Positions 1 through 64,000 of a stretch of 64,000 nucleotides of DNA are shown here, piece after piece. The position numbers were made by a program, and so were the translations under genes. This DNA comes from Hysterangium stoloniferum (taxonomy: Eukaryota; Basidiomycota; Agaricomycetes; Hysterangiales; Hysterangiaceae), in the NCBI GenBank assembly GCA_015178975.1, contig WHVD01000147.1, positions 1-64,000 on the forward strand, in the 5' to 3' direction. Numbering within the stretch: the stretch's first letter is position 1; each line of letters begins with the position of its first letter. The notes under the pieces were generated by a model. That model saw nothing but the letters and a program-made list of their open reading frames with translations. It was not told the DNA's origin and did no database searches.

Positions 1-440
1 CTCAATTCTTCCGGACTACCCATCCATCAAAAAAGCTTGCTGAAAAATATTTAGGTCCATTTGAAATTATCACACAAGTAGGTTCAGTTTCTTGGACCCT
101 ACGGCTTCCAGATAGCATGCATGCAGTACACCCGGTATTTCACATTTCTATATTAGAATCTTGTACTGCCAACACTATCCTGGATCACGTGCAATCTCCG
201 CCTCCTCTGGTCATTATTGATGGAGAACCTGAGTTTGAAATCTCGCAAATTTTAGATTCGAAAATTGAGAAGCATCGACACACTTGTAAACTGCTTTACT
301 TGGTCAAGTGGGCAGGTGACAAGGGCACCAATGAAGAAACTTGATGGATTTTGGCCACAGAACTCAGTAATGTCATGGAAATCATTACTGACTTTCATGC
401 AGCTTACCCACTCAAACCTGGACCACTATCTTCTCTCTGA
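1..440 (+). pseudogene. Ty3/gypsy pol C-terminus with chromodomain
   Basis: This is the end of a chromovirus polyprotein entering from the left edge. The frame is open from base 3 and begins with a GPY/F-type module (KYLGPFEIIT), followed by a linker (HPVFHISILES) and a chromodomain (EFEISQILDSKI, then LLYLVKWAG). The frame meets TGA at 342-344, inside the chromodomain, and would then continue as WILATELSNVMEIITDFH to a second TGA at 438-440. The first stop is therefore an internal nonsense mutation. In the family, the chromodomain targets the integrase to modified histones. It lies upstream of the family X LTR at 1807-2630 and of a polypurine tract, so it belongs to that element. Confidence 0.85.
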
Positions 441-689
441 CTGCACTCCATGGACCCCATGTCACGTTTGGACTCATTTTCATTATTCCCTGTCGCCCTA
501 TGTCTCTCTTTGCTTTTACAGGTTCCGACATGTCTTTCAAGTCCTTAAGCGGAGTTTCTGTGGACTTTGATTCTTATGCTTTTCACACTTTACTTTTATG
601 TTCAAAAAATTATTATCAAGCTTTATTTTTATTTTCAGTCTACATTTATGGGGCTATCCTTTTTCCCTGCCTCCTTTTTTCCCACCTCA

Positions 690-1620
690 GCCATCTCCTC
701 GGGTAGCTCCGCTATCTCCGCAGGCACCCCATCCTCATCCAACCAGCATCCTCGGAACTCCCAGCCTCCAGCTCCTCATAAACAAAGCCGGCATACTCCA
801 CTAGGAACTTGAAATGTTCCGAGTGGAGTGTGCGGAGATCCTTTGCCATTATTACATGCACCTTGTTGCTCTTCCAGAGCAACTCATTCTGGGCCTCAAT
901 GCCCTCAGCGATCCATCCTAAAACTTCCTCCAGACTGGAATACCCATCCAACTTGCTGTTGTCCCATGCCCCAGACCCTGTGGACTACTCATGTACGAGC
1001 GCACACCTCACTTTGAGTGCATGCACTGATAACACCCCAGTCCCTGCCTGGACTTCCAATTACATGCAGTGTTCCAGTCATTACAACCGGAACACCACAG
1101 GTCACTCCATGCTGGCAGGGCAGATTGGTACCGTTCCTTGCTTTCTGTTGTTATGGTTAGTTCCTGGATATCCCACAGACCGAGACTTACTTTTTGGGGG
1201 CTCTCCGGCTCCCCCTCAGACTCCGACTCAACTCTGCCACCTTGCGCTGAAAATGCAAGTCAGTCAAAAAAAACACGACAAGTTGAGGCTTACCTTGCCC
1301 ACGACTACTGCAGCCCTCTCCGCAGGTGCCTGGGCTTTCTCCACGGCAACTCACACAGCCTCTTCCTCATCCCTCTTCCTTTTCTCCTCTGCCGCTTTCT
1401 CCGCGGCCAAGGCCACCTGGTACTCTCTGTCCAGGGCCTCCTCAACCTCCCTAACTTCTTTCTCTGCCTCCTCTCACTGTCGTCATTGCTCTTCCTGCTG
1501 CGTCAAGATTTGGGCAGCGGTGAGTGGTGTCTGGTAGATGTTGCCCATGGAGGGCCTGGCAGTTGGCATTGGCCTACGCAGTGTTGGTTTTGGACCCATT
1601 CTGGTGAAGCTGGGGGAAGT
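690..1620 (-). pseudogene. Decayed antisense multi-exon gene inside the gypsy 3' region
   Basis: Read on the minus strand, the segment near 1300-1540 encodes a charged, probably coiled-coil piece (EALDREYQVALAAEKAAEEK) broken by TGA. A GT-AG intron may follow around 1245-1300. A further short exon (KVAELSRSLRGSRRAPK) and a cysteine-rich stretch with CxxC pairs near 1020-1130 (LWCSGCNDWNTACNWK, GCYQCMHSK) come next. The last part, 712-951, reads EEVLGWIAEGIEAQNELL and ends in a conserved-looking tail (EELEAGSSEDAGWMRMG). I recall multi-copy hypothetical proteins of this style in Boletales genomes, but no function is known to me. It lies antisense between the chromodomain and the LTR of the first element, either carried by the element or nested in it. 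Confidence 0.45.
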
Positions 1621-1793
1621 AAAGAAGAAGAATTTCATTTTTCAAATTTTTGTATAGGCTTGTCGCATCTGAACCTTACCTTCCAGATCATGTGACTCTT
1701 TGACACATACATGTAACTGACATGACTTTGGACACATGCACATAGCCGACAAGAACCGTATCTAGGTCTAGAGCCTCTTTGGGACTTCGGCAT

Positions 1794-1803
1794 AAAGGGA
1801 GGG
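1794..1803 (+). other. Polypurine tract of the first gypsy element
   Basis: AAAGGGAGGG lies three bases before the TGTTATGACC start of the LTR. This is the position and composition of the plus-strand primer of an LTR retrotransposon, and it marks 1807 as the start of the 3' LTR. Confidence 0.7.
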
Positions 1804-1806
1804 TAC

Positions 1807-2630
1807 TGTTATGACCGGAATTCCCACCAGGCTCTGGGCACTAACGTATATGCACCCACACCCTATACACACCAATTGTCAGTTTACCAGAATTCCCACC
1901 GGACTCCATATGTCAGACTTGTCTACATTCAACTTCGTTACATGTGTATCAGTCACCAGAATACCCACCGGAATCCATCGTCCCTGTCTATGTCCAACCT
2001 CATCCTGCACATCAGTCACCAGATCCCGCTCAGAAAACCCTTCATCGCTCTAACTGAGCCCCATTCCCATTTTAGTCAAATGACCTGTCACAATTAGGAC
2101 TCCACTCCTGCTCCATTTCCTGTTATGGTTTATGATTTGTCATGATTCAGATTCCGCTCCATTCTGTCCGTTCCTAACTCCAAATTTGGTGTTTACTATT
2201 CTCATTTCATGTTTTGCTAGTTTCATTTCATCATTACTGGATTTGGTATGTCATTCATTCCACGGTCTATATAGTCTGGCAGATGTTGTACATACAATCC
2301 AGTCAGAAAATCGGCTTAGATTCCCCCCAGTAATCTAATACATTTTCCACTCTAAACTCCTACTTGAATTACACCGCTCACGCTAGTCAAAGCCCACAGG
2401 CTCCAGTGCATCTATCTCTCTTATTTATCTCAACTCCCAACCTCTCGACCCACGGCCTCTGACCTACGACCCTCAACCCATGAACCCCACACAGACTCCC
2501 CAGGATTCCCATCTGCCTGTCTGAAATTGGATGACATGATCTCACAAGGGCACAGCCTATAAGCTGAAGCCAAGTCCTAGCGGATATCCCGTGGGTTTCT
2601 CCGGAAACCCGCCATGTATGTACCCTAACA
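1807..2630 (+). repeat. 3' LTR of chromovirus, family X
   Basis: It begins TGTTATGACC and ends CCCTAACA (TG..CA) and is 824 bp long. It matches solo copies at 18418-19235 and 62309-63129 and a fragment at 63221-63702. The five bases on either side (GGTAC left, TTATC right) do not match, as expected for a 3' LTR whose partner lies left of the window. It contains a TATA-like CTATATAGTC about 450 bp in. Confidence 0.85.
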
Positions 2631-2767
2631 TTATCTTCCACATCTTTTGTATCTTGATCTTCAAAGCCTGAGTGCCCTGAACAACCAGTGTGATTCCCAA
2701 TGAAAGTCATATATTTGCTTCATTGTAAACACCTTGCTGGGAGTGCAGTGGAGTGATTTGAAATGTA

Positions 2768-3310
2768 TCTGGGGGTGGAATTTAGCACAAGAGCTAGAAT
2801 AAGTACAATGCAAATTCACTACACTGATACCTTGGGTACAGTAAGGAGTTATATGGATAATGGCAAAATAACCATGAATTAGTGGGACTTTTTGGACACT
2901 GTGACAGAACAGCACCCTGCATAAAACACATTTTATGCCTCCTGATGTTTGTGGAGCAACTTCTGATGCCATTTTGTCTTTATACAATGGTAGATCAATG
3001 AATACAATACTGTGACAGGGTAATGATCATATCTAAAATGGACCATACTGTGATGGATTATCCACACAGGACTAATAGCACCATCCCATAAGCTTAGTGA
3101 CATTTAAAACTTTTGTAAAAGGGTGATAAACAAACAATATAATTGTTTCCAAGCTCCTTGCTGTGATTAGGGTCTGAATTAATGTGTGTAAAATGATGAG
3201 AACAGTGCATGTAGTCAAACTACACCAGCAGCACATATACTTACATCCACAGGTGGGCCATATAAAACTCATTGTCCATTGCAAGTAGACCATTATAGGG
3301 TGCAGAAATG
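2768..3310 (-). repeat. Dispersed repeat R1, copy a
   Basis: The minus strand of this stretch aligns over most of its length with 51995-52785 on the plus strand. Landmarks include CACCTGTGGATGTAAG, ACACATTAATTC, GTGTGGATAATCCA, AACATCAGGAGGC and CTAGCTCTTGTGCTAAATTC. No reading frame stays open in both copies, so it is probably an old, decayed transposon of a class I cannot name. The outer limits are approximate. Confidence 0.6.
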
Positions 3311-4220
3311 GTGAGATTGTGCAATGCTGGCACTGTTTCCCATGGGTCAGATGGCATATGTAATGGGTACACCCTTGCTATACATGCACAAACCTGTGTT
3401 ATGACCCATGCTTGGAACCCTAAAGGACCCCCCAAATCACCTGATATTACTCCACATCCTCAGACTCCCATTGGATATGCAAGTTAATTTGGTCATAGAA
3501 TTCAGGATTCCTCAGGGAAATGCCACATGCAAAATAGTGCAAGGGATTCTATCTGATGTGGAGATTTAAAGGGTGTGAAGATTGTGCATTTTATGTATGG
3601 CATCAAATTTGGGACTTGTACTATCATTGAGAAAATGCAACTGGGAAGTGGGGTATAGCATGCTAATCAGGAGTGTTGTAGGTATGTGTTAGACATGTAT
3701 TCCATTTTTTTTCAGCACGATATGCTTAATTTCTTTCTAGCCTTTCAATTGAGAACTAGTGAAGTTGTCACGTTATGGAGATAGACCAGGTCACTAGAAC
3801 ATAATGGTGCATACTGATGTGAAAAAAGTTAGTACAAGGGCCATTTTCAGTAGGGATATTTACTGTACCATATAAGTACTACCGTATTTGGTTATGTTGG
3901 AATGCATACATCATGAACACTCAGGTATAGACACCTTGCACCACTGCCATGTCACTGATGGTGCCTGGTGATGCTTGGACCTTCAGGGTATATAAGCTAG
4001 TTGACCATTGTAGTGTCACCTCAGTCCATTATAACATATATGTGATTGAGGTGAGTCGAGATCCTAAGCTAATCATTGATACTGTAACTAATAGTTGCTT
4101 TATTAGCTATATTACTATTAGGTCTTGCTTTTTAACAGGTTATGGCTGTACAATTTACTGTCATTGTACAGGCACTCACCGTCCACAGTACTGTAGTCGT
4201 ATTGTGCACAATGCAGCTAT
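3311..4220. other. No gene recognised
   Basis: AT-rich sequence with only short, unsupported open frames. I see no transposon domain, tRNA or clear repeat here. Confidence 0.5.
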
Positions 4221-4221
4221 T

Positions 4222-4413
4222 GTTGAATGAGCAATGGTTGACTTGGATAAAATAATATCTTACTGATGACTTACTATCTCAGTAGTGACTGGTTCCTAAC
4301 AGAACTACTCTTAATGGCCTGATAGCTCAGGGGTTAAGAGCACTAGACATGTAATCCAGACATAGTGGTTGCTGGTTCAAATCCAGCTCAGGTCAATACT
4401 TTTCACCCTATTA
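4222..4413 (+). mobile_element. Short non-autonomous element containing the tRNA-like sequence
   Basis: Starts near GTTGAATGAGCAATGGTTG and ends near AATACTTTTCACC. The layout of about 95 bp of body, then the tRNA-like sequence, then a short AATA-TTTTC tail matches the precisely bounded insertion at 61333-61550. I could not find a target-site duplication here, so the ends are approximate. Confidence 0.35.
4316..4394 (+). tRNA. tRNA-like sequence, probably a short-element (SINE/MITE) component
   Basis: The segment folds as a tRNA. The acceptor GGCCTGA pairs with TCAGGTC (one G-U), the D arm is GCTC...GAGC with AGGGGTTAA between, and the T arm GCTGG-TTCAAAT-CCAGC is perfect. The anticodon region is aberrant: it is about 6 nt longer than the canonical 22 nt, position 33 is not T, and CACTA/TAGTG can pair around a 17-nt loop. 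The triplet TGT (Thr) sits where an anticodon might be. Flanks resemble the insertion at 61333-61550 (GTTGAAT..ATGGTTG upstream, GTCAATACTTTTC downstream), so a tRNA-derived repeat is more likely than a working gene. Confidence 0.5.
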
Positions 4414-4683
4414 TGTAATTCTTACAGCTATACTGTACCTCTCACGGTATAGTACGGGTAGTGTTACAAAGGCATAACAGGCATATATGGTCATAGGGTC
4501 AGCAATTAGAACACCAACCACAATGTATAAGATCCAGATGTTGGAGCTATGTAAAAACTTGGTCAAGGTGGAGCTGAGTCCTGACATTGTAAGACGATAT
4601 GTTACAAGAGCTGGATGTGCCTTTTGACTTCTGTGGAATATATAAACAAGTATAATGAGTAAACTATTGTAAGTGATGGCATG

Positions 4684-5053
4684 TGTAATCCTGGCTGCCT
4701 CACCACACATACAGAGCTGCAGCTCTGACCACTGGCGGCCCCTGGCCACCTTTCCACTATTCCCCCGATCGAGTGCCAACCCACTATTGGAATCAATCAC
4801 GGCCCACTCCCCTAATGGTCGTCCTCCTGGTTGAACCAGATCAAGATCCTGTTTCACTTTCTCGTCTTGACTACACAATTCCAGACCCCTCATTCCTGTT
4901 TCTATCTCGGTTGTTATGATCATGCAATGGTTCCACATTCTATATAATAGCTACACTACATACATCTGTAAAAGTAGAGAAGTACCACATGAAACACGAT
5001 ACTCTTGTCCTGTCTGTTACTGACTGAGTGAGGCTGATACCCACAGCCTTACA
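4684..5053 (+). repeat. Diverged solo LTR, family L3
   Basis: Begins TGTAATCCTGGC and ends CAGCCTTACA, resembling the L3 LTR at 13497-13812 at both ends (GAGGCTGATACC..CAGCCTTACA at the right). The flanks are GCATG and GTATG, a 5-bp target duplication with one C/T difference. Length is 370 bp against 316 bp for the younger copy. Confidence 0.6.
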
Positions 5054-5589
5054 GTATGGTAGTTCTAAATCCACATATTAGTCCAAGTGTTCTTTAATAG
5101 ACGTGAGTGAAAGCCGGGGTTTCTGCTTTCCTAACATCAAAGTGCAAATGGTCTCAGGCTTGATGCCTGTACGGCATTATGAAATGGTATCTTGGCCACC
5201 AGATAATATATGTTTACATAACAGCAATAGCTGAGGCTTGATTTGAGCGGACATAGTTAGGGTGCTGCTTTGATCAGATAAAACACAAACTTGCCTGGAA
5301 TTGCCAATATGTCCCGAACAAGGCAAGAGGGGTTTGGAAATTGCGAGCGACGCCTTGCTCACCATTGAATAGGACCACAACTTCTCGAAGTCCTCCAGAG
5401 GGTAGCTCGGTGTTGCTGCAACCGAGGTGTGAGAATACTTTTAAAACTTTAATATATCGGTGGTTAGATGTAAAAATTATTGATATCAGTGTTGTGGTAT
5501 CCCGTATAGATAGTGTACGGCAATTTTAACACCGTATTTATGCCAACCGGCACCTGTGGTGCCAACGGTACGGTGCGGTTGCCATAGCT
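5054..5589. other. No gene recognised
   Basis: Only short shadow frames. A near-inverted pair around 5450-5530 (GATATCAGTG and similar) is not convincing as a structure. Nothing else is recognised. Confidence 0.4.
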
Positions 5590-6397
5590 GGGATTCTGCA
5601 CATTCCAGCTTCCAATGGCATTCTATTATTCCTTGCATCACTTTACCACATCATTTGTCATCTCAGAGCATTTATCCTTTTTCTGTTGTCTTGTATTCAT
5701 TTTCTTGCTCTCTTGTTCCATTTTCCCAATTTTCTTGTTCTGTTAATATCAAGTCTCCCAGATACTATGGATATTATTCTCTAATTTTATTTGCATTTTC
5801 CTTGCAGTGTAGGGAGTCTCACTCCCTTACACACAGCCCACATCAAGAACCGGAACTACCGTAGATGAGAACCCTTTGTGGTTTCAGATACGCAAAATAA
5901 TGAATTTGCTGGCAGAGTTGAGTAGGCAGGTATCTCTCACACGTAAAACCAGATAACGTACAAGCTCAAATGTTGGACCACTTTTATCCCACCCGAAAGG
6001 AGCCATGAAAGAGGCCGACAAGAAAACCAAATGATCAAGGTATGAATGGTATGTAATTTAACATGATCCATCGACCGTCGAATGATCGAAGTCAAAGATA
6101 ATTTCACGACAAATAAGAACATGGCTCAGGGAAAGTGGAAATTAAAGAATTTCATTCATGGGTGACTAAGAGGTGACCGTTTTGAGCAGTTTGCCACATC
6201 GATTCCAAGCGCTTCTAACTGTGTGGCGGCTCGCTTAACGCGATTTAGGCTATATCGAGGTTCGGGGCGGCAGTCCTTTTCTAAGCCTTTCCCTCCCATC
6301 TGTGAACACAAGCACCAATGTATACGCACACCAGCAGCGAGTCTCAGTGAGTTGACATACTTTTACCTTCAAATCCTTTGCTTAACCCTTCACCTTA

Positions 6398-7723
6398 GTG
6401 ATGGTTACCCGGAGGCAGACCGTGATCATTCTCGACTACCCAGAGCATTCACCAACCCCCTCAATATGTAAGATCCTTCCGCGTCGCCTGAGCTTATATC
6501 GAAATGTGCATTCAATTCCCTTTCACGACTTGACAGTGATACATTGCACGTTCATCACCCGACGAAACCCAGCTCGTCTCGTCTCTCAACCACAAGTCGC
6601 CAACACTTCTTTCTCGCCGATGATTCTGATAGCGACCAGAGTCCGGCCCGACATTCATTCAGACGCCGGGAGGTAAGTGCTTATATGGATCATATACATG
6701 AAACGTCAGGCAATGTTTTCTAGATTATCCTCGCACTACCTGTAACCAACACTCCTCGTTTGGTTAGGAATCGCGCCAAGTTACCATGGACTTCCCTCGT
6801 TGAGAAAATTTCTCGCTATCAGGATCCACTGATGAAGTAAGTTCCAAACACTATGATCATGTACATTACGTATTGAACGTAAATGATGTTAGGCATAAGC
6901 TCACTGACTTTGATCCTGATATTGAAATCGCAGACTGGAATGACATCTGCACCAAGTTGGAAACAATGAGAGCAATGTGTAAAGCCTCTCATTCTGACGC
7001 TAATCTCACATATGACGGGGAGACCGAAATGTGGGCAGTGGTTGTATTAATCCAATAGCCTAATAGCCTGACTTCCTTTTTTGATACAGTGCTAGAACTC
7101 CTCGTCACGTAACAAATAATATTCACAATGATCGCATGGAGGCGAGTACCACTTCCATGCAACCCCTTGTGAACTTCGCTAGTGCCGAGGCGCTGGGTGC
7201 ACTCTCCGGGACAAATACCTCTTTTGCTGGAGAAACACCCTCGCTTCCCCTTGCACTAACCTTCCCGCAATCCGTACTGTCAGAAACATTTGGCGGTTTC
7301 AAAATGCGGAATTTAAAATGCATCCCACTCATCCAGGAGGATCTGAAAACTCAACAATGTTCATTTGGACGTTCAAACTCGCAAATCCATACCTTGCATC
7401 ACTGGTTGGTTGCGCATTTATTCAGACCTCAAAAAGACGGCAGGATAGACTTGTCTTTGGGGCAATTAGGCCATATGTATGACTCACTATTACGGTGTCC
7501 CGAAAAACATTGTCACCAGCATGGCGGGTTTTTTTGGAAAGAAAATTTCCAAGACCATATGAGGAAACATAGAGATGGGCTGTCACCCGGTCGGTTATTG
7601 GTGGACATTGAGAAGCGAGAGGCTGACGTACTACATTTGGTGCGCTCGCTTTCAGAGGAGGACAAACGATCCTACATATGCTGGGAAGACCAGTTTATTA
7701 TTCTCATGTTCACGTTATTATAG
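6398..7723 (+). CDS. Five-exon gene with a C2H2-like zinc finger (duplicated)
   Basis: The phases of four GT-AG introns allow one continuous frame. Exons are 6398-6467, 6537-6672, 6768-6836, 6893-7030 and 7090-7723, giving 348 residues. Introns are 56-95 bp; two look typical for fungi and one donor (GTGGGC) is weaker. The last exon contains C-x4-C and H-x3-H spacing (RCPEKHCHQ, then FQDHMRKHRDG) near residues 273-298, like one atypical C2H2 finger. A further coding-like exon may lie at 7777-7927 (LLTWQTSPSENQNPVLAAKK). Exon 2 is also open in another frame with an acidic DDSDSDQSP stretch, so its frame is not certain. I recognise no family. Function might involve nucleic-acid binding, by inference only. 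Confidence 0.45.
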
Positions 7724-7776
7724 CTTGTTGATTATCCATGAATATATATTGGTTTTGGCATCATCGTTGATCTGCA

Positions 7777-7927
7777 GGACACAAAGTATCGTTCTAACGG
7801 AGATCACCATTTATTGACGTGGCAAACTTCACCTTCTGAAAACCAAAACCCCGTGCTTGCTGCGAAGAAATTCGATCTCACTTCCTTCCCTAGCGTAGAA
7901 CCAACTATCATTCGCACAAATATCTAG
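7777..7927 (+). CDS. Possible extra 3' exon of the C2H2-like gene
   Basis: After an acceptor CTGCAG at 7771-7776 a frame is open for about 50 codons (LLTWQTSPSENQNPVLAAKK, then FDLTSFPSVEPTII) and ends at TAG. Copy 2 keeps the same peptide (38690-38770) after a 1-bp indel. No upstream donor gives the right phase, so the connection is unproved. Confidence 0.3.
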
Positions 7928-9600
7928 AAGGGATTTTGGATTTTGGAAGTGAGGCCGCCTAAATAATTAACATCTACACGGATGATCCATATCAGATTAT
8001 TTTCAAGCATTGCATTTAATGATCGTCCCCGATGAAACATCGTTATTGTTCCGCGTCCTATACAACGCCGGACGCTTACTAGGTGATTGATTTTTTTTGG
8101 CAGTCAGTCGTTCCAAGGTGATCTGGATGGGGTAGGGGGTACGAGTAACCTACTTGAACGTTATTCACCTTATTCAGGAAGCGTCAACTGATCTACGTCA
8201 TACCCCATGACTATTGTGCCATTCTCATCTGCCCGCAACTTGTCCTAGCTCCTGTTCACGTGCATCACATCAATGGGAATTACCGTGGAGCAAAGGAGGG
8301 CTCTCGCAATTTTCTTCATTACTTCTCACGTAGAGGGGTATGCCAATTAGTTTCACACCCAAATAACTCCCCATTCTATGGTGGGGAGACGAAGTGATAA
8401 AGCTACAAACGATTCAAGATAGAAAAGGATTCTTCCAATCTGATCGGAGCGTGAAGGCCATGGAATCAAGTAATTTTGTAGATGACCATTTTCGTTGCTC
8501 GTGGCTAATGTCCTGTTAAATGTTCCGAATATTGCCGGGACTTTGATGTGTGCCGGGTTCCAGCATTAGCAGGTTGGCGGGAGTATTAACAATTCTCTGC
8601 GAATATGACTCCTGTTAGAATATATTATAGCTATGCATGTGTGCATGTTGCACAGGTTGTTACACCCGTAATCAACCCTCTTTACCCTTTGACCTTCCCC
8701 ATTTGGCGAGTAGATACTGAGTGGGTAGTTTCCTCCATGTATGGACGCCTTTCTATGAAACAGAGGCACATCGGAAAGTGTATTCCTTTTCCTTGGTATC
8801 CTTCTCAGCTTCGACATTTGGTTTTAACAGTTCCTACAGTCGCGCACGAAATTAGGACGACGATGATCAGGAGGTTGGAATCTTAATGAACAGCATTCAC
8901 AGCGGAATACATTTGATATAACTGTCTCGATGCAAGCGGTGGTCTCGAGTTGAGCTGGACTTTCAAGTTCAGTAAATCCCCAATACGTGACACCTATAAC
9001 GTTCAACAGGATTCAGAGATGAAATCGTGGAAAAACAAAAAGGGGAAACTGACCATCGCTCAGGCCGGGATACTATTGAGTCATGGTTTCTCTACTCTGT
9101 TGTCAATCAAGGTGATTACAGCTAGGAATGTCCCCAGGAAGGTAGGATATTGCGTCTGAGGTGAAAAGAGTTCCGTTATCCTAAATTGAGCATGGAATAT
9201 TGGAACTCGGGTTACTACCTTCTTTTCCCAACTTCGCTAGTGTAAAAGGCGGTCATGCTGAAAACGGGAAAAAACCCACATCAAACGTTTTGTGGCAAGA
9301 AAATGCACAGAATAAGTACTTGTCAATGAAACGCTTTATAAGACTGGTTGCCTGAATATAATAATACATGTCATGTTGGATTGTGGCGGCTGGAAGAGCC
9401 TTCAAACACGAGAGTCTGGTTCCTTCGGGGGTCGGGAAGAGGTGAGTGATTTTTGGATCCATCACCACCTAGGAAGTTAGAGTGAATTGTACTGGCGGAA
9501 GTGGGTGCAGAATTGATTGTGAGGACACAGGGAGGCGGATTGTTATACCGAGCCTCGGGACGATATGACCAACGCATATAGTTCATTTTTTCACCCTATT
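7928..9600. other. Duplicated sequence without a supported gene
   Basis: Present in both copies of the segmental duplication. Short frames at 8605-8886 and 8950-9159 are similar in both copies, but this is expected from recent duplication and they lack recognisable domains. I see no RNA gene. Confidence 0.4.
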
Positions 9601-9675
9601 TGCGATCATTTCAAGTAGGTTCGCATATCGGATGTTATCGGAGGCTATCACCCTGCGCGGATGGTAACCCTTCCT

Positions 9676-9930
9676 CGATCCCTACCAGGAGCGACGATGC
9701 TCCTTGTACCCATTGGAAGCGAGATCAAAGTCGACAAATACAAAATGGTCCATGTTTTAGACCAACTCTTGACCAATCGGATAGCAGAACACATTTAGTT
9801 GTGTCTGTCATAGGAATATACTGGACAAAATACTCTAACACTTATGTTGCTAGCAGCTTCAGGGCCTTAGCTACGCTTCCCTACCCCACCCAACTACAGT
9901 ATGTTATTGGAGTGGATATCAACAAAACGG
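9676..9930 (+). repeat. Right end of segmental duplication copy 1
   Basis: Matches the minus strand of 53250-53504, including the translated stretches PCTHW and SDSRTHLVVSVIGIYWTKY. The open frame 9600-10085 spans it, but coding status is uncertain. Homology stops near 9930, just after GGAGTGGATATCAACAAAA. Confidence 0.6.
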
Positions 9931-10312
9931 CCACCAACAAAAAGTTGAAGGAGAAGGAGGACTGTCATATGGCCTTAGCAGCCAAGAGGCGGGCTGTGGC
10001 AGACTCAGAGGTAAGGGATGTGGACAGGGGAAGGGGAAGGCATCAGCAGGGCCATCAAGTGTTAATTTATCATACAAATTACTAATAGTGTAGCTCAAAT
10101 TAAACAAAACATGATCACACCAATGTCATGCGACTTTTCCAAATGATGCACTTGGCTAATTAGGAATGTGTGTAGTACAACACTGCAAAGTCATGAAGCA
10201 CCAACTACCGGAGCATGCATGCACTATATATATAATCTGGAAGTGGGAGGAAATTAAAACAAAACACTTGTCTATATGAGATAGCATGAAAGGCTGCTGT
10301 CTAATTCAGCCT

Positions 10313-10720
10313 TTCATTGGCATCGGTCCAGACGTTGATAGGACCAAACTGTATTCCTCGAGAACGGCAAGTACAATACACAATGATGACGGCAAGTAGA
10401 AACGATGATCTAAAAATGATACTATGCGCGTCTGTGATAATGTACTCGGTATGTTATATAGCACGTGGTACTGGCCTCACTATGTGTATACAACGGGAGG
10501 GTTATAGTTGTCGCGACGACGAATCGGCTCAATGAGATTCAACCTGCATTGGGGCGCCCGGAAGAGGTTTGATCGAGAGATTGATATTGGTAAGACCAAT
10601 TCTGTGAGCGTGAAGATGCGCTGAACTAAACCAATTCCTGTCTGCATGTATGCCAGACGTACCCGCCTGACTCGCCGTCCTCAGTCCTCCTTTCCAAAAT
10701 GCCCCATTCCTTCACACCCA
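10313..10720 (+). repeat. Dispersed repeat R2, copy a (empty site)
   Basis: Matches 49327-49474 plus 50368-50515 at the other end of the window (CATTGGCATC, CAGACGTTGATAGGACCAAA, GTGTATACAACGGGAGGG, CCAGACGTACCCGCCTGACT). The TATAGCACGTGG here is uninterrupted, whereas the other copy carries an 893-bp foldback element after TATAG. Confidence 0.7.
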
Positions 10721-10815
10721 CCGATCTTGAATCGCTTGCATTCCGTACAAACGGCTACGTCGGCGCAGACTTGGGGGTGCCGTCGTCCGCGACCCACGCA
10801 CCATCAGAATAAAGA
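10699..10815 (+). pseudogene. AFG2/Drg1-like AAA ATPase fragment
   Basis: The translation from ATG 10699 reads MPHSFTPTDLESLAFRTNGY followed by VGADLGVP, then soon a stop. This matches the segment of AFG2-type (SPATA5/Drg1) AAA ATPases just before the end of the first ATPase domain, where the family has PHxLxxxDLExLAxRTHGYVGADL. AFG2 acts in release of pre-60S ribosome factors. Only about 28 residues are present, without Walker motifs. It is a captured or residual exon next to repeat R2, and clearly non-functional. Confidence 0.5.
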
Positions 10816-11013
10816 GTCATCTCTTCCTTCAACCCTCATCTGAATCTGAATCAGAACCCAACGCACTAACACTTCGATCTCCTCACCGCCCCCTTCATTC
10901 GTCCAAGCGCACTCGGCGTAGTCTTTCTGGAGACGCCACAAGCGCTTTGGAGCCATATTAGTAGTCAGGTGGCTGTAAAGTAGAAATTAAAGGAATGTGC
11001 GGAACGGCCATCA

Positions 11014-12720
11014 TTGCATCGTGGGGCGTTCGAGAGGAAGAAGTGGCGCACCAGCCTCCTAGGCTGCCATTTCAAGATTTATACGGACCATCAAACACTG
11101 GAGTACTTCCAATCTCAGAAGGAGATGTCCCACCGACAAATGCATTGGTCTATGTATCTAGCAGATTTTGACTTTGAGATCATTTACATTCGAGGTGAAG
11201 AAAACTCTGTCACTGATGCCCTGTCTCGCATGCCTGATCCTGTGCCTTGGCTCACACATGATCCCCTCCCCAACTTCCTGCAGCAGGTGTCTTGAACATC
11301 ACCACACATGTGGACCTGCTGACAAGTATCTGGAATGGTTATAACATTGACAAATTCTGTAACAGCTTACCACAGGTACTGCTGCTGGCAGCATTGAAGG
11401 GGCATGACATGAGAATGGCATCCTCTATGTGGGCCACCATCTCATCATTCCCCGTGACACCTCAGTCTGTGAAACCCTTTACAACCTTGCCCATGACACA
11501 CTTGGCCATTTTGGGTTCAATAAGTCTTATGAAGCACTCCGTGACTCATACTACTGGCCAAATATCCATTGTTGATCTCAAGTGGGCCTACATACCTTCA
11601 TGCATGGAATCCCAGTGCAACAAGGACTGCACATCAAAACCTGCAGGCCCACTCCACCCCTTTCCTGTCCCAGATGATCATTTTGACAGTGTTGCCATTG
11701 ATTTCATTGGTCCACTGCCCGAAGAGGATGGAAAGATATGGTGATGACCATGACTAACACTCTGGGTGCTGACATACACCTCGCTGCCACACATTCCTCC
11801 TACTCTGCTGCTCAAATTGCCATCATCCTTTTTGAAGAATGGTACTGTGAAAACAGGCTAATGCTTCACCTCATTTCAGATCATGATGCACTCTTCACAT
11901 AGGAGCTATGGGATGCCCTGCATAAACTCACAGGGGTCAAACTGAAAATGTCAACATTTTACCACCCTCAGACTGACGGTGTGAGTGAATGGACCAACAA
12001 GACCTTCAATCAGGCCATCCATTACCATGTGGATATCAACCAAAAGGGCTGGGTCGCACAATTGCCTTGTGTACACTTTGTACTCATGAACACCATCAAT
12101 GCATCCACTGGCTTCTTTCTCCCCATTCCAGCTAAAAACTGGCCACTCCCCTTGCCTCATTCCTCCCCTGACTGCCCCACCCCCACATGCCTCCCCTGCC
12201 CACACATTGGCTTATGAGGTGATATGCCACCTTGAATTTGATGTCAAGGAGGTGCAAGATAGCCTTACCACCACGAAGATATGCCAGGCCTACCATGCCA
12301 ACCACCATTGTGCAGCAAAAACACCTTACAGGGTGGGTGACCTTGTCATGCTATGCTGTCAACCACACATCAATGCTGCAACTACAAGCGCAAAGGACAG
12401 AAATGGGTGGTGAAGTTTATGCCCTGTTTTGATGGTCCCTATGAAGTCACCCATACCTTCCTGGAAAAATCTGTTTACACCCTGCAACTCCCAACAACAC
12501 CACCTCCTACCCAGGTTTCCACTCCAGCCTCCTCAAACCATTCACTCCCAATAACCCCTTCCTTTTCCCCAACAGGGAACTGGTGCAACCCAGCATAGTT
12601 GTCACCAAAGATGGCACATAGGAAACCCTCATTGACAAGATTGTGGATGCACGTGCCCACGGGGCCTTCTTGTGCTCCGGCACTGCAAAATGGAGTCAGT
12701 GCCTACCCAAGTGCCAAGCA
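11014..12720 (+). pseudogene. Decayed Ty3/gypsy pol: RNase H, integrase, GPY module
   Basis: Pieces in order, spread over several frames: RNase H (IYTDHQTLEYFQSQKEMSHR, then DALSRMPD) at 11065-11250; integrase zinc-finger remnants (HDTLGHFGFNKSYEALRDSY) near 11490-11555; the catalytic core with SDHDALFT near 11880 and HPQTDGVSEWTNKTFNQ near 11960-12010; a GPY-type module (FDGPYEVTHTF) near 12430; then a weak chromodomain-like start (TKDGT, ETLIDKIVDARAHG) near 12610-12660. Several frameshifts and stops occur. No LTRs flank it, so it is a truncated old copy. It differs from elements A and X. Confidence 0.75.
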
Positions 12721-13496
12721 GGCATACAAAGTGCCAGGTGGGCTACACAGTGCTGGGTGGGCCTACATAAGTGCCAAAGTGCAGCTATGCACTGTAGGGT
12801 GCATACATGTCATTTTTAGTATTTTTCTCAAATTTCTAATAAATAAAAAATACTAAATAAATATTAAACAAATAGTATAAATAGTAGACCTGTACATACT
12901 CATTTCTTTAGTTTCAATCTCTTAGGAATGCCACTAAAACAAGTGTGATCTCCCCTGTCATTGAGCTGTCCCTCTCCACTTCATATTTCTATATTCTATC
13001 TTGTCTTTGGTAGCCTTGTTAGTGTTGCCCTAACATGTTGCACCCTCACACAAACTGTTAGGGTGCTCCAGTATTTCAAACAGAGTGGATAGTATGATAG
13101 GAATGAATATCAATGGCCAAATTACTATGAGTCATAAGGTAAGGGGTCATGGCTTGCCAAAGACACCTTTGAGGGTATTAGCACAAGAGTAATAGGACTG
13201 AGAACTGGAAGGGGGTAATATAAGTCAATATTTGAACTGGAGAACTGTAGCATACATGAAAAGAGCCTTATACTACAATGAGAAGGATGATTGGGGGCTG
13301 ATCAGAGAAGTGAGAGTAATGATGAGTTAAAAAGAAGTAGAGGAAGGAACAGGGATCCAAATGAGACTAAATACAATATAACAAAGTATTCTAAAAAGGT
13401 ATGAGATGGCAAATGGGATGTAAATGTGGAAATGGTGATGGTGGAGCAAATGAGATGGAGATAGGATGGAGATAGGAAAAAAGGCTAAGGGGCTAA
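12721..13496. other. No gene recognised; AT-rich spacer
   Basis: Contains an AATAAATA-rich patch near 12835-12880 and an 8-bp inverted pair CCCTAACA..TGTTAGGG near 13030-13070. No coding signal is seen. Confidence 0.4.
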
Positions 13497-13812
13497 TGTA
13501 AGCCTGGCCACCTTACCACATACATAATCACCAACCTCTCCCATCAACCACTCATTGTTCTGCCACTTGATTGTTAAGTAGCGCCTTTGTGCCTGATCAT
13601 GCGGTTCTTTGTTCCCCCGCCAAATTCACCTTGACTACATAAAAACCCATATCCTATAGTGATAGAATCAATCTTCTCTTCAACCATTAATCCTTGCCCC
13701 ACTCTTCCCTAGGGAACCTCGCACTCACCTTGTATCCTACTGATATTTAAAAATAAAGAAAACTTAGTCCTGTCCATGTTGACCGAGCGAGGCTGATACC
13801 AACAGCCTTACA
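13497..13812 (+). repeat. Solo LTR, family L3
   Basis: Begins TGTAAGCCTGGCC and ends CAGCCTTACA (TG..CA; 6-bp inverted ends TGTAAG/CTTACA), 316 bp. It is flanked by an exact 5-bp duplication GCTAA (13492-13496 and 13813-13817). Related pieces lie at 4684-5053, 40493-40732 and 53505-53584. The parent internal region is not in the window. Confidence 0.85.
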
Positions 13813-14183
13813 GCTAAGCTACAAAGAAACAAGTCTTGGGGACACCACGAGCAGTGATACTGTGAGTGGTGGTACTGATAGCAGGACACCAGAGGGTTAT
13901 GAGACTAAAACAGGTTGTGGGAGTCTGAAAATGACAGGGATTTTAACAATAGTAGTCCTTGTCCAGCTTTGGTTTTGTCCACCATGCAATCAATCTGAGT
14001 CTGAGTCTGAGTATGAGTCATGGTCTATTTGTCTACTGGGGTCACTAGTCTGGGTCCTGATACCCTTCCATTTTATCTTTCTAACAGCATTTTAGTCTGA
14101 CCATGTTATCATAAGGTGTTTTGTTCCACATTGGACTTCCATCTTCTCATGTGGCTGTGTTTGCACTTGAAAAGTCATATTGA
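13813..14183. other. No gene recognised
   Basis: Short open frames only; a small GAGTCT repeat lies near 13990-14010. Confidence 0.35.
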
Positions 14184-14699
14184 GGGCTTCTGCACATTCC
14201 AGCTTTCAATGGCATTCTATTATTCCTTGCATCACTTTACCACATCATTTGCCATCTCAGAGCATTTATCCTTTTTCTCTTGTCTTGTATTCATTTTCTT
14301 GCTCTCTTGTTCCATTTCCCCAATTTCCTTTGTTCTGTTAATATCAAACCTCCCAGACACCATGGATATTTTTCTCTAAGTTTATTTGTATTTTCCTTGC
14401 AGTGTAGGTAATCTCGCTCCATTACACAGTGCACATCAAGAACTGGAACTACCGTAGATGAGAACCCTTTGTGGTTTCAGATACACAAAATAATGAACTT
14501 CCTGGAAAAGTAGGGTAGGCAGGTGTCTCTCACACGTAAAACCAAATACCGTACAAGCTCAAGTGTTGGACCATGTTTATCCCACCCAAAAGGAGCTGTC
14601 AAGGAGGCCGACAAGAAAACCCAATGATCAAGGTATGAATGGTATGTAATTTAACATGATCCATCGACCGTCAAATGATCGAAGTCAAAGATAATTTCA
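14184..14699 (+). repeat. Segmental duplication copy 2, part 1
   Basis: Matches 5590-6105. It stops abruptly at TTTCA (14695-14699), where the copia element begins, and resumes with TTTCACGAC at 36859. Confidence 0.85.
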
Positions 14700-15003
14700 T
14701 GTTAGTAATCAAGTCTTCACATAAACCGAAATATGGATCCGATGATGAGTATATGCGCATATATGTGCATATATTGTAGTGCCATTAAGGGGGGGAGTAA
14801 CTCCTAATTATGAATTTCTCCTTAATGATGCAATTGACTAGAAACTTCAAGCATCAAAATTTCCCCTTTTCTATTCCCCTAATAACTCTCCTAAAATAAT
14901 TAGAAAGTAAATAAAAAGTCGTGATATTTTGCCATATACCTCAGTGAAGTTTACTCACTCACTGAGCTTTGAATTTTTCCGAATTCTTGTCTTCTACTCA
15001 ACA
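14700..15003 (+). repeat. 5' LTR of the copia element
   Basis: Begins TGTTAGTAATCAAG, ends CTACTCAACA, 304 bp. It matches the 3' LTR except that the latter carries an extra tandem copy of its end. Confidence 0.9.
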
Positions 15004-15016
15004 GGTTATGGGGCCC
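15004..15016 (+). other. Primer binding site of copia (half-tRNA iMet type)
   Basis: GGTTATGGGGCCC directly follows the LTR. It is complementary to the anticodon-arm region of initiator tRNA-Met (CATAACC), the kind of site used by Drosophila copia, which is primed by a 5' tRNA-iMet fragment. The ATG inside it (15008-15010) would read MGP then, after removal of one C, AIVTLEKLTDNGENW, so it is probably the original gag start. Confidence 0.55.
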
Positions 15017-15911
15017 CGCTATAGTCACACTCGAGAAACTCACCGATAATGGTGAAAATTGGATCACTTGGAAAAGCCAAATATTATCCATATTGGAATC
15101 AGGTGCACTGTTGAAACACATCGATGGAAGTGCACAACACCCCCCAGATCCTACGATATATGTCGCAGGAACTGTATTAACAAATGACCAGTTAGATATC
15201 AGGGACAAGCAAGAGGAACATTTGGATTGTTACCTTGCATGTGAAGGACGAGTCAAAGCTCAAATCTTTTTATCAGTCGGCCCATCTCTTATGCTCAGTC
15301 TTCAAAAACTTAGCACAGCAAGAGAAGTATGGGAGGCCGTTTGCCAGGAATTTGAGTCTAAACTGAAAATGGCCCAAGTTGATTTGCAGCCCAGAATGCG
15401 TGCTCTAAAATGCAAAGAAGGGGAAGATGTCCATTCCCACTTTGACACCCTGCTCGAAATGCATCAGCAATTAGCAGGCATGGGAATGAAGATAGAAGAT
15501 ACTGATTTCTTCAATATCATGTTGAGTTCACTCCCGGACTCTTATGACATCATGATGAATGCAGTAACGACTTATGCGACAGCTACTGGGACTATTCTAA
15601 CCCCAGCAAGCCTAATAACGATGATCAAAGCCGAATATGAGCGTAGAAAATCAAAGAAAGCCCCAAACTCAACTAATAACAACAATCAAGCCCTCCTAGT
15701 CATTACTAAAGGCCAGCGACGAAGTACAGGCCCTAATAGTAACTCCTGGAACTTGAGAAATACCTCCACAACTCAAAATCGAAATCTAACATGCTTCAAT
15801 CCGAATTGCAGATGGATCGGGCATGTCATAGCCGATTGTTGGGCCAAAGGTGGTGGTAAGGAGGGGCAAGGACCAAGATACATATATGTGTGCAAATTCA
15901 AGGCGCAATAG
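15008..15911 (+). pseudogene. Copia gag
   Basis: The frame is open from the LTR edge (IVTLEKLTDNGENWITWKSQ) through a UBN2-type gag region to a zinc knuckle CFNPNCRWIGHVIADC (C-x4-C-x4-H-x4-C) followed by WAKGGGKEGQGP near 15840-15870. The polyprotein then shifts to the frame starting at 15850, so a 1-base frameshift lies near 15870. The only in-frame ATGs are downstream of the natural start, which seems shifted by an extra C at 15011-15018. Gag forms the particle shell and binds RNA. The open length after ATG 15093 is 272 residues. Confidence 0.85.
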
Positions 15912-17500
15912 CACAAACCAAAGGGGATACAATGCAGGCAACAGCAGAAATGAAAACATTGCAAATGAAGAGTCATATGCATTCGCTAGCTCACTGAACA
16001 CGGGAATTTTAACAAATGACGAAACTAGCAGCAGTGGCACAAAGATTGTTGAAGTATGGGACTCTGGGGCCAATTCTCATATGTCCCCATATCTAAGCTT
16101 ATTCTCAAGCTTCAAAACAATAGACCCACCTTGGAAAATTCGCACCACTGATAAGACAGAGTTCTTGGCCACGGGAATTGGCAATATGCGCATACAAGTG
16201 CAAAATGGCAGCAAGCCTACTAACATCACATTACAAAATGTGTTGTACTCACCTGAACTAGCCTTTACTTTAGTGTCCATCACATGCTGCGATAAAAAGG
16301 GGTTCTCATGCACATTCAGCGATGGAAAATGCACCCTTCGAAATCCAGAAGGAGGTATATGCGGGCAAATTGATCAAATCAACGGTCTTTATCAAAGAAG
16401 CTATATTATCCACAAGACCAATAATCTACAAGATGAAGCTTGCACTATGATGACAATAAATGAACTGCATACACGTATGGGACACATAGCACCAGCTGCT
16501 GTGAAGCAAATGGTCGAAAATGGGGCAATTGAAGGAATAACACTAGACCACTCAAAGCCTATCAAATTTTGCGAAGCCTGTATCAAAGGGAAGATTACTC
16601 AGGAGCCAATCCCAAAAGTCCGAAAATCAGAACAAGCCAAATCTCAAGGCCAAAAGATACACACCGATGTGTGGGGGCCATCCAAAGTTCAAACCATCGG
16701 AGGTTGTAGATGGTATATATCATTTACTGATGATTTCACAAGGGAAACAAGAACCTACCTGATGAAAACAAAGGGAGAAGCATTCCAAGAATACAAGGCA
16801 TACGAGGCATTCCTAAATCATCAAAGGAACATTGTGATTAAGAAATTACAATCAGACAATGGAGGTGAATACACATCTAATGAGTTTAAAGACTATCTAT
16901 CCTCACGTGGAACCCTCCAACAATTAACTGTTCATGATACTCCCCAACAAAATGGTGTCGCAGAGAGACTAAATTGAACATTAGTCGAACACACCTGATC
17001 AATGCTCATCGCTGCCAATCTGCCCAAGTTCCTATGGGGTGAGTGCATACAGCATGCAGTATATCTAAAGAATAGAACAGCAACATCAGCTCTCAATGGA
17101 AAAACGCCATACGAGCTAGTTCACAACAAAAAGCCGAATCTAAGGGACTTACCGGAATGGGGAGAGAACTGTATATGTGAGGATGGAACCAGAGGGAGGT
17201 AAACTAGGACCCAAGGCAAAAGAGGGCCACTGGGTCGGGTATAGTTTTAACAGTGAAGGACATCGCATATATTGGCCAGAAAAACAAACTGTGACCGTAG
17301 AACGAAATGTGGCATTCCCCAAGCAAGCTGGGGTTCCTATACTCGTATCGGGAAGGGAGCTAGAACACAAAACATATGAAATCAAAAACAAGATACTTCC
17401 CCAAGTGCCTGCAGACATACCATTACCCGAATCACCTCAAGCTAGCATTCCGAATCTACCAGAAACCACAGAATCTTTACCTCAAGAGCAATTGAGATGA
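15850..17500 (+). pseudogene. Copia protease and integrase
   Basis: Protease motif VWDSGANSHM near 16055. GAG-pre-integrase segment (ELHTRMGHIAPAAVKQM, FCEACIKGK) near 16460-16590. Integrase core with HTDVWGP, LQSDNGGEY and TPQQNGVAERLN supplying Asp, Asp and Glu. Two in-frame TGA codons, 16975-16977 and 16996-16998, stand where related elements have Arg in NRT and HTR. A frameshift lies near 17165, after which the C-terminal region continues (KLGPKAKEGHWVGY, YWPEKQTVTVERNVAF). A third TGA at 17498-17500 lies before SSRTRFPSDY. Cleavage of the polyprotein and DNA integration are the family roles. Confidence 0.9.
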
Positions 17501-18417
17501 AGTTCAAGAACCAGATTTCCATCTGATTATATGCGCCATCTCAGGCAAGGGGAAGGTACTGCAGGTTCTAGTCAGATCGAATTCTCTCCAAGACTGCAAG
17601 TACCAGAAGAATTTGGAAAAGCTACATGCATTATATTAGAAGACAAAAACGGTTTTGATGAAGACTCAATTTTATGGGAGGACAGTCCAAGTGAGCCACC
17701 AATTATGGTCAATAAAAACATCTTGTATACAGACACATACAGCCCATCAGAGTGGATGGACTTTACAGACAGGATGGACAGTGAGAGATTGGAAATGATA
17801 GGGATGGTTGCAAACCTTCAGGAAGGAGTCCCAGTTACAGTGGAAGAAGCTATGAGAGGAGACGATTGGCCATTGTGGAAGCCGGCATTTTTAAAGGAGT
17901 TGAAGGCCTTACAAGATTTAGGCACCTGGGAACTCGTCGATAAACCCAAAGGAGTCAATATAGTCGGTTCTAAATGGACGTTAAGAATAAAATGTGATGC
18001 AAGTGGAAACATTACCACATACAAGGCACGACTCGTAGCCCAAGGCTTTACACAAGTATTCGGGACGGACTATGAAGAGACGTTTTCTCCTATTGTTCAT
18101 CTAGCTTCACTGAGGCTCATCACAGGCATAGCAGCCCAGAACAGCTGGCCTATAGAGCAAATGGATGTTAATAATGCATACTTGAATGCAAAGCTTACGG
18201 AAATAGTGTATATGCATCAACCACCAGGATTTCCTCAAGGTCCACCATCAAAAGTACTCAAATTGAAAAAGGCTCTGTATGGTTTAAAACAATCGGGTAG
18301 AGAATGGTACAAGCTACTCAGCAAGGTGATGAATCAAATGGGATTTACTTGCTCACTATCCGATTCAGCCATATTCTACAAACGAGTGGAACACAGTATT
18401 ATCATTATTGCAGTAGC
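17501..18417 (+). pseudogene. Copia reverse transcriptase, N-terminal part
   Basis: Conserved RVT_2 landmarks appear in order: WELVDKPKGVNIVGSKW, KARLVAQGFTQ, PIVHLASLRL, QMDVNNAYLNAKL, PPGFPQG, KALYGLKQSGREWY. The frame runs to IIIIAVA at 18417, where solo LTR X interrupts the catalytic motif. It resumes at 19236 with VDDLTITAN, so the active-site AVAVDD is split exactly at the target duplication GTAGC. Confidence 0.9.
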
Positions 18418-19235
18418 TGTTATGACCAAACAATCCCACTGGACTCTGGGCACTAACCCGTACACCCCCATGCCCTACACACACCAATTGTCTGTTTATA
18501 GGATTTCCCGCCTGGACTCCGTACATCAAGACTCATTATTTTCAACCTCATTACGACACATATCAGTTACCGGACTTCCCCCGGACTCCGTCTCTGTCTA
18601 TGTCCATCTTCATCCCACACATCAGTCACTGGACCCCACTCAGAATCCCGTCACCGCTCTAATTGAGCCCCATTCCCGTTTTAGTCAAATGACCTGTCAC
18701 GATTTAGGACTCCGCTCCCGCTCCATTTCCCATTATGGGTTATGCTTTGTCATGATTTGGACTCCGCTCCGTTCTGTCCCATTCCTAACACCAAACTTGG
18801 TGTTTATTATTCCTGTTTTATGTTTTGTTAGTTTCATTTCATCATTACTGGATTTGGGATGTCATTCACTCCACGGTCTATATAAACTGGCAGATGTTGT
18901 ACATACAATCCAGTCAGAAAATTAGCTTAGATTCCCCCCAGTAATCTAATCCATTTTCTGCTCTAAAATGTTGCTTGATTCACACCGCTCACACTAGTTG
19001 GAGCCCACGGGCTCCGGCACATCTATCTTTCTCAACTATCTCGACTCATGACCCACGACCTCTGACCTATGACCTACGACCCACAAACCCCACCTGGACT
19101 CCCCGGGATTCCCATCCACCTGTCTGAAATTGGACAACACGATCTAGTGAGGGCACAGCCTATAAGCTGAAGCCAAGTCCTACTGGATATCCCACAGGTT
19201 TCTCTGGAGACCCGCCCTGTGTGTGTATCCTAACA
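18418..19235 (+). repeat. Solo LTR, family X, inside copia reverse transcriptase
   Basis: TGTTATGACC to CCTAACA, 818 bp, flanked by exact GTAGC (18413-18417 and 19236-19240). Same family as the LTR at 1807-2630. A solo LTR arises by recombination between the two LTRs of a full element. Confidence 0.95.
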
Positions 19236-19764
19236 GTAGCCGTGGACGATCTCACCATCACTGCAAATACGAACGAAGGGATAATTCAAACAAAGGAGCA
19301 ATTCAAGTTGCATTTCAAAATGAAGGATATGGGTGAATTACAGTGGTTACTAAATATAGAGGTCAAATATGATATAAAAGCGCACACAATCTCATTCGGA
19401 CAAACCGCATATATCGACTTGATTATCAAATATTTCAATTTACAAGATGCAGTCCCAATCACACTGCCTATGGACCCCAAACCATTATTATCAAAAGAAC
19501 AATGTGCTACTACACCAAAAGAATGCAACAATATGAAGAACATTCCATATCGCGAAGCCATTGGTTCACTAATGTGGGCCACAATGGGCACCAGACCAGA
19601 TATTGCCTTCACAGTATCTATTTTATCTCAATTTATGGAGAATCCAGGACGAGTACATTGGGAAGCAACAAAAAGAGTACTAAAATATTTGAAGGGAACA
19701 TGAGACTTCAAATTAACATTGGGAAGAAATGAGAGTGGTATAATGGGGTATACAGATGCGGATT
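19236..19764 (+). pseudogene. Copia reverse transcriptase end and RNase H start
   Basis: Continues with VDDLTITANTNEG, LKYLKGT and, after an in-frame TGA at 19701-19703, DFKLTLGRN and GYTDAD. The latter carries the first catalytic Asp of RNase H. It is interrupted at 19765 by element Y1. Confidence 0.9.
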
Positions 19765-21059
19765 TGTAATGTATTCAGGGGATTCTCTTAGATAGCTCAA
19801 TATATGCTATAGTGTCACAGAGCTTCAACAATAAAACAAGCAAAGGTCCAGTAATTTAAATACTGATAGATTAATGAGCTGCACTATGAAGCTTAAACAG
19901 CTCAAATCAATGCTTATTTTGATTATTGAAAGGTTCAATAGAACTGTGTATGACTCTTTTAGCAAATACAAGAACTATTCCTTGAGAATAGGGGCTGGAA
20001 GCTGAATATATGCGCAGTAACTTGGCAGGGACTTGATATAAGAGCTTCGGATTCTTGTATGCTTATTTGTAACTATTAATAGTTATTTAACAAGGTGTTA
20101 AATAATTTATTAATAGAGAAAATAAATTGTATTGGATTATCTGAGTGCTTGTACTTGATTAATTCAATAAACTTAGGGCTGGGCCTTGAGTAATCTAGTA
20201 TTGGCAGGGATTTCAGTAAGGATACTTAGATACTCATTAGGTTTATTATCTAATTAATAAGCCTAAAGGGTAGCTGTGAGGCTGGGGAACTTAGATGATT
20301 AGCTAAGTCCAAGAGTTGCTGACAAAGATTCAAGATGCTGCAAGTGTAGGTGCTTGCAGTGAGTGTATCAGACTAAGGCTATTATTGTCCTTAGGATGAT
20401 GAGGTAAGCTTCTGTGCTGTACTGTAAAATATGTGTGAGATAGATTGGTTTTATTGGAAACTTGGCCCTCCTTATATACATTTTGACAACTCAATGATTA
20501 GCTAACTATTTAGTTTATGAGGTCATTAGTGAGATCATAATGACCTCATATTCTACTCATTATTTACCCTTTGTTTAACATGTGATTCCCTTCTCTGAGA
20601 CAAGGGTTCTAACCTCTTGCTTGAACAGGAAGGTTCAAGGCCGCGGTCCTGGGACGGAAGCAAACGATGAGTCGGCGGAATCTAATAATGACTCGGGTAG
20701 TCACGTTCGTGACTTGTGTGACTCGGGTAGTCACATTCGTGACCTTTGTGACATCCCGACACCGGAGGCTTATCTAATACGTCACATGACTCCAAAAATG
20801 CGCAAACTAGGCTGCAGCAAGGTGCCGAAAGGTAATAACTAAGTAAATAAAATATAAGTAATTAGTTAAAAATTATAATAAATTAACTAAGATATAATAG
20901 CATAATATGAGTCCATATATGCTATTATTTATGCGAAGTTAAAAGGAATAAGGCCTATTTTTCACAATAAACATAATAAAAATACAATAAATTTGAAAGA
21001 ATATTAAATAACCCACAGAAAACTAAGAGGATATTATGAGATGATGCTGATACATCACA
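19765..21059 (+). repeat. Long solo-LTR-like element Y1
   Basis: Begins TGTAATGTATTC, ends TACATCACA, 1295 bp, flanked by exact GGATT (19760-19764, 21060-21064). No conserved protein. It has a TATA region (CTCCTTATATACATTTT near 20468), and a GTGAC-rich segment near 20700-20755 with repeated GACTCGGGTAGTCAC units. A near-identical copy is Y2 (23296-24589), and Z (32374-34451) shares its start and TATA region. TG..CA ends with 5-bp duplications indicate a solo LTR of an unidentified retrotransposon. Confidence 0.8.
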
Positions 21060-21401
21060 GGATTGGGGACAACAACCAGATCGACATTTGTTGTCAGGCT
21101 ATTGTTTTCTATTAAATGGTGGAGCATTCTCTTGGAGTTCAAACAAACAAAGGCTCGTAACTTTATCTAGCACCAAAGCTGAATTCGTAGCAGCCACATA
21201 TGCCATCAAAGAGGCATGCTGGATTCGCAAATTCATGAACGAAGTATTTCATCCATTCACCAAATCAATCACACTCCATTGCGACAATCAAGCCACTATT
21301 ATCATATTGAAGAATAATAGATTTCAAGGACAAACAAAGCACATCGACATACAATACAAATTCATATATGAAATAGTGGAGAACAGCACAGTTACACTCA
21401 C
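21060..21401 (+). pseudogene. Copia RNase H middle part
   Basis: Resumes as DWGQQPDRHLLSGYCFLLNG, then GGAFSWSSNKQRLVTLSSTKAEFVA with the RNase H Glu. It continues to NSTVTLT, where gypsy A is inserted at 21402. Confidence 0.9.
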
Positions 21402-22043
21402 TGTGAAGGGTATGCATATATGCATGATTGGACAGTGGAATAATATACATATTATAGTACTTTATTATCTAGTTTCTATTCTTTTTCCTTAATTCTCTAT
21501 ATCTTTCGAGCATACCCGTATTTCTTAGTTCGAAGTCTTGTGTATACCTATGGGTGCTCTCGGCGCCAAAAGATAGACACTTTTTTACCCAGCAGACACC
21601 ACCTCGTAATGACCCAGACATCGAATAGCGAGAGGTGTCAAGGGTAACGTCTCAGCTACTTATAAAAGTAGCAACTACTTGCGTACTAGTAATCTTTGGA
21701 CTCGAACCACGAAGGTCGAGTCCCACTCTCAAGTCTTTGCGCTCGTCGACACTCTAGTCGATTCGCGCTGCTATATCTCTACCTCTGATATTCAGTCTTT
21801 CGCTGATTATCTTTCTTACTTCTAGCTACAAGTTGTACTGTAAAGGTCAACTCTCCTTTTCTCCGGTCCTTATCGTCACGAGCAACTGTACAGTTGCTCT
21901 TGTGACGTGTAGTGTGTCTCTTTACTAGTACTATCAGTCTAGTAATCTACAGTATTGTGCAGGACGTTCAATACTTAATAATCGTAGTTGAATAAATACT
22001 ATTCCTTGTACATCGAGCGGTCAGAATCTATCGACTCTTCACA
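21402..22043 (+). repeat. 5' LTR of gypsy A
   Basis: TGTGAAGGGTATGCATATAT to CGACTCTTCACA, 642 bp, the same length as the 3' LTR; the differences seen are mostly transitions. A TATAAAAG-like box (CTTATAAAAGTAGC) sits near 21658, and TGAATAAATAC near 21989 may serve as a poly(A) signal. Confidence 0.95.
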
Positions 22044-22044
22044 G

Positions 22045-22060
22045 TGGTGATCTGGGCCGG
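22045..22060 (+). other. Putative primer binding site of gypsy A
   Basis: TGGTGATCTGGGCCGG begins one base after the LTR. TGG at this place is usual for a tRNA 3'-end site, but I could not assign the tRNA. Confidence 0.4.
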
Positions 22061-22120
22061 ACAGTTCTTTTCCTACGAAGAAAGATCTTATTATTTGACT
22101 ACTAAGACCCGAACACGCAG

Positions 22121-25100
22121 ATGACTATGGGCAAGAACCAAACACCTAGGTCTTCATCAGCTCCGAGTAGCTCCATGCCTCATCAAAAATCCGCTAACTT
22201 GGAACCACCCCGTAATGTCACTTTGAGGAAGTCTTCGTCGACTCACCAAGGATCAACTCCTCCGGAGGATCCCTCTGGAGTAGTAGCTGAATCATCAACT
22301 AACATTCCCCCAGACCCACCTGAAGAATGCTCGTCACCCGGGCAGTTGAACGCCCCTGGAGCCAATGTTGAGCCTGGTCGAGCACCCACGCCCGTTCTCA
22401 AGTTCCCTCCGAGACAGGTTATTCTTAAGCAGTTCCTCGGAGGTCATATGGTTTATGCTCAGCCCATCGACTTGCAATGGGATATGTACTACACCGATCC
22501 AATCTCCGAGGATCTGGTTACTCCCTTTGTGGAGGAGTACAATTGGATTATCCCATTTTACCAGTGACTGTAGCAGTTTGGTTAGGTCATTCCCAGGCGA
22601 TCTTATCGGCACGAGATTTATTCACGCGACCAGGGAACCTCGAGGACTTGACCCGATCGATTCCTGAATGGTCGAACGAGGTGACAACCGCTACGGAAGG
22701 AGGAAGAAGGATTCTCAAGCGGGAGGTGTTTTCTCTATTCCTTGAAGCACTTCGTACGCATGATGATGCGTTGCAGATCCTGCACGTCCTGCTCGGCGGA
22801 GATCATGTCATGCCTAAGGTTGACTACCAGTACATGTACATCTGTATGTTGGAGGTGTCTCTCAATGGAGTCACGCCAAATCTGCCATTTGCATACTTCA
22901 CTTTAAGGGGTTGGCTGAAGCGAAATCAAAGAAGACTCAATAAGATGCTTTTAGAGGTACTCCTCCCCTATAATGACTCGATTCAGGTCCCCGATTCGCC
23001 TATCTCCACGACTAATTCATTCATTCACAACCTAAATGGGTCTCCAGATACTCGTTTCCTATGTTCTCTCAACCATCCTGTGATATTGGAGGATTTTCCA
23101 CTGGACTTGAGGACACAGGTGAAAGAACACCTTCAAGAAAAGAGGGTTGAGGTCTGTGCTCCCTTTCATCAACCTCAGCTGTGTTGACTCCTGAACATGA
23201 TGGAGATCGAGAGACAAATCGCGATGGAACCCGGTCCCACACCTTTTCAGGGAGATCCTCGCTCTCGCGTCATGTTTGAGGGAGTTTCCAACAGCTGTAA
23301 TGTATTCAGGGGATTCTCTTAGATAGCTCAATATATGCTATAGTGTCACAGAGCTTCAACAATAAAACAAGCAAAGGTCCAGTAATTTAAATACTGATAG
23401 ATTAATGAGCTGCGCTATGAAGCTTAAACAACTCAAATCAATGCTTATTTTGATTATTGAAAGGTTCAATAGAACTGTGTATGACTCTTTTAGCAAATAC
23501 AAGAACTATTCCTTGAGAATAGGGGCTGGAAGCTGAATATATGCGCAGTAACTTGGTAGAGACTTGATATAAGAGCTTCGGATTCTTGTATGCTTATTTG
23601 TGACTATTAATAGTTATTTAACAAGGTGTTAAATAATTTATTAATAGAGAAAATAAATTGTATTGGATTATCTGAGTGCTTGTACTTGATTAATTCAATA
23701 AACTTAGGGCTGGGCCTTGAGTAATCTAGTATTGGCAGGGATTTCAGTAAGGATACTTAGATACTCATTAGGTTTATTATCTAATTAATAAGCCTAAAGG
23801 GTAGCTGTGAGGCTGGGGAACTTAGATGATTAGCTAAGTCCAAGAGTTGCTGACAAAGATTCAAGATGCTGCAAGTGTAGGTGCTTGCAGTGAGTGTATC
23901 AGACTAAGGCTATTATTGTCCTTAGGATGATTAGATAAGCTGGTGCTGTGCTGCAAATATGAGAGAGATAGATTGGTTTTATTGGAAACTTGGCCCTCCT
24001 TATATACATTTTGATAACTCAATGATTAGCTAACTATTTAGTTTATGAGGTCATTAGTGAGATCATAATGACCTCATATTCTACTCATTATTTACCCTTT
24101 GTTTAACATGTGATTCCCTTCTCTGAGACAAGGGTTCTAACCTCTTGCTTGAACATGAAGGTTCAAGGCCGCGGTCCCGGGACGGAAGCAAACGATGAGT
24201 CGGCAGAACCTAATAATGACTCGGGTAGTCACGTTCGTGACTTGTGTGACTCGGGTAGTCACATCCGTGACCTGTGTGACATCCCGACACCGGAGGCTTA
24301 TGTAATAGGTCACATGACTCCAAAAATGCGCAAACTAGGCTGCAGCAAGGTGCCGAAAGGTAATAACTAAGTAAATAAAATATAAATAATTAGTTAAAAA
24401 TTATAATAAATTAACTAAGATATAATAGCATAATATGAGTTCATATATGCTATTATTATGCGAAGTTAAAAGGAATAGAGCCTATATTTCACAATAAAAA
24501 TATAATAAAAAATACAATAAATTCGAGAAAATATTAATAAATTCAAAGAAAATTAAGAGAAAATTATGAGATAAAGCTGATACCTCACAACAGCCCTAAC
24601 GTCAGGAACGAGGTGACCACTGTCAGAAACTGATTGGTCACCAGCAAGGGTCGACCGTCCTTCTCTACAGAATTCACTGAGGGTATAGCTGGCCCAGTCG
24701 CTGATCGAGGATCGCTGAACCCAGACGGTCCCCGCCATTCTCTGCCAATCACTTCGAATCCCTTCTTGCCATCAGGAGGACCCCCTAGCGATTCATCTGG
24801 GAGTTCGAATACTTCAGACTGAGGAGGGAACTCGGGACGTGGGGCATGCCACAATGGAGTGCCTAATACCCCTTTTCGAACTCCGATGCGGTCTCAAGCT
24901 AGCGTGCTTATTGATGACTTACCTAAGGACAAGAAGATCACTCTTAACACCAACGACCTCAAGATCAAATGGTCTGACCTCCCCGAATACGATGGAGCCC
25001 AATCCAAGGCCTTGGATTATATCATGGACATCATATCATGAGTCTTGCGGAGATATCAGACTGTTTGAGTGTTCTGTTAGGAGTTGCTCTGCCAAGACGA

Positions 25101-25925
25101 CTCACGAGGAATGCTAAAGTCTGGTGGAGCACCCTAGACCGTGAGCATCGTACTGAATTCAGTCAATCTCATGGGTCATATCTTTGGGGCATTGTGGAAA
25201 GATTGCTTGGAACCCACTGGCGTGAATCCTTGGCCTTAGAATGGGAAGCCATGAAATTTCGACAAGCTGGTCACGATCGTGAGACACCCATCCACTATAT
25301 CCAGTGGAGAGTTAAACTCTATCATTTCCTGTACGGGTTCCACCAGGAAAGAGGAGATGAGACACGCAGACTCATTCTCACGCTGCCTACAGAATGGCTC
25401 TACCTTCTTCAAGGACAACCCATCGACGATATCGTGAGTTTGCAGACTTATGCTAATAACCTGCAAGAAGCTCTGATTAACGCTTGGGTCCAAACACACC
25501 GGGAACGTTACAGGTTTCAGAAACCGCATGTAATGTTATCAGAGGGTCAGGAATTGGATTTTAGAGTCACCGACGACTTCTCTTCACCTAACCATGTTCT
25601 TGTTAGTGAGACTAACGAGAGAGGCTCGATGAGAAGGACCGTCCCTGACGTCGCTAATCCAACGCAGGGAAAGTGTCACGGAAAAATGTTCTTCGAAAGG
25701 AGTAACAAGAAGAGCTCGGTCAAACCCACCAAGGAATGTTGGATATGCGGAAGTCTGGAGCATTTCAAGATAGATTGCCCCCACGCTGGCAAAATGTCTC
25801 ATTATGTCTCTATCAACAAATGCTCCACACAGGATATGTCAGAGGAAGCTGAGGAGCAAAGGTTATATGAAGCGGTTCATGGACTATCTATACAAGGACA
25901 AGTAAATAGCTCTGATGATGAATGA
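22121..25925 (+). pseudogene. Gypsy A gag
   Basis: Starts MTMGKNQTPRSSSAPSS, with a proline/serine-rich first part. A frameshift near 22555 moves the frame to the one ending at 23187 (VWLGHSQAILSARDLF, LLGGDHVMPKVDYQYMY). Element Y2 interrupts at 23296-24589. Further parts are 24859-25041 (DLPEYDGAQSKALDYIMDII) and 25038-25925 (RNAKVWWSTLDREHRTEF, WIVERLLG-like gag core). It ends with a zinc knuckle CWICGSLEHFKIDC (C-x2-C-x4-H-x4-C) near 25738-25780. Assembly of the particle and RNA binding are the family roles. It is unusually long for a gypsy gag. Confidence 0.85.
23296..24589 (+). repeat. Long solo-LTR-like element Y2 within gypsy A gag
   Basis: 1294 bp, TGTAATGTATTC to TACCTCACA, flanked by exact ACAGC (23291-23295, 24590-24594). 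It is nearly identical to Y1; differences include TTAGATAAGCTGGTGCTG near 23930 and a few substitutions. Confidence 0.9.
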
Positions 25926-26308
25926 CTATTGTTTCCATTTATGCACCTCGAGTCAGAGACAATTTAGTACGGGAGGAAAATCGAACGACTAGTGAAGCTC
26001 TTCCGTCTGAAGTCTATGTATCCATACTCGCCGCAGATTTCTTCAAAAAGGGAGACCGGTTGAGTGCTCACCGGCAGGACCTTGAAGGCCTGACTGAGAA
26101 TTACCATCAGACTGGAGATCCTCACGAACAAACCAGCTTGAACTCGCTCTGTTCACCTGGAGCTGAGTTGACACATTCCCATTTGATCCCGGAAACCCCC
26201 CCGACTTACTACCATATGATGACTCGGATTCGGAGGACAGCGACAGTGATCCAGTATTGGATTCCACTTCGAAGCATATTCCTTGTCGAAGTGAGCGCAG
26301 GAACGTAA
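25922..26308 (+). CDS. Gypsy A linker ORF overlapping the end of gag
   Basis: The gag stop and this start share ATGA (25922-25925). The 128-residue frame has no domain I recognise and a serine/threonine-rich middle. The following pol frame opens at 26443 after stops, so it may be a decayed stretch between gag and protease rather than a separate protein. Confidence 0.35.
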   Translation: MTIVSIYAPRVRDNLVREENRTTSEALPSEVYVSILAADFFKKGDRLSAHRQDLEGLTENYHQTGDPHEQTSLNSLCSPGAELTHSHLIPETPPTYYHMMTRIRRTATVIQYWIPLRSIFLVEVSAGT

Positions 26309-26442
26309 GCTTGTCCCTGTGCAAGGAAAGTAAGAGGCCTAGAATCCAATACCCTCATCCCAGTCAACTGATGAAGGAGGATACTACGATCCGTTATTGA
26401 AAATGGGACCCCCCCAGTGGTTACTCTAGCATAGGAGTTGCA

Positions 26443-29400
26443 GTGCTCCATGTTTTCAGTCATGTAGGAACTCCCAATTCACCTGAACGTATTAAAGTCC
26501 GAATGGACACGGGAGCGGATCTTTCCCTTATATTGGAGCAATTCTACAAGGGGCTGCAGGGCACGTATAAGTTGAAACAAGGACTCAAGTTACATCAAAT
26601 CCAGCTCACGGGTAACGCTAAGGTTATCGGATATGTTAATATTCCTATTTACCTGGAGGATGACAGTGGAACGTTACTGAAGTTCGTGGCAGAAACTTAT
26701 GTCGTTAGAGGAATGACGGTGCCAATTCTTTTAGGAGAAGATTTCCATATTAATTACGAAATTGGTACTCTAAGAGATCAGGCGTTGGGATCTAGACTTA
26801 TTCTCCCGGGACGACAGGGTTTGATTCCAGCCAGTTCTTCCAAGGAACCTCAACATTTAACCTTCACCGTCAACAAGGCCCCTTTCGGGAAGCATGAGAA
26901 GGAGCAACCCAAGCTCACCTCTCTTCCCGATAAAGGCGTGCATACTGAAAGAGTCGCACGAGCCTTGGAGGACTGCACTATCGATTCAGAGTCAGCCAGA
27001 CTAGTGCCCATTTTTGTTGAAGATCTAAAGGGCGAGGAGTGGATTGTTGAAGGAATTGTATTGCAAAATGACGACGGTTCCATATTAGCCACACCAATTA
27101 CGGCAATTTCAAGGAATAGTGCGGCAGTACCCTTGGCCAATCCATCGCTAACCCCTAAGACTATCCGACGAGGGGAGACAATAGGGATAATCCATGACCC
27201 CGCTCATTGGGCTCACAAGCCCAGGTCACTTGAGGAGAAAGGTTTAATGGCAGCAGGCATGACCAAGATTGCACACCTTATCAAAAGTCTCTCTCAACTT
27301 GAAGAGGACCGTCAATCTGCCTCAGAGAGGCCTAAGCCACCTGTTGAATCAGAGATTGTGGATGATTTCGAACCGCCTGGTCCTAAGACGGCCACGGTGG
27401 CTGATAATGAGAAATTTGTCTCAGAGGCTCTTCACAAGCTAGTCAATTTGGGACCAGATATACCAATGGAGGTCCTGCCACGTCTCAGATCAGTTTTGAC
27501 TGAGAATGTTAAGGCTTTCGGAGTCGATGGATGGTTAGGGCAAGTGGAATGCAGAGTCCCTGTCCCCTTGAAAGAGGGCGCCCAGCCCATATCCATGCCT
27601 ATGTTCCCTTCGTCCCCTGCCAATAGGAGAGTTATAGACGAGCAAATGGATACCTGGTTCGAACAGGGTGTCATTGAGCCATCTAAAAGCCCCTGGGGGG
27701 CACCAGCCTTTGTAGTATATCGCAATGGTAAACCGCGGGTGGTCATTGACTATCGGAAACTTAATCATCTCACTGTTCCAGATGAATTCCCTTTACCACG
27801 TCAATCAGAGATCATGCAAGCGCTGTCGGGATCAAATGTTCTCTCTTCTTTCGACACGCTAGCTGGGTTTACTCAATTAGAAATGTTGGAGGATGATAAG
27901 CCCAAAACAGCCTTCAGATCTCATAGAGGGCTGTGGCAATTTAAAAGGATGCTGTTCAGGCTCAGAAATGGCCCCTCCACATTTCAGCGCGTCATGCAAA
28001 CAGTTTTAGCACCCTACTTGTGGATCTTTTGTTTGGTCTACATCGACAACATAGTAATATTCTCTAAGAATTGGGATGATCATTTGCTTCACCTAAATCA
28101 GGTGCTTGGTGCTATCGCTTCGGCCGGCATCACTCTCTCTCCCAAGAAATGTTTTATCAGATATAATTCGATCTTGTTGTTGGGTCATAAAGTATCCAGG
28201 TTGGGTTTTTCAACCCATCAAGAGAAAGTTCATGCTATATTGGAATTGGCCCCACCCACTAAGGTTTCTGAACTGCAACGGTTCCTCGGAATAGTCCTTT
28301 ACTTTTTGGCGTATATACCATTCTATTCATGGATGGTGTCCCCTTTATTCTCACTCCTAAAAAAGGGAACACCCTGGATGTGGACCGCTGAACATGTCAG
28401 AGCTTATGAGGATGTTAAAGCCGCACTAGGATCAGCACCAGTGCTGGGACATCCAGTTAGCGGGATGCCCTATCGATTATATACAGACGCCTCTAGGTTG
28501 TTGTCTCCAACAAGTCCAGAAGATGGCTTTAGGAGACTTGATGGACACTAAAATCTATGCCCAAGCCAAGTTAGCTTTTGACCGTGCGCAGGATGTGCCA
28601 TCCTTTGTTCATCGGTATAAAACCAAACAGCCCGAGATCGAGTGGTCGGATTCATGGGGATCCACTTTCAAGGCGACTGAAGTTACTGTTGAACGAGTCA
28701 TTGCATATTGGAGTTGCACGCTGAAAAGCGCTGAATGTAACTATTCTGCCACTGAACAGGAAGCGTTAGCAGTGAAGGAGGGACTAATTGTAAGAGCAAC
28801 TCTAAGAGTGGATATCACACTAGTAGAGGAAATCCAAAGGTATATATAAATGACTAAATACAAGATAACTATCTACTCACCTAGTAGAGGAAATCCAAAG
28901 AGAAAAGTCTAAGGAAACTCTACCAGGTGTGACATGTCAGCTATACAGCACGCAGTGTATTTTCCCACGCCTTAAGCGCCCTCTTACATCAGTTCAATGT
29001 ACCCTATAAAGAATAAGATGTCCTGTTATGAGGAGGTATAAAATGGAATAGACAATAAGGCATAGTCTGGGGGGTACTAATCTGGGGAAAATAAAGTGTG
29101 CATGACTTGTCCCCTTACACTAATCCACTTCCAACCCTTCATTGAAGGTGAACATTTCTACTCATTACGGACCATGCAGCTCTGCAATGGGCTAGATCGT
29201 ACGAGAACACTAATCGTCGACTAGCCGCATGGGGGGTGATATACGCTGCATTTCCAGGTCTCGAAATTTTACATCGAGCAGGAAGAGTTCACAGTAACGT
29301 GGACCCACTGTCCAGACTCCCTCGGGTACCAGCCTTCGTGAGCCCTATTAGAGATGATTTACAAGCTATCACCTCGACCTCTCTGGACAAGAGTACTGAG

Positions 29401-29508
29401 GAAAATCTATGGAAGGATGAACCTGCTAAGAAGGCGGTCTTCTCAATCATACACGATTCTATGGAACCTTTTGGAGTAACTCAAAAGGTCCGAATGGGAT
29501 TCTCATAA
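26443..29508 (+). pseudogene. Gypsy A protease, reverse transcriptase, RNase H
   Basis: Aspartic protease: RMDTGADLSLI near 26500 and VPILLGEDFH near 26730. Reverse transcriptase: VVIDYRKLN, FPLPRQSEIMQAL, SSFDTLAGFTQLEM, FKRMLFRLRNGPSTFQRVMQ, and LVYIDNIVIFSK with the second catalytic Asp replaced by Asn (AAC at 28048-28050). RNase H: YTDASRL near 28480, then a frameshift to the 28523 frame (SAECNYSATEQEALAVKEG with its Glu). A 333-bp MITE interrupts at 28788. The domain resumes at 29124 and ends GRVHSNVDPLSRLPR near 29330. One frame of 702 residues covers protease to RNase H start. Confidence 0.9.
28788..29120. mobile_element. 333-bp MITE with TAA duplication
   Basis: Inserted in the RNase H codons GLI|HF. 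Ends TTGTAAGAGC and CCCCTTACAC are imperfect inverted repeats, and the 3-bp flanks TAA (28785-28787, 29121-29123) match the TWA preference of PIF/Harbinger elements. Inside is a direct repeat CTAGTAGAGGAAATCCAAAG (near 28819 and 28883). It is non-coding. Confidence 0.65.
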
Positions 29509-29548
29509 TGCAGTAAGGGATGATCAGGAGGATGAGTCTGACTTTGCA

Positions 29549-31081
29549 TTGCATCACCCTCAGCTGCTAATCAGTATCAAGGAGGGATACATAAAGAAAT
29601 TTCTAGAGGGATACATAAAGAAATTTCTAGAGGGATACTCGAAAGACCCAGTTTTCAGAAACCTCTACGCTCTAGATACCCCTTCACCCAATGCGGTTGT
29701 TACTCCTTCTCACTACTTTGTGGGAGCAAACAGACTCCTGTACTTTCGTGACTTGGACTGGAAAAGTCGAGTCTGCGTGCCCAGAACCATGACTAACTCT
29801 ATCTTAAGGTTGGTACATGACAACCCTTTTGAGGGAGCACACGCCAGAGGTCAGCGATTGTTCAATCTGATGAAAGACCGGTTCTTTTGGCCAAAAATGC
29901 TGCAGGATTGCGTGTCATACGCGCATACCTGCAACATCTGCCAAAAGACCAAAATCGATCGCACCACCCATCAAGGAGCCCTCAGACCCGCCGACATACC
30001 TTTTAGGCCTTTCGAAATAGTTTCTATGGACTTGATCACTGGACTACCCGACTTGGGAAAGGATTTGTATTCAGCAGTCTGTTTCGCTATTACAATACCT
30101 ACTTTCTCGAACCTTACGGCTGAAGGATTTGCACGAATGTTTGTCAAACAAGTGGCCAGCCCTTTCGGACTGCCCTTCTCAAATAATCTGCGATCGGGAC
30201 AAGAGATGGACCTGCAGGTTCTGGCGGGAAGTCTGTAAGATTTATGGTACCACCCTTGCAGTGTCTTCTGCCCATCATCCCCAGACGGATGGACAGACGG
30301 AGAATATGAATGCGACCATAGAACAAATGCTTCGAGCCTATTGTGCTTCTGCTAAGGAGAGCTGGTCCCAATGGATTGAGGTGGTAGTCCACACGTACAA
30401 CTCAACCGTTCACAGTTCCACGAACTAAGCTCCGGCCTTCCTATTAATGAGATACCTCCCAAGAGGGATGTCTTGAGTTCTAGGAGGTGACGAACCCCTA
30501 GTTCCCTATCGGACAGCCCTATGGCCGACCAATGGATTCTCGAACTAGAACATCATCGGCAGATGGCGTGGGATTCAATCGCTCGAGCACAAGAGATTCA
30601 GGCAGGAGCGTATAACAAGAAGCAAAGACCTGTAGAAGATATCTCTGAGGGAGACTTTGTATTGGTGAACCCCCACTCCCTCGAACTGGTGGAAGTCAAG
30701 GGAATGGGGAAGAAACTAATACAAAGACGGATTGGACCATTCGAGGTCCTTGAGAAATTGAACCCTCAAGTATTTAGGCTTAAGATTCCCCCGGAGTACC
30801 CGATGCATCCAGTCATTAATCGGGACCATCTACGGAAATATCAACCCTCTCCTCCCAACCTCGGTCCAAGACCCCAACTTGAGAACCTAAGAGAGTTGAA
30901 ATCAGATCATGAAGAATATGAAGTCGAAACTATTGTTGGACATAGAAAACAGCGAAATCATCTGCTATTTAGGGTGCACTGGAAAGGTTATGGACCTGAA
31001 GAGGATTTGTGGTTAAACAGTACTAACCTCAGAAATGCCCCAGCACTTCTGAGGGCATACAAGGCGCTGTTCAAAATCTAA
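29549..31081 (+). pseudogene. Gypsy A integrase with chromodomain
   Basis: H2C2 zinc region LRLVHDNPFEGAHARGQRLF to TCNICQKTK near 29800-29950; core start VSMDLITGLP near 30025; HPQTDGQTENMNATIEQML near 30275-30330. Then a GPF module (RRIGPFEVLEKL) and chromodomain (YEVETIVGHRKQRNHLLFRV, HWKGYGPEEDLWLN) ending at 31081. A' has an extra 8-residue stretch (FVAVNKLTR) missing here near 30080, an in-frame 24-bp deletion. A frameshift follows near 30175, a stop at 30426 and another shift before 30521. A unit of KKFLEGYI is repeated in tandem at 29590-29640, in both copies. Confidence 0.9.
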
Positions 31082-31441
31082 TGGGATATATGCACTCGAG
31101 GAATCGTCTATTCTATCATTTATTCCATTTCTTTCGTAACTTCCTTTCAGAAACATCTCAGTCGTTCAGTGAGCCATCTCATTGGCTTTTATTCTCTTTC
31201 ATTTTTCTATCCCTCCGGTCGGTTGGGACAACCACTAATTGGCGGTGGACACATTTACCCAAAACCCAGCCACAATTAATGAATCTCGTTTAACGACCAA
31301 CCAAGCGGAGTTTCAATTCAATATATATATAAAAAAAGTACACGTAAATTCGCATAAATTTTCTTTATCTTTCATACCACATCCTTCACCTATCTACAGC
31401 CCTTCCCTCTACCTTCAACTTCACCACTTTATCGTGCTACA
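31082..31441 (+). other. Spacer between pol and additional ORF of gypsy A
   Basis: Non-coding in both element copies. It contains a TATATATATAAAAAA stretch near 31321-31337 about 110 bp before the next ORF, and a pyrimidine-rich run (TCTACAGCCCTTCCCTC) just before the ATG at 31442. These would fit an internal promoter; inference only. Confidence 0.3.
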
Positions 31442-32944
31442 ATGCTCCCATTCCAACAAAACAAGCAAGTCCTCCCTAAGTTCAAAAAGGTCCCATGGGC
31501 CCCGACGGCGAGTACATCCACGACCGGCGGGGGATTCATCACCCACATGCCTCGTACAGACAATGTTGAGAGAAATTGGAGTACCCAAGAACCAACCCCC
31601 CTGTCGACTTTCTCCTTTGGTGCTGAGCCGGGGGGGAATACCGGTACAGATTGGAGTAAGCCGTTAGGGCCCTCCTTCAGACCGTCATCAGAGGAAGTCA
31701 CTGCTACTATGCAGAGGCAGGAAACATTTATGGAAGAACACAACACAAGGAGGCTCACCCGCAAAAGAGAAAGGCATGCTGAGTATAGAAGTCAACAGGA
31801 GGTGAGGGGAGCAAGAGAAGGAGTCCCCTCCAAGCGACAGCGGCGTGAGGACAGAGCGTGATTCGGAAGCAGAGCTTCTGCGCCGATCCTTCCCCCCCCC
31901 GGGAGAGAAATGGGCTGACTTCACGGAGACCGAGGATAGCGAGGGTGGGACGCCTTGCATTAGGACGATGGGAAGCAAGAGCTGGAAGGAAAAGGAGGGT
32001 ACCATCTTTTATGACTGGGAACTACTTCGACGTATTAAGTTGCGACGAATAATCCTTACCCGGGGGGATGGTCAAGTGTTGCCCCCATGAGAAAAGGGAT
32101 ATCATAGGGGACCAATCGATTTTTCCTCGGATGAGGATGAGGAGGAAGACGAGAATAGGAATGATGCATACAGCATCCGATATCTGGGAGAGGATTGCCA
32201 CGAAGGGTTCCTCCTCCTGTCGAAAGTTCACTTCGTAACCAGCAACCCCAACCAAAGACAAACACGGAAATCGTCATCCAAAGTATGGAGGGGTCATCGC
32301 CCTAGTCAACTGTCACAGGAACGCGAACCTTCCACGATTCCAGTCCCATGCCTTTCGCCAATGTCGAGGCCCCTGTAATGTATTAGCCTTATTTTAATAT
32401 TATTTTCTGGAAAAAGGAGTCCAATGCTCTATCAAAGTGTGCAAATACTCAATTCACTACAAGGTAAAATAATTTAAGTATTTGATATTAATCAGTGGCA
32501 GCCTAAATAGACTTAGAACCCCTGAAGTCAAGAGTTTACTTGAATATATGCACCCTACTTCGCAAAGAAGGTTTTGAGAGCTGCTTGTGCAAGCTTGTTC
32601 TTTTTCTGTGATAACAACTACTAAAACAAGAATAACAATTTACTGATTCCAAAGCTAGATTTAACTTCAATGCTAGCTAGTTTATATATATTTTATACTA
32701 TTTATCAAACAGTAAAAATATTTATAAACAGGTCAAAAGATTAGATATAGAATAAAACACTATTTGACTAATATATGCTTTATTTACACTAACCTACAAG
32801 GTCTACTGTGATATTAACTTATCAGGATCTTAATGTAGTCTTAGGATCTTGCAAGGATATTCTCAGTATTTGTTTATGTGAATATGCTTTACTGATTCAC
32901 AATAAATGAACAAAGGAACGGGATTATTTGCAATATAATAAACA

Positions 32945-33325
32945 GTCAAATTACTCAACTAGAGGTGACTGAAGTCTTAAACTACAAATAACAATGTAGA
33001 GAAAACTAATAATCAAATACTCAATTAAGAGATGACTATAGTATAAGATTATTTATATATTATTAGTTGATAACCAACAACTCTAACTGAAGTGGAAATA
33101 ATATATAAAAGATAGCCAACTATTCAATTAAGAAGTGGCAAGGGGGAACAAAAGTCAACAACTCAGATTGAGGTGACAGGGGAACAGCAGATCAGTCAAC
33201 AGCTCAGATTGAGGTGACAAGGGATCTGATTGGGCCAACAACTCTGATAGAGGTGGCAAGGGTTTCCAACAGCTCAGATAGAGGTGGAATTAGATGTCCA
33301 ACTGCCCAGATAGGGGTGGAGTAGC
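32945..33325 (+). repeat. Degenerate tandem array upstream of the Z TATA box
   Basis: About eight to ten units of roughly 22-28 bp, typified by CAACAGCTCAGATTGAGGTG followed by ACAAGGG; the units at the right end are the most alike. It could serve as repeated U3 binding sites, by analogy with other LTRs; inference. Confidence 0.65.
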
Positions 33326-33767
33326 CTGCTTGCTGCAGTGACACACACAGATGTGGTGGATTGATGTGATAATATGATTGATTTTTTCTATTCAAGGCTG
33401 GAGCTGAGCTCCTTATATACATTTTAGTCTGAGACATTTAGAAGATTCTAGAAGATTTAATGATGTCATTCTGGGAGGAGTGATGTCATTTAGAATTTTC
33501 TAGAATTTTCTAGAGCATTGAGGAAGGTTCTAACTACTTCTAAGACACTATAGAATATTCTTGGCATAATGGAACATTGTAGAATTTTATAGAATATTCT
33601 ACAATATTCTATCTAATATTAGTACCTATTAACTAATGTTCCATTGGAAGCCACTGGAATGTTCCAGAGAGTTTCCTGTTTTTGTTGCAGTAGCATATAT
33701 GATGACATAATGCTCTCGCGCCTGTGCGCGCGCATGACACCCTTCGCGTCTTGTGACTGTCACGTGT

Positions 33768-33957
33768 TGTGACAGTCGCGCGCCTGTGTGACCGTCGCGC
33801 GCCTTTGTGACAGTCGCGCGCCTCTGTGACCGTCGCGCGCCTCTGTGACCGTCGCGCGCCTCTGTGACCGTCGCGCGCCTCTGTGACCGTCGCGCGCCTC
33901 TGTGACCGTCGTGCGCCTCTGTGACCGTCGCGTGCCTCTGTGACCGTCGCGCGCCCT
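33768..33957 (+). repeat. 19-bp GC-rich minisatellite in Z
   Basis: About ten units of TGTGACCGTCGCGCGCCTC with few changes. Each unit has GTGAC and GCGCGC. The array is open in all three frames on the minus strand, but that is a property of the 19-bp repeat and not evidence for a protein. Confidence 0.9.
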
Positions 33958-34451
33958 TGTGACAACTGTCACCTGTCATGACGGTTGTCACTCGTTGTGA
34001 CGATTTTCCCGCGCGCCGTGTAATAAACGCCAGGCCGGTTTTATATTATTATATAATTATTATATTTACTTTTAGTTAGTTATAAATATAATATTTTATT
34101 ATAATAATATAAAAATATATATATTTCGCCTTGATAATGCGCGAGTATTTCAAATCGCGTTTTGTCAGCGTCGGAGTTTGAAATATCATGTGAATGTCAC
34201 ATGATTACTCGCGCGTTGTGAATAAGCGCTGATTCGCCGACATATTAATCAAAAAAGAATAAAAAGTAGAAATTCAATTACTTGCTCAATTTATTAGATA
34301 GAAATACAAAATAAATTGTATAAATTCAGGATAAATCAAACAAATATTGTACAATTTAATCGTCGCAATATAATTACATTTGAATATTTGCTTTCGCAAT
34401 TTGTTAGGGGAAATTGTTTAAAAATTGGAAAAAACTTAGAAATACATAACA

Positions 34452-34740
34452 GCCCCCTCCCATCCTCCACCCAGCACACACTCCCTCAGCCCCGATTCTA
34501 ACGCCTTGTCTACCTCCCTCCCCAAAAGCTGTACCGGTCCCTACCCCACTTAGGATGTCGAGGCCCCCTCCCATCCTCCACCCGGCACACACTCCCTCAG
34601 CCCAATGCGAACCTTCCCTGATTCCAGTCCCACCCCTTTCGCCAACGTCAAGGCCCCCTCCCATCCTCCTCCCAGCACACACTCCCTCAGCCCTGATTCT
34701 GGCGCCTCATCTCCCTCCCTCCCCAAAAGCTGTACCGGTC
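34452..34740 (+). repeat. Tandem triplication in the Pro-rich linker of gypsy A
   Basis: Three copies of CCCTCCCATCCTCC followed by CAGCACACACTCCCTCAGCC at about 34455, 34563 and 34654. A' has only one (59140-59185), so the expansion happened in A. Confidence 0.75.
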
Positions 34741-35662
34741 CCGACCCCACTTCCGCCATCACCGGGTATCCCTCCCGACTCTCTGTATTCATATTGCATG
34801 TCCTTAGGTAGCCCTATCCATGACCTTCGACAAGAGCGAATGGACGTCAATGTGGACCCTTTTACACTGGACGTCATCGTTCCCATGACAAGCGGAAAGG
34901 TGAAGGAGATGCAGAAGGCCACCACTCCTCTCCCAGAGCGATCCCCTATTCCCATCCCTGACAGCCTGCTTCCCCCCACTGAGCTCATCTCCACCACTTT
35001 CTGGATGCGTGTAGCTGTCAACTACCCTTCCATACAGTTTCCTGTCAGAAGGGTACTATCACAGCTAGTGCCGGTACTTCAGCAACCGGTCCTTCAAGGG
35101 AGCCTTAAGTGTTGTCGCAGTCTTGCTCCATTGTCGGAGATAATGGAGGATTTCTATCTCTCCTTCAAGGATCCCGCAGAGGGGAAGAACTTTGCATGAG
35201 CAGCTCAGGAGATTAAACTCTCTATGTTCCGGTACGTCATAGTGGAACCCCACCGTCTGCCCCCAGACTCAGCGAGTGTCCTCTCTATTGCTGGCTTCGT
35301 AGATTTACTCGAGGCCCTCGTCCTGACACCTCCCACAGAGACCACTACACAGCCACATGTTCCTGCCCCGCTACCTGTGTCTTTGTTTCCCCTCCCCAAT
35401 GCTCCTCTTCTCACGCAGATTTCTGCTCCGCCGGTTAGTGTCCGCGCAGTCATTCGTTGCAGAGAGAAAGCCTACAGATGATGGGCCGACTCCTTGTACA
35501 GGGATTCTAGTGATTTGGCTCGAGCAAGAATAGCCGAGTCCTTCAGAGTAAAAAGGGAATGATGGGGAAACATCATTTTGGACCTTGGGGGATCCTCACA
35601 GGAAGCTTGGGGCAGCGTCCCAGATGCTCTTCGACACCTTGTATAGCACATCCCTTTGAACT

Positions 35663-35668
35663 GGGGGG
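35663..35668 (+). other. Polypurine tract of gypsy A
   Basis: GGGGGG in CTGGGGGGCAC directly before the 3' LTR, at the expected place of the plus-strand primer. A' has the complementary GTGCCCCCC after its LTR (58163). Confidence 0.5.
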
Positions 35669-35671
35669 CAC

Positions 35672-36313
35672 TGTGAAGGGTATGCATATATGCATGATTG
35701 GACAGTGGAATAATATACATATTATATTACTTTATTATCTAGTTTCTATTCTTTTTCCTTAATTCTCTATATCTTTCGAGCATACTCGTATTTCTTAGTT
35801 TGAAGTCTTGTGTATACCTATGGGCGCTCTCGGTGCCAAAAGATAGACACTTTTTTACCCAGCAGACACCACCTCGTAACGACCCAGACATCGAATAGCG
35901 AGAGGTGTCAAGGGTAACGTCTCAGCTACTTATAAAAGTAGCAACTACTTGCGTACTAGTAATCTTTGGACTCGAACCGCGAAGGTCAAGTCCCACTTTC
36001 AAGTCTTTGCACTCATCAACACTCTAGTCGATTCGTGCTGCTATATCTCTACCTCTGATATTCAGTCTTTCGCTGATTATCTTTCTTACTTCTAGCTACA
36101 AGTTGTACCGTAAAGGTCAACTCTCCTTTTCTCCGGTCCTTATCGTCACGAGCAACTGTACAGTTGCTCTTGTGATGTGTAGTGCGTCTCTTTACTAGTA
36201 CTATCAGTCTAGTAATCTACAGTATTGTGCAGGACAGTCAATACTTAATAATAGTAGTTGAATAAATACTATTCCTTGTACATCGAGCAGTCAGAATCTA
36301 TCGACTCTTCACA
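35672..36313 (+). repeat. 3' LTR of gypsy A
   Basis: 642 bp, same ends as the 5' LTR, with scattered differences that are mostly transitions (for example GGGTGCTC to GGGCGCTC, GTTCGAAG to GTTTGAAG). Confidence 0.95.
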
Positions 36314-36433
36314 CCCGCATATTGTCCTACCGAAGATATGACAGGAGACATATTCACCAAAGCTTTACCTCACCCAAAGCTCATCTATTTTACATCAAAA
36401 CTCGGTCTTATTAACACTCGACTTGAGGGGAAG
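36314..36433 (+). pseudogene. Copia RNase H C-terminus and polypurine tract
   Basis: Reads YCPTEDMTGDIFTKALPHPK and LGLINTRLEGKC-like end, the usual end of a copia polyprotein. GAGGGGAAG just before the 3' LTR (36425-36433) is the polypurine tract. Confidence 0.9.
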
Positions 36434-36858
36434 TGTTAGTAATCAAGTCTTCGCATAAACCGAAATATGGATCCGATGACGAGTATATGCACATATATGC
36501 GCATATATTGTAGTGCCGTTAAGGGGGGGAGTAACTCCTAATTACGAATTTCTCCTTAATGATGCAATTGACTAGAAACTTCGAGCATCAAAATTTCCCC
36601 TTTTCTATTCCCCTAATAACTCTCCTAAAATAATTAGAAAGTAAATAAAAAGTCGCGATATTTCACCATATACCTCAGTGAAGTTTACTCACTCACTCAC
36701 TGAGGTATATGCGCAATCATCTATTCTTATTCTATTACTTACGAAATGTCTTACAGCTTCGAATTTAGGTATTATAATATATAGTGAAGTTTACTCACTC
36801 ACTCACTGAGCTTCGAATTTAGACTCTACCCTTCCGAATTCTTGTCTTCTACTCAACA
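36434..36858 (+). repeat. 3' LTR of copia, with internal tandem duplication
   Basis: 425 bp against 304 bp for the 5' LTR. The surplus is a repeated stretch with GTGAAGTTTACTCACTCACT twice (near 36678 and 36783) and CTTCGAATTTAG twice. The order suggests duplication after, or at, insertion. Confidence 0.9.
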
Positions 36859-37147
36859 TTTCACGACAAATAAGAACAAGGCTCAGGGAAAGTGGAAATT
36901 AAACAATTTCATTCATGGGTGACTAAGAGGTGGCCGTTTTGAGCAGTTTGCCACATCGATTCCAAGCGCTTCTAAAGGTGTGGCGGCTCGCTTAACGCGA
37001 TCTAGGCTATATCAAGGTTCAGGGCGGCAGTCCTTTTCTAAGCCATCTGTGAACACAAGCGTCAATGTCCACGCACATGAGCAGTGAGTCTCAGTGGGTT
37101 GACATACTTTTACCTTCAAATCCTTCACTTATCCCCTTCGCCTTAGT

Positions 37148-38584
37148 GATGGTTACCTGGAGGCAGACCGTGGTCATTCTCAACTACCCAGGGAACTCAC
37201 CAACCCCCTCAATTTGTAAGATCCTTCCGCGTCGCCTGAGCTTATATTGAACTGTGCATTCAATTCCCTTTCACGACTTGACAGTGATACATTGGATGTT
37301 CATCACCCGATGAACCCCAGCTCGCCTCGTGTCTCAACGAGAAGTCGCCCTCACTTCCATCTCGCTGATGATTCTGATAGTGACCAGAGTCCGGCCCGAC
37401 GTTCATTCAGACGCCGGGAGGTAAGTGCTTATATGGATCATATACATGAAACGTCAGGCAATGTTTTCTAGATTATCCTCGCACTACCTGTAACCAACAC
37501 TCCTCGTTTGGTTAGGAATCCTGTCAAGTTACCATGGGCTTCCCTCGTTGAGAAAATTTCTCGCTACCATGGTAACTTGGCGCGATTCCTAACCAAACGA
37601 GGAGTGTTGGTTACAGGTAGTGCAAGGATAATCTAGAAAACGTTGCCTAACGCTTCCCTCGTTGAGAAAATTTCTCGCTATCAGGATCCACTGATGAAGT
37701 AAGTTCCAAATGCTATGACCATGTACATTGCGTATTGAACGTGAATGGTGTTAGGTATAAGCTCACTGACTCTGATCCTGATGTTGAAATCGCAGAGTGG
37801 AATGACATCTGCACCAAGTTGGAAACAATGGGAGCAATGTGTAAAGCCTCTCATTCTGACCCTAATCTCACATATGACGGGGAGACTGAAATGTGGGCAG
37901 TGGTTATATTAATCCAATAGCCTCAATAGCCTGACTTCCTTTTCTGATACAGTGCTAGAACTCCTCGTCACCTAACAAATCTCATTCACAATGATCACAT
38001 GGAGGTGAGTACCACTTCCATGTAACCCTGTGAACTTCGCTAGTGCCGAGGCGCTGGGTGCACTCTCCGGGACAGATACCTCTTTTGCTGGACAAACACC
38101 CTCGCCTCCCCTTGCACTAACCTTCCCGCAATCCGTGCTGTCAGAAACATTTGGCGGTTTCAAAATGCGGAATTTAAAATGCATCCCGCTCATCCAGGAG
38201 GACCTGAAACGTCAACAATGTTCATTTGGGCGTTCAAACTCACATATCCATACCATGCATCACTGGTTGGTTGGACATTTATTCAGACCTCCAAGAGACG
38301 GCAGGATAGACTTGTCTTTTGGGCAATTAGCCCATATTTATGAGTCACTATTACGGTGTCCGGAAAAAAATTGTCACCAGCAAGGTGGGTTTTTTTGGAA
38401 AGACAATTTCCAAGACCATATGAGGAAACATAGAGATGGGCTGTCACCCGGTCGGTTATTGGTGGACATTGAGAAGCGAGAGGCTGACGTACTACATTTG
38501 GTGCGCTCGCTTTCAGAGGAGGACGAACGGTCGTACATATGCTGGGAAGACCAGTTTATTATTCTCATGTTCACGTTATTATAG
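37148..38584 (+). pseudogene. Second copy of the C2H2-like gene, inactivated
   Basis: Homolog of the gene at 6398-7723 with the same exon order. Damage: TGA in exon 2 (CCCGATGAACC near 37308) if the frame used in copy 1 is right, an inverted duplication inside intron 2/exon 3 (37452-37680), and a stop plus 2-bp deletion at the start of the last exon (TCCATGTAACCCTGTG near 38020). The last exon is otherwise well kept from 38030 to 38584, including CPEKNCHQQGGFFW and DHMRKHRDG. Confidence 0.6.
37452..37680. repeat. Inverted duplication with repeated end (templated insertion)
   Basis: About 85 bp (37452-37536) reappears inverted at 37566-37651. The 28 bp CTTCCCTCGTTGAGAAAATT onward occurs both before (37539-37566) and after (37653-37680) the inverted arm. 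Copy 1 has only the single arrangement (6690-6820). The inverted arm keeps TTGGCGCGATTCC as in copy 1, while the left arm has changed to GAATCCTGTCAAG. Confidence 0.85.
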
Positions 38585-40492
38585 CTTGTTGATTATCCAT
38601 GAATAAATGTTGGTTTGGTATCATCATTGATCTACAGGACGCAAAGTAACGTTCTAATCGGAGATCACCATGTATTGACGTGGCAAACTTCACTTTCTGA
38701 AAACCAAAACCCCGTGCTTGCTGCGAAGAGATTCGATCTCACTTCCTTCTCTAGCGTAGAACCAACTATTATCCTCACAAATATCTAAAAGGGATTTTTG
38801 ATTTTGGAGCTGAGGCCGCCTAAATAATTCACGTCTACACGGATGATCCATATCAGATTATTTTCAAGCATTGCATTTAATGATCGTCCCCGATGAAACG
38901 TCGTTATTGTTCCGCGTCCTATACAACGCCGGACGCTTACTAGGTGATTGATTTTTTCGGTAGTTGGTCGTTCCAAGGTGATCTGGATGGGTAGGGGGTA
39001 CGAGTAGCCTACTTGAACATTATTCACCTTATTCAGGAAGCGTCAACTGATCTACGTCATACCCCCTGACTATTGTGCTATTCTCATGTGCCAGCAGCCT
39101 GTCCTAGTTCCTGTTCACGTGCATCACATCAATGGGAATTACCGTCGATCAAAGGAGGGCTCTCACAATTTTCTTCATTACTCCCAACGTAGAGGCGTAT
39201 GACAACTAGTTTCACACCCAAATAACTCGCCGCTCTATGGTGGGAGGGATAAAGCTACGAACGATTCAAGATAGAAAAAGATTCTTCCATCTGATCAGAG
39301 CGCGACAAATAATTTTGTAGATGACCATTTTCGTTGCTCGTGGCTGATACCCTGTTAAATGTTCCGAATATTGCCGGGACTTTGATGTATCCCGGGTTCC
39401 ACCATTAGCTGGTTGGCGGGAGTATTAACAACTCTCTGCGAATATGACTCCTGTTAGAATATATTATAGCTATGCATGTGTGCACAAATTGTTACACCCG
39501 TAACCAACCCTCTTTACCCTTTGACTTTCCCCATTTGGCGAGTAGATACTAAGTGGGTAGTTTCCATGTATGTATGCCTTTTTATGAAACAGAGGTACAT
39601 CGGAAAGTGTATTGCTTTCCCTTGGTATTCTTGTCAGCTTTGAGGTTTGGTTTTAACAGTTCCTACAGTCGCGTACGAAATTCAGACGACGACGATCAGG
39701 AGGTTGGAATCTTAATCAACAGCATTCACAGCGGAATATCTTTGATATACTTGTCTCGAGTTGAGCTGGATTTTCAAGTTCAGTAAATCCCCAATACGTG
39801 ACACCTATAACGTTCAACAGGATTCAGAGATGAAATCATGGAAAACCAAAAATGGGAAGCTGACCATCGCTCAAGCCGGGATTCTATTGGATCATGATTT
39901 CTCTACTCTGTTGTCAATCAGGGTGACTACCGCTAGGAGTGTCCCCCAGGAAGGTAAGAGATTGCGTCTGAGGTGAAAAGAGTTCCGTTATCCTAAATTG
40001 AGCCATGGAATATCGGAACTCGGGTTACTATCTTCTTTTCTCGACTTCGCCAGTGTGAAAGACGGTCATGCTGAAAACGGGAAAATGTCCACATCAAACG
40101 TTTGTGGCAAGAAAATGCACAGGATATGTACTTGTCAATGAAACACTTTATAAGACTGGTCGCCGTGAATATAATAATACATATAATGTTCAATTGTAGC
40201 GGCTGGAAGAGCCTTCACACACGAGAGTCCGGTTCCTTCGGGGGTCGAGAAGAGGTGAATGATTTTTGGATCCATCACCACCTAGGAAGTTAGAGTGAAT
40301 TGTACTGGCGGAAGTGGCTGCAGAATTGATTGTGAGGACACAGGGAGGCGGATTAGTTATACCGAGCCTTGGGGCGATATGACCAACGCATATAGTTGAA
40401 ATTTTCACCCTATTTGCCATCATTTCAAGTAGGTTCGCATATCGGATGTTATCGGAGGCTATCGCCCTGCGCGGATGGTAACCCTTCCCCGA

Positions 40493-40732
40493 TGTAAGGC
40501 TGTCGGTATCAGCCTCACTCGGTCAACACGGACAGGACTAAGTTTTCTTTATTTTAAAATATCAGTAGGATACAAGGCGAATGCGAGGTTCCCTAGGGAG
40601 GAGTGGGGAAAGGATTAATGGTTGAAGAGAAGATTGATTCTATCACTATAGGATATGGGTTTTTATGTAGTCAAGGTGAATGTGGCGGGAGAACAAAGAA
40701 CCGCATGATCAGGCACAAGGGGGCTGCTTAGC
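40493..40732 (-). repeat. LTR L3, right half (minus orientation)
   Basis: Begins TGTAAGGCTGTCGG (the reversed L3 end) after CCCGA (40488-40492) and follows the L3 sequence to GGGGGCTGCTTAGC. There it breaks off at the L3 position where the piece at 53505-53584 stops. Together the two pieces make one complete LTR. Confidence 0.85.
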
Positions 40733-43700
40733 ACCCTTATGCGACATAGCTGTATTCAATCAATAGCCTTAGCTATACGTAGCAGTTGAACTTCGAAGTG
40801 AGAGCTATGATGCTTCTCATCGTCTCCCTCAACAAAACAGATTTCTCTCTTTTCCAAGTCATGCCACTTGACACATAATACATTCTCCTCTTCCTATACT
40901 CACTATGCAACATCTATGTAATTTTCCGGAGTAGTTGCTCTTGGATGTTTATAAGCGGGTCTCTTTGCATGCAACTTATTTTGACCAATATCCCAATATC
41001 TACAAGATTGAGGTACCGTACCCCATCCTTAACGCCTTTTTTAGTAGCTATAGAGACGTGTACCGTGAAGCAGACGTCCATGATTGCTCCCATAGGATCG
41101 GATCGGATAAGATAGTACAAGAATTGTTGGAGAGTATGCGGCGTATCCCAGTTTCTGAACAGATGATGTTGACATGCGTTTACATTCAGGCCAGAGATAC
41201 GACAGATTGTACGCTCTGTGGTAATTACAAACTTGCCTCGACTGCTTGTGAAGCCCTACATGATCCTTCCTGCCAACACCACGTCACGTTGGCCCAAGAA
41301 TGATGTCGAGGATGTTTTGGGACGTTAAAGAGCAATATTGTCGTTCTGCGGATATGTCTGAACCTCTATCGAAAGGGACAAAGTGTTGGTCAACGGTGTG
41401 GATAGGGATGAGTTTTTGTTTTTGTTTCAGTCAAGCTCTACAGTAGTGGAGAAGGTAGGATCAAAGACTCACACATTCATCTCCCCCCCCCCCTCCCATA
41501 ACATCCGATCGAGATCTCAAACGTACTCGTCGGCCTCGATATCTTAACCCCCTCCCCCTTCTCATCGCCCTTTCTGCCTTCGGCCACAACGACACCTGCC
41601 CATTCGAAGGGAATCATGAAGCCCTCTCGGTGGAGGACAGTGTGGTGGGAGTCTTGGGGACTGTAGTGGTGGGAAGGGACGTATTTGTGGGTCAGGGTTA
41701 TAGTGTGTAAGAAAGGGAAGAGTGCGGGCTGTATTCTGTCGTGCCGACTGGCAACGCAAATTACCGTACAGGCGAATCACTCGGAGGAGGGATTAGAATG
41801 AAAAGTGAGTGGATGTAGTGTTGTAGTCACCCGTTGCACTGTAGTTGTAATCCGCGTCCTAAATCCTAAATGACGGCTCAATCAGTATCGTAGAAGGGAG
41901 AAAAAAAAAGAAAGAATAGAAGGATTGCTCACAATCAAATGATTCCCATCCCAAACCAATCTCGTCGGATACCCTCATTCCACACAACATCCCAGACCTC
42001 AAAAGATGCATATATGCATAGTTCCCGCTCTCGTAGGCTCCTCCGGCCCCAACACGCATTTCCGAAGCCGCGCGCCATCTGTTAGAATGTAAGACCTAAT
42101 ATTAAACTCAGTCTCGTATACACGTATGACGGACTAATGTAGAGTACCTAATATTAAACTAGAGTGTATAAGTATTTGTAAGTGACGGATTGAGGATAAA
42201 CCAACTCACCTCAGTCTCGTATACACGTATAACGGACTGAGGTGATACTACTATTGTCTCTAGTTTATATATTCTACCGCATATGTTACCAAGGCACCGT
42301 CAAAGTGATACCGGGCATCCATGCCCGAGGATTAAGGTTGGGTGATCTTAGGTCGATACGAAAAGTTTCGATGGTGTTTTCCAACACCATCGTCGTATAG
42401 AGTAGAGCTTTCTCGGCACAAAACATGGACAACAAAAGGCCACGAGAAACGAAAAATAATGGTGGTTGGTGGTTGGGGAGGGATTAGGTCCGTGCGTAGA
42501 GGGAGAGCTGGCATGAATAATGGACGCGTCGGGGATGGCTAGACGCCAAGGGTTGGGAGGAACAAAATTGGAGATGTTTACGAGGGATGAGGTCAGGAGC
42601 CCACTATGCTCCTATGCTCACCCACAAGCAGCGGGGGAGTATCCTGTGTATCCTGAAGAAGTCAGGGTTGTGGGTACCGGACGGAAGTGTGAAACCGGAC
42701 ATGGGAAGTAAAGAGAATAGGTCTTTGTTTAGCGGTGTAGGTTTCACCCTCAGCGAATGTAAGACAGTATTCAGGAGGATACGGGGCGGTTCATTCAGCG
42801 TCTTGGGACTGACGTGGATTGACAGTAAGGTAGCCTACGGGTAGAGTTGACGTTGGGCAGATCGACCTATAGGACAGGACACAATACACACATCCCAATC
42901 TCACTCTCTGTTTTCTAAAGATCACGTACACGGAGGCCATGGCAATCACTACCACCTACTGCATCACGAACTGCCCGCTTTTTCTCATTGCCATTCGATA
43001 ATGCATTCACCACCTGGATTGAATTCCTAGAGTGCTTAGACGACAGGCTTTGTGACTGACGCAGCCGCATGAATCTTTGTAGCCCACACATTTCCAAATA
43101 ATAATTTGAATACACCACCAACTTGCATTTAATTTTACGACTTAGCTCGTATTAATATCCAGCAGTTCTGTTTGCCTTTACCCTTGGCGATAATAAATAG
43201 ATCGTCGACAAACACCAGAACATATCGTGTCACATTCGCCTCCCTGTGCGTTAGACTAATGGTTTGGGGTTCATCATGAAAAATGCAACAGTCGTCCCAG
43301 CATACTCACGTTAGTACAGCATTATGTATGCCAAATTTTCCCAGTACTTAGATAGACGGACGTCTTGCGCTGAGGCTCGCTCCGAAGACGAATTACCAGT
43401 TCGTGATGTAATTACTCGCTCTACGTATTATCTTATCCTTACATACTTCATTCGACATCCATAGTCACTGGCACGAACCGCTCCCCCAAGGCTGAAGTCG
43501 GTCCCGATCTTCTAGTCTGCCTGGCTCGACTCAGAAGTCCCATCTATCAAATTCTCATAGTAGCTGCTAGTTGCACAAGCTGAAATCATGATGTCATGCC
43601 GCTTTTTAAAGTTAAACCCGAATTGTTACTGCTGGATAGTCGCGCATTTATATGAAATACATTTCTTTTAGCATTAATGTATATTTAAATATAAGCATAA

Positions 43701-44861
43701 ATTCAAAAGGGATAAAATTGAAAATTACTTAGAACTTTGCCGCGCAGACGACTCGGACCTGAACAGACTGGTCACGATATACATATCGAGCATACCCTCG
43801 CATAACGTCAAACCATGGGATCGATATGTCTGTTCGTGATGCACTCTCACCTAATGTCCGTGACGTCTGAGTAGTATAAAGGCTCCTAGAGGGTACGTAC
43901 TAGCTTTTCCACTTTTCTGATGTGTCGTAAAAGTCCCAGATGACCATGGAGCTGTCCTACAGCTCTTGTGGTGCGGGAGGCACCTTAAATCTCACACGTC
44001 ATGAAGGCATGCCACTCAGTGGCAAGGCCTGTAGCAGTATGGACATTCCGCGTGCAAAGGAATGGCTCACTTTCGGCTGCTGTCTGAAGTTTTCCGTGAC
44101 ATTAAAACGATAGGGACAACAGATGAAAGAGTTGTCTGGCGGTGAAATACTGTAAGTCCGCTTTAGACAGAGGGGATGACCAGCGGATGAAAAACAATAC
44201 GATGGCACAAGAGGGACTCGAGGACTGGCATGATATATCTCATTGAGCGTCAGGTGAAAAGAAGTTTTCTTCCTTCCCGTAATAAGTATATGTATGTGAA
44301 GAGCATGATATACCTTCAACAGCTAGACAAAGTCCTGTTTACCGCGAAATACCATTCCACCAGAAATAACAATTGAAGCAAAAGTTGATGTCAAAGTGCA
44401 AATGAAACTACAGTGGCGAGCGACTTCCGGTTCACTTCAAATAAAAGCATAGATATGACAATTAATGAGGAATTACCCAGTGTGTAGTAGGTGTAGATAT
44501 AGGGGAAGTAGCAGATACATGAGGGAAATCAAACCTTTGCGAGAAACATCGCGTTGCAACGCCTTCCGAATGTGGTGGGGCTTAGTCAGCGTGGGAGGGC
44601 ACAACGTTCCATTTGACTTCCTCTGAACAATGAATTACGCCGCTACTCTTATCCCGGTTGCGGAAACTGAGATCTCAAAATCTAAGCTGTATACCAGGAA
44701 TTGCACTGTTTATACAATTCTTAGCCTTGACTGTGACATCAAGTTTCAGCCCACAATGCGCGTCATCCTAGTGTCAAACGTCCGCCCGGGGCATACAACA
44801 CCGTAATGAAGACGGGAATTCCAGCCTTGTCCAACTCGGACTGATATCTGCAAAGCTGTAT
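40733..44861. other. Long stretch without a supported gene
   Basis: The longest frame, 40935-41303 (122 residues, with CTLCGNYKLAS), has no family I recognise. A near-palindrome CCTCAGTC..GACTGAGG lies at 42209-42242, with a related sequence near 42109, within what may be a small LTR-like repeat starting TGTTAGAATGTAAG near 42081. A perfect 10-bp stem CGATGGTGTT/AACACCATCG sits near 42369-42392. A TATAAAGG near 43877 precedes a 55-codon frame at 43946. None of these is strong enough to annotate as a gene. Confidence 0.35.
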
Positions 44862-44969
44862 GGTTGGGTAGGGGCAGAGCGTTAGCTCTCCGCGTAAGCG
44901 TGGGAAGACTCGCCGCTCACCCACAAAGGCTGCCTACAAACGCGGCGAGGCTACGCCGCCGACCCAACC
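44862..44969 (-). ncRNA. Cloverleaf-like fold directly after the DIRS recombinase stop
   Basis: On the minus strand it begins right after the TAG at 44970-44972. Outer stem: GGTTGGGT/ACCCAACC (44962-44969 with 44862-44869). Inside are three hairpins: GCGGCG/CGCCGC (44942-44959), GTGGG/CCCAC (44900-44924) and AGAGC/GCTCT (44876-44889, loop of four). It is a four-way junction by base pairing, GC-rich compared with its surroundings. Role unknown; it could be an RNA signal of the element. Confidence 0.5.
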
Positions 44970-46219
44970 CTAGGCAGCTGCTGTTCTGGCTGAAAGATTC
45001 CTCAAATGATGCGATGCGATTTGCTCAAAGGCCCTAATGTACGTTTGATATGCTAGTGACTTCCATCTGCCTGCTAACCTTACTATTTCGAAATCGACTC
45101 CCTGTGCCAGGAAAAGGAAGCACCGCCAATACGAAATGAGTGGCCGAAGGATGTTCCCCATCCTTTTTGAGTAAGTATTGAATTTATCCACTCAAGTGCT
45201 GCTGTTCTGACTACTGGTCTGATATCACCCTTGTTGCCTCGCCAGCAGAACAGTGGGTTGTCTGGCCCTGCTGGTACAACTCTCGATAAGTTGATCAGGG
45301 CTTTGATTGGGCATGTTCCTTGTTGCTCTGTCAGGAATACTGACTGTGTGCTACCAGCTTTGGCTGTTTTTGATGCAGGTAAGTCCAAGCGTGCGTAGCA
45401 TTTTCCATTGTCGTCCCAACTAATCAGGGCATCCTTTCGTTTCAGGTGCTTTCTGGTGTCAAAATGCGATCTAGACGGTACAGTGACTTCTCCAAAACAC
45501 ATCAGCCCCCAAAAGGGACACATTGATACAGCCCAAATGCAGGTGTAAAAGGGGTCCTCTAGGTTCAAGGACGTCTTTAATGTGAACAGCATACTCAACT
45601 TCACTGGGGGCCTTGGAGGCCATCTACGTGCACTACCTTGTAGGTTATCTAACCCCCGCAGTGACCATTCTACTCTTGTGCACTCATCATCTGAAAGTGG
45701 CGGTGGCCAGCCTTGGGCTATGTGCCAGGCCCTAATTGCTGACAGGTACTTTCACGTTACACTGACTGATATTGTTTCAAAGGCCATCCCAGCAGCTAGC
45801 TCCTCGCCCAGCAATGCTGGGTCTGCTGCTGCCCATAATGCAAAGGAGTGTAAGACTGGGAAGGATGCTGGGAGCCTGTCTGATTCAGCCACGGAGAAAA
45901 TATTGCAGAAGATGTGAAATTTGCACAGGCCAGCTCCATAACCATTTGCCTCCCTAAGTGAAGCTTCTGAGGCTAAGGATGCAATTGCCTGTAAGACTGG
46001 ATGTTGCATTGTGGATGGCGGTGGGATGTTGACCCCTTTCCATTTGAACAGTCTCTCGCCTGCCTTACATGGTGGTCTGAGTGCTGATGGAATTACCTGC
46101 AACTGGCTCGGCGCTGGCATTCTGTTAAGAACTGAAAACTGACTAATGTCAGTGGCCGACAGGGACCGATCGGAAGGACTTGGCTTCAGCTTATGTGCTG
46201 CGCCCTTGCAAATATCCAT
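44970..46219 (-). pseudogene. DIRS tyrosine recombinase
   Basis: N-terminal part in 45752-46219 (PVLQAIASLASEASLREANG, GYGAGLCKFHIFC), then YLSAIRAWHIAQGWPPPL and FWGLMCFGEVTVPSRSHFD, GHSFRIGGASF (the H-x2-R box), and GRWKSLAYQTYIRAFEQIAS with the Tyr nucleophile, ending at 44970. The first catalytic Arg, expected in the LMRFGEV-type box, is Cys here (complement of 45497-45499), a C-to-T change. Frame changes lie near 45750, 45600 and 45130. The enzyme would insert circular cDNA without a target duplication. Confidence 0.85.
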
Positions 46220-46748
46220 AGGGTGTCCTTAAATTTCGGGCGGGCGAAGACTAATCCTAATGAGTACCTTTCGGCGTGATACCGATTGGAATCGAAGGAC
46301 AAGTCGAGCGTCAGGCCAAGGGGTCGGGGCCGGGAGTGGGCGAGTGCACACGAAGGCGGATGGGGGGATTCTTAGTATGAGACTGATACAGGTGTATGAG
46401 GGTATTCTGAGTCGATATTCTGATTGCCTAGTGACTACAACTACAGCGGGTTCATATACAAGTAACAGGCGTCTGGAAAATACTAATGGGGAGAAGGGCG
46501 GAACACGGTATTAACAATAAGCTTGACTAGGAACGGGAAGTTTATGATTAGTTCGGAGGCTGATGATAACCGAGAGTGGGATTACGATAAAAGGAAATAG
46601 TTCAAGGACTACAAATATAGATAGACATATGCGAAACATAAGATTGAACAGATCAACATAATAAAGGGGACGTATCAAAGTTTGACCAGACAATACGAGT
46701 TATTTTGACGTGGGCGTAAACGGAGTTTGATCTTCGCGAAAACATTCG

Positions 46749-48330
46749 TCAGCTTCGGGGCCGATGGTTTCCGAGATGGTGACTTGAAACGTTGACAAGT
46801 GGTGATAACCTCAGGACCGATAGGGTTGCGACACGGTCGTAACACATTCGTGATGGAGGGGCAAATGGTGCTGATGTCAATGCCAGTGCTACAATGATTG
46901 GATCTGATGCACTAGGTGCCCAGGAATGTCTACTCTGGCCTGCGTGTCGGCCTTCGGAAAACCTTTGAGGAATTTGCCAATATGTCCTCATGAGAGGGCA
47001 TCTGCGACATTGTCCCTTGATGGTATGTATATCGCCTTTAACTGTATTCGGTTTGTGACTAACAATTTTTAAATTTCTTTTAGGATCTTGTTTGTTTCCT
47101 TGCTGTGTGATTGGCCTTTGTTTAAAACTGTGACCACCACTGTTGTCTGACCGCACCAAAAAATATTGAATGTGCCGGGTTCCACTAGCACATCCAATCC
47201 TGTTGTAATGCCATCTGCAGACCCATTTCGACTGTGACTGCTTCTGCCCAGCCAATGTCACACTGGCAATATGGGCCAACCCTGAAGCCAGGTGCCCACT
47301 TCCATGCTGCCCACTGGTTGTCTACCACCACGCTTAACCTGAAGGATATGCTGGCATCTCCCCACCATCCCATGTCCACCACCTCTGATGATGTGATTGG
47401 CAATTCGTTTGGTAGGTGGTGAATTATATACTGAATCCACGATATATCAGCCTGGACCACTGCACCTGGAGGGAATGCTGCTCTTTGTGAATTGAAGTTG
47501 TTCGCAAAGGAGGCAATAGATTGTAAGAAAGGCCTTATCCATGGAAAAATAGATGAGATGTGTACTAATTTCCCATGTAGCCTGTCCGCTGCCTTCCTTG
47601 AGAAACATGCATCTTCTGCTGCCCAGCATTTGATCAAGTCCAGCACTGCGTCCAACTTCTCCTTCGGCACTGATACCATTTTGGTGTCCAGGTTCCATGA
47701 AAAACCTATGTATTTCTGGACTGATGAAAAGGATCTTGTTTTGCTTTGACTCCATGGCACACCAAACTGTGCCATCAGGGCGATGAAATCGTCCTCTGTC
47801 CATGTTTGTCCTGGGAGGTGCACAGCCAGGAAATCATCTACCCATTTGAGCAGGCATCCAAAGCCGGCTCTCCGATATAATGCTATTAGCATGTCCGCTA
47901 TGCTTCCGAATACCCTGGCACTCGAAGCCAAACCGAATGCCACCGCACGGTCAACATACACCAGGCCCTTCCAGTAGATGCAACAGGCATTCTGCTGGCC
48001 CGGTTTCACTGGCATCATTTGGTATGCTGCTGAGATGTCGAAAGTAGCTGCTACATAACCTTCTGAAAGTGAGAGGATCAATGCTGTGGCATCTGTGAAG
48101 GTGCCCCATTCTGTTGGGAAGTCGCTGGAGTTTATGCGGCTGCTTATGGAAGAGTGAGTTGGGTCCCTTTGGGGGAACGATAGGTCTTGTATTAAGCGGT
48201 AAGTACTTGAATTCGGTTTTGGTATTAGCCCCAGGGGCGATGTTTGGAAAGGTCCAATAATCTGCTCCAGCTCCTCTGGCGTGAAGCCTCTGGAATAGCG
48301 GCCTATTTTCTGTTTGTTTGTAATGTAATT
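46749..48330 (-). pseudogene. DIRS reverse transcriptase and RNase H
   Basis: LGLIPKPNSSTYRLIQDLSF near 48210-48240, FDISAAYQMMPVKPGQQNAC, AVAFGLASSARVFGSIADML, and the active site LLKWVDDFLAVHLPG near 47840. RNase H with MGWWGDASISF near 47360 and a C-terminal YIPSRDNVADALS near 47010-47040, followed by a stop in place of Arg. The main frame is open for 298 residues (47185-48081). Confidence 0.9.
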
Positions 48331-48527
48331 GTCTATAAAGTCTGTGTCTATTAATGCTGATCTGTGGTTCCCGAAAAATTACTGTGTGTGATATGAGATC
48401 CTTTACTCTGATGTTGAATCCTTCCATTAAACTAGTTATAACGTGCTGCCAGTCCTGTTGAATGCCATATTTACTTAATGTATGCGCCACTTTGATGGGG
48501 TCGAGTGGCGTTGTGACCCATCTTGGG

Positions 48528-49229
48528 TCAGAGCTGTCTGCAGGCACCCGCTCTGTGGTTGTCCTCGAAGCAGATGCTGCAGGCATGAGTGTTGGTGCAG
48601 CTGTCACCCCACTTGCACTGTGATCCAAGAGCCCAGTTGAAGCAGAATTGTTTTCCATTGGGGGCAGCAAGGGCATGCTTGTTTCTGGCACCGTGTGCAA
48701 TTGGGGCTGCTGTCTTTCCTGCTGTTGTGAGCTTTGACTTGCATTCAGCCGGAAAGTGTCCTTGTGTTCCACACCAAAAACAATGCAATGAATCCCTATC
48801 TGTGCATGGCCTCTTAGCTGATGATGGGATGTGTTGGGGCAGCACTGCTGCTGACCATGTGCGCTTAGGTGGTGTGATTGGGGGGCCACTCGCCTTCGAT
48901 GCCTGTAGTGCTGCCCTTGTCGCAATGATTGTTAGCATATCTGTGTCCAGGCAACCCAGGTCATGAGCTAAGTTGCGGGCAGCTGCTTTGCACTGCTGGA
49001 TGTCATAATCCATGGTGACCTCCCAGCTGTGTGATTTCGCAATGGTGGTCACAATGGAATGGTGCGCTATGAGTGCCTCGGCCCTAGTGTCGCCACCGTG
49101 TGTCCTGGTATGATCCACAGCAGCTGCTGCCACTGCTAGCCAGTTGATTATGCTGATACTTTTCTTGTTCTCACGCTCCAGCCCTTTGGCCACAATACTA
49201 CCTGTCGGAGAGAAAGTGAATTCCTCCAT
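48528..49229 (-). CDS. DIRS gag-like zinc-finger ORF
   Basis: Begins MEEFTFSPTGSIVAKGLERE; 233 residues. It has a zinc knuckle CFWCGTQGHFPAEC near residues 148-161, then FCFNWALGSQCKWGDSCTNT, a CCCH-type finger, and HACSICFEDNH. The combination of a knuckle with a CCCH finger in front of the reverse transcriptase fits fungal DIRS ORF1. RNA binding is the expected role. The start is the first ATG after the R2 boundary. Confidence 0.75.
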   Translation of the reverse strand: MEEFTFSPTGSIVAKGLERENKKSISIINWLAVAAAAVDHTRTHGGDTRAEALIAHHSIVTTIAKSHSWEVTMDYDIQQCKAAARNLAHDLGCLDTDMLTIIATRAALQASKASGPPITPPKRTWSAAVLPQHIPSSAKRPCTDRDSLHCFWCGTQGHFPAECKSKLTTAGKTAAPIAHGARNKHALAAPNGKQFCFNWALGSQCKWGDSCTNTHACSICFEDNHRAGACRQL

Positions 49230-49326
49230 ACCTCTTTCAGCTTTCCACCGAGCTTTGGTTGTAAGGGCTACATATTAGTCACGTGATGTCACCATCAAAT
49301 CCCTCGAGGTCAAATTTGGCCTTACA

Positions 49327-50515
49327 TTGGCATCAGTCCAGACGTTGATAGGACCAAAGTGTATTCCTCGAGAATGGCAAGTACAATACACAATGATGAC
49401 GGTAAGTAAAAACGATGATCTGAAAAAGATACTATGCGCGTCTGTGATAATGGTTGTAAGCCACCAGCTTATAGCACCGGGAAAACCCCTCTCTTCCAAA
49501 GATTTTAGGATCTGTAGTAGAGCCCCATCTTATATAAACTTCAATAATCTCTATTGGATCCTTATAATATGTAAAATTGGTTAAGGATCCAAAAGGCAGG
49601 TGGAGGGTGATCAGGTGTACATAAAATTCTTTAAGCATCAACCATATCATTAAATATAAAATCCTTCAATTTTGTATAGTCCAATAGGATTCTGTATCCC
49701 TTTATCTTTCCTGTGACTTTCAGAGGATGATCCAATTAAAAATCCACAAAACTCCCGGATGTAGTTTCAGGATTTAACATCACATAGAACATGTGTGTAA
49801 TCAATCAATTTAAAATCCCATTCACATCCCTGACTTTGATGGAATTACAAAATGATATAGAATCTGTTAGATGGTCCACAATTGAGTTAAACTCTCCTTT
49901 GTTCCAATATAAACTCCCTTTGTTCTCCACATGTTGGAACAAAGGAGAGTTTAACTCAATTGTGGACCATCTAACAGATTCTATATCATTTTGTAATTCC
50001 ATCAAAGTCAGGGATGTGAATGGGATTTTAAATTGATTGATTACACACATGTTCTATGTGATGTTAAATCCTGAAACTACATCCGGGAGTTTTGTGGATT
50101 TTTAATTGGATCATCCTCTGACAAGTCACAGGAAAGATAAAGGGATACAGAATCCTATTGGACTATACAAAATTGAAGGAGTTTATATTTAATGATATGG
50201 TTGATGCTTAAAGAATTTTATGTACACCTGATCACCCTCCACCTGCCTTTTGGATCCTTAACCAATTTTAAATATTATAAGGGTCCAATAGAGATTATTG
50301 GAGTTTATATAAGATAGGGCTTTACTACAGATCCTAAAATCTTTTGGAGACAGGGGTTTTCCCGGTGTAGCACGTGGTACTGTGACCTCATTATGTGTAT
50401 ACAACGGGAGGGTTATAGTTGTCCAATTCTGTGTGAGCAAGACTGCAGGTAGGCCAGACGTACCCGCCTGACTCGCCGTCCTCAGTCCTCCTTTCCAAAA
50501 TTCCCCATTCCTTAA
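49327..50515 (+). repeat. Dispersed repeat R2, copy b (split by foldback element)
   Basis: Matches 10313-10720 on both sides of the 893-bp insertion at 49475. The copy lacks an internal stretch present at 10515-10620 and ends near CCCCATTCC, before the AFG2-like fragment could continue. Confidence 0.7.
49475..50367. mobile_element. 893-bp foldback MITE with CACCGGG ends
   Basis: Two nearly identical inverted arms of about 433 bp (49475-49907, 49934-50367) around a 26-bp centre. Ends CACCGGGAAAACCCCT and AGGGGTTTTCCCGGTG; flanks TAG (49472-49474, 50368-50370). The empty site exists at about 10460. CAC.. ends with a 3-bp duplication suggest the CACTA superfamily, inferred. The two mirror frames of 81 residues (49791-50036, 49805-50050) only reflect the palindrome. 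Confidence 0.85.
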
Positions 50516-50529
50516 CATGTGATTATTCA

Positions 50530-51990
50530 CAGATGATCATAATCATTGACAATTAAAACATTTATTCTAGAACTCGGCACTAATGTGACCAGGCCGTTTA
50601 AACCGTGTTCTGTACGACGGACCGCCGCACAGGAGCAGTCATGAAGATATTCCTCGTAGTCGGGCGACTAAAATGGCTTGTTGGATTTGCGAGGACTTGG
50701 GGATCTGATGCATCATCGCCCGTAGGGCTGCTTAGCTAGTTGTGTTTCGCTCGTATATTCTGGCCCTTGCTGCTGTGTCGCAGACTGACGGATGCTCTGC
50801 CGCGGAAATTGCAGCATTGTGTCAGGACTCGGCGTTATTTAAGATGCATCGCGATATGGATTCACCATTTGCCAGTTTTCACTTTTTCAGATGTTTTATT
50901 TTACATTTCTGAAATGACTTGTATATAGGTGACTCGCAGTGATTTTATCGCTGCTGCTCAGAATGTGCGGCGACAGTTAACACTGGAGTCATTTTGCGTC
51001 GTGGCGTGAGTGTACCGGCCATTGGAGTGCACGGATCGATGTGGAGTTTTCGTCATGTCGCTGATCAAATCTCCGAGAAGGTAAATGTAGCGTGGCAGAT
51101 ATTAGATATTACTATTGATCGAGGCTACCGTAGATACTCCTTTGAGAATGTCGACGTAACAATAGTGGTTTGTTGATCTATATACTTTCCCAGCTGGCTT
51201 GCACTTTGAGGGTCCGGTATTTGTTATATCATGCTTTATTTCAATCAAAGCCACTAGCGAATTGTGAGGTTTAGTCTGCTGTAGAGAAAGATTGAAGCGA
51301 ATCTTGAGTGGCACCTTGGATTGTGTAGTAGTTTCATTTGTTAACTAATCGGGGACTGTATAGCTGCTTCAGCTTTATACTTAACCCATATGGCAACTCG
51401 GCAAGTACTAGGCCAGAGTACTAGTAAATTTAAGTGCTGTCATGAGGATGGCGAAGACATCCCATGTCAGCGAGCGATTCTGTCCTAGACAGCTGAAGAG
51501 CATGGGTAACATTCCCAGGTGTGTTGCAGATAGAATGTGATAGTCGCGAACAGCGGTCATCTATGGGATTACAACATTACGCGTTCTAAAATCTCAGCCG
51601 TATTAGCTTATGGTGCCGTTGTAAGAGCCGCATTCAAGGCCAGTCTCAACCACTTTCGTTGAGGTATGGCATGGCAAAAAGTGGGACTAGGGACCCTTGA
51701 CGATACTCTGCGTAAATATCGTCTAGGAATATTTTTATTTTTATTTTTACCAGTTGATCGTACTTCCTGGTCGACATACCACTGAAAGTATTTACCTTTA
51801 AGCCTTCAGTGTTTCTCGTTCGCCGAACGATCCCTTCTGACCAGCCACGACTTGCTCAAGGGAGGAATACGATCCCTATGGCCTAAGGTTTGTTAGTTCC
51901 TGTCATATTCTACACGCATGGCTGATTCTGTGAAAAGGGAGAATTTGTGCCATAGCTTTTCAAGAGATATATTCATGATGTTTCGTACTA
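50530..51990. other. Coding-like but unidentified segment
   Basis: Plus-strand pieces such as LALAAVSQTDGCSAAEIAAL (near 50770) and DFIAAAQNVRRQLTLESFC (near 50940-51000) look like exons of a decayed gene but lack a recognisable domain. The remainder to 51990 shows no clear feature. Confidence 0.25.
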
Positions 51991-51994
51991 TGTT

Positions 51995-52785
51995 TCGGCG
52001 CCCTATAATGGACTACTTGCAATGGACAACTAGTGTAATCCCGTCGTCAATTGGGATCACTGGTGGTCACACAAGTTGACAGGACCACGGTGTATTGTCC
52101 AGAACAAGAACAGGATACAGGCAAGTGCAGCGTACGGCAAGATCTAAGGTCCTGAAAACTTCCCGGCTACTTATACGGTGCAACACGGTGATTATGTAAT
52201 CACGTGTTGATTGAAACGAGAATGTAAACTAAAGGGTCCGTGCGTAAGACTGGGGGGACCAGGATTACAACTAGTGTTGTACGGCCTACCTGTGGATGTA
52301 AGCGCACGCGCTGGCGTAGCTCGACTGTGTGCACCGTTCTCGTCATTTTATACACATTAATTCGGTCCCTAATAACAGAAAGGAGTTTTGAAACAATTAC
52401 ATTGGTTATTTATTGCCCTTTTACTCTTTAAATGCCACTAAGCTCGTGGGATGGTTCTATTAGGCCTGTGTGGATAATCCACCTCGGTAGGTTCCATCCT
52501 AGATATGATCTGTATCCTGTTGTAGTATTGAATCCATTGACCTACCATCGGATGAACATAAATTGGCATCAGAATGTGCTCCGCAAACATCAGGAGGCGT
52601 AAAATGTGTTTCATGGTGCCGTTCTTTGGCATTGTCCAAAATGTCCCGCTAATTCATGGTGACTTTAGCTCGCTATTATCCATATTACTCCTTACTGTAC
52701 CCTAGTAAGAGGGAGGTATCAGTGTAATGAATTTGCGTTGTACTTGTTCTAGCTCTTGTGCTAAATTCTACTTCAGATAGAGTGC
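51995..52785 (+). repeat. Dispersed repeat R1, copy b
   Basis: Plus-strand counterpart of the minus-strand copy at 2768-3310. A 236-bp insertion lies at 52034-52269. The alignment resumes at TGGATGTAAGCGC. Limits approximate. Confidence 0.6.
52034..52269. mobile_element. 236-bp MITE in repeat R1
   Basis: Absent from copy a. Ends TGTAATCC and GGATTACA (8-bp inverted) with ACTAG flanks (52029-52033, 52270-52274). Because the flanks extend the repeat, it can also be read as a 9-bp duplication CAACTAGTG around TAATCC..GGATTA, as in Mutator-like elements. A GTGATTATGTAATCAC palindrome lies inside near 52189. Confidence 0.65.
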
Positions 52786-53249
52786 AAACCACGCCACTAC
52801 ACGCCCGGCCGGCAGTCAACAATCAAGTAAATACATGATTTTCATTGGGAATCTCATTGGTTTTTCAGGGCTCTCAATCTGTAAAGATCGACGAGGAAAA
52901 TATTTAAAAGAGAATGAACTTGCACGTTAGAAACTTAGAGAACCTCGGAGATTGGTGGAGTAGTCGTTGGAGTCCCATTAAAATGAGATTATTTCAGCAT
53001 GCATTATTTCAGCATGCATTATTTCAGTAATGGGATATTTCATCTTTCCGGAAAAATATTTCATTCGTGTATGGTTATCTGGTGTTTTTATAGCAAAACA
53101 ATCCACAAAGTCCTTGTTCTCTGAGTGTGTTGAGATCCACTCCCGCAACGCACTGCGGTTTAGAAGTGTCAGGGAAGACAGGCTAAGGCACTGGATCCAC
53201 CAATAACATATCTGGTTTGTTGGTAACAAAGAAAATTTCTTGTTGTCTG

Positions 53250-53504
53250 ATTTTGTTAATATCCACTCCAATAACATATTGTGGTTTGGTGGGGTAGCAC
53301 AGTGCAGCTAAGGTCCTGATGCTGCCAGTAACATAAGTGTTACAGTATTTTGTCCAGTATATGCCTATGACAGACACAACTAAATGCGTTCTGCTATCCG
53401 ATTGCTCAAGAGTTGGTCTCAAACATGGACCATTTGTATTCGTCGACTTTGATCTTGCCCTCCAATGGGTACAAGGAGCACCGTCGTTCCTGATGGGGAT
53501 CGGG
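53250..53504 (-). repeat. Segmental duplication copy 2, part 3 (inverted)
   Basis: The minus strand continues copy 2 where 40492 stopped: it matches 9676-9930 of copy 1 (CCCATCAGGAACGACGGTGC against CCTACCAGGAGCGACGATGC). It begins with CCCGA, the target duplication of the split LTR. Confidence 0.8.
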
Positions 53505-53584
53505 TGTAAGCCTGGCCACCTTACCATATACGTAATCACCAACCTCTCCCATCAACCACTCATTGATCCGCCACTTGATTGTAA
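53505..53584 (+). repeat. LTR L3, left half (plus orientation)
   Basis: TGTAAGCCTGGCCACCTTAC to CCACTTGATTGT, the first 80 bp of L3. The neighbour TCGGG (53500-53504) is the complement of the CCCGA before the other half at 40493. Confidence 0.85.
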
Positions 53585-54181
53585 CAGCCTTTTATACCCC
53601 CAAGAGTCGGAGCCGCCACAATTCCTATTGATGACTATTATTGGCAGCTGATAAGGCAAAACAAAGCTTCGGCAAAGGCACCGAAAACTCAGGAGAATAA
53701 TCATCATATTTGATATTTTTGGAAATTGTTAGGAAATACAAAACAAAACAAAACAAAAGGCTGAAAGACTGCTTTCCAACTTCATGTGACGTCCATCAAC
53801 CAGTCCTAGTGTCACAATATCACCCAGTAAAAAGAAAATGGCAGGTAGAGCATCAGTGCAATAAGCAGAGGCGATCCTAGCGTGACACAGCGGCGGTCTG
53901 TCGGAACATAGTCCGCCAAAATGAGAAATCATGCGCAAGAGCTACATAAGTATTGAGTATGACATCCGAACATAATAAGGAAGTTCCAAAAGTTATAAAT
54001 AAAGTTGGATGTGCCTTGAAAAGAAAAGTATGTCTTTGTCTCTGTCCGTGTTTGGTGAACGGACCCCCAGTGGAAGCGAATCCGGGGGCCACAGGCTCCA
54101 TTGCACAAAGAATGCTGATGGGGACATGAGTGAGCCCCAACAGCATGCCAAACTAGTAGTAAATACATGAAAACGACGTAC
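53585..54181. other. No gene recognised
   Basis: Contains an AAAACAAAAC microsatellite near 53737-53757; otherwise unassigned. Confidence 0.35.
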
Positions 54182-54370
54182 TTTGCACATCCATTCCCGG
54201 TGATGGAGAGGGTCGCTGCACCGTCACTGTTTGTGCCACTAGTGAGTTTCATCATTGATCCAGACTTCAGAGCCTCGTGGATCACCCCAGAGTGTGGTCG
54301 CGCCGCCTCTGCCACCGCTTGCGTCCGAGAATCTTCAGGACGAACCCCAACCCATTGCACCAACTCCGAG
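54182..54370 (-). pseudogene. Coding-like exon of an unknown gene
   Basis: A 63-codon open segment between an acceptor CCTTGCGCAG and a donor GTACGTCG. It reads ELVQWVGVRPEDSRTQAVAE, then HSGVIHEALKSGSMMKLTSG and SDGAATLSITGNGCAK. The codon-like composition and splice signals suggest a real exon. I do not recognise the family, and neighbouring exons were not found. Confidence 0.35.
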
Positions 54371-54434
54371 CCTGCGCAAGGCTATACCGGTGTGCCGGTA
54401 ACGAAAAAGGGTGGGAGGAGGCGGAAATAGAGGA

Positions 54435-55070
54435 GTTCTCTGTTCATTCCAGCTTTCTCTTCTCTTTTTTCGTCTTTGAGGATATAGTAAGCCCCTCTCT
54501 GCCATCACAACTCCCAGCTACGTCGTTAACATGAATTACACAGCTTGGTGTATAAAACGTCTGAACTCAGATAGTTTATGATCCCGAGTTGCGAGGCGGT
54601 ACGGGCCATGATGAGGATGTGCCACTGGATGTGCAAGTGTAAGCCTTGATTCCACTCTTCCCACACATTTTGTTGATTATGTGCCTTGCTGGCTGCTTTC
54701 TCCCAGACGTTCTGGATGCATGGAGTGTTGTGAAAAGAATAACGGTGGAGGAATCCGTGATGACTGGTGTATGTACAGTATTATTTCTTTATATCATTGT
54801 CTCTAACGCCGCTTATTGTTACAGACCAGAAATGATTCCAGGACAACGACAGTTCAAATTGTTCACATCCGGCAATATTTGCAAGAAAATTGGGCCGAGT
54901 TCCAAAAGTAACAATAGACAAATCACCCAAAAATGTAGGTTTATTGGGCTCTCCTTATCGTGTGTGATGCGATACTAACACTCCTGTAGTCCAATGTATT
55001 TGAGGAATTCAGGATGGCTGATTGTTATGATGCTAACCTCCCTGTCAAATTCTTTGGTGTTGACATGACC
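54435..55070 (+). pseudogene. Decayed multi-exon gene, unidentified
   Basis: Exon-like pieces with good splice signals: FLFSFFVFEDI (to 54486), IVYDPELRGGTGHDEDVPLD (54560-54630) after an intron with a GTTAAC branch-like motif, DVLDAWSVVKRITVEESVMT (54695-54765), TVQIVHIRQYLQENWAEFQ (54835-54905), and a last intron ending TACTAACACTCCTGTAG before NVFEEFRMADCYDANLPVKF (54990-55060). Phases of neighbouring exons do not all agree, so it is probably broken. No domain recognised. Confidence 0.35.
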
Positions 55071-55561
55071 TGATTGGCGTTCTTTGCACAATTAGTCAGT
55101 GAGCGTCTTCACCACATCTTTTAGTGCTCTTACGTTATACATAGGGTGTCGACATCCTTCTACCAGTCAGAACGGATAATAAGTCCTTGCAGCGATAACA
55201 GTGTGAGTTGTTGGTCACTCAACTCACTTTCACAAACTCTTGTTTATACTTAGCCGTTAGCCATTGTGTAACGAACTTATTTGCCATTCGATCTCATTCC
55301 TCTATCAGGCCCGGATACTATACTCTAGGATTATTTTGTGAGAGAAGCTATCGTATTTTATTCCGTCCGTTATTGACCTTCGTACAGACTATCTGGACCC
55401 AACTGACTTCATTACTATTGCAGTTTGTACCTCAAAAAACTGACAATGTATACTAGACGGTTGCAGGAGCCCGTGCTATAACGGCGCGGTAGACATTCCT
55501 GCACCATTAGTTGTAAGTATTTAAATTTGTCTACCAAAGCTGCTTGTTCCGATGTTTCCAG

Positions 55562-56290
55562 ATTTCTCAGCAGCTCTTAGGTCCCCTTCTCGGAAATGGC
55601 AGAAATAGTCTAGTTCAAGTTGTGGCATTGTTAAAGAGTCTATTTAACCAGACGAAAATTCTCCATCAGTTATGTGGGTGCAACCTAAGAGACCAATTGC
55701 AAAATCTAGTCAGTCAAGGGGAATCCCTTGCGGCCAAATTACAAGTGCGATTACTGCAGCTACCAAGTCAACTGCAATTTATTAAATATGAAATCGACTT
55801 GATCAGCTAGTAAATTCTGTGAAACTTGTTGTGGAACAATTAGAAGCTGAATTTCAAAGGGACTTCCCTCAGGAAGGAATTTGTGTGGGCCTCAGTGACC
55901 TCTGGAACCTCCGGGGTGTATTGTCCTTGATAGCACATGAAGAGCAATTTGTTATAAATCTTTCGCTCTTCCAGCTACAGAGTGGGGTGACAGTTTTCGA
56001 GAGACTTGCGAGGCATCTTATTAATTTCTCTTGCAGGTTTGCCAATCTAGCCCGATGAATGCGGAACATGACTGGGGGCGGTATTCAGCAACCAGCGGAC
56101 ATATTGAAGGAAGTGAATTCAATGTAGAAATTAAGGATAGGGATTTGACTTCTTGTCTCTTGGGTTGTTTCCCATTTGCAAATGAACAATTCTTGGATAT
56201 CATCAGGCTACCTGTATATTTCAGAAGCCGACAACTGAAGAGCTGATTGGATGCAAGGCAGAGATTGCTCAGAAGATTACTGATGGAAAA
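55562..56290 (+). pseudogene. Decayed multi-exon gene, unidentified
   Basis: After an acceptor TGTTTCCAG: ISQQLLGPLLGNGRNSLVQV to KYEIDLIS, then a frameshift near 55808 and VEQLEAEFQRDFPQEGICVG to NLSLFQLQSGV. A possible intron ends CTCTTGCAG at 56035, followed by MNAEHDWGRYSATSGHIEGS and ELIGCKAEIAQKITDGKLRN near 56250. Helical, leucine-rich, no known motif. It may belong with the pieces at 54435-55070. Confidence 0.3.
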
Positions 56291-56399
56291 TTAAGAAATC
56301 TGTTCACAAACAACGGTCAGATTGTTAGAAAACACTGTAGGCGCTCCATAATCACACATGGCCGAATAAGCAGTGGGTTGGGGGGGGAGGCAGGGAAGT

Positions 56400-56750
56400 A
56401 GTGATTGGCAAGGCCCAGCCTTAGGCCATGGGCCAGTTGAGCAGGGCCCTGAAAAGCCCAAGCCAAGCCTAACTGAGTACTACTTAGGCCATCCACTCTG
56501 GGCCCGGCCTGGGATATTGTAAACCCAAGCCAGGCCACCACATCAGTAACATGGTATTGGCACCTGGATGGTCATGGACGCCCCATGAGCGCTGGAGGTG
56601 TGGGAGGAGGTCACCCATTCTGGCAGCGTCATGGAGTGTCTGGTGGAATGCCTTGGATGTCTTGGATTATGCTGGATGACGCTGGATGATACTGCCTCCT
56701 GTGTCATCCACATCCTCCCATGTCATCCATAGACTTCCAGCGTCATCCAC
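56400..56750. repeat. GGCC-rich and TGGATG-rich repeats
   Basis: 56405-56540 has repeated AGGCCCAGCC/AGGCC(A/T) words with inverted matches; 56560-56755 has repeated GGATG/CATCC words able to pair across about 100 bp. Low-complexity repeat, class unknown. Confidence 0.45.
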
Positions 56751-56948
56751 ATGCCTTGTATATTGCTAATATATTAATAATTTTTTCTTTTAATTGCCCC
56801 ACCATCTCAGTCAAATGGTTTTGAAAACTAATATTATTTAACTTTTTAAAAAAGGTTGATTTTAAGTAATTCTAGATGCTGCCGGCAGTAATGAACTATC
56901 ACTACTAGTAGTACAATTTCACCAGTTTGAAATCTAGATATATACATA

Positions 56949-57522
56949 CTAAGCATCCAAGTCATCAGCTGGAATTACGCTGCCATTGTCGCTGTTGTCA
57001 CCAGAGTCCATGTTGCTGGTGGGTGACTCCCAATGCTCCAAATCAGATTGGTCGCCATTATCCCGTGTGGCTGCCTGGTACAATAAACGCTTACTACGAG
57101 TGATGGGAACTTGAAGGGGTGACATGGAAGGGGAAATGGCACTGTCAGGAGTGATATCGTCTCCGATGGTGAAATGATCATTGTCAGATCCAGCATGCTG
57201 TATTGTGATACCCAACATAGCCCTGATAAATTTGTTAGAAAATAATGACTGAATCATTTGACAATTTATGGCGTACATTCCCTGTTGATACAAACTTGTT
57301 TTAAGGGCACCAAAATATGTTGGTCTGCCTGTCCGAACGACATCAAGGTGTTCAAGGATCTTGTGGTATTTGGCACAATAGCTATTTTTGTCTTCCAATG
57401 ATATGTTTTTCAGTTTACCTGTCTCCCTCCACTGTGTGATGGCATTATGGATCTAAAACAAATGTTAGTTCCCCCAAAAAATAACTGAGTACAATAAATG
57501 AATTAGAACATACCACAATAGT
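56949..57522 (-). pseudogene. Gene truncated by the gypsy A' insertion
   Basis: Exons: 57514-57522 (TIV), an intron 57453-57513 (GTATGTTC..GTTTTAG), then 56949-57452, which reads IHNAITQWRETGKLKNISLE, KYHKILEHLDVVRTGRPTYF and TIQHAGSDNDHFTIGDDITP, ending at TAA/TAG after PADDLDA. The upstream part is cut off by the A' LTR beginning at 57523. The region resembles the C-terminal part of uncharacterised basidiomycete proteins (DUF6532-like), a weak impression only. Confidence 0.4.
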
Positions 57523-58163
57523 TGTGAAGAGTCGATAGATTCTGACCGCTCGATGTACGAATAATAGTATTTATTCAACTACTATTATTAAGTATTGACC
57601 GTCCAGTACAATACAGTAGATTACTAGACGGATAGTACTAGTAGAGAGACACACTACACGTCACAAGAGCAACTGTACAGTTGCTCGTGATGATGAGGAC
57701 AGGAGAAAAGAAGAGTTGACCTTTATGGTACAACTTGTAGCTAGAAGTAAGAAAGATAGTCAGCGAAAGACTGAATATCAGAGGTAGAGATATAGCAGCA
57801 CTCATCGACTATAGTGTTGATGAGCACAAAGACTTGAGAGTGGGACTCGACCTTCGTGGTTCGAGTCCAAAGATTATTAGTACGCAAGAAGTCACTACCT
57901 TTATAGGTAGCTGAGACATTACCCTTGACACCTCTCGCTATTCGACGTCGGGGTCATTACGAGGTGGTGTCTGCTGGGTAAAAAAGTGTCTGTCATTTGG
58001 CGCTGAGAGTGCCCATAGGTATACACAAGACTTCGAACTAAGAGATACGGGTATGCTTGAAAGATATAGAGAGTTAAAGAAAAGAAATAGAAACTAGATA
58101 ATAAAGTACTATAATATGTATATTATTCCACAGTTAAATCATGATATATGCATACCCTTCACA
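57523..58163 (-). repeat. 3' LTR of gypsy A'
   Basis: 641 bp, TGTGAAGAGTCGATAG to CATACCCTTCACA on the plus strand, i.e. the reversed LTR of A with several differences. Its outer flank is ATAGT. Confidence 0.9.
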
Positions 58164-58276
58164 GTGCCCCCCAGTTCGAAGGGATGTGCTATACAAGGTG
58201 TCAAAGAGCATCTGGGACACCACCCCAAGCTTCCTGTGAGGATCCCCCAAGGTCCAAAATGATGTTTCCCCATCAT

Positions 58277-60107
58277 TCCCTTTTTACTCTGAAGGACTCG
58301 GCTATTCTCGCCCGAGCCAAACCACTAGAATCCCTGTGCAAGGAGTCGGCCCATCATCTGTAGGCCTTCTCTCTGCAATGAATGACTGTGCGGACACTAA
58401 CCAGTGGAGCGGAAATCTGCGTGAGAAGAGGAGCATTGGGGAGGGGAAATGAAGATGCGGGTAGCGGGGCAGGAACATGTGGCTGCATAGTGGTCTCTGT
58501 GGGAGGTGTCAGGACGAGGGCCTCGAGTAAATCTACAAGGCCAGTAATAGAGAGGACACTCACTGAGTCTGGGGGCAGACGGTGGGGTTCCACTATGATG
58601 TGCCGGAACATAGAGAGTTTAATCTCCTGAGCTGCTCGCGCGAAGTTCTCCCCCTCTGCAGGATCCTTGAAGGAGAGATAGAAGTCCTCCATTATCTCAG
58701 ACAACAGAGCAAGACCACGACAACCCTTAAGGCTCCCTTGAAGGACCGGTTGCTGAAGTACTGGCACTAGCTATGATAGTACCCTTCTGACAGGAAACTG
58801 TTCAGAAGGGTAGTTGACAGCTACTCGTGTCCAGAAAGTGGTGGAGATGAGCTCAGTGGGGGAAGTGGGCTGTCAGGGATGGGAATAAGGGATCGCTCTG
58901 GGAGAGGAGTGGTGGCCTTCTGTATCTCCTTTGCCTTTCCACTTGTCATGGGAACGATGACATCCAGTGTAAGAGGGTCCAAATCGATGTCCATTCACTC
59001 TTGTGGAAGGTCGTGGATAGGGCTACCTAAGGACACGCAATATAAATACGGAGAGTCAGGAGGGATAGCCAGTGATGGCGGAAGTGGGGTAGGGACCGGT
59101 ACAGCTTTTGGGGAGGGAGGTAGGCGAGGCACTAGAATTGGGGCTGAGGGAGTGTGTACCGGGTGGAGGATGGGAGGAGGCCTCGATGTTGGCGAAAGGC
59201 GTGGGACTGGAATTGGGGAAGGTTCACGTTCCTGTGACAGTTGACTAGGGCGATGACACCTCCATACTTTGGATGATGGTTTCCGCATTTGTCGTTGGTT
59301 GGGGTCGCTGGTTACGAAGTGAACTTTCGATGGGAGGAGGAACCCTTCGTGGCAATCCTCTCCCAGATATCGGATGCTGTACACATCATTCCTATTCTCG
59401 TCTTCCTCCTCATCCTCATCTGAGGAAAAATCGATTGGTCCCCTACGATATCCCTTTTATCGTGGGGGCAGTGCTTGACCATCCCCTCGAGTAAGGATTA
59501 TTCGTCGCAACTTAATACGCCGGAGTAGTTCCCAGTCATAGATGATGGTACCCTCCTTTTCCTTCCAGCTCTTGGTTCCCGTCGTCCTAATGCAAGGCAT
59601 CCCACCCTTGCTATCATCTGTCTCCGCAAAGTCAGCCCATTTCTCTCCCGGGGGGGGAAGGATCAGCGCGGAAGCTCTGTTTCCGAATCGTGCTCTGTCC
59701 TCATGCTGCTGTCGCTTGGAGGGGACTCCTTCTCTTGCTCCCCTCACCTCCTGTTGACTTCTATACTCAGCACGCCTTTCTCTTTTGTGGGTGAGCCTCC
59801 TTGCGTTGTGTTCTTCCATAAACATTTCCTGCCTCCACATAGTAGCAGTGACTTCCTCTGATGACGGTCTGAAGGAGTGCCCTAACGGCTTACTCCAATC
59901 AGTACTGGTATCTCCCCTCGGCTCAGCACCAAAGGAGAAAGTTGACAGGGGGGTTGGTCCTAGGGTACCCCAATTGCTCTCAACATTGTCTGTACGAGGC
60001 ATGCGGGTGATGAATCCCCCGCTGGTCATGGATGTACTGGCTATCGGGGCCCGCAGGACCTTTTTGAACTTAGGGAGGACTTGCTTGTTTTGTTGGAATG
60101 GGAGCAT
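58277..60107 (-). pseudogene. Additional ORF of gypsy A'
   Basis: Starts MLPFQQNKQVLPKFKKVLRA at 60107 and is open for 216 residues to 59457. It then continues in other frames: 58995-59384 (YSIRYLGEDCHEGFLLPSK, Pro-rich linker with one repeat unit only) and 58354-58767 (VLQQPVLQGSLKGCRGLALL, DFYLSFKDPAEGENFARAAQ, HIIVEPHRLPPDSVSV). At the place of the TGA in A (35197) it has CGA. The TGA after KAYR is shared. Two independent copies keeping the same protein support a genuine element gene of unknown function. Confidence 0.75.
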
Positions 60108-60470
60108 TGTAGCGCAACAAGGTGGTGAAGTTGAAGGTAGAGGGAAGAGCTGTAGATAGGTGAAGGACGTGGTATGAAAGATAAAGAAAATTTATGCGAA
60201 TTTACGTGTACTTTGTTATATATATATATATTGAATTGAAACTCCGCTCAGTTGGTCGTTAAACGAGATTCATTAATTGTGGCTGGGTTCTGGGTAAATG
60301 TGTCCGCCACCAATGAGTGGTTGTCCCAACCGACCAGAAGGAGAGAAAAATGAAAGAGAATAAAAGCCAATGAGATGGCTCACTGAACGACTGAGATGTT
60401 TCTGAAAGGAAGTTACGAAAGAAATGGAATAAATGATAGAATAGATGATTCCTTGAGCGCATATATCCCG

Positions 60471-61298
60471 TTAGATTTTGAACAGCGCCTTGTATGCCCT
60501 CAGAAGTACCAGAGCGTTTCTGAGGTTAGTACTGTTTAACCACAAATCCTCTTCAGGTCCATAACCTTTCCAGCGCACCCTAAATAGCAGACGATTTCGC
60601 TGTTTTCTATGTCCAACAATAGCTTCGACCTCATATTCTTCATGATCTGATTTCAACTCTCTTAGGTTCTCAAGTTGGGGTCTTGGACCGAGGTTGGGAG
60701 GAGAGGGTTGATATTTCCGTAGATGGTCCCGGTTAATGACTGGATGCATTGGATACTCCGGGGGAATCTTAAGCCTAAATACTTGAAGGTTCAATTTCTC
60801 AAGGACCTCGAACGGTCCAATCCCTCTTTGTATTAGTTTCTTCCCCATTCCCTTGACTTCCACCAGTTCGAGGGAGTGGGGGTTCACCAATACAAAGTCT
60901 CCCTCGGAGATATCTTCTACAGGTCTTTGCTTCTTGTTATACGCTCGTGCTTGAATCTCTTGGGCTCAAGCGATTGAATCCCATGCCATCTGCTGATGAT
61001 TTTCTAGTTTGAGAATCCATTGGTCGGCCATAGGGCTGTCTGATAGTTCTCTAGGAACTAGGGGTTCGTCACCTCCTAGAACTCGAGACATCCCTCTCAG
61101 GAGGTATCCCATTAATAAGAAGGCCAGAGCGTAGTTCGTGGAACTGTGAACAGTTGAGTTGTACGTGTGTACTACCACCTCAATCCATTGGGACCAGCTC
61201 TCCTTAGCAGAAGCACAATAGGCTCGAAGCATCTGTTCTATGGTCGCATTCATATTCTCCATTTGTCCATCCATCTGGGGATGATGAGCTGAAGACAC
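60471..61298 (-). pseudogene. Gypsy A' integrase core end, GPF module, chromodomain
   Basis: 60966-61298 reads SSAHHPQMDGQMENMNATIE (Thr to Met changes in the HPQTDGQTEN box) to WDSIA, then TGA at 60966-60968 where A has CGA. The frame continues into 60471-60890 with GPFEVLEKLNLQVF and chromodomain EYEVEAIVGHRKQRNRLLF, VRWKGYGPEEDLWLN. Confidence 0.9.
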
Positions 61299-61332
61299 TG
61301 CAAGGGTGGTACCATAAATCTTACAGACTTCC

Positions 61333-61550
61333 TATTGGAAAATATTGGACTGGCCAGGAATTGAACCTGGGACCATCTGTAATCTAGACTGGATGCTCTA
61401 CCACTGAGCTACCAACCCTTTAGATACTCAGTAGTGAAGTCAACTCTATATGGCCATTAACATTCCATATACACAGAAACTGTGAGAGACAGTCACACAT
61501 TCGCACTGCTCTAAAGCTGAGTCTAGGCTGTCAAACCAACCATATCCAAC
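61333..61550 (-). mobile_element. 218-bp insertion containing a tRNA-like sequence
   Basis: Splits the integrase codons REV|CKIYG of A'. Flanked by ACTTCC (61327-61332, 61551-61556), with the intact site in A. On the minus strand it begins GTTGGATATGGTTGGTTTG and ends CCAATATTTTCCAATA; the ends are weakly inverted (TTGGA..TTGG). The tRNA-like part is in the last third. Probably the same family as 4222-4413. Confidence 0.75.
61347..61418 (-). tRNA. tRNA-like sequence within the 218-bp insertion
   Basis: 72 nt: acceptor GGGTTGG pairs with CCAGTCC (two G-U), D arm GCTC..GAGC with AGTGGTA, T arm CCAGG-TTCAATT-CCTGG. The anticodon stem is degenerate (CATCC AGTCTAG ATTACAGATG); TCT, an Arg anticodon, may be the ancestor. 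A and B box promoters (TAGCTCAGTGG, GGTTCAATTCC) are well kept, so RNA polymerase III transcription is conceivable. No longer a normal tRNA gene. Confidence 0.55.
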
Positions 61551-62308
61551 ACTTCCCGCCAGAACCTGCAGGTCCATCTCTTGTCCCGATCACAGATTAT
61601 TCGAGAGGGCAGTCCAAAAGGGCTGGCCACCTGTTTGACAAATATTTGTGAAAATCCTTCAGCCGTAAGGTTTGAGAAAGTAGGTATTGTAATAGCAAAA
61701 CGCGTCAATTTATTGACGGCGACGAAGACTGCGGAATACAAATCCTTTCCTGAGTCAGGTAGTCCAGTGATCAAGTCCATAGAAACTATTTCGAAAGGCC
61801 TAAAAGGTATGTCGGTGGGTCTGAGAACTCCTTGATGAGCGGTGTGATCGACTTTGGTCTTTTGGCAGATGTCGCAGGTACGCGCGTACGACACACAATC
61901 TTGCAGCATTTTTGGCCAAAAGAACCGGTCTTTCATCAGCTTGAACAACCGCTGATCTCCAGCGTGTGCTCCCTCAAAAGGGTTATCATGTACTAACCTT
62001 AAAATAGAGTTAGTCATGGTACTGGGCACACAGACTCGACTTTTCCAGTCTGAGTCATGAAAGTACAGGAGTCTGTTTGCTCCCACAAAGTCGTGAGAAG
62101 GAGTAACAACTGCATTGGGTGAAGGAGTATCTAGAGTGTAGAGATTCCTGAAAACAGGGTCTTTCGAGTATCCCTCTAGAAATTTCTTTATGTATCCCTC
62201 TAGAAATTTCTTTATGTATCCCTCCTCGATACTGATTAGCAGCTGAGGATGATGCAATGCAAAGTCGTACTTGTCTTCCTGATTGTCCCTTACTGTGTTA
62301 TGAGAATC
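61551..62308 (-). pseudogene. Gypsy A' integrase N-terminal and core
   Basis: Reads HHPQLLISIEEGYIKKFLEG, the doubled KKFLEGYI unit, NSILRLVHDNPFEGAHAGDQ, TCDICQKTK, VSMDLITGLPDSGKD, and the AVFVAVNKLTRFAITIP stretch deleted from A, to FGLPSRIICDRDKRWTCRFW. In better condition than the same part of A. Interrupted at 62309 by LTR X and at 61550 by the tRNA-bearing element. Confidence 0.9.
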
Positions 62309-63129
62309 TTTTAGGATACACACACAGGCCGGGTTTCCGGAGAAACCCGCGGGATATCCGGTAGGACTTGGCTTCAGCGTATAGGCTGTGCCCTCGCTAG
62401 ATCGTGTTGTCCAATTTCAAACGGACGGACGGGGATCCCGGGGAATCCGGGCGGGGTTCGTGGGTCGTAAGTCGTAAGTCGAGGGTCGTGGGTCGTGAGT
62501 CGAGTTGGTTGTGAGAGATAGATGCGCCGGAACCCGTGGGCTCCAACTAGTGCAAGCGATGTGAATCGAGTAAGGTTTTTAGAGCGGAAAATATTATTAG
62601 ATTACTGGGGGGAATCTAAGCTAATTTTCTGACTGGATTGTATGTACAACATCTGCCAGTTTATATAGACCGTGGAATGCATGACATACCAAATCCAGTA
62701 ATAACGAAACGAGAACTAACAAAACATGAAACGGAAATAGTAAACACCAAATTGGTGTTAGGAACGGAACGGAAGGGAGCGGAGTCCGAATCGTGACAAA
62801 GCATAACCCATAACGGGAAACAGAGTGGGAGTGGAGTCCTAAATCGTGACAGGTCATTTGACTAAAACGGGAACGGGGCTCGATTAGACCAGTGACGGGA
62901 TTCTAAGCGGGGACCGGTGACTGATGTGTGGGACAAAGACGGACATAGACAGAGACGGAGTCCAGGGGAAGTCTGGTGACTGATATGTGTCGTAATGAGG
63001 TCGAACGTAACGAGTCTTGACATAACGGAGTCCGGGCGGGAAATCCTATAAACAGACGATTGGTGCTTGTAGCATGTGGGGGCATACGGGTTAGTGCCCA
63101 GAGTCCGGCGGGATTGTCCGGTCGTAACA
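62309..63129 (-). repeat. Solo LTR X in gypsy A'
   Basis: 821 bp with exact GAATC flanks (62304-62308, 63130-63134). The element end next to 62308 reads TTTTAGGATAC where other copies have TGTTAGGATAC, a one-base change in the terminal CA. Confidence 0.9.
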
Positions 63130-63220
63130 GAATCCCATTCTGACTGTCAGACCTTTTGAGTTGCTCCGAAAGGTTCCATAGAATCATGTATGATAGAGAA
63201 GACCGCCTTCTTAGCCCCAT
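63130..63220 (-). pseudogene. Gypsy A' fragment upstream of the integrase
   Basis: Matches the minus equivalent of about 29431-29500 of A (KKAVFSIIHDSMEPFG-like frame). Ends at 63220 in the codons AKK, where a different sequence begins, so this is the truncation point. Confidence 0.85.
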
Positions 63221-63702
63221 GCATCAGTCACCAGACCCTGCTTAGAATCCTGTCACCACTCTAATCGAGCCCCATTCCCATTTTAGTCAAATGACCTGTC
63301 ACGATTTAGGACTCCACTCCCACTCCGTTTCCCGTTATGGGTTATGCTTTGTCACGATTCGGACTCCGCTCTGTTCCGTCCCATTCCTAACACCAAATTT
63401 GGTGTTTACTATTCCCGTTTTATGTTTTGTTAGTTTCGTTTCATCATTACTGGATTTGGTATGTCATTCACTCCATGGTCTATATAAACTGGCAGATGTT
63501 GTACATACAATCCAGTCAGAAAATTAGCTTAGATTCCCCCCAGTAATCTAATAACATTTTCCGCTCTAAAACCTTGCTTGATTCACATTGCTCTCACTAG
63601 TCAGAGCCCACGGGCTCCGGCGCATCTATCTCTCTCAACTATCTTGACTCATGACCCATGACCTACAACCTACAACCTATGACCTACAACCTATGACCCA
63701 CG
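63221..63702 (+). repeat. LTR X fragment
   Basis: Starts inside the LTR (CATCAGTCACCAGACCCTGC) and stops within the ATGACC-rich part (CTATGACCCACGG). Both ends are truncated, and no duplication is seen. Confidence 0.85.
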
Positions 63703-63723
63703 GAATAGAGATACTGGCCAGGG

Positions 63724-64000
63724 ATCCAGATCCTATCAAATACATCATATCCAGCTTGCATCTTCGTGCTCAATCCGAAATCGAGTCGTTTGTCCATGCC
63801 ATTGTCAAATGTTTGTAGACACAAAATGATGCCTTTTCCACACTTGTGCTGGAAGCCAACTCGCAATATCCTGGAGACGTTGGTGTTTATATCGGGGCGG
63901 ATGATGCACATGCATATCTATCGGGAGACATCATTGAGTGCATGGCCACCTCAGATAATCTGGTGAATGTAGCATTTGTTCCTCCAGAAGATAGAGACCC
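63724..64000 (+). pseudogene. Mannose-6-phosphate isomerase fragment (runs off the edge)
   Basis: The plus-strand frame reads LRAQSEIESFVHAIVK, a TAG at 63816-63818, then [13 protein letters not shown] joined to [20 protein letters not shown] and [16 protein letters not shown]. This is the C-terminal half of type I phosphomannose isomerase, which in the family has QYPGDxGVF, about 16 residues, then [22 protein letters not shown] with a zinc-binding His. The middle piece is missing and a stop is present, so this copy is a pseudogene. The enzyme interconverts mannose 6-phosphate and fructose 6-phosphate in the cytosol. More may follow beyond the window. Confidence 0.75.

What the first reader, a model, noticed from the sequence alone, without database searches (positions are those of the whole stretch)
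40488..53584. One solo LTR split in two by a roughly 12.85-kb inversion
The L3 LTR half at 40493-40732 (minus) and the half at 53505-53584 (plus) are complementary: one stops at the L3 position where the other starts. Both outer neighbours are the same 5-bp duplication (CCCGA at 40488-40492; its complement TCGGG at 53500-53504). The sequence beyond each half continues the same segmental duplication (9675 and 9676 of copy 1). Re-inverting 40733-53584 would restore a normal solo LTR in an intact duplication. One breakpoint thus lies inside an LTR, with GT/TAA microhomology.
Basis: partly seen in the sequence, partly recalled or inferred. Interest (0 to 1): 0.75.

Follow-up and report, generated by a model that had tools for sequence, protein, structure and literature searches.

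The report
Nested insertions, then a small inversion
In a genome that is probably fungal, a mobile-DNA relic looks as if a chromosome flip had cut it in two, but a piece of other DNA had most likely landed inside it first, and the flip probably happened deeper within that piece.

Summary
Two complementary pieces of one 316-bp L3 LTR (40493-40730 minus; 53505-53582 plus) lie in inverted relation, each beside the same 5-bp duplication (CCCGA), and the flanking segmental duplication continues from one half to the other. A paralog on contig C256 shows the uninterrupted site.

The interpretation needs correcting. The sequences just inside the broken ends (40731-44819 and 53583-54032) are themselves two inverted-relative pieces of one unit, E, contiguous at C54:173.5-178.3 kb; across the break region E is also continuous in three other close copies. 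So about 4.8 kb of E sits inside the LTR, and that insertion split the LTR. E in turn meets a LINE-like element (G, 44820-49275) on one side and element J (54033-54173) on the other: dup(LTR(E(G...J))). The junctions that need a rearrangement are 49275/49276 and 54173/54174, giving an inverted block of about 4.9 kb (at most about 9.4 kb), not 12.85 kb.

A rival without any inversion (a palindromic locus whose two arms each kept a different half) is not excluded, and assembly error could not be tested. The structure is ordinary nested transposon turnover; interest is low.

The parts
36858..40492 (+). segmental duplication copy 2, outer part (matches w6101-9679, with a short flipped piece near 37.6 kb)
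   Evidence: uninterrupted paralog in C256
40488..40492 (+). target site duplication CCCGA of the LTR, A side
40493..40730 (-). L3 solo LTR, position 79-316 (piece A)
40731..44819 (+). insert E, left piece (matches C54:173511-177627)
44820..49275 (-). LINE-like element G, fixed (3') end at 44820, cut off at 49275; itself carries an LTR-like 722-bp insert at 46123-46844
49275..49276 (.). left rearrangement junction (G interior / other sequence; 49276-49308 is unassigned)
   Evidence: 5 of 5 fetched G copies continue past this point
49309..50517 (+). duplication piece (matches w10299-10716), interrupted by a fold-back element at 49475-50367
50518..53235 (+). block X; 50518-51539 and 52603-53235 are contiguous in C256, 51540-52602 is extra in the window
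53236..53504 (-). segmental duplication copy 2, inner part (matches w9676-9941)
53500..53504 (-). target site duplication, B side (TCGGG = complement of CCCGA)
53505..53582 (+). L3 solo LTR, position 1-78 (piece B)
53583..54032 (-). insert E, right piece (matches C54:178330-177884)
54033..54173 (+). element J, terminus at 54033, cut off at 54173
54173..54174 (.). right rearrangement junction (J interior / H interior)
   Evidence: 6 of 6 fetched H copies continue outward past 54174; 3 of 3 J copies printed continue past 54173
54174..56540 (+). repeat H (several copies to about 55450, one copy on C511 to 56540)
13497..13812 (+). intact L3 LTR copy used as reference, flanked by GCTAA on both sides

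Best explanation
Nested insertions followed by one small inversion. (1) A 316-bp L3 LTR inserted in the minus orientation at CCCGA in one copy of a segmental duplication and remained as a solo LTR (shown). (2) A 4.8-kb fragment E was inserted inside this LTR between LTR position 78 and 79, without a target duplication and with about 1 bp of overlap at each end, as in end-joining capture of a DNA fragment (presence and clean split shown; mechanism inferred). (3) A LINE-like element G and an element J inserted into E, with their termini at E 177627 and E 177884 (termini shown). (4) A break between G and J inside E, and a second break beyond the duplication, were rejoined with inversion of about 4.9 kb (49276-54173). 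The end of G, the end of J and 256 bp of E were lost (junctions and loss shown; a single inversion inferred). The LTR halves face opposite ways because piece B and the right end of E rode in the inverted block.
For: The E pieces are collinear with one contiguous stretch at C54:173508-178330 (93.7-96.7% identity). E is continuous across both the break and the claimed right breakpoint in 4 of 4 close copies (C54-far, C46, C62, C79), and 3 of 3 fetched distant copies also cross the right one. The missing 256 bp is absent from the window and occurs on C54 only in the far copy (19 of 19 candidates scored). C256:7398-8286 matches w52603-53504 and runs straight into C256:8281-10800 = w40493-37985, the empty and uninverted site. 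Eight places, the query's own included, cross that site in one match; window copy 2 is the one split there (11 matches). The window junctions at 49275 and 54173 cut through the interiors of G (5 of 5 copies), H (6 of 6) and J (3 of 3).
Against: The duplication piece at 49309-50517 and block X have the same orientation relative to 36858-40492 as in copy 1, C62 and C256-left. A single inversion explains that only if the locus was already palindromic and one arm had been lost. The duplication next to piece A (last 300 bp) resembles copy 1 (283/298 vs 266/299 to C256-right), while that next to piece B resembles C256-right (249/268 vs 231/268 to copy 1). This switch at the LTR is strong (p = 2.5e-5), but an equally strong one lies within the outer arm (p = 2.9e-7); sites are linked and the bins were picked after seeing the counts, so neither p decides. 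E carries no target duplication. Only one other copy of E's left 430 bp or so is known. No non-inverted allele with LTR and E was found, and no reads were available.
Confidence: 0.6

Rival explanations
1. Palindrome without inversion. Block X was flanked by two inverted duplication arms. The LTR with E came to lie in both arms (copied from arm to arm by gene conversion). The left arm then lost its inner part (G sits at the deletion) and the right arm lost its outer part (J/H junction), leaving complementary halves.
For: C256 shows arm-X-inverted arm, arms 91.4% identical over 2.36 kb. Duplication 10299-10716 and X stand in the window in the orientation expected without any inversion. The duplication next to A resembles copy 1 and that next to B resembles C256-right.
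Against: Needs conversion of a 5-kb insert plus two independent deletions that by chance leave no overlap and only a 256-bp gap. To the right of the window pieces, up to 84 kb on the contig, no second LTR-A and no E-left were found except a 218-bp, 71% match at C54:71380-71587. The affinity switch is matched by another inside the outer arm.
Confidence: 0.2
2. One reading: an inversion of 40733-53584 with one breakpoint inside the LTR.
For: The LTR split is clean, with no base lost, so undoing this inversion would join the two LTR pieces without gap or overlap.
Against: It needs E to have existed beforehand in a permuted order joined exactly at the second breakpoint. No fetched E copy has that joint (only the far copy holds the left end), and 7 of 7 fetched copies continue past the right end.
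Confidence: 0.08
3. Assembly error: two loci joined wrongly in a repeat-rich contig of a partly haplotype-resolved assembly.
For: Most of the region matches repeats elsewhere; pieces of short contigs C256 and C283 are 99.7-99.8% identical to parts of the window, as haplotigs would be.
Against: Three nested layers (duplication, LTR with its 5-bp duplication, E) are complementary across the same interval, which a random misjoin would not give.
Confidence: 0.07

Closest known systems
Nested transposon insertions with solo LTRs (recalled as common in plant and fungal genomes)
   Same: TG...CA LTR with a 5-bp target duplication, later interrupted by other sequence
   Different: The interrupting piece E is a fragment without a target duplication, not an intact element
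Inversions associated with segmental duplications, e.g. 2Rj of Anopheles gambiae (PMC1952172; only title and start of abstract seen in the listing)
   Same: An inversion in a region of segmental duplications
   Different: Here it is about 5 kb and the junctions lie in transposon interiors without long homology
Transposon-induced inversions in maize (PMC8225341; only title and start of abstract seen in the listing)
   Same: Inversion junctions at transposable elements
   Different: The junctions here are not at element ends: G, J and H are each cut in their interior

Membership tests
LTR retrotransposon LTR (L3) | TG...CA termini and a constant-length target duplication | tested here: met
   TGTAAG...CTTACA; exact 5-bp duplications in 5 of 7 fetched copies and at w13497 (GCTAA)
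LTR retrotransposon LTR (L3) | two direct LTRs around an internal region with a polypurine tract | tested here: met
   C124: 5' LTR preceded by ACCGA, 3' LTR preceded by a purine tract and followed by ACCGA. Two other same-strand pairs (C35, C146) share no sequence beyond the LTR in the 3 kb compared and are not shown to be full elements
LTR retrotransposon LTR (L3) | gag/pol of its own | not tested
   about 1.5 kb of the C124 interior was held and only its ORFs were listed; no domain search was run on it
Inversion with a breakpoint inside the LTR | sequences beyond the two LTR ends are unrelated pre-inversion neighbours | tested here: not met
   both belong to one collinear unit E
Non-LTR retrotransposon (G) | reverse transcriptase/RNase H coding and a fixed 3' end with variable 5' truncation | tested here: inconclusive
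   3 of 6 homologs searched give weak RVT_3 hits below the curated cut-off, 3 give none; six ORF pieces of G itself give no Pfam family; fixed end at 44820 in window and L029; internal cut at 49275 in the window

The most novel reading that the evidence does not exclude
The locus records an aborted copying event between the two arms of a natural palindrome: half of a nested LTR-E insertion was copied into the other arm and the rest was lost, producing a false inversion signature with no inversion.
Probability: 0.15. Interest if true: 0.45.

Novelty: new member of a known kind. Interest (0 to 1): 0.2.

Why it matters
Mainly a caution. Complementary repeat halves in inverted order do not place the inversion breakpoint at the repeat; the innermost collinear layer must be found first. 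Once it is, the inversion shrinks from 12.85 kb to about 4.9 kb and moves out of the LTR. As an example of transposon-driven turnover in a duplicated, partly palindromic region it is ordinary.

Tried and rejected
Rejected: 53585 as a transposon terminus. Hits begin there only because the window changes sequence there; 7 of 7 fetched E copies run on past it. For 40733 only one other copy exists, so a natural end cannot be excluded there. Rejected: 49275 as the natural end of G (5 of 5 copies continue) and 54174 as the end of H (6 of 6 continue). Not borne out: C35 and C146 same-strand LTR pairs as full elements.

Led nowhere: Pfam on ten ORFs of the 38-54 kb region (0 families); homologs of the 431-aa ORF in the far E copy (none among the 7,987 candidates scored); solved structures for one G homolog (none); paper searches (0 papers; listings only, nothing used)., meant to test whether the genome is fungal (chitin synthase family against a plant light-harvesting family), did not complete. 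Organism therefore not settled: the species-named hits to the G ORF in the list shown are Agaricomycetes (class recalled), whereas the best named hit to the window's copia-type ORF is a plant, with further plants and Agaricomycetes below. Fungal is an inference. Arm-specific variants cannot decide between inversion and palindrome, because the outer arm is itself mosaic.

Full report
Setting. The window is G000:C54:1-64000 in an unnamed 111.1-Mb, 554-contig genome. Species-named hits to one transposon ORF are Agaricomycetes, while those to a copia-type ORF are plants and Agaricomycetes, the best being a plant. A fungus is inferred; a direct test did not complete. The window holds many repeats.

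Observation. Alignment to eight other copies (seven fetched, one in the window) shows a clean split between LTR position 78 and 79. L3 is an LTR: 5 of 7 fetched copies carry exact 5-bp duplications and a sixth has one mismatch, and a two-LTR element on C124 has ACCGA outside both LTRs and a purine-rich tract before the second.

The target site. A query across the uninterrupted site gave 11 matches: 8 places cross it (the query's own included; 78-100% identity), 2 are the two halves of window copy 2, and 1 does not reach it. In C256 the sequence corresponding to w52603-53504 runs directly into that corresponding to w40493-37985. So both LTR halves fit one insertion site.

What lies just inside the halves. 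Genome searches with w40733-41332 and w53585-54184 both lead to one region of the same contig. C54:173508-177631 matches w40730-44823 in order, with two internal length differences, and C54:177884-178330 matches w54032-53584. Thus the window holds the two ends of one unit E, inverted relative to each other exactly like the LTR halves. E is continuous across the stretch missing from the window, 177628-177883, in 4 of 4 close copies (C54-far, C46, C79, and C62 with a short gap near 177873); more distant copies at 71-75% are also listed. The missing stretch is not in the window and is found on C54 only in the far copy. Seven of seven fetched E copies continue past 178330, so the right end is not a natural terminus. 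For the left end only the far copy is available, so a natural terminus at 173511 cannot be excluded; this does not alter the nesting.

What lies inside E. At 44820 begins G. Five of eleven fetched G copies were examined: one (L029) starts at this base with a flank unlike the window's, and four start with a tandem repeat of the same end. G's ORF has 277 homologs at E <= 0.001; 3 of 6 searched give weak RNase H-like hits below the cut-off, so LINE-like is a likely label, not a tested one. In the window G stops at 49275 although 5 of 5 copies fetched there continue. On the other side E stops at 54032, where J begins with its natural terminus (4 of 4 copies have different outside flanks). J is cut at 54173, where H is also cut (6 of 6 H copies continue outward). 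The sequence at 49309-50517 is again a duplication piece (w10299-10716) interrupted by a fold-back element. So the nesting is dup(LTR(E(G...J))), and the junctions that need a rearrangement are 49275/49276 and 54173/54174.

Explanation. The simplest series is LTR insertion, capture of fragment E in the LTR, insertion of G and J in E, and an inversion of about 4.9 kb (4,898 bp) whose break inside E fell between G and J, with loss of 256 bp of E and the ends of G and J. The upper bound is 9,354 bp if G came later.

Open rival. C256 has the plan arm - X - inverted arm, and in the window X and the adjacent duplication piece stand in the orientation expected with no inversion at all. If LTR and E had been in both arms, two complementary deletions would give the same picture. 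Sequence affinity of the two duplication parts points that way near the LTR. Over the whole outer part, however, copy 2 is about equally like copy 1 (93.2%) and C256-right (94.1%), with sharp switches elsewhere. I put 0.2 on this and 0.6 on the inversion. That the LTR itself was split by E rather than by an inversion breakpoint holds in both, at about 0.8.

Limits. Reads, other isolates and the second haplotype were not available. Hit lists are capped at the best candidates (for the LTR 40 of 367 scored; for G 40 of 2096). The class of E is unknown; the one protein search on it found nothing among the candidates scored. Four paper searches were made; only listings and starts of abstracts were seen, and no paper was opened. 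General statements on nested transposons and end-joining are from my own knowledge.

Noticed in passing
w7577-12652 and C256:1-5079: 99.8% identical over 5.08 kb, while the rest of the C256 stretch fetched is mostly 91-94% like the window; C283 carries a third near-identical copy (99.7% over 962 bp). Probable haplotigs or very recent duplication.
   Followed up: partly
49475-50367: Fold-back element of 893 bp that matches itself on both strands and has copies matching on both strands elsewhere; ends CACCGGG...CCCGGTG, flanked by TAG on both sides.
   Followed up: partly
46123-46844: 722-bp insert in G with TG...CA ends and CATTC on both sides, LTR-like.
   Followed up: no
L026:754-2046 (C54:178754-180046): 431-aa ORF in the far E copy over a tandem pair of about 510-bp units; no homolog among the 7,987 candidates scored.
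   Followed up: partly
29425-36313 and 57523-63215: Large inverted pair, 89-93% identical in its long pieces, with integrase-type domains in both, on either side of the region studied.
   Followed up: no
14973-18922: Ty1/copia-type gag, integrase and reverse transcriptase ORFs in order.
   Followed up: no
26401-28548: 716-aa ORF with reverse transcriptase (RVT_1) and a partial RNase H-like domain.
   Followed up: no
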